A stretch of 44,687 bases of DNA from Acidobacteriota bacterium (GTDB lineage: Bacteria > Acidobacteriota > Terriglobia > UBA7540): positions 1 to 44,687 of the forward strand of contig CADDZJ010000021.1 of the NCBI GenBank assembly GCA_902812415.1, in the 5' to 3' direction. This document shows, piece by piece, positions 1-44,687 of this stretch (positions are counted from its first letter, which is position 1; each line of letters starts with the position of its first letter). The notes below the pieces were generated by a model. That model saw only the letters and a program-made list of their open reading frames with translations, did no database searches and was not told the DNA's origin. The position numbers and the translations under genes are program-made.

Positions 1-2
1 CG

Positions 3-134
3 GCTCGGGCGCCGGGTCGCTCGCTTCCGATGCAGATGCGTCAAGCCCTGTTGCTGGGGCTGAGTTTCAATTTGTACCGCTTGAAGCATCGCTCTATTTT
101 CCTGAGGATGTCAACAGAGCCAAGCTGGTTCTAA
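3..134 (+). CDS. C-terminal end of an unrecognised protein (partial)
   Basis: An open frame enters from the left edge and stops at TAA 132-134, giving about 43 residues. I do not recognise it. It is favoured because its third codon positions are G/C-rich, like the clear genes of the window. A second open frame from base 2 to TAG 230-232 runs into the palindromic repeat array and has a flatter third-position composition, so it is the weaker alternative. Neither can be confirmed without upstream sequence. Confidence 0.25.
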   Translation, partial: ARAPGRSLPMQMRQALLLGLSFNLYRLKHRSIFLRMSTEPSWF

Positions 135-164
135 ACCGATTTCACGGCATCGGGGCACGCGGTA

Positions 165-360
165 GAGGCGGCTTGACGCCGCCATTTTGGGGGTGCGGGA
201 TAAGCCCGCCGCTACCCAACATGAGCAGGTAGCGCGAACCTCCGGCTTTGGGGTTCGCGGTTCGTGGGCAGAACCAAAAAGCCCGCAGGCTTGCTATAGC
301 GGCGATCTGTGATCGCCGGGTTTTGGTTTTCCAAAGCTTCGGCGAACATCGTTCGCCGCT
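165..360. repeat. cluster of four short palindromic repeat units
   Basis: Four perfect inverted repeats follow one another: GGCGGC/GCCGCC (167-172 and 178-183), CGCGAACC/GGTTCGCG (233-240 and 252-259), GGCGATC/GATCGCC (301-307 and 311-317) and CGGCGAAC/GTTCGCCG (340-347 and 351-358). Several units are followed by a 'CCGCTAC' or 'GCTA' tail. A related unit sits at 2742-2775. This looks like REP-type interspersed DNA rather than coding sequence. From 361 to 595 I see no gene, only the leader of the next CDS. Confidence 0.7.
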
Positions 361-595
361 ACAACGTCGCCATCGTTCCCTGTCCCCTGCGAGGGAATCG
401 CGCAGGAAGTAGGTGAATGTGCCAATCATCTGCCGAACTGTGGGTGTACAGAATCCAATAATGGTTTCCACCGCTACGGATGGCAAAATGATTCGCCCTG
501 GAGATTCGGGCGGCGAAATTGACTTGCCTGCCTGGGAGCGATATATTTTTTGTACAGCGCGTGGCAGAAAATTCCGGTCGTGCTGCGGGAGGGTT

Positions 596-1348
596 ATGGA
601 TCGTCGAAAGTTTATAGGGCTGGCCGCGGGCGGAAGCGCGGCTGCCACGCTCGGCAAAGCAGGCCGAATGCTGGGGGGACCTGCTCCCGGCTGCCCCAAA
701 CCGTTGCCGCCTGCGCCATCCAACGCTTCCTCGGGCAAGTTGATTATCCCTACCGATACCCCGGATCGTTTTCACGCCAAAATCATGGAATTTAATCCGG
801 TTCCGGCCCTGAACGCGGCGACGTGGGAACTGGAAGTGGGCGGGCTGGTCCGGCGACCTTTGAAATTGAAACTTGCCGATTTGCAGAGGCTGCCGCAAAT
901 CAAGCAGAGCAGCCGCATGAAATGCGTGCAGTGCTGGTCGACCCGGATTGAGTGGGAAGGATTCCGAAGCAAAGAGCTGTTTCGACTTGCGCACCCTTTG
1001 CCTTCAGCCACCCACGTGCGCTTTGATTGCGGCGATAAATATTACGATTACGATTCGCTTGAGGAGATGCTCCACCCCCACGTGCTGCTGGCGCTCCGCA
1101 TGAACGGCGAGCCTTTAACGCCGGAGCACGGGGCGCCTCTGCGCCTGGTGATTCCGTGGAAATACGGTTACAAATACGTGAAGCTGATCACGAAGATCAC
1201 GTTCCTGAACCACGGCGGAGAAGGCCTGGTGGCCGATACGTGGCCTTACTACACCCAGGGGGGAAATATTCAGCCAGGTGTCGATCATCCCTTTGATCTT
1301 CCAGGCCAGATTCGCCGGATCAAGGGCGGGGAAATTACGGATTATTAA
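596..1348 (+). CDS. MsrP/YedY-like molybdopterin-dependent oxidoreductase, Tat-exported
   Basis: This 250-residue protein belongs to the sulfite-oxidase-fold molybdoenzymes, closest by motif to MsrP (YedY), the periplasmic methionine-sulfoxide reductase subunit. The N-terminus carries a Tat motif (DRRKFIG, residues 2-8). The segment around Cys110 (RMKCVQCWS) matches the conserved molybdenum-ligating cysteine region, and the PWKYGYK segment near residue 190 is typical of the family. The ATG at 596 is chosen because it puts the twin arginines at the start and follows a GGGAGG, although the spacing is short; an upstream in-frame start at 413 would bury the signal. It is shorter than enterobacterial MsrP (about 330 residues). 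No membrane partner MsrQ is visible; the next two same-strand genes encode unrelated proteins. The physiological substrate is not deducible here. Confidence 0.85.
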   Translation: MDRRKFIGLAAGGSAAATLGKAGRMLGGPAPGCPKPLPPAPSNASSGKLIIPTDTPDRFHAKIMEFNPVPALNAATWELEVGGLVRRPLKLKLADLQRLPQIKQSSRMKCVQCWSTRIEWEGFRSKELFRLAHPLPSATHVRFDCGDKYYDYDSLEEMLHPHVLLALRMNGEPLTPEHGAPLRLVIPWKYGYKYVKLITKITFLNHGGEGLVADTWPYYTQGGNIQPGVDHPFDLPGQIRRIKGGEITDY

Positions 1349-1392
1349 GCAGGAACGCGTCATGGCGCGCCCTGCAGCCCTGTTTCAGAGTC

Positions 1393-2673
1393 ATGGAAGG
1401 AGATTTGCCAATCCGTTCCGGCGGCTGTCGGTGCTGCGGGTCTTTCGACATCAATCTGGGTCCTGAGCACGCTTCCGGCGACCTGCCTCCGCTTCGGCAC
1501 GTTATCTCACCGCTTCGACGACGGGACTTCCTGAAGGCTGCCACGGCGTTCATCGCCTCTTGCCTTCTGCCTCGCCGTCTGCGCGCGCAGACGGCTTCCA
1601 CCGTCCGTTATTCAAAGCCAAGAAATCGCGTGATCATTGTCACTTTTGGCGGCGGCGCGCGCTATCAGGATACGTTTGCCCCTGAAGGTTGGGTGAACAT
1701 TCCGCATCTTACCGGCGATCTGTTTCCCCAGGGACTCTTTTACCCCACGGCCCGCAATGAGGGCTTGACCGACCATTACAATTCAAGCGCGGCGCTGCTG
1801 ACGGGCTGCTGGCAGAATATCAACATCATGGGCAAAGAGCCCCCCGTGACGCCGACCATCTTTGAGTACTTCCGCAAAGAAAGAAACGCGCCGCCTGAAG
1901 AAACCTGGGTGATTGCCACCAACAAAAGCTTCAGCCTGATCGGGGCCAGCCGCCAGCCGGGATGGGGCTTGCAATATGGCGCGAACGTCATTCTTCCGAA
2001 ACAGCTTCTGCTGGAGGCCATTCAGGCGGCGGTTTCAACCGATAAAGGCCCGGGAGTGGAGGATCGCGAGGCTTTTTACAAGCAGATGCTCATGTCGCTC
2101 GATGAGGGATATGAAAACTATGGCTGGCAGGTCTACGAAGGAGGCCGTCAACTGAGCCAGGAACTCCGGCAAAGCCTGGCGAAGTCGTTGCTCGACTACT
2201 TCAACGATCCGCGCGTGCCATCGAGCGGCGATGAGCTTACTTTCCATATGACGAAAGAGATCATGCAGCGATTTGCGCCATCGTTGCTGCTGGTCAATTA
2301 CTGGGATATGGATATTGCCCACTTTGGCTCCTATGCCTTGCACCTTCAGGCCGTCCGCAGAACGGATCGCCTGACATACGAACTCTGGCAATTATGCCAG
2401 TCGTTGCCGGCTTATCGTGATCGCACCACCATGCTGATCATTCCGGAATTGGGCCGCGACGGCGACATCCACGGCAACGGTTTTGCCAACCACTGGAGCG
2501 GCGACGATTCCTGCCGAAGAGTGTGGATGATGGCCTTGGGACAGGGAGTGCCGAAGCATACCGGTTCGGAGCGCCCTATCCGGCACGTGGACCTGGCCCC
2601 GGCCATCGCAGAGATCCTGGGATTCAAGATGGGCGAGTGCGAAGGCAAGCCCCTGGTGGAGTTGGCGATTTGA
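1393..2673 (+). CDS. Tat-exported alkaline-phosphatase-superfamily-like protein
   Basis: This protein has about 426 residues. A Tat signal (RRRDFLKAA, near residues 42-50) is followed by a hydrophobic stretch and an RAQ cleavage region. The body starts with a core strand (VIIVTFGGG), then NIPHLTGDLFPQG, and ends with a histidine/aspartate-rich region (HGNGFANHWSGDD) and VDLAPAIAEILGF. That layout resembles the alkaline phosphatase/sulfatase/DUF1501 fold, but the usual nucleophile context is not obvious, so the activity is uncertain. The N-terminal 40 residues before the Tat motif are long and cysteine-rich; an internal start is possible, but no better placed ATG was found. It lies 44 bases after the molybdoprotein gene and is probably co-transcribed with it. 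Confidence 0.6.
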   Translation: MEGDLPIRSGGCRCCGSFDINLGPEHASGDLPPLRHVISPLRRRDFLKAATAFIASCLLPRRLRAQTASTVRYSKPRNRVIIVTFGGGARYQDTFAPEGWVNIPHLTGDLFPQGLFYPTARNEGLTDHYNSSAALLTGCWQNINIMGKEPPVTPTIFEYFRKERNAPPEETWVIATNKSFSLIGASRQPGWGLQYGANVILPKQLLLEAIQAAVSTDKGPGVEDREAFYKQMLMSLDEGYENYGWQVYEGGRQLSQELRQSLAKSLLDYFNDPRVPSSGDELTFHMTKEIMQRFAPSLLLVNYWDMDIAHFGSYALHLQAVRRTDRLTYELWQLCQSLPAYRDRTTMLIIPELGRDGDIHGNGFANHWSGDDSCRRVWMMALGQGVPKHTGSERPIRHVDLAPAIAEILGFKMGECEGKPLVELAI

Positions 2674-2741
2674 CGAGCACATCAGGCTTTGGCTGTGTTT
2701 GCCAAGGATTACAAGCTATTGCGACAAGCGGCGTTGTCTTG

Positions 2742-2775
2742 AGCGCCGGCAATCGCCGGTGAGGACACCGGCGCT
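2742..2775. repeat. palindromic interspersed repeat unit
   Basis: AGCGCCGG (2742-2749) pairs perfectly with CCGGCGCT (2768-2775) and is followed by ACAGC. It belongs to the same style as the units at 165-360. It lies between two genes of the putative operon, just upstream of the next ATG. Confidence 0.55.
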
Positions 2776-2800
2776 ACAGCAAAGAACACTGTCACAACAT

Positions 2801-4174
2801 ATGGATTACTACGAAGGGCTTGATCCCAGCGCCAAAGAGTTAGTGCGACAATATCGCCAACTCCTCGATCGTCTGCCTCGCACCTTTTCGACCTTCATCA
2901 TCACAGAGCTTCAAAAGTGGCCCAATCTCTTCGAGCCTGAAAAAGCTTATTTTCGTACTCTTCTTGAGCAGTTAGACTCTCTCACTCCTTCCGAGCGATA
3001 CCAGATTTTTGGCAGCCTCGCCGCCTTTGAGGCGCGAAGTGGTTGCAACCAGATTCAAGCCCCTGATCCGGTAGAACTGGACCAATTGCTGATCCGGCAC
3101 ATCAAACGGTCAGGTCTATGGATGCCCTGGCGCGGGGAGATTGACCAGATTTTCGCCAAAATTCAGCCCGGCCTTGATGCCGCGCTTTATGGTTCGGACC
3201 ATTCTCATCGGCTGGTGGTAATTCTCTATGATCAGGAGATCACGATTGAGCGCAATCAACTCTGGCATCGCTTCCAGGACGTTGGGTTGCGCGTGCCTTT
3301 GACGCTGGGGAACGCCTTGACCACCGGGCCCTTTTTAGAGGAACTCTTTACCGGTAGGCCAGCGGGAACCACTCCAGAATCAACCCCAACTTTGTTTACG
3401 GCTTTGGGCGGGGTTGAGCGGGCGCGTCCGCATGATTCCTGGATTATCGATGCGGGCAGCGCTGCAATCGATCTTTGTCGAAAGAGTGTGGGGAGTCTGG
3501 ACGCAAAGGGATGCCCCACGGGTCTTAGTTATACGCGGCTGCGTGATTTCCGGCAGAAAATTTCAGACGTTATCTATCACCAAACATCCACCGGGCAAAT
3601 CACCGGGCCAACTGAACTGGCGGATTATTTGCGGACGCTCGACGTTTCGCCCGTTCAAGGGGATACGCTGAACGGCGATTATCTCGTATCCGCCTTTGTT
3701 CGAGATATCCTGTTGGGAGGCGCCGGAACCCTGATCATCAATAATACGTTTGTCGAATGGTCTGCGATCCAGGCGATGAAACGCGCCCAGCCTCATGTGG
3801 TGGTCGCCCGCTTCGGCGTGCGGTACAAAATGAAGCCTTTCAGTAGTATGCTGCTGTTTTCCAAGCCGCGCCCCACGGACAAGATTCCCTGGATGCTCGA
3901 CCCCTGGGGCTCGTTTATTGACGTCGAAGTGCTCTCCTACTATATCTGGCTGAAAAGCCAGCAACTCACTCCCTATCGGGGAAAAACCCTCTATCTTTTG
4001 CTGGCCGATGGGGTCGAGGAAATGATGGTGGTGAAGCCTGACCAGTCAACAGCCTTCCCGAAAGCCTCCCAGGGGGCTGTCCACCTTCCGGATGTTGCCG
4101 CCACCATGGCGGAATGGATGGGCGTCACTCTGCCCGGCTCGACCGGCCGGGCGATGATGGCCCTGCTTTCCTGA
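2801..4174 (+). CDS. uncharacterised 457-residue protein, weak alkaline-phosphatase-like C-terminus
   Basis: I do not recognise this family. The ATG at 2801 is chosen because the longer frame upstream only reads through a palindromic repeat. There is no signal peptide and no membrane segment. The first 110 residues are rich in charged helices. Residues around 130 hold a hydrophobic strand (RLVVILYDQEI), and the middle contains LIINNTFVEWSAIQAM. The last 50 residues (LPDVAATMAEWMGV, then GRAMMALLS) resemble the closing segment of alkaline-phosphatase/sulfatase-fold proteins, as in the preceding gene. It may therefore be a diverged, cytoplasmic relative or partner. Shared strand and proximity suggest one transcription unit with the two preceding genes. 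Confidence 0.6.
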   Translation: MDYYEGLDPSAKELVRQYRQLLDRLPRTFSTFIITELQKWPNLFEPEKAYFRTLLEQLDSLTPSERYQIFGSLAAFEARSGCNQIQAPDPVELDQLLIRHIKRSGLWMPWRGEIDQIFAKIQPGLDAALYGSDHSHRLVVILYDQEITIERNQLWHRFQDVGLRVPLTLGNALTTGPFLEELFTGRPAGTTPESTPTLFTALGGVERARPHDSWIIDAGSAAIDLCRKSVGSLDAKGCPTGLSYTRLRDFRQKISDVIYHQTSTGQITGPTELADYLRTLDVSPVQGDTLNGDYLVSAFVRDILLGGAGTLIINNTFVEWSAIQAMKRAQPHVVVARFGVRYKMKPFSSMLLFSKPRPTDKIPWMLDPWGSFIDVEVLSYYIWLKSQQLTPYRGKTLYLLLADGVEEMMVVKPDQSTAFPKASQGAVHLPDVAATMAEWMGVTLPGSTGRAMMALLS

Positions 4175-4257
4175 ATTCATCACACCCGTTCTGCCAGGGT
4201 AGATCTCCTCCGTTGCTTCGCACGGATACACTCCATGATGTCGACGTATTCGCACAA

Positions 4258-4350
4258 CCCCTCACCCCGAAGGGGCGAGGGAAAAGACTTTGTTTCCTTC
4301 TCCCCGCTTGCGGGGGGAGGCCGCCCCGACGAGTCGGGGCGAGTGAGGGG
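4258..4350. repeat. interspersed inverted repeat (CCCCTCAC family)
   Basis: CCCCTCAC (4258-4265) and GTGAGGGG (4343-4350) are perfect inverted ends. Inside are further GC-rich palindromes (CCCCGC/GCGGGG, CCCCGAC/GTCGGGG). A shorter relative occurs at 24874-24924. It lies in the 384-base gap before secA. The 3' part of this gap holds the secA promoter and no gene. Confidence 0.65.
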
Positions 4351-4515
4351 TGGTAAAATGCATGATCGAATTCATGGAACGGTTTAACGAGACTACATAA
4401 GTAGGCTAAACATAATGATTGCGCATTTAAGGGGAATTGAGTGGCTGCCCACAACGGAATTTGGCGGCACGCGCAAGCCCGTGAGATAGCGTGGAATAAG
4501 CTTCAACGCGAGAGG

Positions 4516-4524
4516 TGCTATAAT
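4516..4524 (+). promoter_or_regulatory. putative extended -10 promoter of secA
   Basis: TGC followed by a perfect TATAAT (4519-4524) forms an extended -10 element 34 bases before the secA ATG. No good -35 hexamer is seen at the expected distance, which is common for extended -10 promoters. Transcription would start near 4531, leaving a leader of about 28 bases. Confidence 0.45.
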
Positions 4525-4558
4525 ACGCATGATGGGTATTGTTCTCTAGCGATCTATT

Positions 4559-7500
4559 ATGGGTGATTTCTTTCAAGTTGCGTTAGGCAAGATCATCGGA
4601 ACCAAGAATGACCGCGAGCTGAAGCGGCTTAAGGCCAAGATTGAGGAAATTAATGCCTTAGAGCCGGAGATGCAGACACTCGCGGATGCGGATTTTCCTG
4701 CCAGAACCGCCGAGTTCCGCCGCAGGCTTGCGGAAGGCGAGACCACGGATGACATTCTGCCGGAAGCATTTGCTCTCTGTCGTGAAGCGGGGCGCAGGGC
4801 GTTGAACATGCGCCATTTCGACGTGCAGTTGATCGGCGGCATCGTTCTGCACGAGGGCAAAATCGCGGAAATGAAGACCGGCGAAGGCAAGACGCTGGTT
4901 GCAACGCTTCCGGTGTATCTGAACGCGTTGGAAGGCAAGGGCGTTCATGTGGTGACGGTGAACGACTATCTGGCCAAACGCGACGCCGCCTGGATGGGGC
5001 CCATCTATCGCATGCTGGGCCTTACGGTCGGGGTCATTGTGCACGATCTCGACGAGGCGGAGCGGCGCGCAGCCTACGGCTGTGACGTCACTTATGGGAC
5101 CAACAACGAGTTCGGCTTTGATTATCTGCGCGACAACATGAAATTCGAGCTCGCCGACTGCGTCCAGCGCGGGCATCACTATGCGATTGTGGACGAAGTG
5201 GACTCCATCCTGATCGACGAAGCCCGGACGCCGCTCATCATTTCCGGCTCTTCCGAGGAATCAACGGAAAAGTACTACAAGATCGACAAGATTATTCCCC
5301 ACCTGGAAGAGGGCAAGGATTACGACGTTGATGAGAAGTTGCGTACGGCGAGCATTACCGAATCGGGCGTGGAAAAGGTTGAGAAACTGCTGGGTCTGGA
5401 GAATCTCTACGATCCCGTCAACATGGATTATGTCCACCACGTCTACCAGGCCATCCGCGCCCATTCGCTCTTCAAGAGAGACCGGGATTATGTGGTGAAA
5501 GACGGCGAGGTGATCATCGTGGATGAATTCACCGGCCGTTTGATGCCTGGCCGACGCTGGAGCGACGGGTTGCACCAGGCGATTGAAGCAAAAGAAGGCG
5601 TCAAGATTGAGAAAGAGAACCAGACGCTCGCCACCATCACTTTTCAGAACTATTTCCGCATGTACGATAAGCTGGCTGGCATGACGGGGACGGCGGAAAC
5701 CGAAGCGGCGGAATTTGAGAAGATTTATGAGCTGGAAGTGGTGGTCATCCCCACCAACAGAACTCTTATTCGCATCGAGCATCCCGATGTTGTTTACCGG
5801 ACGGAACGCGAAAAATTCAACGCCGTGATCGAAGAGATCAAGGAGTATCACCTGCGCGGCCAACCGGTGCTGGTGGGAACAATCGCCATTGAAAAGTCAG
5901 AGCGGTTGAGCGCCCAGCTCAGGAAGTCCGGCGTGCTGCCGGGGCGTTTGCAGGAGCTTTTGAAAGCGGCGGGACTCGAAGGGCCGAAGCTTCAGAAGTG
6001 GGCGCAACAGTTGGCGGAGCGCCATCAGAAGGCCGCAAATTGGCTCATTGAGGCGGGGGTTACGGCCAGCGCCGCGCAAAAGACCCTGGGCCAACGCGCC
6101 TTCCAATCGCTCACCGCAGGTTCCGGGGATGGCAGCCGCAGCGCATTCCTCCAGGCGCTGCTTAAGGCTGGCAAAAGGGAAGAGGGCCGTCGCTCGCCGG
6201 CGTTGGATGAGGCGGTCGCGCCGGAGATTGTGAATCTTTTGAAATGGGCTGGCGCGGCGGGTGGCAGCCGGAATGGAGCGGCGGAAAAGGTTCTTCCGGT
6301 TTTGGATTATTTGACTGAGGTCTGTTGCACGCCCCAGCGTCTCGTCGAAGTCATCGAGATGAAAGAGGTGCGTCATTTCATCTTGAACGCCAAGCAGCAC
6401 GAAAAAGAGGCGCTGATTGTGGCGCAGGCGGGCCGGGTGGGAGCGGTAACCGTCTCGACCAACATGGCTGGTCGCGGCACCGACATCCTGCTGGGCGGCA
6501 ATCCGGAGTTCATGGCGCGCGAGGAGTTTCGCAAGTCTCCGGAAAAGTACCGACAGCAGGGAATTGATCCCGAGCCGCCGGAGTTGCCGTCCTCCGGCGC
6601 TTCGGAAGAGGTCTTCAAAGGCTACGCGGAGGCTTATCAGCGCTGGCGGGAGAACTGGGCAAGCTTTGTTGCGAAGTATAAATCGATCACCGACGCTGAA
6701 CACGACCGCGTGGTGAAACTGGGCGGGTTGCATATTTTAGGCACGGAACGTCACGAGGCCCGGCGGATTGACAATCAGTTGCGCGGACGCGCCGGACGGC
6801 AGGGCGATCCAGGTTCGTCGCGTTTCTATCTCTCGCTGGAAGACGACCTGCTGCGCATTTTTGCGGGCGAGCGAATTTCAAAGATCATGCACCGGCTGGG
6901 GATGGAAGAGGGTGTCCCCATCGAGTCAGGCCTGATCACCAAGCGCATCAAGGCGGCGCAGAAAGCCGTCGAAGCGCAGAACTTTGAGTCCCGCAAGCAC
7001 CTGCTGGAATACGACGACGTGATGAACAAGCAGCGGGAGACCATTTACGGTCGCCGGCGGGAGTTGCTGGAAGGAAAAGACCAGAAAGAATATGTGCTCG
7101 AAGCGGCGGACCGGGTGGTCGATTGGCTGGTGGGGAACTTCTGCCCGAAGGAGCATCCGGACGAATGGAATGTTGAAGGACTGAAGTCGGAGTTCTGGAG
7201 CCGGTTCGGAATCGATTTGCGAAAGCACGAACTGCATTTGGATCCTAAAACCATCGACGCTGACACCGAGCAGCTTCGGGAGATTGTCCATCAGCGCTAC
7301 GAAGAGCGGGAAAAGGTTTGGGGCGCGGAGCGCATGCGCGTGCACGAGCGCATGATTATGCTTCAGGTGGTGGATGCGCAATGGAAAGACCATCTGCTGG
7401 CGATGGATCACCTGAAGGAAGGCATTGGGCTGCGAGGCTACGGGCAGCGCGATCCGCTGGTGGAATACAAGCGCGAGTCGTTCGATATGTTTGAAGCGCT

Positions 7501-7804
7501 GATGGATCGCATTGAGGATGAGTCGCTGCGCTATCTCTTCCTGTTGCGGACGCCGGAGGAAGAGGAGGCGATGATCCGCGAGTACCAGCGGCGCAAGCGG
7601 CGCGAGCAGGCTGAAATGCAGATGGTGGGCGCTGGGATGATGGAAAAGCCGCAGCAAGTGATCCGGCGCTCGGAAAAAATTGGTCGCAATGACCCCTGCC
7701 CGTGCGGCAGCGGCAAGAAATATAAAAAATGCCATGGCGCCAGCGCTCCGCCGCCCTCCGCTGCGCCGCCTCCTCCGAGCGATAGACCCGTCCCGGCGGC
7801 ATGA
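4559..7804 (+). CDS. secA: preprotein translocase ATPase SecA with a large NBD2 insertion
   Basis: SecA drives Sec-dependent protein export. The 1080-residue product has Walker A MKTGEGKT (residues 105-112), the DEAD-type DEVDS (212-216), NMAGRGTDI (from 635), the [21 protein letters not shown] helicase motif and a C-terminal zinc-binding SEC-C tail with Cys1047, Cys1049, Cys1058 and His1059. Compared with E. coli SecA (901 residues) it is about 180 longer. Nearly all of the excess is one block of 145 residues (459-603, bases 5933-6367), placed between the segment ending KSG and the one beginning VRHFILNAK, which are contiguous in E. coli (KAG then IKHNVLNAK). The frame is intact through the block. 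There is no clear Shine-Dalgarno before the ATG. Confidence 0.97.
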
Positions 7805-7904
7805 ACGCTTAATGGTTTCTCTGCTCGCGTCCGGTTTTTCACTCGCGAGTTCCTCCGCCAGGCAATGTACTGGCGCCCCCGAACAGAAACAGAGAACTTC
7901 TCAA

Positions 7905-8588
7905 ATGAACGGAGAGGGTGCGTCGCAATCTTTAACCCAACGGGCGGATCGTCCCAAAATCATTGTGGTCGGCGGTCATACGCGGAATATCGGAAAGACC
8001 TCGGTGGCTGCCGGGTTGATCCGCTACTTCTCCTTCCTGCCTTGGACAGCCATTAAAATCACGCAATACGGCCACGGCGTCTGTTCCCGTGATGGAAAGC
8101 GCTGTGATTGCGCTCCTACTGAACATCCCTTTGCTTTGACGGAAGAGACAGACGCGAGTGGGCCGAGCGACACCAGCCGCTTTCTCGCTGCCGGAGCACA
8201 GCGCTCGTTGTGGCTGCGAGTTCGGCAGGGGCAGTTAGGGCATGCATTTTCTATCCTTCAGCAAGCCCTTGATCACGCGGAGTATGCCCTTGTTGAAAGC
8301 AATAGTGTTTTAGAGTTTGTCCGCCCCGAGCTTTACCTCGTGGTGCTCGATAGCTCCTACCCGGATTTCAAAAAGTCTGCGCGTCGTTTCCTGCAATTTG
8401 CAGACGCCCTTGTGACGACAAGCGAGCCGCTAATTCCAGAAGCATGGCCCGGCGTCGATGCCGAGGTCCTGCATCAGAAACCGCTCTTTAGGCTGAGTCC
8501 ACGAACCTTTTCGAGCGCCAGCCTCTGCCGCTTCGCCGGTCGGAGACTCAGCCTTTTTGCACCCAACCTCCCCGCGCTGAAGAATTGA
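7905..8588 (+). CDS. MobB/BioD-like P-loop NTPase
   Basis: This 227-residue protein begins with a P-loop of the MobB/dethiobiotin-synthetase type (VVGGHTRNIGKTS, about residues 21-33). Then come an IK strand and a cysteine-containing stretch (CSRDGKRCDC, about residues 59-68) that could bind metal. A later segment, YALVESNSVLEF, corresponds to the acidic strand where MobB proteins have an E-G/N-S motif. MobB is a GTP-binding accessory protein of molybdenum cofactor synthesis; that role here is inference, encouraged only by the molybdoenzyme gene 6.5 kb upstream. ATG 7905 is chosen because an earlier in-frame start at 7680 lies inside secA. The 3' end overlaps the next gene on the opposite strand by 159 bases. 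Confidence 0.65.
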   Translation: MNGEGASQSLTQRADRPKIIVVGGHTRNIGKTSVAAGLIRYFSFLPWTAIKITQYGHGVCSRDGKRCDCAPTEHPFALTEETDASGPSDTSRFLAAGAQRSLWLRVRQGQLGHAFSILQQALDHAEYALVESNSVLEFVRPELYLVVLDSSYPDFKKSARRFLQFADALVTTSEPLIPEAWPGVDAEVLHQKPLFRLSPRTFSSASLCRFAGRRLSLFAPNLPALKN

Positions 8589-8897
8589 AATCCTGCGCCC
8601 TTTCCGGACGCTGATGGCTGTTTGCAGCATCACTTGATCGAGAGCGCGGGCAAACTCGCCATCCTGCCGAAAGGTCGAAAGGTTGCGGAAGACCTTCAGG
8701 AAGATATCCCGCGCAAGCTCTTCCGCTTCCTCTCTTGCATCCGCAATGCCCAGGCAGAACGAAAAGACGCGTTGACGGTGGAGGTCGTAGAGCGCTTCAA
8801 ATGCCGCTCCTTCGCCCCGCTGAGCGCGCGCAACAAGCTGAAACTCGGAAGCAGCCTTTAATACGGGCTGTAATTTTATGGAATGGTGATCGTTCAT
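8430..8897 (-). CDS. truncated ECF-type RNA polymerase sigma factor (region 2 only)
   Basis: Residues 18-90 of this 155-residue frame match sigma-70 region 2 of ECF factors: FQLVARAQRGEGAAFEALYD, then REEAEELARDIFLKVFRNL. The usual tryptophan-containing 2.4 motif is replaced by FARALDQVMLQTA. Region 4, which binds the -35 element, is missing. The last third of the frame is antisense to the P-loop NTPase gene and does not look like sigma sequence. An AGGAAAG stands 8 bases before the ATG, so initiation looks intact. It may be a decayed sigma factor or a short derivative; normal promoter recognition is unlikely. Confidence 0.6.
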   Translation of the reverse strand: MNDHHSIKLQPVLKAASEFQLVARAQRGEGAAFEALYDLHRQRVFSFCLGIADAREEAEELARDIFLKVFRNLSTFRQDGEFARALDQVMLQTAISVRKGRRISILQRGEVGCKKAESPTGEAAEAGARKGSWTQPKERFLMQDLGIDAGPCFWN

Positions 8898-9243
8898 ATT
8901 TTAAGCTTTCCTGGCTTGGCGTAACGGAATGCATAAATCCCTCCCGGATTTTCATGGCATCGTGAGCCTTCACCTGTCATTTGAGCGGAAACCAAGAATT
9001 TCTGTATTTCGACCTATTGCGGTTTATATATGGTCGTGACATCGTCACCCCTCTTTCATGCGCTGCACGGGTGGTATCCGCTGAAAAGCCACTGTCAGCA
9101 GAACACAAAGCGCCCGGAGACCGCCCCTTGGCCTTGGGGCCCGGAGGAGTTGTCGAGCCCAAGAGCGGTCTCCAAGGCGTGAGCGCCAAGATGGGTCTGC
9201 GGTTTTCATCCTGACGAAAGTCATGGAACGGCCATCCTTCCGG
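8898..9243. other. intergenic region with a large inverted repeat, no gene seen
   Basis: The gap between the sigma-factor start and the ferritin-like gene end contains an inverted repeat with arms GGAGACCGC (9116-9124) and GCGGTCTCC (9165-9173), with smaller GC-rich palindromes inside. Short frames in both directions have no family features. It could be a repeat unit or a transcript-end hairpin; there is no T-run. Confidence 0.5.
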
Positions 9244-10419
9244 TTATCGTCCGCGGCGCGCCTTATCGGCGTCTTCGGCCAAATCACGCATCAACGCGAA
9301 GAATTCCTTCGACTGGCCGATGAAAAGTCCGTCGGCTGTTAGAGCCTCCAGCGCTCCCATCGCTGCTCCATTGGTCTCGGTGGGACGGATGATGGAACAT
9401 GCCGGAAACTTGCGGTTCAGGAACGGACACGGTTCCGGCATGATCAGATTGGCCTGGAAGTCCTCTGACTCCAGCGCGTTGAGGTTCGGAAAAACCAATT
9501 TGGTATTGGTGGGGTCGGTTAGAGGAGCCAGCATAGGCTGAACGGCGTTACCTGCCTTGTCATGCCACGTTTGAAAGTGGGCGGTTTCGGTGGGACCGAT
9601 GCTGAGCAGAATACGCAAGACCTCTGGATGGGTTACACGCTGCGCCAGCGACGGGTAGAGGCTGGTGCCGCCTTGTTCGATGAAAGCGAAGTGGAACCCC
9701 GCCGTGTTGGCGATTGCTTGCAGGTGATCGGGAGGATTGAGGTCGGCGTCGGACCGTGGAATTGCGGGAAATTGCCCCTGGCTCAGACTCGGCACTGCCT
9801 GAGGAAACTTAAAGCCGGGATTTAAGTCAGGGTTTTGTTTACGGCTGCGGTAGCGCGTATACCAACTGGTGTCGACTGTAAGCTGCATCAGGTTAGTGAG
9901 CCGTAGGATTTGATTGGCCCCTGTCGCTTTGCTGCTTGGCAGCGTTTGAAACTGCTTGAGGCTTACGGGCTCTACGCCTTTCGATTTGAGGTACTCGTTA
10001 ATGAAGGCGGCGTGACTGAACTCGTCTTCGGTATTGTCGTGGATGTACTGGGGCATGTCGCCGTCAAGCTGTTGGAGGGCTGCAGTGTAGGCTGGGTTCC
10101 CTCCAGTCGGCAGCCCGGGGAGTTCGTCGTCCGGTTGGCCATTGGGTTGGGTCTGTGCTCCACCGAGTTCGGCGTATTGCAGCCAAAGATCGCTTTCAAT
10201 GATTTCCGCCGCCGCCAGGAATCTGAGAATTGCGATATCTCCCTTGCTGAGATGACCCCTGTTTTCCTTTCGATCCTCGTCTTGCTCCTGGGCAAACACG
10301 GATAGCCCATCGGCTAACAGCCCCGCGCCGATTGCCGCGCCGCCTGCCGTGAGCATTCCTCTCTTGATGAATGAGCGTCGGCTCGCGCGACCCTTTGTTC
10401 CATCTGATATTTCCTTCAT
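9244..10419 (-). CDS. Tat-exported ferritin-like domain protein
   Basis: This 391-residue protein starts with a Tat signal (RRSFIKRG, residues 14-21) and an Ala/Gly-rich hydrophobic stretch ending at VFAQ. The rest is a ferritin-like helical bundle with carboxylate/histidine motifs typical of di-metal sites: an E in AAEIIESDLWLQY, an ExxH in EDEFSHAAF and another ExxH in ETAHFQTWHD. Such Tat-exported ferritin-like proteins are common in environmental bacteria; their reaction is generally unknown, with metal or stress-related roles proposed. A strong AGGAGG stands just before the ATG. The following minus-strand frame and the 276-base upstream gap show no recognised partner. Confidence 0.8.
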   Translation of the reverse strand: MKEISDGTKGRASRRSFIKRGMLTAGGAAIGAGLLADGLSVFAQEQDEDRKENRGHLSKGDIAILRFLAAAEIIESDLWLQYAELGGAQTQPNGQPDDELPGLPTGGNPAYTAALQQLDGDMPQYIHDNTEDEFSHAAFINEYLKSKGVEPVSLKQFQTLPSSKATGANQILRLTNLMQLTVDTSWYTRYRSRKQNPDLNPGFKFPQAVPSLSQGQFPAIPRSDADLNPPDHLQAIANTAGFHFAFIEQGGTSLYPSLAQRVTHPEVLRILLSIGPTETAHFQTWHDKAGNAVQPMLAPLTDPTNTKLVFPNLNALESEDFQANLIMPEPCPFLNRKFPACSIIRPTETNGAAMGALEALTADGLFIGQSKEFFALMRDLAEDADKARRGR

Positions 10420-10695
10420 GCTGCCTCCTTTGAGTTGTTATGAATTAAGTTTCTTTGACCCATCGCCGATTCCACGGCCAGTGTGATGATGCCGGATAAG
10501 ACGTGGCCATGTGTCATTGGATTGTTAATTAGTTGTTAGTTGTGGTACGGACGACGGAGCGCACGGCCCTGCGACACGCGCAAATCATGAAGTTCCTCGA
10601 TCCTTTGCCCTCTGCTGAGAGAAGGGAGAAACCGAGGGCTGGCGATGAGCGTGCCGCCACGAGAACCAGTTTCATATTTCGCCAGCCATTGCGGT

Positions 10696-11166
10696 TTAAC
10701 CATGTTGCTTGTTACTTCCAGCCGTAAGAATGTGAATGATCTTTTGCTCCCTGGATGCATCTTTAGGAAGGTGGAACCAGATGGTCATGCCTGATTCCCT
10801 GCTTTCGAGATTCTTGATGTAATAGGCGTTGCCCAATTTGAGGACGTTGAGTTGGCTCTGACTGAGCGAGGTCGTCCCCTGCTCGGACCTCATCGCCGTC
10901 ACGAAGAATGAACTGGTCTTGCCCTGGACGTACAGGATGGATGGGTGGGCTACCGATCCGGATAACAGGCTGATCCGATAAGCGCCAGCAGGCACGACGG
11001 CAGTTCCCCAGTGAGCCGTAAAGGGGAGAGTGAACCTGCCGTCGGCGGTCTGAGCCTGCACGATGCCTGCGGCGAAGAGCAAGGCCAGAATCGACAGAAC
11101 GAGCGATGCTAGAATGGATGGAAGCTGCTCGGCCTTGAGAATCGAACTGTGAGAATTGACTGCCAT
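10696..11166 (-). CDS. small secreted protein of unknown function
   Basis: The product has 156 residues. A signal peptide (hydrophobic ILASLVLSILALLFAAG, ending QAQT) is followed by FTLPFTAHWGTAVVPAGAYRISLL, a pattern I associate with small exported proteins repeated in Acidobacteriota genomes, and by a beta-rich tail. ATG 11166 is chosen because GGAGG lies 4 bases before it; the longer frame from 11265 has no ribosome-binding site. The function is not known. It is divergent from the winged-helix/TPR gene, with a 217-base shared upstream region. Confidence 0.7.
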   Translation of the reverse strand: MAVNSHSSILKAEQLPSILASLVLSILALLFAAGIVQAQTADGRFTLPFTAHWGTAVVPAGAYRISLLSGSVAHPSILYVQGKTSSFFVTAMRSEQGTTSLSQSQLNVLKLGNAYYIKNLESRESGMTIWFHLPKDASREQKIIHILTAGSNKQHG

Positions 11167-11383
11167 AAGACCTCCGTAGTGTAGGTTTGGTTCACGGACG
11201 AAGCGCGCTCCTCGTAAGAACCTCTCGATTAGAGGCAGCGCAGTGGCTTCACGATCCTCAGCCATTGCTCAAACTTTTATCCTCTGCTAAACTCTTGGCT
11301 ACGAGCGACTTCCGAGAAAATATCAATCTGCATTGCAAGCACGCCGTGTCATCTGAACCCGGCATTGTTGAAGGCTTTTGCAA

Positions 11384-13174
11384 ATGGTGGAAGAAGTAAG
11401 TCGAAGCATTCGAGGGTTTCGATTCGGAGTTTTCGAGCTTGACCTTCAGGCGCGCGAATTGCGGAGACGCGGCCTCAAGGTGAGGCTTCAGCAAAAGCCT
11501 CTTCAAATTCTTGAATTGCTTCTGGAAAGAGCGGGCGAGGTCGTGACCCGCAAAGACCTGCGCGAAAAATTATGGCCGGATACGTTTGTGGGATTTGACC
11601 GGAGCCTGAATACCGCCGTCAATTCCCTGCGCCGGGCATTGGGCGATTCTCCGGCGAATCCGCGGTTTGTGGAAACGCGATCGCGCTATGGCTACCGCTT
11701 TATCGCTCCCGTCGATACGACATCCTGGACGGCAGGACTCCATGCCAAAAATGGACAAACTCTGGATTCGATTGCCGTCCTTCCGTTTCAGAACTTAGGC
11801 GGCGATCCGGAAATGGAATATTTGAGCGATGGGATCACCGAGAGCCTGATTCATACGCTCTCGCAGTTGCCTGAAATTCGCGTGATGGCCCGAACGACGG
11901 TCTTTCGCTATAAAGGGAAGGAAATTGATCCGCAGATGCTGGCGCACGATCTGAACGTTCGCGCCCTGCTGATGGGAAGGATGATGCAGCGTGGAGACCT
12001 TTTGACCATCGGGGTGGAGTTGGTTGACGCTCTCAAGGGTTGGCGGCTTTGGGGCGAGCAGTATAACCGAAAATTCTCCAGCATCTTTGAAGTGCAGGAG
12101 GAAATCTCGAAAGAGATCTCTGAAAAGCTGCGGCTGCGGCTGACTGCAGATGAGAAGAAACGATTGTCGAAGCGCTATACGACAAACGCCGAGGCCTACC
12201 AGGATTATCTGAAAGGCAGATATTACTGGAACAAAATGACCGAGGAGGGCCTGAACCGAGGCATCGCTTATTTCGAGCGGGCGATCCGCCAGGACCCAGC
12301 CTTTGCGCTTCCTTATGCCGGGCTTTCCGATTCCTACGCTCTGTTTGCCTTTTTTGGCATCCGTCCGTCGAGAGAAGTGATGCCGAAAGCCGAAAAGGCG
12401 GCTCGAAAAGCGCTGGAAATGGACAACACTCTGGCAGAAGCTCATGCCTCGCTGGCCGGCATCCTGAAGTCTTTCCATTGGAATTGGGAAGAGGCCACGC
12501 AGGAATATAAACAGGCGCTGGAATTGAACCCCAATTACGCCACGGCTCACCGCTGGTATGCGGGTTTTCTCGCCGCTCTGGGAAGATCAAAGGAAGCTGC
12601 GCGAGAAATGGAGCGCGCCCGAGAATTGGATCCTCTCTCGCTGGTGATCAACATGGAAGTGGCCTGGAACTTGTATATGGCCCGCGATCATGTCCGGGCC
12701 GCTGAACAGGCCCTGAAAACATTGGAGGTGGAATCGCAGTTCTCACCCGCTTATCATGTCATGGGCCTGGCCTACGAGCAGATGGGAAAGTATCCTGAGG
12801 CGATTGCAGCGTTCCAAAGAGCGCAACAGGGATCAGTGGGAAACCCCATTGGTCTTGCCACACTAGGCTATGCTTACGGCCGGGCGAATCGCAAACCGGA
12901 AGCCAGGAAAATCCTGGGCGAGTTAAGAACACAGGCCCAACACAGCTATATTCCGCCTTATGCCTACTCCATCGTCTATCTGGGTCTGGGGGATAAAGAT
13001 CAGGGTCTCAAGTGGCTTGCAACAGCGTATGACGAACGCGATGTCTGGTTGATCTGGATTCTGTGTGATCCGCGCCTGGACCTTATCCGTCAGGAATCAG
13101 CATTCAAGGATCTCTTGCGGCAAATGAACCTGCCGACTGTAAGCCCGCCATCTGTCAATAATCGTAACACATAG
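11384..13174 (+). CDS. winged-helix (OmpR/CadC-type) DNA-binding protein with TPR repeats
   Basis: Residues of about 10-105 form an OmpR/PhoB-type winged helix (FRFGVFELDLQARELRR, then the closing RSRYGYRFIAPV). A middle domain begins SIAVLPFQNLGGDPEMEYLSDG and resembles the TolB-like N-terminal region of adenylate-cyclase-associated/CadC-like proteins. The C-terminal half is a run of TPRs (AYQDYLKGRYYWNK, then repeated A..YFERAI..DP units). There is no transmembrane helix, so unlike CadC it should be cytosolic. The ATG at 11384 has a GAAGG 9 bases upstream; a TTG two codons earlier is possible. Proteins of this architecture are abundant in Acidobacteriota. The signal sensed and its targets are unknown; the following TonB receptor is a candidate target by position only. 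Confidence 0.85.
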   Translation: MVEEVSRSIRGFRFGVFELDLQARELRRRGLKVRLQQKPLQILELLLERAGEVVTRKDLREKLWPDTFVGFDRSLNTAVNSLRRALGDSPANPRFVETRSRYGYRFIAPVDTTSWTAGLHAKNGQTLDSIAVLPFQNLGGDPEMEYLSDGITESLIHTLSQLPEIRVMARTTVFRYKGKEIDPQMLAHDLNVRALLMGRMMQRGDLLTIGVELVDALKGWRLWGEQYNRKFSSIFEVQEEISKEISEKLRLRLTADEKKRLSKRYTTNAEAYQDYLKGRYYWNKMTEEGLNRGIAYFERAIRQDPAFALPYAGLSDSYALFAFFGIRPSREVMPKAEKAARKALEMDNTLAEAHASLAGILKSFHWNWEEATQEYKQALELNPNYATAHRWYAGFLAALGRSKEAAREMERARELDPLSLVINMEVAWNLYMARDHVRAAEQALKTLEVESQFSPAYHVMGLAYEQMGKYPEAIAAFQRAQQGSVGNPIGLATLGYAYGRANRKPEARKILGELRTQAQHSYIPPYAYSIVYLGLGDKDQGLKWLATAYDERDVWLIWILCDPRLDLIRQESAFKDLLRQMNLPTVSPPSVNNRNT

Positions 13175-13459
13175 CTCCACGCACTTTGGGCAATTCTGAA
13201 TAGAACGCGAGTGACCAGGGAACAAGCTTGACCCGAAGAGTTACAATCGAGTCATGTGTCACTAGCGTTTCCGGAGAATGTGTGGTCATGGACAAGATGG
13301 CCATGCCACAATCGCGGCAGGGGAGGGTTTCCTGCACATTTGGTAATCCAAAAAGCTCTTTTTCTGATATGCTCCGAAAAACCTGGGGCACGCTTGTATG
13401 CATACTCGCAGGCGTACTCGCGTAAAAGGGTCAATTCGGAAACCAAGAGGGAGGAGAAA

Positions 13460-16400
13460 ATGACTCGACAATGGATGGGATTTCTTACCGCGTGTGTGGT
13501 TGTTTTGTCGTTTACAGTTTCCGCCGGGGCGCAGGTGACCACGGGAACAATCGTGGGCACCGTTCAGGAGCAGAGCGGCGCGGTCATTCCAGGGGCGAGG
13601 GTGACCGTGACGAATAGTGAGAAGGGCACGTCTCTGGTTTTCACAACAGACCAGAATGGTTATTACAACGCTCCTTTTCTTATTCCGGGGACCTATCAGG
13701 TAAGGGTTGCGAAGAGTGGCTTTCAGACCGCTGTGCGATCTGGCATCGTGCTTCAGGTGGATCAGCAGGTGAAAGTGGATTTCACTTTGACGTTGGGAGA
13801 AGTGACCCAGACCATCAGCGTGACGGCGGCGCCGCCCTTGGTGGAGTCACAGAGTTCTTCCCTGGGGCAAGTCATCAATCGCGCGCCGGTAGAAGAACTG
13901 CCATTGAATGGGCGAAATTTCGCTCAACTGGTGTGGTTGTCACCCGGTGTTACAACCGGTCAGATTGGAGAGAACCTTTCCGGCGCCAGCACGTTTAACC
14001 CCCGTGCCGCCTCAGACTTCAACGCTTTGGGCAGCCAGGCAAATGCCAACGCGTGGCTGGTGGACGGCATCGAGGATAACGAAGAGACGTTTAATACCGT
14101 GATGGTGCAGCCTTCGGTGGAATCCATCCAGGAATTCAAAGTGCTGACCGGCACATACTCGGCGGAATTTGGGCGGGGAGCCGGAGTGGTTTCTGTCTCC
14201 ACGCGCTCCGGGACCAATGAATTTCACGGCTCAGCGATGGATTTTCTCCGCAACACCGCGCTGAACGCGCGAAACTATTTTGCGGCCCCGACCGCGCCGA
14301 AACCGCCTTTCATCCGCAACCAATTTGAGGCGACGCTGGGCGGGCCGGCGCTGATCCCCAAAGTCTATAATGGACGCAATCACACTTTCGTCTTTCTGGA
14401 TTATTACGGCGAAAGGCAGATTCAGGGATTATCCTTCGTCAATTCCGTGCCCACAGCAGCCGTGCGGGGCGGCGACTTCAGTCAATATACAGGCAGCAAG
14501 GGCCCCATCACGATCTACAACCCATTTACAACGCAAGTGGTAAACGGCCAGATTGTGCGCCAGCCGTTTCCAGGGAATGTGATTCCTCCAAGCCTCATCA
14601 ATGCGGTGGGCCTGAGGGTGGCAAGCCTCTATCCCCTTCCGAATGCGCCAGGCAATTTCAACAACTACCTCGACACAGCCGATCGCACCATCAACGATAA
14701 CGGCGGCAACATCCGCGTGGATCACACCTTCAGCCAGAAAGACACCATGTTCGCGCGGTTCAGCTACGAGAAATATGCCTTGGTTGCTCCGCAAGGGCAG
14801 TCAGCCTGCTGCCTGCCTTCCAATCCCTCGCAAGCGCAGGAGTTTGACCTGGGACCTTACGTTGCCGGAGTGCAGGATACGACGCTTGCCGCGCAGGGGC
14901 TGGCGTTCAATGAGACTCACATCTTCCAGTCGAACATTGTGAATGAATTCCGCGCCGGATACGTCCGCACCAATCCCTATTCGACGCAGTCCGATATTGG
15001 CCATCATACCGCCACGGCGCTCGGCATCCAGAACATCAACGTGACGCGCTTCACGACCGGCATTCCCAATATTAACGTTCAGGACTTTACCGGACTGAGC
15101 GGCGGCCCGGCCTTTCTTCCCGCGAATCCCAAAGAAACCGACGAGCAACTGGAAGACGTGGTTTCCTGGATTGCTGGACGGCATCAGCTCAAGTTTGGTT
15201 TTCGGGGAGTGAACAAGGACTTCCAGCCTTTTACCAACACCAACACACGTGGCTCACTCAATTTTAACGATAATTTCACGAACGATCCCGTCACGAACAC
15301 CGGCGGCTCAGGCATCGCCACCCTGTTGCTGGGCTTTTCCACCAGCGGCTCGCGTGGATTCCTGGTGACGCCCTATTATCTTCGGGATGATGAATATGCC
15401 GCCTTCGCGCAGGATGACTGGAAGGTGAATTCGCGACTCACGCTCAACCTCGGTGTCCGGTACGACATTTTCACCGCGCCCACCGAAGAGCGTGATCGTT
15501 ACGTGAACTTTGATCCTTCGAATGACATTCTCATTTACGCTGCCGTCAACGGAACCTCGCGGTCAGGGAACGTTCAGACCCGCTACAAGAACGTGCAACC
15601 GCGCATCGGGTTCGCCTACGAGCTGACCGGCAAGACGGTGATCCGCGGGGGATACGGCATCAGCTACTTCCCTCTGATGCCTTCCGGCTCCAATTTCCTG
15701 GGCCAGCAGGTTCCCTACACGATATCGCAGAATTATAACCCTCCGGTTTTTCCGTTGGCTTCGCAGATGGCTTCTGTTCCGACGATTGCTGATCCCTTCG
15801 GCCCGCCCGTGGCCGTTCAGCCATTTACCACAGCGCAGTTGAATGCGGCCAACCCGCTGGGTTTGGGCTGGGCATTTGCCAACCAGACCCCGTACATGGA
15901 AACCTACAATTTTGACATTCAGCGCCAGCTTACCCCTACCATGCTGCTGGAAATTGCCTACGCGGGCAGCCGCGGAATTCACCTTCAGGAAGGCTATAAC
16001 ATTAACGAGGTGCAGCCAGGAAGCGGATCGCTTGCTTCACGACGGCTGATCCAGCCGCTCTCGAACGTCGCTACGATCAACTACTATTTCCCGGGTAACA
16101 TGTCGAACTACAACAGCCTTCAGGTAAAGCTCCAGAAGAATATCTCTCATGGTTTGCAGTTTCTCGCGAGCTATACTTACGCGAAGTCGCTGGACTACGC
16201 GGGCAGCAGCGCCAGCGGCGGAGGAGCAGTCGGCAATCCGCAGACTTACACCGACCGGAAGGCAGGTTACGGCCCATCCGGATTCGACATCACCCATCGT
16301 TTCGTGGGAAGTTGGGTTTATCTGCTGCCTTTCGGGCAAGGACAGCGCCTTGTTACCTCAAATGCCTTCCTGAGCCGCTTGGTGGGCGGGTGGGAGTTTG

Positions 16401-16822
16401 ACGGCATCTCCACTTTGGAAAGCGGGTTTCCGTTCAGCCTCACTTTGAATCAGGGAGTGAACCACGGCGCGCCGAGTTGGCCCAATCGAATTTGCAGCGG
16501 AACGCTTGCCAATCCTGACCCTTCTCGCTGGTACAACACAGCCTGCTTTGTGGCGCCGCCGCCCGATACTTATGGAAACGTTTCCCGTGGAGTGCTGCGC
16601 GGCCCTGATCTGGTGGATTTTGACGTTTCGCTCGTTAAGAACACGAAGCTCAAAGAGAGGTTTAACCTACAGTTCCGAGCTGATGCTTTCAATCTATTCA
16701 ACACGCCGTCGTTCTCGGTTGCCGGAATCAATACCGCGATCGGCTCGCCAACCGCTGGCAGAATTACAAGCACCAACATTGATAACCGCGAGTTCCAACT
16801 GGCCTTGAAGCTGCTTTTCTGA
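13460..16822 (+). CDS. TonB-dependent receptor, Oar-like with carboxypeptidase-regulatory-like domain
   Basis: This outer-membrane protein has 1120 residues. A signal peptide ends near SAGAQ. Residues of about 28-110 form a carboxypeptidase-regulatory-like beta-sandwich (GTIVGTVQEQSGAVIPGARV, then GYYNAPFLIPGTYQVRV). Next come a plug-like region (LPLNGRNFAQL, then WLVDGIEDNE) and a long beta-barrel ending in aromatic FQLALKLLF. Such receptors import glycans or other large ligands, driven by TonB. ATG 13460 is preceded by GGAGG. It is followed on the same strand by the RraA-like and enolase-superfamily genes, so the ligand may be a sugar acid or its polymer (inference). Confidence 0.92.
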   Translation: MTRQWMGFLTACVVVLSFTVSAGAQVTTGTIVGTVQEQSGAVIPGARVTVTNSEKGTSLVFTTDQNGYYNAPFLIPGTYQVRVAKSGFQTAVRSGIVLQVDQQVKVDFTLTLGEVTQTISVTAAPPLVESQSSSLGQVINRAPVEELPLNGRNFAQLVWLSPGVTTGQIGENLSGASTFNPRAASDFNALGSQANANAWLVDGIEDNEETFNTVMVQPSVESIQEFKVLTGTYSAEFGRGAGVVSVSTRSGTNEFHGSAMDFLRNTALNARNYFAAPTAPKPPFIRNQFEATLGGPALIPKVYNGRNHTFVFLDYYGERQIQGLSFVNSVPTAAVRGGDFSQYTGSKGPITIYNPFTTQVVNGQIVRQPFPGNVIPPSLINAVGLRVASLYPLPNAPGNFNNYLDTADRTINDNGGNIRVDHTFSQKDTMFARFSYEKYALVAPQGQSACCLPSNPSQAQEFDLGPYVAGVQDTTLAAQGLAFNETHIFQSNIVNEFRAGYVRTNPYSTQSDIGHHTATALGIQNINVTRFTTGIPNINVQDFTGLSGGPAFLPANPKETDEQLEDVVSWIAGRHQLKFGFRGVNKDFQPFTNTNTRGSLNFNDNFTNDPVTNTGGSGIATLLLGFSTSGSRGFLVTPYYLRDDEYAAFAQDDWKVNSRLTLNLGVRYDIFTAPTEERDRYVNFDPSNDILIYAAVNGTSRSGNVQTRYKNVQPRIGFAYELTGKTVIRGGYGISYFPLMPSGSNFLGQQVPYTISQNYNPPVFPLASQMASVPTIADPFGPPVAVQPFTTAQLNAANPLGLGWAFANQTPYMETYNFDIQRQLTPTMLLEIAYAGSRGIHLQEGYNINEVQPGSGSLASRRLIQPLSNVATINYYFPGNMSNYNSLQVKLQKNISHGLQFLASYTYAKSLDYAGSSASGGGAVGNPQTYTDRKAGYGPSGFDITHRFVGSWVYLLPFGQGQRLVTSNAFLSRLVGGWEFDGISTLESGFPFSLTLNQGVNHGAPSWPNRICSGTLANPDPSRWYNTACFVAPPPDTYGNVSRGVLRGPDLVDFDVSLVKNTKLKERFNLQFRADAFNLFNTPSFSVAGINTAIGSPTAGRITSTNIDNREFQLALKLLF

Positions 16823-16900
16823 CCCTTATCCCATTACGGAGGGCAGAAGGTGGCCTGGGGGCAACCCCTGTCAAATCTCGTGTGTTACCCCTTATTTTTT

Positions 16901-16909
16901 TGGTATACT
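16901..16909 (+). promoter_or_regulatory. putative extended -10 promoter of the RraA-like gene
   Basis: TGG followed by TATACT (16904-16909) gives an extended -10 in an AT-rich stretch, 29 bases before the ATG at 16938. No convincing -35 is seen. It suggests that the sugar-acid genes have their own promoter separate from the receptor gene. Confidence 0.4.
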
Positions 16910-16937
16910 CTCACGCTCTTACGGAGGAAACGGATGT

Positions 16938-17861
16938 ATGAGAAAGCATTTCTCGTTATGGCTGCTGGTTATTTTGATGCTCGGCGCAAGCGCCTGCGGA
17001 TGGTCTCAGCTTGGAATGTTTTCAAAAGAACAGCTTATTGAGTTTACGCCCGCATGGCACGGCGAACGCTTTCCGGACGGACGGCCCGAGGTTCCCGATT
17101 CGGTTTTACAACGTCTGAAGGACGCAACGGCTGAAGAAGCCTGGGAAGTCTTGCAGAAGGCAGGCTATCGCAACCAATTCGCGGGCGGCTGGAAGGTGAT
17201 TAACCCTTCAGAGCAGAGACTGATTGGCCGGGTGGTGACAGCGGTGTTTATGCCTTATCGCCCCGATGTGGATTCGGTGATCAGGGCCAACGCCGAAAAG
17301 GAAGGTCGCCACGCCCGAGGGGAGAATTCCTGGATCATTGATACGCTCAAGCCGGGCGACGTGATGGTGGTTGATCTCTTCGGAAAGATCAAAGATGGCA
17401 CCATTATCGGCTCCAATCTTGGCACGTCGGTTGCCACCAAGGAACGCAGCGGGCTTCCCATCGACGGGCTGATCGTGGAGGGCTCGGTGCGCGATACTGC
17501 CGAGATCGAGGATATCAAAGGGTTCGAGGTTTTCAGCCGCGGAACCGATCCTTCGGCGTTAAGGAACGTGATGCTGATGGGAATCAACGTGCCGATCCGG
17601 ATTGGCCAGACAACGGTGATGCCCGGTGACGTGGCCGTGAGCGATCCGGAGGGGATCACTTTCATCCCGGCGCAACTCGCCGAACCAGTGGCTGACCATG
17701 CTGAACTGGACCATCTGATTGATGATTGGGGAGAGATGATGCTGCGCGAGCAGAAGTACACCCCGGGTCAGATTGACGGCCGTTGGACCAACGAAATGAT
17801 CGATGAGTTCAATCGTTGGGCGGCGTCGAAAGGATCGAAGCTTCGACTCCAAAAACATTAA
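16938..17861 (+). CDS. exported RraA-family protein (HMG/oxaloacetate-type aldolase-like)
   Basis: This 307-residue protein has an N-terminal signal (hydrophobic LWLLVILMLGASAC) with a possible lipobox at ASAC. The core from about residue 130 matches the RraA fold: LKPGDVMVVD, then a Gly-rich turn, DGLIVEGSVRD (the Arg-Asp pair used by class II pyruvate aldolases of this family), and MPGDVAVSDPEGITFIP. Known members are RNase E regulators or 4-hydroxy-4-methyl-2-oxoglutarate/oxaloacetate-cleaving enzymes in the cytoplasm, so the export signal is unusual. GGAGG lies 10 bases upstream of the ATG. It lies 83 bases before a Tat-signal enolase-superfamily gene, suggesting successive steps on the same acid sugar (inference). 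Confidence 0.75.
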   Translation: MRKHFSLWLLVILMLGASACGWSQLGMFSKEQLIEFTPAWHGERFPDGRPEVPDSVLQRLKDATAEEAWEVLQKAGYRNQFAGGWKVINPSEQRLIGRVVTAVFMPYRPDVDSVIRANAEKEGRHARGENSWIIDTLKPGDVMVVDLFGKIKDGTIIGSNLGTSVATKERSGLPIDGLIVEGSVRDTAEIEDIKGFEVFSRGTDPSALRNVMLMGINVPIRIGQTTVMPGDVAVSDPEGITFIPAQLAEPVADHAELDHLIDDWGEMMLREQKYTPGQIDGRWTNEMIDEFNRWAASKGSKLRLQKH

Positions 17862-17944
17862 CCTGTCGCGAGTCAAAATCAACGTGGCACATCAACTTTT
17901 GAACTGTCGATGGTTCAGTGGCTTCGGCTTATGCAGGAGGACTC

Positions 17945-19270
17945 ATGGATAATTGGACGCGAAGAGGATTTCTCGGATCACTCTCGGGAGCAGCAGTGGC
18001 AACGGCGTTTGGCGCTCAGTCGGAGAATGGTCTGCCGTTCCCTGAGAACCGGACGCAGAATAGATCGATCAAGATCAAGATTACAGATCTCAAATGCGCA
18101 ATCATCGGTCGGAACCCGACGGTTCGAATCGTCACGGATCAAGGCATTTCCGGCTACGGTCAAGCGGAGTCTGCCAAGCCGTATCTCAAGCCAATGGTGC
18201 TGTTTTATAAGAGGTATCTTCTGGGCGAAGACCCGACGGACGTCGCGCGAGTGATGCTGAAGATCCGCCGGATGGGCGCGTTCAAGCCCTGGGGCGCAGC
18301 CGTCAGCGCCATCGAAATCGCTCTCTGGGATATCGCGGGGCAAGTTGCCGGATTGCCGGTGTATAAGCTGCTGGGCGGAAAGCTCCGCGACCGCGTCCGC
18401 GTCTACGGAAACTCCATCAACAACGTGCGCAGGATACCTCGCACGCCGCAGGACTACGCCGAGATCGCGGCGAGCGTGAAGGAGGCTAAAGAGGGCTACA
18501 CACTGATCAAGCAGCCCGTCGGCTTCCACAATCCGGCGATGATGCGCGCCATACCAGACATGTGGTATGACGAGCCGCGGACGGGTCCACCGCACATGGA
18601 TCGCGGTCTGATGACGGAACGCGGCCTCGACTATATCGTCACCTGCGTCGAAGCGATGAAAAAGGTCCTTGGCGACGAAGCCGGGCTGGCGCTGGACTGC
18701 GGACCGGGCTGGACAGTCAAAGATGCCATCCGGTTTGCGCGCGCGGTGGAACCGCTCCACATCACGTGGCTCGAAGACCTGATCACAGGCGATTACACGC
18801 CTTACCCAAACGCCCAGGTTTTCAAGCAGGTTACCGAGAGCACGTCGACCCCGATTCACACCGGAGAAGAGATTTACCTCCGAGAGAACTTCAAGGATCT
18901 CATCGAACAACAGGCTGTCAATGTGATCGGCCCCGATCCGGAAGACGTGGGCGGGATGGCGGAGCTGAAGTGGATTGCGGAGTACGCCGATCTTCACGGC
19001 ATCCTCGTCGCTCCGCACGGGATTTTCGACGGACTGTTCGGACTGGCGGCGGAAGTGCAGATGGGGGCGACCCTCCCCCAGAACTATATCGCTTTCGAAT
19101 ACCCGATAGGCCAGCCGGAGTGGTGGTATGACATCGTCGAGGGCTTGCCGGACCCAATCGTCAAAAAAGGCTTCATCGATGTTTGGGACAAGCCGGGTCT
19201 CGGCGTCACCTTCAACGTCCGGGCAGCCAAGGCGCGCCTATCCGAGGAGGATCGCGACTTTTTCGATTGA
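17945..19270 (+). CDS. Tat-signal enolase-superfamily (mandelate racemase/muconate-lactonizing) dehydratase-like enzyme 1
   Basis: The product has 441 residues. The Tat motif TRRGFLG (residues 5-11) and a hydrophobic Ala/Gly stretch indicate export. The remainder is a complete enolase-superfamily enzyme: an N-terminal capping domain with ISAIEIALWDIAG-like sequence (here VSAIEIALWDIAG), then a barrel with the three metal-ligand acids in LALDCG, WLEDL and HTGEE, and a late histidine in VAPHGIFDG. Relatives dehydrate sugar acids such as galactonate or mannonate. AGGAGG lies 4 bases before the ATG at 17945; the longer frame from 17918 lacks a site. A second enolase-superfamily gene follows 90 bases later. 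Specificity is not readable from motifs alone. Confidence 0.85.
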   Translation: MDNWTRRGFLGSLSGAAVATAFGAQSENGLPFPENRTQNRSIKIKITDLKCAIIGRNPTVRIVTDQGISGYGQAESAKPYLKPMVLFYKRYLLGEDPTDVARVMLKIRRMGAFKPWGAAVSAIEIALWDIAGQVAGLPVYKLLGGKLRDRVRVYGNSINNVRRIPRTPQDYAEIAASVKEAKEGYTLIKQPVGFHNPAMMRAIPDMWYDEPRTGPPHMDRGLMTERGLDYIVTCVEAMKKVLGDEAGLALDCGPGWTVKDAIRFARAVEPLHITWLEDLITGDYTPYPNAQVFKQVTESTSTPIHTGEEIYLRENFKDLIEQQAVNVIGPDPEDVGGMAELKWIAEYADLHGILVAPHGIFDGLFGLAAEVQMGATLPQNYIAFEYPIGQPEWWYDIVEGLPDPIVKKGFIDVWDKPGLGVTFNVRAAKARLSEEDRDFFD

Positions 19271-19360
19271 GACGCTAGTTTCTTCTTTAAGAACCCGGGA
19301 CCGAGCCCTGTTTGATTGTCCGTATTGACACCTACCAGGACTCGGAAAGGAGTCATCGTG

Positions 19361-20731
19361 ATGAAAGATGGAATCCAGATAAACCGTCGAGGCGTTTTGA
19401 AGTCGTCGGCTGCCATGCTGGGCGCCACGTTTCTAGGAGCGGATGCCGAGGCGAGCGCGGAAGCGCAGATTCAGCAGAACGTGAACACGCATTCAAGCCC
19501 TTCCACCTTGAAGATCACAGACCTGCGTGTGGCGACGGTGGTGAAGCCAGGGCCCAGTCCTTGCCCCATTGTTCGCATTGATACGAATCAGGGTGTGTAC
19601 GGTTTGGGCGAGGTGCGCGATGGCGCGAGCGCCACTTACGCGCTGATGCTGAAAAGCCGCATCCTGGGCGAGAACCCCCTCCGCATCGATTATATTTTCC
19701 AGAAGATCCAGCAGTTCGGCGGCGATGCGCGGCAGGCGGGCGGCGTCGTTTCCATCGAAATGGCCCTCTGGGACATCGCAGGAAAGGTGTACGGGGTTCC
19801 AATCTATCAGATGCTGGGCGGCAAGTGGCGCGACAAGATCAGAATTTACGCCGACACTACGGAATCAAAAGACCCCAAGATTTATGCTGAGCGCGAGAAA
19901 GCTCGCAAAGAAGAGATGGGCCTGACCTGGCTCAAAATGGACCTTGGGGTCGACCTGATTAAAGACATTCCCGGCGCTATCACGCAACCTTCAGGGCTAA
20001 GCCGCTGGGAGGAAACTTTCCAGCCTCATCCCTTTATTGCCACAGAGGTGACGGACAAAGGCATTGACAAGCTGTGTGAATACGTTGCCGCCGTACGCGA
20101 AGCCGTGGGCATGGAGATTCCGCTTTCCATGGACCACCTCGGGCATATCGGCGTGAAATCCTGCATCCGCCTGGGGCAGGCTTATGAGAAGTACAATCTT
20201 TCCTGGATTGAAGATGTGATTCCCTGGTATTACACCGACCTCTTGAAACGGATTACAGAAGAAAGCCCGACTCCTACGCTGACCGGTGAGGATATTTACC
20301 GCGAAGAGGATTTCGAGGTTCTGTGCTCAAACCATGCGGTCAGTAAGATTCATCCGGACCTTGCCACCTCAGGCGGGATTCTTCGCACTCACCGCATCGG
20401 CGACATGGCCTTCCGATACGGTGTGCCCATGGCGATGCACATGGCGGGGACGCCCGTAGCCTGCATGGCGAGCGTCCACTGCGCTGCGGCGACGCGAAAC
20501 TTTCTGGCCATGGAGAATCACTCGCTGGATGTGCCGTGGTGGCAGGACCTGGTGGAAGGCATCGAGAAGCCAATCATCAACAAGGGCTATATCACCGTTC
20601 CGGATAGACCGGGTCTAGGTATAACGCTGAACGAGGACGTCGTCAGGCAACATTTAAAGCCTGGCACAGGCTATTTCGAGCCGACGACTCAATGGAATGA
20701 AGAGCGCTCGTGGGATCGGTTGTGGAGTTAG
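19361..20731 (+). CDS. Tat-signal enolase-superfamily (mandelate racemase/muconate-lactonizing) dehydratase-like enzyme 2
   Basis: The product has 456 residues. NRRGVLKSSAAMLGA (from residue 8) is a Tat signal. The enolase-superfamily body has SIEMALWDIAGK in the capping domain and metal-ligand acids in LSMDHLGH, WIEDV and LTGEDIY, with a histidine-rich MAMHMAG loop near the C-terminus. It differs clearly from enzyme 1 (the residues after the first Asp are HLGH instead of CGPG), so it probably acts on a different epimer or a later intermediate rather than being a recent duplicate. GAAAGGAG precedes the ATG at 19361; GTG 19358 is an adjacent alternative. Confidence 0.85.
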   Translation: MKDGIQINRRGVLKSSAAMLGATFLGADAEASAEAQIQQNVNTHSSPSTLKITDLRVATVVKPGPSPCPIVRIDTNQGVYGLGEVRDGASATYALMLKSRILGENPLRIDYIFQKIQQFGGDARQAGGVVSIEMALWDIAGKVYGVPIYQMLGGKWRDKIRIYADTTESKDPKIYAEREKARKEEMGLTWLKMDLGVDLIKDIPGAITQPSGLSRWEETFQPHPFIATEVTDKGIDKLCEYVAAVREAVGMEIPLSMDHLGHIGVKSCIRLGQAYEKYNLSWIEDVIPWYYTDLLKRITEESPTPTLTGEDIYREEDFEVLCSNHAVSKIHPDLATSGGILRTHRIGDMAFRYGVPMAMHMAGTPVACMASVHCAAATRNFLAMENHSLDVPWWQDLVEGIEKPIINKGYITVPDRPGLGITLNEDVVRQHLKPGTGYFEPTTQWNEERSWDRLWS

Positions 20732-20870
20732 GTTGTACCTGAAAGGCGCCAGCCGTCGGGCATTGCTGTAGCGGAGCTGTCCCCAGCGCCGAAAAGAATC
20801 GCCGGTGGGGGTGGGGATACCGTGCTGCAGCCATCGCAGGGAAAACCCCTGCGCAAGCGCTCGCGCTTTG

Positions 20871-21830
20871 TCAGGGGTTCACCACGTTCTGCGGCTCGCC
20901 TTTCAGGAAAGCCGCGAGATTATCAATCGCGGCGCGCATCAGGCGGGCGCGAGCTTCGCGCGTGGCCCAGGCCAGATGCGGCGTAATGATGCAGTTTTTA
21001 GCCTTGAGCAGCGGGTTGTCAGGGGATGGAGGTTCGCTGGAGAGCACATCAAGCGCCGCGCCTGCCAGCTTCCCCTGATTTAAGGCGTCCGCAAGCTCCT
21101 GCTCCACGATCAGCGCGCCGCGAGCCGTGTTGATGAGGAAGGCGCTTGGCTTCATCAGCCGAAGCCGCTCGGCATTGATCAATCCCCGAGTTTCCGGCGT
21201 AAGCGGGCAGTGGAGACTCACTACGTCGGCGGCCATCAGAATCTCTTCCGTAGTCGCCCACACGAATTCCTCATAAACCGGAGGCTCTTTGTGGCTGGCA
21301 TTGTGCGCCAGGATGTGCATTCCCAGCGCGTGGACAATTTCCGCAACTCGCTGGCCAATCCGCCCGAAGCCAATCACGCCAAAAGTTTTTCCCGCCAGTT
21401 CGATCAAGGGAGATTTCCAGAAACACCAGTCTTTGCTTCGTGACCATTCCCCCGAGTGAACGGCATCGTTGTGCATACCCGCGCGGTGACAAAGTTCAAG
21501 CAACAAGGCGATGGTGTGCTGCGCCACCGAATCCGTGCCGTAAGTCGGCACGTTAGTGACGGTAATACCCGACTCGCGCGCCGCTGAGGTGTCAATCATG
21601 TCATACCCTGTAGCCAGCACTCCGATGTAGCGAAGCTCGGCCAGGCCTTGCAGCGTATCTTTCCCAAGTGGAACCTTGTTCGTTAACACTGCCTGGACTC
21701 CGGTCGCTCTTTCAACGATTAATTCTTGCGGTGTGCGATCATAAATCGCGGTGGGGCCGAGCTTCTCTAATTCTTCCCAGGATAGATCGCCCGGATTAAG
21801 TGCGTAACCGTCCAAGACAACGATTTTCAT
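20871..21830 (-). CDS. D-2-hydroxyacid dehydrogenase (glycerate/hydroxypyruvate reductase-like)
   Basis: This 319-residue NAD(P)-dependent enzyme of the D-isomer 2-hydroxyacid dehydrogenase family has the nucleotide fingerprint GVIGFGRIGQRV, LINTARGALI with the substrate-binding Arg, DVLSSEPP with the catalytic Glu, and TPHLAWAT with the catalytic His. It interconverts 2-oxo acids and D-2-hydroxy acids such as hydroxypyruvate/D-glycerate. ATG 21830 has a GGAG 9 bases upstream; the earlier in-frame ATG at 21881 adds 17 unconserved residues. It is convergent with enzyme 2 and would suit reduction of the oxo acids from the dehydratases and aldolase nearby (inference). Confidence 0.9.
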   Translation of the reverse strand: MKIVVLDGYALNPGDLSWEELEKLGPTAIYDRTPQELIVERATGVQAVLTNKVPLGKDTLQGLAELRYIGVLATGYDMIDTSAARESGITVTNVPTYGTDSVAQHTIALLLELCHRAGMHNDAVHSGEWSRSKDWCFWKSPLIELAGKTFGVIGFGRIGQRVAEIVHALGMHILAHNASHKEPPVYEEFVWATTEEILMAADVVSLHCPLTPETRGLINAERLRLMKPSAFLINTARGALIVEQELADALNQGKLAGAALDVLSSEPPSPDNPLLKAKNCIITPHLAWATREARARLMRAAIDNLAAFLKGEPQNVVNP

Positions 21831-22077
21831 GTTTTTGACTCCAGAGTGCGCAGAGGCGCCCTGACGCAATAGACCTATCATCCAGCGCTCGCATAACCAG
21901 CGCTCTTCGCCGCTCGAAGACAGAACGATGACTATATCGTGTGAATATCAAAGGCTGCAAGTTCTTGGGGTTGGATGAGGGGAAGAAAGAGTTAATGTGC
22001 CCAGCATAGCAGACGGGCTGTCGCAGCAGGACTTGGGCTTTCCATATCTTTTCATGGATGTCTGTCCAGCCGTCAAG

Positions 22078-23214
22078 TTACCAGATTAACGCAGCGGGGG
22101 CCTGTCCTGAAATGATCTCCGGGTCAAGTTCGTATCCGAAACCCGGCGCCTCGGTCAGCTTGACGATGCCGTTCTGGGGTTGCGGTTCTCCTTTCAGCAG
22201 CGGCCTGCCGCCTTGCGCGAAAATATCCACAAACTCAGCACGCGGGCAATTGGGCGTGGAAATGACGAAATGATAGGTCGGAGCGCCCACGCCGTGAGGA
22301 ATGACGGGCAGGTTATAAGCGCTGGCCATGGCTGCGATTTTTTTGAGTTCGGAAAGCCCCCCTGCCCTGTAAATATCGGGCTGAAGAATATCCACCGCTC
22401 TCTTTTCAATCAAGTCCCGGAAACCGTATCGGGTAAATTCGTGTTCGCCGCCCGTAATCAGAATATCCGGCGCGGCGTCTTTGATCTGGCGATAAGCGTC
22501 AGGCTGATCCGGAGGCACCGGCTCTTCGATCCAAAGCACCTTGTAGGGGGCCACCGCATGCGCTAATTGAATTGCATAGGGCACATCGAGCGACATGTAG
22601 CAGTCCAGCATGATGTCGCCATCAGGACCAATGAGATTACGGGTCTTTTCCACCAGGGCGATATTCTTTCGCAATCCTTCCTTTCCATCCGCTGGGCCAT
22701 GCGGCAACGCCAGCTTCACATGCCGGAAGCCCTCCTGCAAGTGGCGTTCGGTCAGGTTGCCGGTGACGTAAACCGGTATTTCCTCCCGCACCTTTCCGCC
22801 AGCCAGATTATAGACAGGTTGTCCGAGGGCTTTCCCGACAAGGTCCCACAAGGCCAGATCAATGCCGCTGATAACCTCGATGACGGCGCCTTTGCGCCCA
22901 TAAAATTGCGAGGCCCGGAACATCTGCTCCCAGAGAAGCTCGATGTTGAAAGGGCTTTGCCCTACCAGCAGGTTTTTGAATTGTTCTTCAATGATGGGCG
23001 CAGCCAGTTTCCCCTTCGCGCCGCCCACTACGCCATAGCCCCGATGGCCGGAATCCGTTCGGATTTCCACAATCGCTGAGGTCATGGGCCCAAACCAGCT
23101 TGAGCGCTTATCGTGATAGGCCGGGTAGATGGACATGGGGTTGGCCACTAACCCTTCGCTCAGCCACGATGAGTTCATCGGGATGGCATGGACTTTGACT
23201 TCTGTAATGCGCAG
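22078..23214 (-). CDS. L-rhamnonate-dehydratase-like enolase-superfamily enzyme, probable CTG start
   Basis: The sequence has the RhmD pattern: MLDCYMSLD (first metal Asp), WIEEPVPPD (second, Glu), GGEHEFTRYGFRDL (third, Glu), DILQPD, and IPHGV with the catalytic His; LLKGEPQPQNG near the end is also RhmD-like. RhmD dehydrates L-rhamnonate to 2-keto-3-deoxy-L-rhamnonate. The first ATG (23178) would remove the first beta strand. Reading upstream in frame gives LRITEVKVHAIP, a classic family N-terminus, starting at CTG 23212-23214 with AGGAG 8 bases before it. That start gives 378 residues. It has no export signal, unlike the two plus-strand relatives, so it is cytoplasmic. Confidence 0.85.
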   Translation of the reverse strand: MRITEVKVHAIPMNSSWLSEGLVANPMSIYPAYHDKRSSWFGPMTSAIVEIRTDSGHRGYGVVGGAKGKLAAPIIEEQFKNLLVGQSPFNIELLWEQMFRASQFYGRKGAVIEVISGIDLALWDLVGKALGQPVYNLAGGKVREEIPVYVTGNLTERHLQEGFRHVKLALPHGPADGKEGLRKNIALVEKTRNLIGPDGDIMLDCYMSLDVPYAIQLAHAVAPYKVLWIEEPVPPDQPDAYRQIKDAAPDILITGGEHEFTRYGFRDLIEKRAVDILQPDIYRAGGLSELKKIAAMASAYNLPVIPHGVGAPTYHFVISTPNCPRAEFVDIFAQGGRPLLKGEPQPQNGIVKLTEAPGFGYELDPEIISGQAPAALIW

Positions 23215-23314
23215 GGGAGTTTCTCCTGTTGAGGGTTGGAAGCTGCTTCAAAACCTCGCTCAACTTGTCCAACGGGTTACTGGAAAATGGAGTTTTTCAG
23301 CAGCCCGCCGATGC

Positions 23315-24817
23315 CTACTGCGGCAACGTGATCACTGCCACTCCGAAAGCGCGCAGGATGAGGTTTTCGCCGGAAAGCTGAGCCGAGGCCGGCGGCTGCT
23401 CTCCCGTAGTCGGGTCCACGTATTCTTCCATCCCGCCCGTTGCGCCCGGAATGGCCACTTGAAAGTCGCGGTTTCGCTCATTGGCCAGCAGGAGTTTATG
23501 CTTTCCATCCTTGGTGACAAAACCCTGGACATAGACATAAGGAAGGCTGGCGTTACTTTCGACCAGCTTATCCCCGGGGCCAAAGTTATCGTGCAGCAGT
23601 TTAAGCGTCCAGAAGCGAGCATTAGGCTGGCCGGTTTTCCAATTCACCATGGAAACGCTGGGGAATTGAGAGGGATATCCCACCAACTGGGATTCTCCGG
23701 CTACTTCAACACCGAGATTTGCCAGGTTGCCGTAAAGATAGGCGTACATGGCAGAGCAAAGATTCCAATAGGCATCGGGAATGGGCAGCTTGCCCTGAGG
23801 ATCGCCTGGCAAGATCGCGCCCAGTTCGTCGGCATCGGTGCCGGTTTCAGGCGAGAGGCGCTCTCGGATCACCTGAATGTACCTTACCGTATCCAGAAAT
23901 CGATTGGCCTGATCAAAAAAAGTATGCTGCCACGTTGCTAAATCCTCGTCCGCTGCAGGCGAGGCATAAAAGTGATAGGAGATCATATTGAGCGGAATTC
24001 CGGGTTTGTGATTCTTGTGGTTTAAAAAGTACTCGATAAATTGCGGCGAGTTGGAAGGCATCGCCAGCGCCAAACCCACGAATTTAATCTTCGGATCAAC
24101 CTTATGAACGGCTGCGACGATGGCGTCATAAAGTCGCGTGTAAAACTCTGGAGTCATGTGATGCTCAAAATCCACTTCGTTGAGCACTTCCCAGTAGTCG
24201 ATTTTATAGTGATGATCCGACTTGTGTTCCTGGCCAAATTCATCCTTGAAACCGCCCCGAGTGTACCAACTCACTAATCGGCCGTAATAATCGGCCACTT
24301 CCTTCATCGACGGGTCGCGCAATTCGGTCCCTTGTTCGTAGTGCCAGGTGACTTGGTCAGGATCGGAAGGATAGGGAACAGGCGACGGTGTTTTCCACAT
24401 CCATTGCGGGATGGTGCTGAAGTTGATGATCACCGAATGCCCCTCGGTGGCCTGCATGAAGTCGTCCATCATCGGGTCGATCAAGGAGAAATCCCAGGAA
24501 GTCTTCCCATTCGCTGGAGGTTCCAGCTCCGCCACGCCCAGCTTGGGGTAGGGAAGCCACGGAACATAACGCACGTAGTCGGCGCCAAGATCGCGGAGCG
24601 CCTCAAAAACCCGATTGTGAATCGAGGACCCGCGCCGCAGCGGCGGATTCACCACCACCTGCAAGGTGGGCGTTGAGTTTGACACGCGAACTACGTGGTC
24701 CCAGTTCACGTGGATGTCTACTGCGTGGGCCGGAGGGTTCTGTGGAGCTGGCTTGTTGTGCTGGCAACCCGCAAAGCCCATGACGACGAACAGCAGAACA
24801 CCCAGGTTTTTTCTCAT
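23315..24817 (-). CDS. clan GH-A-like glycoside hydrolase lipoprotein
   Basis: The 500-residue product has a lipoprotein signal (LLFVVMGFAGC, Cys18). The barrel resembles clan GH-A/GH39-type glycosidases: VRYVPWLPYPKLGVAE, then SVIINFSTIPQWMW, then YWEVLNEVDFEHH, whose Glu214 in the N-E motif fits the acid/base catalyst. A later glutamate in VAGESQLVGYP may be the nucleophile. A C-terminal beta domain follows. Substrate is unknown; GH39-like enzymes act on xylosides, iduronides or related sugars. AGGAG precedes the ATG by about 9 bases. It lies between the RhmD-like gene and the TonB receptor, all on the minus strand, so cleavage at the cell surface or in the periplasm to feed this pathway is likely. 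Confidence 0.75.
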   Translation of the reverse strand: MRKNLGVLLFVVMGFAGCQHNKPAPQNPPAHAVDIHVNWDHVVRVSNSTPTLQVVVNPPLRRGSSIHNRVFEALRDLGADYVRYVPWLPYPKLGVAELEPPANGKTSWDFSLIDPMMDDFMQATEGHSVIINFSTIPQWMWKTPSPVPYPSDPDQVTWHYEQGTELRDPSMKEVADYYGRLVSWYTRGGFKDEFGQEHKSDHHYKIDYWEVLNEVDFEHHMTPEFYTRLYDAIVAAVHKVDPKIKFVGLALAMPSNSPQFIEYFLNHKNHKPGIPLNMISYHFYASPAADEDLATWQHTFFDQANRFLDTVRYIQVIRERLSPETGTDADELGAILPGDPQGKLPIPDAYWNLCSAMYAYLYGNLANLGVEVAGESQLVGYPSQFPSVSMVNWKTGQPNARFWTLKLLHDNFGPGDKLVESNASLPYVYVQGFVTKDGKHKLLLANERNRDFQVAIPGATGGMEEYVDPTTGEQPPASAQLSGENLILRAFGVAVITLPQ

Positions 24818-24873
24818 CTCGCTATTCTCCTAATCACCGCTTATGGATTTGGCGTCTTGAGCAATTCGCCCGT

Positions 24874-24924
24874 CCCCTCACCCGCCCCGATGGGTCGGGA
24901 CGCCCTCTCCCCGCAAGCGGGGAG
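24874..24924. repeat. short relative of the CCCCTCAC interspersed repeat
   Basis: CCCCTCACCCGCCCCGA and CTCTCCCCGCAAGCGGGGAG share the building blocks of the repeat at 4258-4350. Inner arms CCCCGC (24909-24914 region) and GCGGGG form a hairpin. It lies between the glycosidase gene and the second receptor gene. Confidence 0.45.
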
Positions 24925-25071
24925 TCAGTGATTCGTGATGAGCAAGGGACCAATCCGACGTTTGGTTTTGCTCTTTCTTGTCCCTGGTGCTCTCGTCACT
25001 CATCACTGTCGTACAGAATGACACACAAAGGGCTCAGAATAGCAGCGCGCATGGGTTTCTCAGCAGTCAGC

Positions 25072-28000
25072 CTACCACAGCAGCTTCAAAGCGAACTGGA
25101 TGACACGCGGGGAGTGACCCAGGCCATTGATCACCCCAAAGCATCCAGCCGACACCGACGTGCATGCATCGCCAAACTGGGTGTGGTTCCACGCATTGTA
25201 AAATTCGGCGCGGAACTGGGTTCCGAACCGTTCGCTGATCGGCGTGTCTTTCATCAGGCTGATATCCCAGTTGTTGATGCCGGGCATTTCGAGGCTGTTG
25301 CGCGCGGCGGTGCCCTGCAGATGCAGGCCGGGGGTGCAAGGCACGTAACTGGGGCATCCTGGAAACACAAAGGAATTAAGGTTAAGCCAATCTGTATAAG
25401 TCTGGTGCGCAGGATAAGCAGGCCCGATCTTGTCAGGGCGGGAAGAGCTGAAGGCTCCAAGGACCTGCCAGTCCTGCGGCAGGGTAGGCGTCTTATACTG
25501 CCCGGTTGAAAAGGTCGTAATGCCGGAGACGCTCCAGCCGCCAGCCAGCTTGCCTACCGCGCCAGCCAAGCCCGATCCGAAGCGCCGGCCACGACCGAAC
25601 GGCAGATCATACACGTAGCTCAGAACCGCGCGATGGCGCACGTCGTAGTCGCCGTTGCCTTTGTCGAGCACCTTGAAGCAACACTGCGAACCTGAGAAGT
25701 CATCCGTGTTGCCGAGATCAATTGCATGGCTCCACGTGTAAGACCCCACGAAATAAAACCCGTTCGCAAACCGGTGTTCGACGCGCGTTGCGAGGCCGTT
25801 GTAGCTTGACCAGCCGCCATTATAAGTGAGCAGAATCCAACTGAAGGCCGGAAAGGGCACGCGCTTCGAAATCGGAATCGTCCCGGTGGGGTCAAAGGCC
25901 GGGCCATCTTCGTTCCGCCGTTGCGGCAGTTTTTGCCCCACGTCACCGATGTATCCCACATCGACAAGCCAGTTTCCCGCGAACGTGTGCTGCACGTCAA
26001 AGTTCCACTCCTGCACATACGGAGTGCGGTTCCGCTTGTCGATGCTGAAAGGCACCGTCGTCCCCCCGCCCAGCGTTCCGGCTGGGAAAATATTCTCCAG
26101 GGAGATGGTCGGCTTGGTGGGATCGGAATTCAGAGTCTGGGTTGTGTAAAAACCCGGGTCAATAACCATGAACTGCAATTCATTCCAATTGTCGGTGGCG
26201 TAAAAAACTCCGAAAGAGCTGCGCACGACTGTGTTGGAAACAAAGGAAGGGCTCCAGGCAAATCCCACGCGCGGCGCGAAGTTGTTATAGTCCGGATCGA
26301 CAATCCCGTTACGAACGCCGCCGCTCCGCGAGTAAACCACTTGCTGGACGGCGGGATCAAACCAGGCTGTTTTCGAGCTGGTGTCGAATGGCGGCTGGCC
26401 GTACTCGTAGCGAACGCCCAGGTTTAAAGTCAAATCGCGGCGGATTCGCCAGTCATCCTGCAGAAAGCCGGCATAAAAGTTCGATCGCAGATCCTGCGAG
26501 GAGTCGCCGACCGAAGCCGTGGCCGACTCCGGGTCGCCTAGCAGGAAATCGCCGATGCCGAAGGGAATTTGGGTGTAGCGGCCCGAAAAATTAAAACTGG
26601 GCACGCCGCCGAAGTCGGTAATCTGATAGAACTTTTCGTGAATGTAATTGATTCCCAGCTTGATGTTGTGCTGGCCGGAGACAATGCTCAGGTTGTCCAC
26701 CCACTGGAAATCCTGATCGAGCGCTCCGATGGATTCAGACGGCGAGCCGGGCGAAGTGAATCCCGCCACGCCGGCATCGGGAACTCCAAAGTCGAACGGA
26801 TTGGGTGAAGTGTTCTGGAATCCGAAGACGTCCCGGGCAAAATTCGTGGTTAAGGCGCCCAGCCCGACCAGGTAGGTCTTGCCACGATTGTAGCCAAAGC
26901 GCGCTTCATTCACGACTTCCGGCGCAAAAGTATGTGTCTCGGTGATCTGCAAGAGATCGTCGCTCAGCGGCCAGTTGTTTCCCGAATACGGCATCACACC
27001 CGGGGCGATGTGCGGCCGGTTATCATGCGTAAAGCTGCCCCAGATCTGGTCTTTCGATGTCAAGGTCTGGTCAATTCGGGTATTTTCCTGATCCATGTTG
27101 TCGTAGCCGCGCACGGTGGTCGCATAATTATAGAGCGCGCGCCCATTCGCGGAATTGATCGGCGGATTCGAGAGGTTCGGCGCGGGCCAGAATTGGAGCC
27201 ACTTCTGCGCCACCGGATCGAGCCTCGACGAAGGGATCGTATTCCCCGGAAAGGGCTGTCCGGTTGAAGGGTCAATGACATTCGCGCAACTCTGCGAAGC
27301 GGGATTCGCCTGGCAAAAGGCGGAACTCGTTGGGAAAATGCCCGTGCCGGCGGAATTATCCGTCAGATCGCCTGCCAACTGAGCGCGGCTCGGAACCCGG
27401 GCGGTTGCATTGGAGACAGTTGGATTGCGAATGCCCTCATAGTTGAAAAAGAAAAAGGTTTTGTTACGCCCATCGTAGAGGTGCGGCAGGTAAATTGGGC
27501 CGCCAAGGCTTGCCCCAAAATCGTTATACCTTACCAGTCCTTTCGGCAGCCCGTTCAGATTTGAGAAAAAGTCATTGGCGTTGAAGATGTCGTTCTGAAC
27601 GTAGTCATAAGCATCGCCGTGCAGGGTGTTGCCTCCCGATTTGATCGTCGTGTTGATTACCGCTGACGAACGCCCATACTCCGCCGAAAAGTTGTCCGTC
27701 TGCACCTTGACTTCCTGGATGGCGTCGAAAGAGGGCCGCAGGTTGGCGCTCCCGAAGCGCGCGTTCCGGGATTCGATGCCATCGACCAGAAAACTCTCAT
27801 TGGACTCCCGCAGCCCCGCCACGCTCGCCGTAACGTTCCCGCTGCCAGCGCCCGTCCAATAGGAGGCGGGGGAATTGCCCGACCCGATGGGGGCCGTGCC
27901 TGCCGAAAGCGTGGTCAGAGCAATGAAATTCCGGTTCACGATGGGAAGATTTGCCACGGCCGTCTGCGGCACCACCTGGCCCATGGAAGACGTTTGGGTT

Positions 28001-28401
28001 TCGAGAAGCTGAACGCCCCCGGCGCTCACCGTCACGGATTGCGTTATTTGCCCCAGGTTCAGCACCACGTCCACACGGGGCCGCTGGCCCAGCAGGAGAT
28101 CAATATCGGAGATGGTCGTGGTCTTAAACCCCTCCTTGGAGACCGCGAGACGATAGTGACTCGGTTTGAGTTGCGCAAAGAGGTAATTTCCGCCCGCGTC
28201 AGTCGTGGCCATGAACTTTACCCCGGTCGCCGTCTGGGTCAGGATGACTTTAGCGCCCGGAACCACGGCGCCGCTTGCATCGCGCACCGTGCCGAGGATA
28301 TCGCCCGTAATCGCCTGGCTGAGAGCGAGCGGGGAATAGAGCGCCAGGACGAGAAGGAAAGCGGCCGCCAGGCGCGCGCCCCAAAGTTTCGATTCCTTCA
28401 T
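25072..28401 (-). CDS. TonB-dependent receptor, Oar-like with carboxypeptidase-regulatory-like domain (second copy)
   Basis: The product has 1109 residues. A signal peptide ends near ALSQA. A carboxypeptidase-regulatory-like domain follows (GTVRDASGAVVPGAKV, then GNYLFAQLKPSHYRLAV), then the plug (ANLPIVNRNFIAL, FLVDGIESRNARFG) and a long barrel ending FALKLLW. GGAGG lies 6 bases before the ATG. It is divergent in sequence from the receptor at 13460, so the two probably bind different ligands. A TTGACA promoter and a GntR-type operator lie directly upstream. Position beside the GH lipoprotein and RhmD-like gene suggests uptake of the oligosaccharide or acid sugar (inference). Confidence 0.92.
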   Translation of the reverse strand: MKESKLWGARLAAAFLLVLALYSPLALSQAITGDILGTVRDASGAVVPGAKVILTQTATGVKFMATTDAGGNYLFAQLKPSHYRLAVSKEGFKTTTISDIDLLLGQRPRVDVVLNLGQITQSVTVSAGGVQLLETQTSSMGQVVPQTAVANLPIVNRNFIALTTLSAGTAPIGSGNSPASYWTGAGSGNVTASVAGLRESNESFLVDGIESRNARFGSANLRPSFDAIQEVKVQTDNFSAEYGRSSAVINTTIKSGGNTLHGDAYDYVQNDIFNANDFFSNLNGLPKGLVRYNDFGASLGGPIYLPHLYDGRNKTFFFFNYEGIRNPTVSNATARVPSRAQLAGDLTDNSAGTGIFPTSSAFCQANPASQSCANVIDPSTGQPFPGNTIPSSRLDPVAQKWLQFWPAPNLSNPPINSANGRALYNYATTVRGYDNMDQENTRIDQTLTSKDQIWGSFTHDNRPHIAPGVMPYSGNNWPLSDDLLQITETHTFAPEVVNEARFGYNRGKTYLVGLGALTTNFARDVFGFQNTSPNPFDFGVPDAGVAGFTSPGSPSESIGALDQDFQWVDNLSIVSGQHNIKLGINYIHEKFYQITDFGGVPSFNFSGRYTQIPFGIGDFLLGDPESATASVGDSSQDLRSNFYAGFLQDDWRIRRDLTLNLGVRYEYGQPPFDTSSKTAWFDPAVQQVVYSRSGGVRNGIVDPDYNNFAPRVGFAWSPSFVSNTVVRSSFGVFYATDNWNELQFMVIDPGFYTTQTLNSDPTKPTISLENIFPAGTLGGGTTVPFSIDKRNRTPYVQEWNFDVQHTFAGNWLVDVGYIGDVGQKLPQRRNEDGPAFDPTGTIPISKRVPFPAFSWILLTYNGGWSSYNGLATRVEHRFANGFYFVGSYTWSHAIDLGNTDDFSGSQCCFKVLDKGNGDYDVRHRAVLSYVYDLPFGRGRRFGSGLAGAVGKLAGGWSVSGITTFSTGQYKTPTLPQDWQVLGAFSSSRPDKIGPAYPAHQTYTDWLNLNSFVFPGCPSYVPCTPGLHLQGTAARNSLEMPGINNWDISLMKDTPISERFGTQFRAEFYNAWNHTQFGDACTSVSAGCFGVINGLGHSPRVIQFALKLLW

Positions 28402-28463
28402 AAAGCACCTCCGGCAGATTGAGTGAAGTCATTGTCAGAACCCAACCGTTTGCTACTGGTAAG

Positions 28464-28474
28464 TGGTCTGACCT
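28464..28474. promoter_or_regulatory. putative FadR-subfamily GntR operator
   Basis: TGGTCTGACCT is a near-perfect palindrome (10 of 11 positions) of the TGGTCnGACCA type bound by FadR-subfamily GntR regulators. Extra half sites (CTGGTAAG and ACTGACC) flank it. It overlaps the -10/+1 region of the receptor promoter, as expected for a repressor. No GntR gene is in the window. Confidence 0.45.
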
Positions 28475-28499
28475 TATTACTGACCGTTTCTATTGTCAA
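28471..28499 (-). promoter_or_regulatory. putative sigma-70-type promoter of the second TonB receptor
   Basis: On the minus strand a perfect TTGACA (28494-28499) is followed after 17 bases by TAAGGT (28471-28476), a weak -10. The transcript would begin near 28464, about 63 bases before the receptor ATG. Confidence 0.5.
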
Positions 28500-28999
28500 G
28501 AGAAATTTTGCCTTTCCTCCCGCTCCCGATCTGACCGCTGCCGCTTTGTTATTCCGAGCTCCGCACTGTCTTTGGCTGCCCATCCCGGCATGAGGCCCGG
28601 CGGCAGCGGCGCGTCCTCGCGCGTGGCCTTGCCTCCAAATCGGGATTCGAGAATTATCTTCGTAACTGCCTGATTTTTCAGCACATCCTCGGTTCGCCTT
28701 CATCCGCCCATGGCCTTCCAGCCATCGCGCCACACCGGGCGCGCCAGCGCGCGGCAGTGAGCCTTGGAGGTGGGCATTGATGGAATTTTTGCGGTCCATT
28801 GCGCTCCTTTCATCGCGTCTTCAGCATAGCAGAGCGGAAAGCGCGAAAGGAGACGGATGAGACATTTGAGACACTTTTCCCATTCATCCCCTTAACCAAG
28901 GAGAGGAATTCCCGTCTTTAAAGAATCGAGCAAATGCGGGAATTTTTCGCTCGCTGCGCTTGCTCAGAAGGGCAGAGGAAGGGCGGAACCATTCAACAC
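28500..28999. other. intergenic region, only a doubtful minus-strand ORF
   Basis: A 133-residue minus-strand frame (28398-28799) starts after an AAGGAG and ends with a TGA overlapping the receptor ATG (ATGA). Its sequence is Arg/Gly/Ala-rich without family features, and it would run through the promoter and operator. A parallel frame (28496-28684) also looks protein-like. These may be the debris of an old gene. No confident gene is seen. Confidence 0.4.
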
Positions 29000-29017
29000 A
29001 TCATATTGTGATATAAT
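29000..29017 (+). promoter_or_regulatory. extended -10 promoter overlapping a palindromic operator of the MarR gene
   Basis: TGA directly before a perfect TATAAT (29012-29017) is an extended -10. Transcription would start at about 29024-29025, on the ATG at 29025, so the mRNA may be leaderless. The palindrome ATCA-TATTG-TGAT (29000-29012) overlaps the element and could be the autoregulatory MarR site. Confidence 0.5.
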
Positions 29018-29024
29018 TTGTCGC

Positions 29025-29471
29025 ATGACCTCAAAGCTCCCGGCGAGAGACTCGCAACCCAAAGGGACCGCAGCGATGATCCGCGAGCTTGCCTGGTTTC
29101 GCTATCAGCTTCGCAGGTTTTTGCGCTTCAGTGAGAAAGCGGCGCGCACGGTCGGCGTGACGCCCCAGCAGCACCAGTTACTGCTGGGGGTGGCGGGCTA
29201 TACCGGGCGCGGCTGGGCGACGATTTCTGAACTCGCCGAGTTCCTTCAGGAGCGCCACAACGCCGTGGTGGGATTGGTTGAGCGCGCTTGCCGTCACGGC
29301 CTGGTGAGCAAGGAATCGATTGCCCGCGATCATCGATTTGTGCGCGTTCAGCTTACGCCGCGGGGCAGAAAGGTTCTGGCGAGACTGGCGATGCTGCATC
29401 GCCGGGAACTGGCGCGGTTTCAAGCCCGGACAGGTTTCATGCTGGCGTCGAAACCTTCGGAAATGGATTGA
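29025..29471 (+). CDS. MarR-family transcriptional regulator
   Basis: The product has 148 residues. It shows the MarR winged helix: TPQQHQLLLGVAGY, the recognition region ISELAEFLQERHNAVVGLVERA, GLVSKESIARDHRFVRVQLTPRG (the beta wing with D-R) and a helical tail. MarR proteins are dimeric repressors that usually bind palindromes near their own promoter. The ATG at 29025 has no Shine-Dalgarno but sits where transcription should begin. An internal ATG at 29076, with AGGGA upstream, is the alternative and still keeps the whole domain. The ClC gene begins 134 bases downstream and may be co-regulated. Confidence 0.88.
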   Translation: MTSKLPARDSQPKGTAAMIRELAWFRYQLRRFLRFSEKAARTVGVTPQQHQLLLGVAGYTGRGWATISELAEFLQERHNAVVGLVERACRHGLVSKESIARDHRFVRVQLTPRGRKVLARLAMLHRRELARFQARTGFMLASKPSEMD

Positions 29472-29605
29472 GCGAGGAGGGGCCGCCAGCATGAAAGCGT
29501 TTTTCAAGAAATTCTGAAGAGATCCTGAAGCCGAGCCGGAATCGAAAGGCGCAACCGCCAGGAGCCTGAGCGAACCGTCTTGCAATACCTTAGAAGTATC
29601 TTCGG

Positions 29606-31369
29606 ATGAGCAACTTACAATCAAGGATTCTGAACCATCCGCTCCTGCGGAAGTATACCGCCCTCATTCATGAGGATCTTTCCGCAACCTACTCGCGCGA
29701 TCTCCATAAATGGCTGATTGTGGCTCCCATCGTGGGTGTGGTGACGGGGTTAGTGACCACGTTGCTGGCGAAGATTATCCTCTCGTGGATGTGGCCGCCC
29801 ATCCTGGCCTACTATCTCAGCCACCCTCTGGCCATTGTGCCCGGCCTGCTGGTGGGTTTCATCATTACGGGCCTGATCATGCAATATGCCACTCCAGACC
29901 CGGATGAGCATTCCACGGAAGAAATTATCCGCTCCTATCATGAGCATCAGGGCCACATCCAGATGCGCCCTTTCGTACCCAAGCTGCTTGCGGCCATCAC
30001 CACGGTGGGATTTGGAGGCAGCGCTGCCCTGGAAGGCCCCAGTATTTATGGCGGCGGCGCGCTGGGTTCCTGGCTTTGGGCCAAACTGAGGCGCTTCCGG
30101 CTTGAGCCGCGCGACCGGCGCATTATCCTGATCAGCGGGGCGGCGGCCGGCATGGCGGCGGTATTCCGCGCTCCGCTCACCGGGCTGGTCTTTGCCATCG
30201 AAATGCCCTATAAGGATGACCTTGCCCATGAGGCTCTGCTGCCGTCGTTGATCGCCTCCGTGGTTTCTTATGCCACGCTGGCCGCATTTCTGGGGGCGAA
30301 GCCGCTCTTTGATTTTGCTGCAACCGCGGGATTTTCGCGCAGGGATCTTTTATGGTCGGCTTTGCTGGGCGTGATCTGTGGCGGCATCGTGATGGCATTT
30401 GACATCACTTTCCGACGCGCGCGAACCTTTGCGGTGAGAGCTTCCATACCGCATTGGGTGAAACTCGCCATCGGCGGGTTTCTAACGGGCCTATGCGGCT
30501 TGATCTTTATCTTACTCTTCAAGGGCCCCCTGATTCCTCTGGGACCAAACTATGAGGCGGTCAACAATATCCTTCAGAATCCGCACAGTTCCATGGAATT
30601 GGTTGTCTTTGGAATTCTCAAGCTTGCCGCGACACTCTTCTCGCTCGGCGCCGGAGGCGTGAGCGCCATGTTTGTGCCGCTGTTTCTGACGGGCGGCAGC
30701 TTTGGCACCGCCTTTGCTCAGTCCATTGTCCACAGCGCGACTCCTGACCTCTACGCTGCGGTGGGCATGGCGGCCTTTCTGGCGGGGGGGTATAAGACAC
30801 CGCTCACGGCCGTCATCTTTGTGGCGGAGGCCACCGGCGGCCATCCCTATATCGTCCCGACGCTCATTGGCGCTGCTGTCGCCTATGCGATTTCCGGCGA
30901 GGCCTCGGTTTCCGGCGATCAGCGGCTGCACGAGGCTGTTCAGGTGGCTGAATTGGCGCGCATTCCGGTCCACGAGGTGATGCAGAAGCAAGTCATCTCA
31001 GTCCAGGCTTCACGCAACCTGAGGGAATTTGTCGACAGCGTGACGGCCCATCATCGCCACAATGTCTTTCCGGTTTACGAGGGCCATCAAATCCTTGGCG
31101 TTATTTCGCTTTGGTCGTTAAGCAAAGTCCCTCCACAAAAGTGGAGTCAAACGACCGTCAGAGAACTGACGGACCGCAGGGTGATGAAGGTTCCTCCCGA
31201 TTGTGACGTCATGGAAGCGTTGAGTTTGCTGATGAACCAGAGCGGCCAGCATATGCTGCTGGTCACTTCGCCCACAACCGGGAAACTTGAGGGCGTTGTG
31301 ACGAAATCCGATATTCTTTCCGCCCTCAGGGCTCGCGGCGCAAACGGCGGTTCGGGTCACAGCAAATAG
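29606..31369 (+). CDS. ClC-type chloride channel/antiporter with C-terminal CBS domains
   Basis: The 587-residue membrane protein has the ClC core at residues of about 35-440 and two CBS domains (about 453-585; IPVHEVMQKQVISV, then RRVMKVPPDCDVMEAL). The gating glutamate is retained in LEGP (Glu143), and GAAAGMAAVFRAPLTGLVFAIE corresponds to the helix carrying the inner glutamate. The usual GSGIP chloride-binding loop is replaced by EHSTEEII, and GREGP by ALEGP, placing it in a prokaryotic subclass distinct from E. coli ClcA. Ion specificity is therefore uncertain. The start ATG has only a weak ribosome site. Confidence 0.9.
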   Translation: MSNLQSRILNHPLLRKYTALIHEDLSATYSRDLHKWLIVAPIVGVVTGLVTTLLAKIILSWMWPPILAYYLSHPLAIVPGLLVGFIITGLIMQYATPDPDEHSTEEIIRSYHEHQGHIQMRPFVPKLLAAITTVGFGGSAALEGPSIYGGGALGSWLWAKLRRFRLEPRDRRIILISGAAAGMAAVFRAPLTGLVFAIEMPYKDDLAHEALLPSLIASVVSYATLAAFLGAKPLFDFAATAGFSRRDLLWSALLGVICGGIVMAFDITFRRARTFAVRASIPHWVKLAIGGFLTGLCGLIFILLFKGPLIPLGPNYEAVNNILQNPHSSMELVVFGILKLAATLFSLGAGGVSAMFVPLFLTGGSFGTAFAQSIVHSATPDLYAAVGMAAFLAGGYKTPLTAVIFVAEATGGHPYIVPTLIGAAVAYAISGEASVSGDQRLHEAVQVAELARIPVHEVMQKQVISVQASRNLREFVDSVTAHHRHNVFPVYEGHQILGVISLWSLSKVPPQKWSQTTVRELTDRRVMKVPPDCDVMEALSLLMNQSGQHMLLVTSPTTGKLEGVVTKSDILSALRARGANGGSGHSK

Positions 31370-31373
31370 CACG

Positions 31374-31403
31374 GGACCTGTTTTTGTAGGTCCACAGATT
31401 TTT
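31374..31403 (+). terminator. possible weak intrinsic terminator after the ClC gene
   Basis: GGACCT (31374-31379) and AGGTCC (31388-31393) form a 6-bp stem 5 bases after the stop codon. A run of five T (31399-31403) follows after a 5-base gap, making it weak. Confidence 0.3.
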
Positions 31404-31501
31404 GCTTGAGGAACCGAAGGCGACGAAGGATTTCTGCATTTGCTTGATTTCGCAAATACAGGGATTCGTCCTGATCGCCAGGGCAGAAGGGAACTTCAAC
31501 C

Positions 31502-32596
31502 TCAGCAGGTCGCTAACTTCTGGAGTTTGTCGAGAGAGGCGGCAATTTCTTCGCGCGACTCTGAGCACAGAGTTGCGTGTCCGAGTTTTCGTCCGGGTTG
31601 GGGCGATTTGTCGTAAAGATGAAGGTGAGCGCCGGGAATCGCCAGCACTGCGTCGGGATGGGGAACGCAGCCAATGAAGTTCACCATGGCCGAGTAACCT
31701 CGGGGAGTGGTTGAGCCAAGCGAGAGGCCGGAGATTGCCCGCAAATGGTTCTCAAACTGACTGGTTTGCGCGCCCTCGATGGTCCAGTGGCCGGAATTGT
31801 GAACGCGAGTTGCCATCTCATTTGCCAGCAGCTTACCCTGCGCGTAAAAGAATTCTATCGTCAGGACACCCACATAGCTCAACTCGCGAAAGACTCGTTG
31901 CGCGTAATCCTCGGCAAGCTGCTGGACGTCGGGCGGGACTTCTGGGGCGGGTGCAAGCGAGAGGCGCAGAATCCCTTGCCGATGATGGTTCTCAGTGAGC
32001 GGATAGAACGCTGTTTGCCCCGTGGAGCTTCGAACTGAGACCAGCGAGAGTTCTCTTTCAAACCTGACGAAGCCTTCCAGAATCAAGGGGGCGTTCCCCA
32101 TCGCCTTCCAGGCTTCATCCCGATCCAGCATTCCCTGCAGAAGAAACTGGCCCCTGCCATCATAGCCCCAGCGACGCGTTTTGAGCAGGGCAGGGAATCC
32201 AGTGGTTTTCAGACTTTCTTCGAGTTCCTCGCGGGACGTTACCGGGTGAAAGTCGGCAGTTGGAATCCCCAGGCTTGCAAAGAATTGTTTGTGAATCAGG
32301 CGGTCTTGCGCGATTTCCAGCGCGCGTGGAGGGGGGGAAAATCTGGGAACGCGTTGGGAAAGGAAGCGCGCAGCGGAAGCAGGGACATTTTCAAATTCAT
32401 AAGTGACAAGATCAAGACCCTCGGCGAAGCGCGCGAGCGCTTCCGAGTCATTGAAATCGCCCACCACGCACTCCGCCACCTGCCCGGCGGGCGATTCGGG
32501 CGTCCGGTCGAAGAACCGAAGGCGCATGCCTAAAGGGTAGCCTGCAAGGGCCATCATCCGGCCAAGTTGTCCACCGCCCAGCACTCCGATCTTCAT
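31502..32596 (-). CDS. purK: N5-carboxyaminoimidazole ribonucleotide synthase
   Basis: PurK is an ATP-grasp enzyme that carboxylates AIR with bicarbonate in purine synthesis. The 364-residue product begins MKIGVLGGGQLGRMMALAG, then DLVTYEFENVP, the ATP-grasp KTRRWGYDGRGQF, ANEMATRVHNSGHWTIEG (metal and substrate binding) and QFENHLRAI. These are hallmark PurK segments and the length is normal. It lies 73 bases downstream of purE on the same strand and acts just before it in the pathway. Confidence 0.96.
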   Translation of the reverse strand: MKIGVLGGGQLGRMMALAGYPLGMRLRFFDRTPESPAGQVAECVVGDFNDSEALARFAEGLDLVTYEFENVPASAARFLSQRVPRFSPPPRALEIAQDRLIHKQFFASLGIPTADFHPVTSREELEESLKTTGFPALLKTRRWGYDGRGQFLLQGMLDRDEAWKAMGNAPLILEGFVRFERELSLVSVRSSTGQTAFYPLTENHHRQGILRLSLAPAPEVPPDVQQLAEDYAQRVFRELSYVGVLTIEFFYAQGKLLANEMATRVHNSGHWTIEGAQTSQFENHLRAISGLSLGSTTPRGYSAMVNFIGCVPHPDAVLAIPGAHLHLYDKSPQPGRKLGHATLCSESREEIAASLDKLQKLATC

Positions 32597-32669
32597 AAGG
32601 AAACTCTCACAGGATGCCGCCCGAGACGCATTTCTGTCTTTGGGAATTGCATCAGCAACATCTCAGGTT

Positions 32670-33176
32670 TTAATTTGACCCTTGGGGATCAGGGTGTTCC
32701 AGGATAGCGTTTGTCTGCGACTCGCGGAAACTGCGCACGGAGTTACGAATATGAGGGTACTTCACGCCTAAAATTTCTGCGGCCAGGAGCGCCGCATTCT
32801 GAGCCCCCGCTTTGCCGATGGCGAGCGTCCCCACCGGAACACCGGCGGGCATCTGGACAATCGACAGCAGGGAATCGACGCCGCGCAACACATGCGACTC
32901 AATAGGAACGCCCAGCACCGGCAGAACGGTTTTTGCAGCGGACATGCCCGGAAGGTGAGCAGCGCCCCCCGCTCCCGCAATAATCACCTCCAGGCCGCGC
33001 TTTTCGGCCGTGGCGGCGTACTCGAACATGGCGTCCGGGGTGCGGTGAGCGGAGACTATCCGCACCTCGTAGGGGACTTGTAATCCTTTCAACGTCTCCG
33101 CGGCGTGCGACATGGTCTCCCAATCTGATTGGGATCCCATAATGATGCCGACCAATGGTTTGACGCTCAGGGTCAC
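32670..33176 (-). CDS. purE: N5-carboxyaminoimidazole ribonucleotide mutase
   Basis: PurE converts N5-CAIR to CAIR. The 168-residue protein has [27 protein letters not shown] with the catalytic His, and [15 protein letters not shown], all diagnostic for class I PurE. The start codon is GTG (33174-33176) with AGGAA about 9 bases upstream. It is co-oriented with purK as a two-gene purine unit. Confidence 0.96.
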
Positions 33177-33312
33177 CGTGTAGATTCCTGTTGGCTTAAC
33201 GCGGATGATTCACGACGTTTTTAAGATGCGGCCCTTGGCAAATCCAGGGGCTCGACAACTCTCCGTACCACGAATGGTCAAAATGTTCCCGGCTTGCACA
33301 AATTTTCCTTGG

Positions 33313-33360
33313 GTGGCACGGGCGTCCCGCCCGCGCCCACGGCCGAGACGGCCGTGCCAC
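33313..33360. repeat. nested palindromic interspersed repeat
   Basis: Outer arms GTGGCACGG (33313-33321) and CCGTGCCAC (33352-33360) are perfect. Inside are GGGCG/CGCCC (33320-33324 and 33328-33332) and ACGGCCG/CGGCCGT (33339-33345 and 33349-33355). The transcript could fold as a cloverleaf-like structure. It lies between icd and purE. Similar GTGGCACGG...CCGTGCCAC elements are known to me as scattered repeats in Acidobacteriota genomes. Confidence 0.65.
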
Positions 33361-33392
33361 GTTGGTTGCTGTTGTGCGCCAGAATATTGGCT

Positions 33393-34859
33393 TTAATCCT
33401 CGCCCTGGTCCTTCGTAAATCCCAACGCGCCGTCGATTTCCAGAAGTTTCTCCACATGCACCCACGTATAGTGAGCTGAGATTTTCTGCAGGAGATTGAC
33501 CACCTGTTCATCCGTCACGCTCTGTTCTCCGTGATTGGAAACAAACCGGCATCGCCAGTGATCAACGCAATCCGTAATTGCGCCCATGGCGGGATAAACC
33601 TTGGTGCCACGATTGGAGATCAGCTTCAAGTGAAACGGCGTTCCCGAAGCGATTTTTTCAAAAGCGGGACCCAATTGCTCGGAATCCTGGGGCGATTCCA
33701 GAAACACGTCAACGCCCACCACCTTCCGTTTTTTAGGAGTCAGCAGGTCCGGGCGCGAGGGAACGCGCGGGAGCTGCAGGGGCCGATGCTCGCGCACACG
33801 CCAACGGGCGGACTGATGGCCGAGGTTCGAAATGATCATATCGGTGTAAACGGTGGTGGAGGTTCCCTGATCGTAACCTACCACGTCCCCTGTCCGAACC
33901 CTGCCTTCCTCCAGAGTTACAAGAACGGCATTCTCAATCTTATCCGCAGCTTCAAACTCGCCCAGATGGCGCAGCATCATGACGCTGGAAAGAATGACCG
34001 CGGTAGGATTGATGACGTTCTTGCCCGCGTATTTCGGGGCCGAGCCGTGGACCGCCTCAAAGATGGCGACTTCATTTCCAATGTTCGCGGAGGGAGCAAA
34101 TCCCAGGCCGCCCACGAGCGCCGAGGAGAGATCGCTGATGATGTCGCCGTTCATGTTGGTGGTGACAATCACCTCAAACTGCTCGGGCCTTTTCACCAGT
34201 TGGTGGGCGCAATTATCGATGATGATGTGGCTCGCTTCAATGTCGGGATACTCTTTGGAAATCTCCTCAAAGGTTCGCTTCAGCATGCCCTCGGTGAGCT
34301 TCATAATGTTGGACTTTGTGGCGCAATGCACCCGGCGCCGGCTTTCGGAGCGGGCAAATTCGAAGGCCAGGCGCACAATCTTTTCGCAGCCTTTTCGGGA
34401 GATCAGCTTCAGCCCTTCGGCCACGCCCGGCGTCTGCATATACTCAATTCCGGCGTAAAGGTCTTCGATGTTTTCGCGGACCACCACCAGGTCGATGCCG
34501 CGACCACGGTAAGGAGTAGGAACGCCCGGCATTTCTCTGACCGGGCGAATGTTTCCATAGGTTTCAAAAAGTTTGCGAAGCGTGACGTTGGCGCTTTTCT
34601 CGCCGTAACCGACCGGCGTCTCGAGAGGTCCTTTCAAGACGACCCGGGTTTTGCGGATGGACTCGATGGTATCTTGAGGAACGCCCGAAGGCAAACCTCG
34701 TTTAAACACCTTGGCGCCCGCCTCTTGCTCATCCCATTCGATAGCCGCCCCGGTGGCCTCAATGATGCGGCGAGCGGACTGAACAACTTCCGGCCCAATG
34801 CCGTCTCCGGGGATCAAAGTCACAAGCTTTTTACCGCTGGAGGTTACGTGGAAGTTCAC
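33393..34859 (-). CDS. icd: isocitrate dehydrogenase, long Thermus/Rickettsia-like type
   Basis: This TCA-cycle enzyme oxidatively decarboxylates isocitrate to 2-oxoglutarate. The 488-residue product has LIPGDGIGPEVV, RENIEDLYAGIEY, IIDNCAHQLV, TTNMNGDIISDLSS and AVHGSAPKYAGKNVINPTA of the beta-decarboxylating dehydrogenase family. After about residue 340 an extra domain of about 140 residues follows (KKRKVVGVDVFLES, then THVEKLL-like YTWVHVEKLLEI), as in the Thermus/Rickettsia-type enzyme and absent from E. coli Icd. The start is GTG with AAGGAG 8 bases upstream. The neighbours are purE downstream and a small membrane protein upstream. Confidence 0.92.
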   Translation of the reverse strand: MNFHVTSSGKKLVTLIPGDGIGPEVVQSARRIIEATGAAIEWDEQEAGAKVFKRGLPSGVPQDTIESIRKTRVVLKGPLETPVGYGEKSANVTLRKLFETYGNIRPVREMPGVPTPYRGRGIDLVVVRENIEDLYAGIEYMQTPGVAEGLKLISRKGCEKIVRLAFEFARSESRRRVHCATKSNIMKLTEGMLKRTFEEISKEYPDIEASHIIIDNCAHQLVKRPEQFEVIVTTNMNGDIISDLSSALVGGLGFAPSANIGNEVAIFEAVHGSAPKYAGKNVINPTAVILSSVMMLRHLGEFEAADKIENAVLVTLEEGRVRTGDVVGYDQGTSTTVYTDMIISNLGHQSARWRVREHRPLQLPRVPSRPDLLTPKKRKVVGVDVFLESPQDSEQLGPAFEKIASGTPFHLKLISNRGTKVYPAMGAITDCVDHWRCRFVSNHGEQSVTDEQVVNLLQKISAHYTWVHVEKLLEIDGALGFTKDQGED

Positions 34860-34995
34860 AGATTCAACTCCTTGCCAGGTTGAAGGATTGCAGAAAAAAT
34901 TAAAGTATCAGGTCAGATCAAGCCAAAATGCAAGTGCGGATTTCCTTTCATTCCGGCCGGTCCTGCTGATATTCGATTTCTGAGGGCGAAGAGAG

Positions 34996-35172
34996 TCAGC
35001 GCGGGAAGGGATACATGATCCAACCCAGCAGAATGGCGATGCCCACGAAAAGAACGAACGATTTGATCCCGTAAAGAATTCGCTCCCGAAGCGTGTCTCT
35101 GCCGAGGACTCCAAACACCACAGAGACCAGAAAGGCAAACAGAACCATGGCCGGAAAGTGATGGATTACCAT
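34996..35172 (-). CDS. 58-residue membrane protein
   Basis: This small frame encodes two hydrophobic helices: MVLFAFLVSVVFGVLG and SFVLFVGIAILLGWIMY, joined by a charged loop (RDTLRERILYGIK) and ending PFPR. The helix-loop-helix pattern with positive residues in the loop is typical of genuine small membrane proteins, and the other frames here lack it. No strong ribosome site precedes ATG 35172; the ATG eight codons later is an alternative. It lies between icd and the next membrane-protein gene, all on the same strand. Function is unknown. Confidence 0.6.
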   Translation of the reverse strand: MVIHHFPAMVLFAFLVSVVFGVLGRDTLRERILYGIKSFVLFVGIAILLGWIMYPFPR

Positions 35173-35266
35173 TGGACAACAACAACAAGTAAAAAACGAT
35201 GACTCACAGGCTAAAGGCTTATTGCCTCCTGCTCATTGCTCGTCACTTACCGCTCTTCACTGGCTA

Positions 35267-35725
35267 TCACGGTTTCCTTTCGAGTGCGATATCGTAGGCG
35301 TCCAGAATAGTCAGAACGTTGAGCATGCCGGCGGAAACCAGATAGGCGGTGCCGTAATCCGCGCTGATGAAAAATGGATTTCCGCCCGAATAGCCGAAAA
35401 ACTTTGCCACCGGCATGGCCAGACCCGCGCAGAGTTCGCCGAGATATCCCAATCGTTCCAGATAAGAAGGCGACGCGAAAGCGAAAAACTGGCCCTGCAT
35501 CAGGAGGCCCAGGGCGAACATGCCGACGATGGCGAGAAACAGGATCAACGCCCGCCATTTCCGCTTGAGCATCCAGTGCCCGAGACCCGGAATGAGCCAC
35601 GCTGCGATGCAAAGGGTCACCAGACGGCTGGTTTCCGGGCGGGGATGCGGAGTTGTCTTCTGATCGTTCGTCTGGTCGGCCACATGACGCGAAGGGTTCC
35701 GACGTTTCTCAATGTCTGAAGGCAT
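35267..35725 (-). CDS. conserved multi-pass membrane protein of unknown function
   Basis: The product has 152 residues. A polar N-terminus of about 35 residues is followed by LVTLCIAAWLIPGLGHWML, a loop with KRKWR, then LILFLAIVGMFALGLLM and further hydrophobic segments near residues 95-140. The 'PGLGHWxLxRxxRA' pattern resembles TM2-like/DUF6677-type proteins. The ribosome site is weak. It lies 35 bases downstream of the M24 peptidase gene and upstream of the 58-residue membrane protein, suggesting one transcription unit. I do not know its role. Confidence 0.7.
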   Translation of the reverse strand: MPSDIEKRRNPSRHVADQTNDQKTTPHPRPETSRLVTLCIAAWLIPGLGHWMLKRKWRALILFLAIVGMFALGLLMQGQFFAFASPSYLERLGYLGELCAGLAMPVAKFFGYSGGNPFFISADYGTAYLVSAGMLNVLTILDAYDIALERKP

Positions 35726-35759
35726 GCTCTCGAGAAATAAGCAATCAAGTTAACATACC

Positions 35760-36941
35760 TCAAGCGCGAGCGGCAAGAATGGGGACAATCGCCTGCTGGC
35801 GCTCTCCAGTAACCTTTGGGCCGCTTTCGTCGAGGTAAACGTCCACTTCGCTGCGCGCGCCAAAATCGGGCAGGTAAATCCCCGGCTCAACGGAAAAACA
35901 GGCGCCGGGAATCAGCATGCGGTCATCATGGGTCTCGAAATTATCAAGATTAGCGCCGTTGCCGTGAACATCCTGCCCGATGGAGTGCCCGGTGCGATGC
36001 ACGAAGGCTTCTCCGTAGCCGTGGCGCGCGACCACGCCGCGCACCACATCGTCCACTTCGTAGCCGCGAACAGGGCGACCCTGGTCGAGCGCGGTCTGAA
36101 TAAACTCAATGCCTGCGTCGCGCGCCTCCCGAACCACGTCAAAAGCTTCGGCATAGCGGCGCGGGACCTCGTCGCCCACAAAACCCGTCCACGTGGTATC
36201 AAAGTAGACGGCTCCCGGCGCGCAACGTTTTGCCCACACGTCGAGCAGCACATAATCCTGGGCGCGGATGGGCAGGGAGGTGTGAGGTTGAGGGCTGTAA
36301 TGCGGGTTGCTGGTGTGTTCATTGACCGCAACAATCGGCGGTTCTTCCGTCTCAAGTCCTTGCTGCTCAAAAAGGCGAAGAATTTCCTGTTGCAGGCGAT
36401 ACTCATCCAGAGCTTTCTGGGCGATGGCAGCTTCGCGGATCATTCGGAAGGCTTCGCGCACAGCGGCTTCCACCCCTTTCGCGGCTTCAAGATGCAAAGC
36501 CAATGCCGCCTTAGACCAGCGCGCCTCAAACCATTGCACTAAGTCAGCGGAAGAAACCACTTCGACCCCGAAGCTCCGCACCAGTTCGACCGTGCCGGCA
36601 TCCACCAGGCCGATGTAGGGAATGGCATTCAAGGGTGAGTATTGCATGGCCACGCGTTTTTTGCCCGCAAGCATGTCCCGAAGCCCGGCGCGCTGTTCCT
36701 GCCAGGATGCGTAAACGCGCTCTCGGCCGGGCAATCCGGCCAGCGCTCCCTTCTCAACACGATGAACCAGTTTGTCGGGCTCGCCTATGGCGGGGATGAT
36801 ATAGTACCAGCGCCGCGTGCAGAGCGAAGGGGCGAGCTGGAGGATTCGATATGCAATCGGATCGCGGTGATGATGATCGTAAAAGAGCCACGCGTCAAGC
36901 TGCTCTCGTTTTAGACTCTCCTGAATGGCTTTCAGATCCAT
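35760..36941 (-). CDS. M24-family metallopeptidase (Xaa-Pro aminopeptidase-like)
   Basis: The 393-residue protein has a creatinase-like N-terminal domain and a pita-bread C-terminal domain. The five metal ligands are visible: Asp in LLDVWA, Asp in YFDTTWTG, His in VHRTGHSIG, Glu in SVEPGIYLPD and Glu in RSEVDVYL. Family members cleave Xaa-Pro dipeptides or act as aminopeptidases. ATG 36941 with AGGA just upstream starts the first conserved helix; the frame is open up to 37319, but that extension reads through an interspersed repeat. Cytoplasmic. Confidence 0.9.
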   Translation of the reverse strand: MDLKAIQESLKREQLDAWLFYDHHHRDPIAYRILQLAPSLCTRRWYYIIPAIGEPDKLVHRVEKGALAGLPGRERVYASWQEQRAGLRDMLAGKKRVAMQYSPLNAIPYIGLVDAGTVELVRSFGVEVVSSADLVQWFEARWSKAALALHLEAAKGVEAAVREAFRMIREAAIAQKALDEYRLQQEILRLFEQQGLETEEPPIVAVNEHTSNPHYSPQPHTSLPIRAQDYVLLDVWAKRCAPGAVYFDTTWTGFVGDEVPRRYAEAFDVVREARDAGIEFIQTALDQGRPVRGYEVDDVVRGVVARHGYGEAFVHRTGHSIGQDVHGNGANLDNFETHDDRMLIPGACFSVEPGIYLPDFGARSEVDVYLDESGPKVTGERQQAIVPILAARA

Positions 36942-36982
36942 AATTCCTGCTTTCTGACGGGTTGTTGAAGATTCCTGCAGCC

Positions 36983-37119
36983 TGTCATTCTGACGCCGAG
37001 CGAAGCGAGGCGGAAGAATCCCTGTGTTCCGGCTCAGAGTAAACTCCGCGAGGAATCTCGCTCCACAAATCGAGGGACTTACGAGATTCCTCGTAGCCTC
37101 CGGCTCCCCGGAATGACAG
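36983..37119. repeat. TGTCATTC/GAATGACA interspersed repeat
   Basis: The ends TGTCATTC (36983-36990) and GAATGACA (37112-37119) are perfect inverted repeats; inside is GCGAAGCGAGGCGGAAGAATCC and a second GAGATTCCTCG palindrome. A partial copy is at 42234-42300. It forms the upstream region of the M24 peptidase gene. No gene is seen from 37120 to 37461 except the leader of the phosphoesterase gene. Confidence 0.65.
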
Positions 37120-37461
37120 ATGCGGCATTTTTCAGCGCCTGTTAAACGACGATTTTGAGGGCATCCGCCAACGTAAAAATCATCCCTTAAATCGAAAGAC
37201 TTTATCATAAAACCAGGCGGCTCTGCGGGCACTGACGGTGAATGCCATCTGCGGACTCGATGCGGAAGCTTGGATTCAGCTGAGGCGCGAGAATGAAAAA
37301 GTGCCGCAAATCCGCTCATCTTGATGTAAGATTCGGACTTAACCCAAGCAGTCTTCCACTCAGAAAGTTAGTCGATGTTGGAGGGCGCTGAATCAACTTG
37401 CCTAAGTGACGGTTGGAGAGGCAGATTATCATCGAATGAAGTGCGCGGCGGAAGGAGGGCC

Positions 37462-38829
37462 ATGAACGGCGCCACCCCTATCGAGTACAAGCACAAGCTG
37501 GAAGACCTGCTCAACCTTCGTCGCTCGGCTTGGCATAGCTACCTCAGGGCCGCCCGGACCGAGCGGTTCTCGTGGCGACGCGCCCCCAAACCCTTCCACC
37601 ACCAACTGAAAGCCTTCATCAACAACATGACCTGGGTGATCATCTATCTGCAACATCGCTTTGGCCGGCGCCATCGTTTTCAGGATTACAGCCACGATCC
37701 CACGCGAGGCATTTATCCCCTGGTGTCGCAGCTTCCGGTCAATGGCGATCTGCATGCCGAGGATGAAATTCGCGTCAGCTTGGCGGGCGACTGGGGAACC
37801 GGCACGTCGGAATCCAACCGCATTGCGAATCACATCCGCGAGTTTAATCCTCATTACACCATCCACCTGGGTGACATTTACTTTGTGGGCGGCTCTGACG
37901 AAGTGGAAGAAAACTGCCTGGGGAACCCGCAGGGGAAAAGCATTCACGCGGTCACTTGGCCGAAAGGCTCTCATGGAAGCTTTGCGCTGAACGGCAATCA
38001 TGAGATGTATGCCAATGGCCACGCCTATTTCGATCACCTGCTTCCTCGCTTTGGGATGCGTCTTGGGCCGGGGATGGAAGCCATGGGGCAGAAGGCGAGC
38101 TTCTTTGCGCTCAAGAACAAATACTGGGCCATTGTCTCGCTGGACACAGGCTACAATTCTGTCGGCCTGCCTATTTTTGAGCGCATTCCCTATCTCAAGA
38201 AGGTTCCTTACGTGGGCGGCAACGGCAGTTTGCCCCCTGCCATCATCCGATGGCTGCGAGAGGATGTAAGACCGCACCTGGAGGGCCGCGCCGTGATTAT
38301 TCTGACCCATCACCAATATTATTCGGCGTTCGAGGATTACTTCCCGGAAGCTGGCCGGCAGTTGCGGGAATTTATCTCCAGACCGGTCCTGTGGTTTTGG
38401 GGGCACGAGCACCGGCTGGCGATTTATGGGCTTTGTCAGGCCAAGGGCGGCATCGCGGCCTATGGCCGCTGCGTTGGGCATGGCGGCATGCCGGTGACCA
38501 TCCGCGCCAAGCCCCGATACAAGCCGAAGCAGAGTCCTCTGGTGGTCTACGATGACCGGGAATATCGGAATATTTCAGGCACGCCTGTAGGACACAACGG
38601 ATACGTGAACCTGATCTTCACGGGCCCCTGGCTCAGGATCGAGCACCGCGATGTTCAGGAGCGCGATAATCTTCTGCTGACCGAGACCTGGGAAGCGCGC
38701 GGCGAAGAACTGGTAGGCCGGGATATTCAGATTCAGACGAGTGAGAAAGACTTCAGGCAGTATCATCCTGATCTCCATTTTGCGATCAAGCCAACGCCCC
38801 AATTTGAATTGGAGCGTGTCTCGGTGTGA
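37462..38829 (+). CDS. calcineurin-like metallophosphoesterase
   Basis: The 455-residue protein has the metallophosphoesterase signature motifs in order: GDWGTG (about residue 110), HLGDIYFVGG, GNHEMY, ILTHHQYYS and WGHEHRL. These supply the His/Asp/Asn ligands of a dinuclear metal centre. An N-terminal region of about 90 residues rich in Arg, His and Trp precedes the domain and resembles nothing I can name. No signal peptide. AAGGAGG lies close before the ATG at 37462. Substrate unknown; DNA, nucleotides or phospholipid headgroups are all possible for this fold. Confidence 0.88.
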   Translation: MNGATPIEYKHKLEDLLNLRRSAWHSYLRAARTERFSWRRAPKPFHHQLKAFINNMTWVIIYLQHRFGRRHRFQDYSHDPTRGIYPLVSQLPVNGDLHAEDEIRVSLAGDWGTGTSESNRIANHIREFNPHYTIHLGDIYFVGGSDEVEENCLGNPQGKSIHAVTWPKGSHGSFALNGNHEMYANGHAYFDHLLPRFGMRLGPGMEAMGQKASFFALKNKYWAIVSLDTGYNSVGLPIFERIPYLKKVPYVGGNGSLPPAIIRWLREDVRPHLEGRAVIILTHHQYYSAFEDYFPEAGRQLREFISRPVLWFWGHEHRLAIYGLCQAKGGIAAYGRCVGHGGMPVTIRAKPRYKPKQSPLVVYDDREYRNISGTPVGHNGYVNLIFTGPWLRIEHRDVQERDNLLLTETWEARGEELVGRDIQIQTSEKDFRQYHPDLHFAIKPTPQFELERVSV

Positions 38830-38905
38830 GGGCAGGTTCCCTCTCTGCGTTTGCTCTCATCGCCTTGGGGCGAAAAAGACCTTCTCTTGAGGTATCCAAA
38901 GTCAG

Positions 38906-40147
38906 ATGCGGTCTTCAGAAAAGTCCTGCCTATCCGGGTCCTTCGTTCTTTTCATTTTTTGCAGTGTGGCCCTAATGATCATGGCGCCGTCGGTTTTGCG
39001 CGCGCAGACTCAGGATGAGCTTGCGCGTCTCTTCCGGCAACATCGCTTCAAGCAGACCATCACCAAGCCGCCCCAGGGAATTCTCAAGCGCCCCTACCTG
39101 GTCCCGAGCGGACCTTACTTTCAGCTCTTTGATTGGGATATGTATTTCATGGGCGTGGCGCTCAGCTACGACGGCGTCGGCAAGCCTCTTGCCAGTTCCA
39201 TTGAAGACTTCCTCGATTTTGTGAATGAAAGGGCGAACGACCGCGGGTATGTGCCGCGGGAAATCGCCCCGGACGGTTTCTGGGCCTTGCCGGAAATGTG
39301 CAAGCCATTTCTGGCCCAAGCTGCGGTGCGCGCATCGCTAACTTTGCATGATTTTCACTGGATTGCTCCATATTACGGGAAGCTCGGAGACACGCTGCAC
39401 TTTTGGGAGAATGCGAGGCAATCGCCGGATGGCCTCTTTCGCTGGTTTAACGGCGTGGAGAGCGGAGTGGACAACAATCCTGCCGTCTCGGACTCTCCCG
39501 CTGTGACAACAGAAGGCGTGGACCTGGCCTGTTATATCGACCGGGAATACCAAGCCATGGCTTTGATCGCGGAGAAGTTGGGGAAAACCGAGGACGCCAG
39601 TGTTTATCGCCAGAAAGCCGATGCCTTGCGGCATCTCATCCAGCACCGGATGTGGTCGTCGTCTGACGCGATGTTTTACAACATCGATTCCCGCACCGGA
39701 AAGTTCATCCGCATCAAAACCTGGACCAACTTTGTTACGCTTTGGGCTGGCGTAGCCACCCCTGAACAGGCCCGGCAAACCATCCAACAGCATTTGTTGA
39801 ACCCCAAAGAATTTTGGGCTCCGTATGGCGTTCGCACACTGTCGCCCGATGAGCCGCTCTATAATCCCAATTCCGGCTATTGGCGCGGGCCCGTTTGGGT
39901 GATCTCCAATTATTTGCTGATGCACGGGTTGATGAACTTCGGCTATCATCGCCGGGCTACCGAGCTTGCCGTCAAAACAGTCCATCTTTTAGTGCTCGAC
40001 CTGCGCAAGACTGGCGGCATGAATGAGTGCTACAACCCGGAGACGGGCGCCCCCACCGCCGGAGGCCATTTCCTGAGTTGGGACCTTCTCGGCGAACACA
40101 TGATCCAGGAAGCCGCCCGCAATCTTGACCCCACGGCCCTCAAGTAG
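38906..40147 (+). CDS. secreted trehalase/GH63-like (alpha/alpha)6 glycoside hydrolase
   Basis: The product has 413 residues with a signal peptide ending VLRAQ. The body resembles GH37/GH63-type hydrolases: YFQLFDWDMYFMGVAL, ESGVDNNPAV (the Asp matches the general acid), LACYIDREYQAMALIAEKLG, SGYWRGPVWVISNYLLMHGL and MNECYNPETG (the Glu matches the general base). Relatives hydrolyse trehalose, glucosylglycerate or mannosylglycerate. Export suggests an external substrate. The ATG has only a distant GAGG. It follows the phosphoesterase gene by 76 bases. Confidence 0.82.
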   Translation: MRSSEKSCLSGSFVLFIFCSVALMIMAPSVLRAQTQDELARLFRQHRFKQTITKPPQGILKRPYLVPSGPYFQLFDWDMYFMGVALSYDGVGKPLASSIEDFLDFVNERANDRGYVPREIAPDGFWALPEMCKPFLAQAAVRASLTLHDFHWIAPYYGKLGDTLHFWENARQSPDGLFRWFNGVESGVDNNPAVSDSPAVTTEGVDLACYIDREYQAMALIAEKLGKTEDASVYRQKADALRHLIQHRMWSSSDAMFYNIDSRTGKFIRIKTWTNFVTLWAGVATPEQARQTIQQHLLNPKEFWAPYGVRTLSPDEPLYNPNSGYWRGPVWVISNYLLMHGLMNFGYHRRATELAVKTVHLLVLDLRKTGGMNECYNPETGAPTAGGHFLSWDLLGEHMIQEAARNLDPTALK

Positions 40148-40243
40148 CTTACGTCAATCAGCGCCTCTCCCGGGAATCTCGGTTCTCTGCGCTCCCCGTT
40201 TCCCGCTGGAAGCCATCTTCCACTATGGCCCCTGAATACGATT

Positions 40244-40299
40244 TCACCACAGAGGGTCAGAGGTCTTTATCTCTGTGTCCTCCGTGCCCTCTGTGGTGA
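40244..40299. repeat. interspersed inverted repeat with 13-bp perfect ends
   Basis: TCACCACAGAGGG (40244-40256) and CCCTCTGTGGTGA (40287-40299) are exact inverted repeats with a 30-base loop containing a further CAGAGG/CTCTG pairing. It lies between the GH63-like gene and kdsD. It resembles the 'ACCACAGAGG' scattered repeat familiar from several phyla. Confidence 0.65.
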
Positions 40300-40389
40300 G
40301 CCCGCTTCTGCCTTTTTCATGGAAGCGTCGCCCCTCGTCACTCGTCGCTGCGATCTGTTATCATCGGGCGTGGGTTGAATACCGACGCT

Positions 40390-41349
40390 ATGAGCCTCCA
40401 AACCGCGCGAAAAGTTCTGGAAATTGAGGCGCGTACTCTCAGCGAACTCACTCACCGGCTGGATCGTCGTTTTGAACAGGCTGTCGAGATCCTGCTGGCC
40501 TGCCAGGGACGCGCGGTTGTGGCCGGTATGGGAAAGTCGGGGATCATCGGCCAGAAAATCTCGGCCACATTTTCGAGCACTGGAACGCCTTCGTTCTTTC
40601 TGCACCCTGCTGAGGCTTTGCACGGCGATCTGGGCCGCCTGGTGAGGAATGACGCGCTTCTGGCCCTTTCCTACAGTGGTGAGACAGAAGAGTTGTTGCG
40701 TTTGCTTGAAACCGTGAAACGGCTCGCAATCCCCCTGATCACCTTGACAGGCCGCCCGGATTCAACACTGGCGCAAGCCAGCGATGTGGTGATTGATGTT
40801 AGTGTGCCGCAGGAAGCCTGCCCGCTGGGGCTCGCTCCGACTGCCTCCACCACCGCCATGTTGGCTGTGGGAGACGCGCTGGCCATGGCGCTGCTTGAAA
40901 AGCGAGGCTTCAGCGAAGAGGATTACGCGAATCTCCATCCTGCTGGCGGCCTGGGCATGAAGCTGCGTCGGGTTGAGAGCCTGATGCACACAGGCGAAAG
41001 CATCCCGCGCGTGCGGCCCCAGACGCCGATGCTGGAGGTAATTTATGAGATGAGCCGCAAGGGCTTGGGTCACACGGCCGTGGTGAATGTTGATGGTCGG
41101 CTCGTGGGTCTTATTTCCGATGGCGATCTCCGGCGACTTTTCGAGCGGGAAGGAAATCGCGCCTTGAATATGCTGGCTGCTGATTGCATGACCGCCTCGC
41201 CTGTCACCATCAGTCGCAAGGAACTGGCAACCGGGGCGCTTAATGTGATGGAGTCCCGAAAAATCACGGCGTTGCCGGTGGTGGATGCTGAAGGAAAACT
41301 TGAAGGCGTCCTTCACATTCATGACCTCTGGACGACACAAATGTTTTAA
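40390..41349 (+). CDS. kdsD: D-arabinose-5-phosphate isomerase (KpsF/GutQ/KdsD family)
   Basis: KdsD converts ribulose-5-phosphate to arabinose-5-phosphate, the first step of Kdo synthesis for LPS. The 319-residue protein has an SIS domain (VVAGMGKSGIIGQKISATFSS-like start, SYSGETEELL, LAPTASTTAMLAVGDALA) and two CBS domains (SLMHTGESIPRV and ADCMTASPVTISRK). The length is normal. ATG 40390 is chosen over TTG 40375. kdsC follows 191 bases downstream on the same strand. Confidence 0.94.
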   Translation: MSLQTARKVLEIEARTLSELTHRLDRRFEQAVEILLACQGRAVVAGMGKSGIIGQKISATFSSTGTPSFFLHPAEALHGDLGRLVRNDALLALSYSGETEELLRLLETVKRLAIPLITLTGRPDSTLAQASDVVIDVSVPQEACPLGLAPTASTTAMLAVGDALAMALLEKRGFSEEDYANLHPAGGLGMKLRRVESLMHTGESIPRVRPQTPMLEVIYEMSRKGLGHTAVVNVDGRLVGLISDGDLRRLFEREGNRALNMLAADCMTASPVTISRKELATGALNVMESRKITALPVVDAEGKLEGVLHIHDLWTTQMF

Positions 41350-41540
41350 GCGCGGTAACGAGTGACGAGCGATTGGCCAGCGGTTGACGCTCAACATTCA
41401 GTGATCACACTTCATGCCTGACACCTGAAACCTAGAGTCTAGCCAAAGATATTTGAAATTCCGAATTCCGGATGTAATGTCATGCAACGTCGGCTCAGAT
41501 TGTAAAACACGTTCTGCACAGACCGAAGACGTAAGAATCT

Positions 41541-42086
41541 ATGCCCATACCCACCGAACTTCGCAAGCGCGCGCAGCGCGTCAAACTTCTGCTGATGGAT
41601 ATCGATGGAGTCCTGACGGATGGCCGCATCTATTTTGTCCCAGACCATCAGGGGCGTCTGATCGAAACAAAGGCTTTTCACCCGCGGGACGGTTTGGGCA
41701 TCCGATACGCCCGCGAGGCTGGCCTCAAAACCGGCGTCATTTCCGGACGCGGCGGGCCGGTGGTGAAACACCGCATGAAAGAGTTGGGGATTGACTATGT
41801 GTATCAGAATAGTCTGGAAAAGCTGGAGCCTTATCGTGATCTGCTGCGCGAAGCCAAACTGAAAGATGAGGACATTTGTTATATCGGCGACGATTTGGTG
41901 GATCTGCCCATCCTCAAACGCGCAGGCTTGGCTGTCGGGGTGGGGAACGGCCATCCGTACCTTCGCCGTCACGTTCATTACTGGACGAAGAACCCGGGCG
42001 GCATGGGCGCCGTGCGTGAAACCGTGGAGCTGATTCTCTCCGCCCAGGGAAAACTCGAGCCGATCTTAAAGTATTACTTGAGATAA
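41541..42086 (+). CDS. kdsC: 3-deoxy-D-manno-octulosonate 8-phosphate phosphatase
   Basis: This HAD-family enzyme dephosphorylates Kdo-8-phosphate. The 181-residue protein has LLMDIDGVLTDG (catalytic DxD), FHPRDGLGIRYAREAG, VISGRGG, YIGDDLVDLPIL and AVGVGNGHP, diagnostic for KdsC. Together with kdsD it shows that the organism makes Kdo and hence LPS. The later Lpt export genes that often follow kdsC are absent; a GH27 gene follows instead. Confidence 0.94.
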   Translation: MPIPTELRKRAQRVKLLLMDIDGVLTDGRIYFVPDHQGRLIETKAFHPRDGLGIRYAREAGLKTGVISGRGGPVVKHRMKELGIDYVYQNSLEKLEPYRDLLREAKLKDEDICYIGDDLVDLPILKRAGLAVGVGNGHPYLRRHVHYWTKNPGGMGAVRETVELILSAQGKLEPILKYYLR

Positions 42087-42529
42087 TTCTGAAGCTGTTT
42101 TGCCTCCACACTCCCGTCGAATCATAGTCGGATTCCCCTTCAATCTTTATCTTCAGCTGGTTGCCAAAGGCGCTTCTGAAACGTGTCTTCCCAAGCTCCT
42201 CGCCTGTCGTTTTGATTTGTGGTTTCTCCATACTGTCATTCTGAGCAGAGCGCCGTGAAGCGAAGAATCCCCGCATTTCTGGCTCAGTACTGAAAACAGT
42301 CAGTCCCACGCAAGCGGGAATCCACGGAGTCACAGCCAATAAATTTACGGATGGTACAGCGTCCGAAATCGCAACTCCCGTCTCTCTGATTCATGCGTTT
42401 TTTTGATCCTTAAATGCTGGACTTCCTCTTTATCACAGTAGTAAACTGCCGTCTCCCTTATGCGGAACATGAAGCGCGCCGACAAGGGGAGAAATGGCGG
42501 CAAAACTTTTGTCACTCAGGAGTGAAGCG
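42087..42529. other. intergenic region with a partial TGTCATTC repeat, no firm gene
   Basis: A truncated copy of the repeat at 36983-37119 occupies about 42234-42300 (TGTCATTCTGA, GCGAAGAATCC, GGCTCAG). On the minus strand a frame beginning at ATG 42231 reads a protein-like stretch of about 50 residues before entering kdsC antisense; it has no ribosome site and is probably a gene remnant. The end of the region carries the leader of the GH27 gene. Confidence 0.45.
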
Positions 42530-43711
42530 ATGAGGTATCTGAAGCTCAAAGGGATTATATGCGCTTGTCTCGTGATTGCCCTCGCCGGCATCTTTACAAG
42601 CATCGCCCGAGGGCAAGGAAGTCAAGTGGCTATGACGCCACCCATGGGCTGGAACAGTTGGAATCATTTCGGCTGTCATATCACCGAAGACATCGTGCGG
42701 CAACAGGCGCACGCCATGGCAACCAACGGCATGAAGGATGCAGGCTACGTTTACGTCAACATCGATGATTGCTGGCAGGGCCAGCGCGACGCGCAGGGCA
42801 ACATCCAGCCAAACGCAAATTTTCCGGACATGAAAGGGCTTGCCGACTACGTCCACAGCCTGGGGTTGAAATTCGGAGTTTATTCATCGCCCGGACCTCT
42901 CACTTGCGCCCGCCACACGGGCAGCTATCAGCATGAGCAGCAGGACGCAAAGACCTACGCTGCCTGGGGTGTGGATTATCTGAAATACGATTGGTGCAGC
43001 GCCAGCCGCGTCTATCAGCCCAGCCAGATGCAAGCCGTTTACCGCAAAATGTACGACGCCCTGCGGAGCACCGAGCGGCCGATTGTGTTCAGCCTTTGCC
43101 AGTACGGATTGCAACAGGTATGGAGATGGGGGCCTTCGGTGGGCGGGAATCTTTGGCGGACGACGGGCGATATTTCACCCGACTATACGCGCATGGCCTT
43201 TATTGGCTTTGAACAGAACGGTCTTCAGAAATACGCCGGGCCGGGGCACTGGAACGATCCGGACATGCTCGAAATCGGCAATGGCCGCCTGACCAACGTC
43301 AATGAAGAGCGTACGCAGATGAGCCTGTGGTGCATGCTGGCTGCGCCTTTGCTTGCGGGCAACGATCTGACACACATGAATCAACAGACGCTCGACGTTC
43401 TGACCAACCGCGAAGTAATTGCGGTGGATCAGGACCCCAAGGGCGTCCAGGGTCATCGCATCACCCAGGAAGGGCCGCTGGAGGTCTGGGCCAAGGCCAT
43501 GTCGGACGGCAGCCAGGTGGTGGGCCTCTTTAACCGCAGCGTTGGCGCCGCCGTCATGGAAGTCAACTTCAGCGATATCGGAATTTATGGCTCGGCGAAG
43601 GTGCGAGACCTTTGGGCGCACAAAGATCTCGGGTCATTCGACCGCAGTTTCTCAACGGAAGTTCCGGCGCACGGTGTGGCGCTGATTCGCGTCAGCTTGC
43701 CGAAACCGTAA
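42530..43711 (+). CDS. secreted GH27 alpha-galactosidase-like enzyme
   Basis: The 393-residue product begins with a signal peptide (CLVIALAGIF, ending ARGQ). The GH27 barrel is complete: PPMGWNSWNHFGC, YVNIDDCW, KFGVYSSPG, YLKYDWC with nucleophile Asp154, RTTGDI with acid/base Asp214, GHWNDPDMLEIGNG, and a C-terminal beta domain. GH27 enzymes remove terminal alpha-galactose (or N-acetylgalactosamine); the disulfide cysteines fit export. AGGAG lies 7 bases before ATG 42530. The gene is the last chromosomal gene before the tRNA fragment. Confidence 0.92.
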   Translation: MRYLKLKGIICACLVIALAGIFTSIARGQGSQVAMTPPMGWNSWNHFGCHITEDIVRQQAHAMATNGMKDAGYVYVNIDDCWQGQRDAQGNIQPNANFPDMKGLADYVHSLGLKFGVYSSPGPLTCARHTGSYQHEQQDAKTYAAWGVDYLKYDWCSASRVYQPSQMQAVYRKMYDALRSTERPIVFSLCQYGLQQVWRWGPSVGGNLWRTTGDISPDYTRMAFIGFEQNGLQKYAGPGHWNDPDMLEIGNGRLTNVNEERTQMSLWCMLAAPLLAGNDLTHMNQQTLDVLTNREVIAVDQDPKGVQGHRITQEGPLEVWAKAMSDGSQVVGLFNRSVGAAVMEVNFSDIGIYGSAKVRDLWAHKDLGSFDRSFSTEVPAHGVALIRVSLPKP

Positions 43712-43746
43712 TGAGCGCGAACTGGCGGATGGTTGAGCGCAGCACA

Positions 43747-43791
43747 TGGAGCGGGGGACGGGGATCGAACCCGCGACGTCCAGCTTGGGAA
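43747..43791 (-). other. 3' half of tRNA-Gly(CCC): attachment-site-like fragment
   Basis: On the minus strand these 45 bases read as anticodon loop TTCCCAA, stem strand GCTGG, variable ACGTC, T-arm GCGGG-TTCGATC-CCCGT, acceptor strand CCCCCGC, discriminator T and encoded CCA. Glycine identity follows from the CCC anticodon, the U discriminator and the expected GCGGGGG partner. The bases that should supply the 5' anticodon stem (CCAGC) are TCAAT instead, and no D-arm or 5' acceptor strand follows, so the tRNA is cut at the anticodon loop. This is the classic shape of an att duplicate left by a tRNA-targeting integrase. Confidence 0.8.
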
Positions 43792-43929
43792 ATTGACCGT
43801 GGATTGAAAATACAAAATTTAGCGTCTACGGTGTTGATTGCTGACGATCCCAAGCTATTGATTCTACGCGAACCAATTTCAGCCGTCCGTTAATGGACTC
43901 ATATTGGACTCTGTTCTGAAGCCGGCTCG

Positions 43930-44154
43930 TTACAGCCGGTCGGGTTCGGTCGGCTCGGCAGGGGGAATCTTCGCCATCACGCGTCGAAACTTCTCATAGC
44001 TGCCTCGCGCGGCCCTTTCTTTTAGCCGCTCGAATTCAAGAATGCGCTCTTCAAATGCCGAAGCAAACAACTCCTCCACGGAAACATTCTCTGCGGCGGC
44101 AATCTGCTTTGCGCTCTTGTACAACTCTTCTGGGATGTTGATGGTTAGGTTCAT
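43930..44154 (-). CDS. ribbon-helix-helix antitoxin-like protein
   Basis: The 74-residue protein begins MNLTINIPEELYKSAKQIA, the beta strand and first helix of an RHH DNA-binding domain, followed by SVEELFASAFEERI. The C-terminal half is charged and probably disordered until bound to a toxin. Its ATG overlaps the stop of the PIN gene by four bases (ATGA), so it is translated second. It probably neutralises the PIN toxin and represses the operon (inference). Confidence 0.8.
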   Translation of the reverse strand: MNLTINIPEELYKSAKQIAAAENVSVEELFASAFEERILEFERLKERAARGSYEKFRRVMAKIPPAEPTEPDRL

Positions 44155-44567
44155 TGGTGGCCTCCCACGAGCGCCAGCATCTCCTTGGGGCTGATCACTC
44201 GAATACCGAACTGCGCAGCCTCCGCAAAATGCCTGGTATTGAACGTGACAATCGTAGCCTGCGTTCGCACCGCTAATTCCAGAATACGATCATCATCCGG
44301 GTCAGACAATACTGGCCGCCATCGGAAGTAAATCTGGACCAGATTGGACCGGCCACAAAGATATTCAAGGAAATCGTCGATATCTTGCAACGTCAAGTCC
44401 ATTTCTGGAAGCGATCGTTTCAGAACCGCCTCGTATTCGAACGCGAGAGCAGGTGAAATAACAGGCCGCCACCGCTCCTGCTCAAGCGTTTGGAGCAACC
44501 GGTACGAAGACCCCAGGCTTGACCGCAAGGCGGCGACCAAGATATTGGTATCGAGTACTGTCTTGCC
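44151..44567 (-). pseudogene. PIN-domain toxin gene, 5' end cut by an insertion sequence
   Basis: The frame encodes a PIN-family ribonuclease of the COG1569 kind: KTVLDTNILVAALRSS, then SPALAFEYEAVLKRS, LSDPDDDRILELAV and VTFNTRHF. PIN enzymes use a cluster of acidic residues to cut RNA. The sequence upstream of KTVLDT has no start codon: it meets an in-frame TGA at 44568-44570 where the IS-like DNA begins. The nearest usable start, TTG at 44538-44540, would drop the first catalytic Asp. So the toxin is probably inactive or lost. Toxin-before-antitoxin order is the reverse of classic vapBC. Confidence 0.7.
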
Positions 44568-44687
44568 TCAGTCGGAAATGGAGTGTCCTGCCGTTAAGAT
44601 AGCTACAACGGAGAGGACACATGAGCGAACCGGAACGTAAGGCCAAGCAGCGTACCCCGGAAGAGAAAGTCGCCATCCTGCGCCGGC
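44568..44687 (+). mobile_element. left end of an IS3-like insertion sequence (continues beyond the window)
   Basis: The PIN frame breaks at about 44567. Within 55 bases a transposase-type gene begins, with GGAGAGG before its ATG. The exact IS end cannot be placed without the right end; no target duplication can be checked. Confidence 0.55.
44621..44687 (+). CDS. IS3-family OrfA-like transposase N-terminus (partial)
   Basis: Only 22 codons are present. The segment RTPEEKVAILRR matches the start of IS3-family helix-turn-helix OrfA proteins (W/T-x-E-E-K-V-A-I-L-R-x-H-L). A good GGAGAGG lies 4 bases upstream of the ATG. The rest lies beyond the window. Confidence 0.65.
   Translation, partial: MSEPERKAKQRTPEEKVAILRR

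Follow-up and report, generated by a model that had tools for sequence, protein, structure and literature searches.

Cells are assumed to import sugar acids before carrying out central carbon chemistry on them, and the enzymes responsible are normally found inside the cell. A conventional route of this kind is seen in Rhizobium leguminosarum (locus L182), where a locus for sugar uptake likewise has an enolase-superfamily gene with an RraA-like gene directly after it. This locus has a four-gene sugar ABC transporter, and since the importer takes up the substrate first, the enzymes are implied to be cytoplasmic, whereas in the set described here the enzymes bear signal peptides, the receptors are of the TonB or SusCD kind, and many relatives add a carrier for keto acids or lactate. 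In the oxidative chitin pathway ong of Pseudoalteromonas (PMC9537276), the deacetylase OngB and the PLP deaminase OngC, accompanied by the RidA protein OngD, turn GlcNAc1A into KDG, and the three are functionally comparable to the exported AmidoH-DgaE-RidA set considered below. These steps, however, are assigned by the authors to the cytoplasm, and KDG is phosphorylated by KdgK with no split by an exported RraA; OngC is a fold type III PLP enzyme, whereas DgaE is SelA-like. The LacABC and DUF1080 route for 3-ketolactose, proposed for Caulobacter and Bacteroidota, resembles the present set in placing sugar chemistry beyond glycoside hydrolysis in the periplasm, but relies on oxidation and keto-glycoside hydrolysis by unrelated enzymes rather than on dehydration and aldol cleavage (PMC9007349). 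Finally, the HMG/CHA aldolase of Pseudomonas putida F1 (3noj; PMC5065237) is an aromatic-pathway enzyme without a signal; it shares its fold and Arg-Asp catalytic pair with the RraA studied here, which differs in its signal extension and an exchanged third acid. A search confined to the open-access literature turned up no report of an enolase and RraA acting together as an exported pathway.

The DNA analyzed here (hereafter the window) is a stretch of 44,687 nucleotides from an Acidobacteriota bacterium. A sequence-only reading had noted a run of three genes at 16938–20731, situated behind a TonB receptor and close to a second receptor and a glycoside hydrolase lipoprotein, and all of these are present. 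The run comprises rraA (16938..17861), enoA (17945..19270) and enoB (19361..20731), all on the forward strand and separated by gaps of 83–90 bp. Upstream on the same strand, the open reading frame TBDT1 (13256..16822) encodes a TonB-dependent receptor with Pfam OMP_b-brl_4 and CarboxypepD_reg domains, a probable outer-membrane importer, whose true start likely lies near 13460 to judge from the domain position. Receptors of this type also adjoin RraA-EnoB in three relatives (L072, L073 and L075). A promoter and terminator scan of 13000–21200 gave nothing scoring above shuffled sequence, and the relatives retrieved in a plasmid search were all under 60% identity. We regard it as rather probable that the genes of the window encode one form of a sugar-acid route outside the cytoplasm, in which EnoB would dehydrate and RraA would cleave the acid in the periplasm, the small products then being imported; the substrate and the product of this route are what we infer.

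The N-termini of all three proteins carry predicted export signals. RraA begins with MRKHFSLWLLVILMLGASACGWSQ, a Sec-like signal (16938..17009, forward strand) with a possible lipoprotein cysteine at residue 20. In the structural model, a helix at residues 5–17 has low confidence and lies outside the fold, and a hydrophobic N-terminal segment occurs in 109 of 115 RraA relatives. Lipoprotein attachment as the rule for RraA was rejected, as a lipobox pattern was found in only 13 of the 115, and a site of the AxA-Q type in 102. EnoA starts with the Tat-like MDNWTRRGFLGSLSGAAVATAFGAQ (signal MDNWTRRGFLGS at 17945..18016, forward strand). Its three relatives at 74–78% identity all keep the N-terminal extension; TRRGFVGS is readable in two of them (L179 and L180), the third row being displayed too far upstream. 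EnoB opens with MKDGIQINRRGVLKSSAAMLGATFLGADAEASAEA, also Tat-like (signal MKDGIQINRRGVLKS at 19361..19465, forward strand); residues 1–48 are disordered in its model, and its mature part begins where signal-less orthologues from Poribacteria begin (NVNTNSRPSELKITD), EnoB and RraA of that lineage both starting at their mature N-termini. In the two enolases the RR motif is followed by a hydrophobic stretch, and TatC is encoded in the same genome (contig C107), as expected for Tat substrates. The starts are placed upstream of the RR motifs because Shine-Dalgarno-like sites stand 10 bases (GGAGG, 16923..16927), 4 bases (AGGAGG, 17935..17940) and 8 bases (AGGAG, 19348..19352) before the ATG codons at 16938, 17945 and 19361, all on the forward strand. 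Each predicted signal is thus retained, and the signal peptide and the two RR motifs of the sequence-only reading are borne out at the N-termini, its worry about downstream starts being allayed. Scored by eye, a Tat-like signal occurs in only 6 of the 20 above-cut-off enolase-superfamily proteins of this genome, one N-terminus being unresolved, and a signal in only 2 of its 7 RraA proteins. The three proteins of the window are among those so marked, and their predicted signals are not a matter of chance.

Comparison with related loci bears directly on the compartment. The locus set consists of the best 80 of 545, selected by conserved-peptide patterns, and locus counts therefore favor close relatives; the duplicate loci L071, L087 and L140 were dropped. 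Among 76 RraA-enolase pairs, a count that omits pairs whose enolase is cut short at a contig end, both partners carry a signal in 73, neither does in 3, which all come from Poribacteria and represent one lineage, and mixed pairs are absent. The extensions might still not be true signals, the enzymes being cytoplasmic as usual, since export prediction here is rule-based: the calls use simple rules with thresholds, among them 1.8 for hydrophobicity, that were set after the values had been seen, the Tat rule was relaxed once its first version had missed L072 and L073 (GRRALLKTS), and two RidA rows were scored as RR by eye. We consider this highly improbable in view of the matched presence across phyla and the matched absence in Poribacteria, the starts set by Shine-Dalgarno sites, the location of the extensions outside the folded domains in the models, and the cytosolic families of the same loci, for which only 4 of 25 cases satisfy the hydrophobicity rule.

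The linkage of the genes across genomes leads to the same location. Of 247 Bacteroidota genomes, 14 have RraA, 11 have EnoB and 5 have an ammonia lyase of the DgaE type; every genome with EnoB or DgaE is among the 14, and in the three where RraA occurs without EnoB, DgaE is present. All 16 EnoB-type matches lie within 3 kb of an RraA gene (13 within 400 bp), and no EnoB-type enolase was found in the 233 genomes without RraA; the Fisher values for this sample are 8.7e-17 and 2.7e-7, with relatedness ignored. A partner is absent within 5 kb for 4 of the 21 RraA copies in the sample, and a recognized partner within 3 kb for 25 of 116 RraA rows, some of them at contig ends. It could be argued that the enolases and RraA are exported for separate jobs and adjoin each other because glycan-use regions are rich in such genes, as the genome holds 20 above-cut-off enolase-superfamily genes, 6 of them with Tat-like signals and some away from RraA, and the EnoA relatives likewise stand apart from it. 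The tight linkage of EnoB, together with its absence where RraA is missing, makes this explanation improbable. The co-occurrence proposed for checking is hence present as linkage and as nested profiles, and, on comparative grounds, the suggestion that the set acts outside the cytoplasm is strongly supported. As judged by this comparison, the unit conserved in relatives is RraA plus EnoB, and its recurrence, with predicted joint export, in distant bacteria suggests an undescribed mode of sugar-acid feeding.

The RraA protein is a putative class II 2-keto acid aldolase. It scores 74.3 bits against PF03737 (cut-off 24.5), and its model (pLDDT 86.5) has the alpha-beta-beta-alpha fold, with Z 22.6 to 5x15 and Z 19.8 to 3noj over 200 aligned residues (rmsd 3.0). 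For the RraA and HMG/CHA aldolase family a D-X20-R-D motif has reportedly been defined (Mazurkewich 2014), and RD-X2-E is a second known form. The D-X20-RD pattern is matched in 100 of 116 RraA rows; the window protein instead has Ser at position 159 and reads RDTAE, with Glu at 189. Asp at 159 goes together with Gly at 189 in 102 of the 116 rows, and Ser or Ala at 159 is accompanied by E189 in all 11 rows that have it. The third acid of the putative active site is thus exchanged from position 159 to 189, and the swap itself is conserved. The pair R185-D186 is kept, RD being present in 116 of 116 rows; its counterparts R123 and D124 are the catalytic Arg and metal-binding Asp of the P. putida aldolase (PMC5065237). 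A role as an RNase E regulator was rejected for this protein in view of its signal, its active site of the aldolase type and the enzymes that accompany it.

EnoA and EnoB both score above the cut-offs of PF02746 and PF13378. Acid-sugar dehydratases of the MR/MLE type have three acidic metal ligands and an Asp-His dyad. In EnoB these are D258, E284, E310, D333 and H360, which, like K192 and D194, are the same in all 56 rows (E385 is kept in 55), and EnoA has D, E, E, D and H in the same columns. The absence of catalytic residues, which would have told against the earlier reading, was therefore not observed in either enolase or, apart from its one conserved swap, in RraA. Galactonate and mannonate dehydratases have DxH at the first metal ligand, a motif also present in low-scoring partner enolases and in 2QQ6; EnoB instead has DHxGH in 56 of 56 rows, and EnoA, which belongs to a rare subgroup, has DCGPG. 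The galactonate dehydratase model NF010624 (cut-off 311 bits) gave 190.2 bits for EnoB and 149.6 for EnoA. EnoA occurs in 4 of 297 genomes (E<=1e-80), and it adjoins RraA only in the window, lying away from it in the other three, one of which is represented by a 3.9-kb contig (L179) that limits the reading of linkage there. Because of this distribution EnoA is not counted in the conserved pathway: two dehydratases as a conserved core were rejected, and the second dehydratase of the sequence-only reading drops out of the unit. EnoA may be a second dehydratase or an epimerase, probably widening the substrate range, which is a guess.

The nature of the substrate is a further point. EnoB might act as a dehydratase or cycloisomerase on acids that are modified or cyclic, such as anhydro-sugar, plant or aromatic acids, while RraA might serve as an aldolase for hydroxy acids or decarboxylate oxaloacetate, both enzymes still being exported. 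The DHxGH motif peculiar to EnoB, its scores under every NCBIfam equivalog cut-off, and the presence of 3,6-anhydro-D-galactonate cycloisomerase 5olc and galactarolactone cycloisomerase 4hpn among its fold matches agree with this, as do the activities of RraA relatives on HMG/CHA and oxaloacetate (PMC5065237). Nevertheless, the top folds for EnoB are dehydratase-like proteins (Z 49.0 to 2qq6), RraA loci in relatives have SusC/D or TonB receptors as well as sugar kinases nearby, and an alternative front end is annotated with known amino-sugar-acid chemistry, and we hold this alternative to be unlikely, if less so than those above.

That front end, which consists of an exported deacetylase, a DgaE-type ammonia lyase and RidA, has taken the place of EnoB on five or more occasions in the tree of RraA: the DgaE label changes six times, at least five of them forced by well-supported branches, over 10 DgaE rows, one a fragment. 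On contig C60, the genome of the window itself also encodes the DgaE version in exported form, accompanied by a separate exported RraA. A cytoplasmic analogue yields KDG (PMC9537276). Since two unrelated front ends that would give like products are exchanged beside RraA, dehydration followed by aldol cleavage is the simplest way to read the set; this part of the original proposal gains from the swap and from the kept residues, its substrate and activities staying inferred. In the favored route, a sugar acid, or a glycan yielding one, would enter the periplasm through the TonB receptor, and EnoB would fold in the cytoplasm, leave by Tat and form a 2-keto-3-deoxy acid, as its family and residues suggest. 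Sec-exported RraA would then perform a metal-dependent retro-aldol split that releases an aldehyde together with pyruvate or a 2-oxo acid like it, and a monocarboxylate or keto-acid carrier would move the small products across the inner membrane. No inner-membrane carrier is present in the window operon; one is encoded elsewhere in this genome, and in many relatives one is adjacent. Of 53 Bacteroidota loci, 29 have a symporter gene of the keto-acid SBF/BASS type no more than 4.5 kb away, and a lactate permease is present at three other loci; BASS members transport pyruvate and 2-keto acids (PMC10645422).

The broader proposal, to which we give an even chance, is a complete non-phosphorylating Entner-Doudoroff-like pathway outside the cytoplasm of Acidobacteriota, Bacteroidota, Verrucomicrobiota and others. 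The exported RraA aldolase would be its center, and the exported front ends around it would be exchangeable: sugar acids would be handled by EnoB or another Tat enolase and amino-sugar acids by the deacetylase, the DgaE-type ammonia lyase and RidA, with UxuA as a possible further front end. Pyruvate-type acids rather than sugars would be imported. A periplasmic location would allow C3 acids to be taken up by simple symporters and phosphorylation to be avoided, and aldehydes and pyruvate may leak to neighbors. The modular swap of front ends makes the order of reactions testable with few proteins. If true, the proposal would also give a function to large sets of genes that are now annotated only as RraA family or mandelate racemase family proteins; RraA proteins are tallied under aromatic degradation in a recent genome paper (PMC12584681). 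A PQQ dehydrogenase as a fixed first step was set aside, as a full-length close relative occurs beside RraA only in L069 and on C60, where the PQQ-dehydrogenase-like protein also scores, under the cut-off, for the acido-empty-quinoprotein model.

A convergent neighbor operon on the reverse strand follows the three genes. According to Pfam profiles, it includes a 2-hydroxyacid dehydrogenase without a signal (20871..21881); the same strand also carries a GH39-like putative lipoprotein (23315..24817), which has a 696-bit relative near an RraA in L070, and the second TonB-dependent receptor, TBDT2 (25072..28401). At 22078..23178, again on the reverse strand, lies an L-rhamnonate-dehydratase-like enolase (344 bits, under the 393-bit cut-off), whose true start is probably slightly upstream; having no signal, it provides an internal contrast to EnoA and EnoB.

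In contig C21, part of a 4.84-Mb draft genome from the phylum Acidobacteriota, a TonB-dependent receptor (13256-16822), rraA (16938-17861; PF03737) and two genes for MR/MLE-type enolase-superfamily proteins, enoA (17945-19270) and enoB (19361-20731), form a head-to-tail run of four genes, separated by 115, 83 and 90 bases in that order. The ATG codons at 16938, 17945 and 19361 are each preceded by a Shine-Dalgarno-like sequence, and starts so placed keep a Sec-type signal on RraA and a Tat-type signal on both enolases, as the sequence-only reading had described for these consecutive genes behind a receptor. The second receptor and glycoside hydrolase lipoprotein that it had placed nearby were also recovered, on the opposite strand and convergent to the run; this set comprises the receptor, a GH39-like lipoprotein, a rhamnonate-dehydratase-like enolase and a 2-hydroxyacid dehydrogenase, and its enolase lacks a signal, offering a contrast to EnoA and EnoB within the same window. 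Just upstream of the first receptor, a protein that joins an OmpR-type DNA-binding domain to TPR repeats (11378-13174, forward strand) is possibly the regulator of the run, and a 451-bit relative is encoded near RraA in one other locus (L059). Two further proteins with Tat-like N-termini are encoded at 9244-10419 (reverse strand) and 1393-2673 (forward strand), one being ferritin-like and the other having no Pfam match.

Among 396 genomes searched in the phylum, 29 encode relatives of RraA at E<=1e-20; the further loci, the best 80 of 545, span Acidobacteriota, Bacteroidota, Verrucomicrobiota, Chloroflexota, Poribacteria and other groups. With these best 80 included, a rule-based criterion found a hydrophobic N-terminal segment in 109 of 115 non-duplicate RraA rows, and only 4 of 25 control proteins from the same loci (FGGY kinases, two ADH families and AraC regulators) passed it. 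Among RraA and enolase genes within 3 kb of each other, again with the best 80 of 545 further loci, both proteins carried a signal in 73 pairs, neither in three and one alone in none, which argues that the two enzymes occupy one compartment. All three signal-less pairs are from Poribacteria, where EnoB starts at ...NVNTNSRPSELKITD or a near form, corresponding to the mature part of the window EnoB, and RraA begins immediately ahead of the conserved domain; the signal thus appears to be an add-on to an otherwise similar protein. This reading fits the AlphaFold models, whose confident fold leaves out residues 1-48 in EnoB and roughly the first 28 in RraA. Location of EnoB and RraA outside the cytoplasm is therefore well supported by sequence comparison. 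The Poribacteria loci (L109, L128 and L147) apparently represent a cytoplasmic version of the pathway, and Gfo/Idh genes lie nearby in the latter two. In L061 (8346-9149), L062 (2458-3252) and L063 (3-629), the first RraA is accompanied by another RraA-like protein that is only distantly related (45-58 bits); the L061 and L062 copies adjoin a Tat enolase and have a signal-like N-terminus, and the one in L063 begins right at the boundary of the stretch.

Gene presence and position were scored in 247 Bacteroidota genomes, of which 14 encode RraA of the window family, 11 EnoB-type enolases and five the DgaE-type PLP ammonia lyase. All EnoB and DgaE genomes fall within the 14, and the three RraA genomes lacking EnoB (G535, G543 and G580) all possess DgaE; neither enzyme was detected at the cut-off used in the 233 genomes without RraA. 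Each of the 16 enolase matches has an RraA gene no more than 3 kb away, and for 13 the distance is at most 400 bp. Counted from RraA, an enolase lies no farther than 400 bp from 14 of the 21 copies, and DgaE lies within 5 kb of a further three. Of the proposed extracytoplasmic dehydratase-aldolase system, the location is supported by the matched signals, and the inclusion of EnoA is not supported: judged by its relatives, which are Tat-type yet unlinked to RraA, EnoA is an extra.

The residues expected for catalysis are largely retained. In EnoB, numbered from ATG 19361, K192, D194, D258, H259, G261, H262, E284, E310, D333 and H360 are invariant (56/56 rows), and E385 is kept in 55/56. At the first metal ligand it has DHxGH in place of DxH, which sets it apart as a subgroup of its own, and its score on the galactonate dehydratase model is 190.2 bits, under the 311-bit cut-off. 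EnoA retains the metal ligands and dyad, with DCGPG at the first-ligand motif. The RraA Arg-Asp is present in 116/116 rows; Asp159 with Gly189 occurs in 102, Ser/Ala at 159 with Glu189 in 11, window included, and other combinations in three. As the 11 rows are scattered over three or more distinct regions of the tree (the window, one Acidobacteriota family and Pontibacter L142), the third acid seems to have shifted from 159 to 189 rather than been lost. In model-based structure comparison, RraA is nearest to RraA-family and HMG/CHA aldolase structures, and EnoB to 2qq6 and other dehydratase-like structures.

Loci without EnoB often encode instead an exported deacetylase-type amidohydrolase, a Tat-type DgaE-like PLP ammonia lyase and RidA. 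The RR motif is present in 9/9 full-length DgaE and 10/10 RidA rows (two judged by eye), and a hydrophobic signal in 9/9 amidohydrolases. On the 116-row RraA tree the DgaE label requires six changes, at least five being forced by well-supported branches, and that of L069 falls close to the window RraA. Acid-sugar dehydratases acting on aldonates give the same kind of product as an ong-type front end, and a common product feeding RraA would account for the interchange of these two unrelated front ends. The ong report describes a deacetylase and PLP deaminase producing 2-keto-3-deoxygluconate from N-acetylglucosaminic acid, with a RidA protein required for growth (PMC9537276); the enzyme set is a functional analogue of that in the DgaE loci, the ong pathway being cytoplasmic and the DgaE set exported. 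A Tat-type UxuA adjoining a Tat-type enolase in L056 is a possible third front end.

Most likely, EnoB would dehydrate a sugar acid in the periplasm, RraA would then perform retro-aldol cleavage there, and the resulting small acids would be imported; the basis for this putative chemistry is the enzyme families, their residues and the front-end exchange. In Bacteroidota, 29 of 53 loci (from the best 80 of 545) have a symporter gene of the BASS family no more than 4.5 kb away; the one BASS-type symporter scored was under the NCBIfam BASS and PanS cut-offs and over that of Pfam SBF. BASS proteins are transporters of pyruvate and of 2-keto and related acids (PMC10645422). A lactate permease takes its place in three Acidobacteriota loci. 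The window operon has neither carrier; both families are present elsewhere in the genome, the lactate permease being split across two contigs. In the conventional layout, seen on a Rhizobium plasmid, enolase and RraA adjoin a sugar ABC importer. No published account of an exported enolase-RraA arrangement was found in the open-access literature, and periplasmic sugar chemistry of a different kind is already known (PMC9007349).

In the window's own genome, 6 of 20 enolase-superfamily proteins above cut-off (one N-terminus unclear) and 2 of 7 RraA proteins have signal-type N-termini. Four more Tat-type enolase-superfamily genes lie on contigs C2, C15, C74 and C94 (L187-L190), that on C2 adjoining a quinoprotein/cytochrome-like gene and another gene for a Tat-type protein. 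The ammonia-lyase version of the exported cluster is found on contig C60 (L186, 9000-24021). Beside a TonB receptor it encodes two DgaE, both Tat-type, and two RidA, of which one is Tat-type and the other Sec-type; the amidohydrolase and RraA there are also exported, this RraA belonging to a second subfamily, and a DUF4380 protein and a quinoprotein-like gene are present as well. The quinoprotein-like gene (L186:9826-11538) reaches 553 bits against the 650-bit cut-off of 'acido-empty-quinoprotein group A' and 504 bits against the 480-bit cut-off of the PQQ alcohol dehydrogenase model, a split that makes the cofactor of its product doubtful.

What the first reader, a model, noticed from the sequence alone, without database searches (positions are those of the whole stretch)
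43747..43791. tRNA-Gly(CCC) 3' half marks the edge of a genomic island
A perfect 3' half of a glycine tRNA, with CCA, ends exactly at the anticodon loop, and its 5' half is absent. In tRNA-targeted integration the 3' duplicate has chromosome on its 3' side and element on its 5' side. Here the 5' side faces right, where an RHH/PIN pair and an IS-like end lie, while the left side holds ordinary chromosomal genes. The polarity fits an island starting at 43792 and running out of the window.
Basis: partly seen in the sequence, partly recalled or inferred. Interest (0 to 1): 0.7.

Follow-up and report, generated by a model that had tools for sequence, protein, structure and literature searches.

The report
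Far end of a tRNA-inserted island
The 45-base tRNA fragment is the scar at the far edge of a mobile DNA island that inserts into one glycine tRNA gene in acidobacteria; this is a well-known type of insertion, seen here at a site that is used, and stacked with islands, across the phylum.

Summary
In detail: window 43747-43791 (minus) is a perfect 3' half of tRNA-Gly(CCC), CCA included, starting at the anticodon loop and lacking its 5' half. The interpretation also holds: it is the distal attachment site of a tRNA-targeted integrated element, with chromosome left and element right. Decisive evidence: (1) same-genus genome G001 carries the whole layout on one contig: intact tRNA-Gly(CCC), tyrosine integrase, ~10 kb of cargo, the same 45-base half. 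(2) The window and a genome of another genus (G025) are 91% identical from the RHH antitoxin gene up to the CCA, and unrelated beyond it. (3) The element side carries a conserved arm with a direct repeat 119 bases from the core; related repeats lie beside the integrase ends. (4) Of 72 related integrase loci, nearly all acidobacterial, 61 lie beside tRNA-Gly(CCC): 39 intact, 22 as the 3' half alone (stack junctions). The window's genome holds one such junction with an integrase on contig C233. This genome's intact tRNA-Gly(CCC) is not in the assembly, and the contig ends in an insertion sequence 0.9 kb past the scar. Known kind; modest interest.

The parts
43746..43791 (-). Distal attachment core: tRNA-Gly(CCC) 3' half with CCA (43747-43791) plus one shared base (43746)
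   Evidence: 46-bp identity with C233 and with G001; 45/45 to intact tRNA-Gly(CCC) of relatives
43792..43839 (-). Conserved distal (P') arm of the element next to the core, type 1: ...TTTTGTATTTTCAATC..GGTCAAT|core
   Evidence: shared with G001, G002:C68, G006, G007, G020:C28, G021:C419, G022, G025, G033 and two scars of G036
43891..43910 (-). Putative integrase arm-type direct repeat AGTCCAATATGAGTCCATTA, 119 bases from the core
   Evidence: the only occurrence of the motif in the window; same distance (-119/-120) in G001, G022, G025 and two scars of G036; related repeat at +36 to +39 on the integrase side
43930..44154 (-). RHH (FitA-like) antitoxin gene, element cargo
   Evidence: PF22513, E 1e-4, below Pfam's cut-off; shared with G025:C300 next to its scar
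44151..44557 (-). PIN-domain toxin gene whose start appears to be cut off by the insertion sequence (residual ORF 44151-44540)
   Evidence: PF13470, E 2e-13; junction at ~44558 from comparison with C65
44558..44687 (+). End of an insertion sequence; contig breaks inside it
   Evidence: 95% identical copy at C65:22882-23008, also at a contig end
42494..43711 (+). Alpha-galactosidase (melibiase) gene, the host-chromosome neighbour; its stop lies 34 bases from the core
   Evidence: PF16499, E 4e-67; orthologs in G003 and G002 lie elsewhere, away from tRNA-Gly

Best explanation
The fragment is the distal attachment site (attR-like) left by site-specific integration into tRNA-Gly(CCC). A tyrosine integrase recombines the tRNA gene's 3' half (anticodon loop to CCA) with an identical copy carried by a circular element. 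The element's copy restores the tRNA at the integrase end, and the displaced chromosomal 3' half ends up at the far end. So 43747 leftward is host chromosome, and 43792 rightward is the element's far end: attachment arm with an integrase-binding repeat, then an RHH/PIN pair, then an insertion sequence. The same scar can serve as a target again, so elements stack head to tail; contig C233 of this genome is one such internal junction. Shown by sequence: scar, arm, boundary, the integrase family's link to this tRNA, stacking in relatives. Inferred: the recombination itself, the circular intermediate, the binding role of the repeat, and that C233 and the window belong to one array.
For: G001:C125 has, on one contig, intact tRNA-Gly(CCC), integrase, cargo including a type ISP restriction-modification enzyme, and a second 3' half 10,012 bp on. 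Window and G025 are 90.6% identical over 524 aligned columns (window 43747-44263), ending exactly at the CCA. Conserved distal arm in 12 scars. Arm-type repeat at -119/-120 in six scars and at +36 to +39 on seven integrase sides; only 8 hits of the pattern in 604 kb of sequence. 61 of 72 integrase-family loci are next to tRNA-Gly(CCC), 39 intact and 22 as the 3' half only. G036 has an intact tRNA and two further 3' halves at 48 and 52 kb on one contig. C233 has an integrase, a 3' half, and a second arm type also seen twice in G020.
Against: No integrase and no intact tRNA-Gly(CCC) can be linked physically to the window; the intact gene is missing from the assembly. No relative was found with the window's left flank next to an intact tRNA-Gly(CCC), so the empty site is not shown. 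C233's integrase-side repeat (GCTCC...GCTCC) differs from the window's (AGTCC...AGTCC), so C233's integrase may belong to another element of the stack.
Confidence: 0.93

Rival explanations
1. The fragment is a decayed remnant of an ordinary tRNA gene (pseudogene) unrelated to any mobile element.
For: Broken tRNA-Gly(CCC) pieces occur in the family, e.g. orphan 5' parts in G031 and G037.
Against: The half is perfect, starts exactly at the anticodon loop, and is preceded by an arm conserved in 11 other scars with a repeat at a fixed distance; homology to another genus stops at its last base.
Confidence: 0.03
2. The scar is an internal junction of a stack, so the DNA left of it is another element and not host chromosome.
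For: 22 of 72 integrase loci sit at junctions where a 3' half is followed by another element's integrase; C233 is one.
Against: The window's 3' side has no integrase-side arm, no repeat and no integrase; the alpha-galactosidase gene ends 34 bases away, and beyond it lie frames that look (by eye) like kdsC and kdsD housekeeping genes.
Confidence: 0.08
3. The element is real but no longer mobile: the insertion sequence and later losses removed its integrase, and the right side is a short remnant. (A refinement of the best explanation, not an exclusive alternative.)
For: The PIN gene is cut by an insertion sequence at ~44558; the G025 counterpart is also a remnant with a mutated half; a fragment of an integrase gene of this family lies on C14.
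Against: Nothing right of 44687 can be read; C233 carries an open, full-length integrase of the family.
Confidence: 0.4

Closest known systems
tRNA-targeted genomic islands / integrative elements with tyrosine integrases
   Same: Core is the tRNA 3' half, restored at the integrase end and duplicated at the far end; integrase gene next to the tRNA; arm-type repeats on both sides
   Different: Nothing in mechanism. This integrase family is tied to one tRNA, Gly(CCC), in acidobacteria; no paper describing it was found in the library searched
Dehalococcoides ssrA-specific genomic islands (PMC3146451)
   Same: Many islands stacked behind one RNA gene, each ending in a direct repeat of its 3' end, with a conserved motif just upstream of each repeat
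   Different: Those use a serine recombinase (DsiB) and the tmRNA gene with a 20-bp repeat; here a tyrosine integrase, tRNA-Gly(CCC) and a 45-46-bp repeat
Integrative and mobilizable elements (review PMC5704250)
   Same: Integrase-bearing elements at RNA genes carrying varied cargo (here restriction-modification, toxin-antitoxin)
   Different: Transfer genes were not systematically sought here; only a TrwB/coupling-protein-like ATPase was seen in G036. The review was listed by a search, not read

Membership tests
tRNA-targeted integrated element (tyrosine integrase) | 3' end of a tRNA gene duplicated at the distal boundary | tested here: met
   45/45 identity to the 3' half of intact tRNA-Gly(CCC) of relatives; no 5' half
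tRNA-targeted integrated element (tyrosine integrase) | Element DNA on the 5' side of the duplicate, chromosome on the 3' side | tested here: met
   Homology to other elements on the right ends at the CCA; left flanks differ in each genome
tRNA-targeted integrated element (tyrosine integrase) | Tyrosine integrase gene beside the tRNA end of the element | tested here: inconclusive
   Met in relatives (G001, G002, G032, G036 and others) and on C233 of this genome, but no contig joins an integrase to the window's element
tRNA-targeted integrated element (tyrosine integrase) | Intact tRNA gene at the other end | tested here: inconclusive
tRNA-targeted integrated element (tyrosine integrase) | Empty site in a relative (supporting, not defining) | tested here: inconclusive
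   Orthologs of the left-flank gene in G002 and G003 do not lie beside tRNA-Gly(CCC); gene order is not conserved enough for the test
tRNA-targeted integrated element (tyrosine integrase) | Excision to a circle | not testable with these tools
   No reads available
Tandem (accreted) genomic islands | Several 3'-end duplicates in series behind one tRNA | tested here: inconclusive
   Met in G036 (three sites in 52 kb on one contig); in the window's genome two scars lie on separate contigs and their order is inferred

The most novel reading that the evidence does not exclude
A phylum-wide accretion site in Acidobacteriota: one tyrosine-integrase family dedicated to tRNA-Gly(CCC) builds stacks of elements, whose two conserved far-end arm types and matched arm repeats set which ends recombine. 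The tRNA itself is expendable there and is sometimes broken, or replaced by a different tRNA-Gly(CCC), possibly brought by an element (as G031 and G037 suggest).
Probability: 0.25. Interest if true: 0.45.

Novelty: new member of a known kind. Interest (0 to 1): 0.27.

Why it matters
It fixes an element boundary to the base, and gives a simple marker (tRNA-Gly(CCC) 3' half plus arm motif) for finding islands and their cargo in fragmentary acidobacterial assemblies. These bacteria are abundant in soil, and the literature searches here found no account of mobile elements at this site. The mechanism itself is textbook.

Tried and rejected
Rfam on 40000-44687 found only a chance weak match (mir-1976), so the half tRNA is below detection by that route. 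C233's odd 5' side looked at first like a secondary integration site or a circle; it turned out to be a second conserved far-end arm shared with two scars of G020, so a stack junction is the simplest reading. Left-flank synteny as an empty-site test failed: the alpha-galactosidase gene lies in different places in relatives. G020 contigs C145 and C28 share 191 bp of 3' flank (97.9%) behind different arm types; this looked like alternative occupancy of one site, but the match is too short to claim. The integrase copy on C14 is only a fragment (residues 86-245). An upstream gene of G001's tRNA lies on C9 in this genome, and no tRNA-Gly remnant was seen beside it.

Full report
OBSERVATION. The minus strand of 43747-43791 reads TTCCCAAGCTGGACGTCGCGGGTTCGATCCCCGTCCCCCGCTCCA: the anticodon loop (CCC), the 3' side of the anticodon stem, variable loop, T arm, acceptor and CCA of a glycine tRNA. 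ARAGORN finds no tRNA in the window. The half is identical over 45/45 bases to the intact tRNA-Gly(CCC) genes of same-genus genomes G001 and G002, and of G032 and G036. The next best place in the window matches only 25/45. The window is the whole contig C21 of a 4.84-Mb assembly in 261 contigs. Matching contig lengths identify its relatives as acidobacterial metagenome assemblies: G001's 43114-base contig is NFUN01000059.1, Acidobacteria subdivision 13, and G002's 40135-base contig is JAKAWG010000050.1.

THE SAME LAYOUT, COMPLETE, IN RELATIVES. In G001, one contig holds intact tRNA-Gly(CCC) at 31012-31086, a tyrosine integrase immediately 3' of it, cargo (replication-O-like protein, repressor, type ISP/IIG restriction-modification enzyme, HNH nuclease) and a second, half tRNA 10,012 bp further on. 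In G002 an intact tRNA with integrase, primase-polymerase and type ISP enzyme lies on C32, and a far end with the same HNH and small genes lies on C68. Among 39 genomes of the family, integrases of this kind (E below 1e-60) lie beside tRNA-Gly(CCC) or its half in 11 of 12 matches; the twelfth is a gene fragment. In a scan of one genome per species, 61 of 72 related integrase loci have tRNA-Gly(CCC) within 400 bases downstream: 39 intact, 22 with the 3' half only. One more has tRNA-Gly(TCC). Of the ten without, five stop within 305 bases of the integrase match. The and sets overlap.

THE BOUNDARY TO THE BASE. G025, of another genus, has a slightly mutated half tRNA preceded by the same RHH antitoxin gene and arm. 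The two sequences are 90.6% identical over 524 aligned columns (window 43747-44263), and the match ends at the CCA; beyond it the flanks are unrelated. This is what a shared element joined to two different chromosomes should look like.

ARMS AND REPEATS. On the element side, the ~48 bases next to the core (window 43792-43839) are conserved in 12 scars of 11 genomes. Further out, at 119 bases from the core, lies a tandem direct repeat (window 43891-43910, AGTCCAATATGAGTCCATTA). The same kind of repeat lies at -119 or -120 in G001, G022, G025 and both scars of G036, and at +36 to +39 on the integrase side in seven sites. The search pattern occurs 8 times in 604 kb of sequence counted over both strands, and in the window only at this place. 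I read it as the integrase's arm-type binding site (inference). In G001 and G022 the two ends carry the same version (ACTCC). The window's far end carries AGTCC, as does the integrase side of G008, whereas C233's integrase side carries GCTCC.

STACKING. G036 has an intact tRNA-Gly(CCC) and two further halves at 48 and 52 kb on one contig, the first followed by an integrase-side arm and an integrase remnant. The window's own genome has a second exact copy of the core on contig C233. Its 3' side holds an integrase-side arm and a full-length integrase, 83% identical to that of G032. Its 5' side is no tRNA half but a second arm type (TTGCCAACC.TGCCGCA...) seen also at two scars of G020. C233 is therefore best read as the junction of two stacked elements. 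That C233 and the window belong to one array is likely but not shown.

WHAT COULD NOT BE SHOWN. The contig stops in an insertion sequence at ~44558-44687, which also cuts the start of the PIN gene; the only close copy (C65) is likewise at a contig end. No intact tRNA-Gly(CCC) and no 5' half is in the assembly. Either the gene lies in missing sequence (completeness 95.9%) or this genome has lost it; tRNA-Gly(TCC) could read the same codon (established knowledge). No empty site was found: the left-flank alpha-galactosidase gene lies in other surroundings in G002 and G003.

COMPARISON AND VERDICT. The mechanism is that of classical tRNA-targeted integration (established knowledge), and the stacking resembles that at Dehalococcoides ssrA (PMC3146451), with a different recombinase class and target. 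Searches of the open library found no paper on tRNA-Gly islands in acidobacteria; absence there is weak evidence. New member of a known kind; the integrase family's near-exclusive link to one tRNA across acidobacteria is the most useful by-product.

Noticed in passing
L213 2660-2689 (G031:C3, 36659-36690): Orphan 5' half of tRNA-Gly(CCC) followed directly by a different tyrosine-integrase-like gene (ORF 2754-3899, identified by eye) and no 3' half: the tRNA appears truly broken there, suggesting it is expendable.
   Followed up: partly
L214 about 3282-3534 (G037:C53): A decayed native tRNA-Gly(CCC) (first 48 bases) lies about 130 bp upstream of a complete tRNA-Gly(CCC) of a different sequence lineage, as if the gene had been replaced by an imported one.
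   Followed up: partly
L039 1819-3529 (G000:C233): Element end holding an RHH/PIN-like pair unlike the window's, then frames resembling pieces of a response regulator and of a radical-SAM/SPASM protein (by eye), i.e. a patchwork.
   Followed up: no
L062, G000:C14:21316-21795: Fragment (residues 86-245, 81% identical) of the same integrase family, away from any tRNA-Gly: an old remnant.
   Followed up: partly
L107-L109 (G036:C18:128212-180136): 48-kb island behind tRNA-Gly(CCC) with a coupling-protein-like ATPase, a serine recombinase, a kinase/TPR protein and a helicase-SMC-methylase-helicase cluster that looks like a defence system next to the scar.
   Followed up: partly
L120 4073-5206 (G025:C300): Gene just inside the RHH gene of the G025 remnant has a weak TIR-effector match (PADLOC, E 8e-9), so defence cargo may sit at this end.
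   Followed up: no
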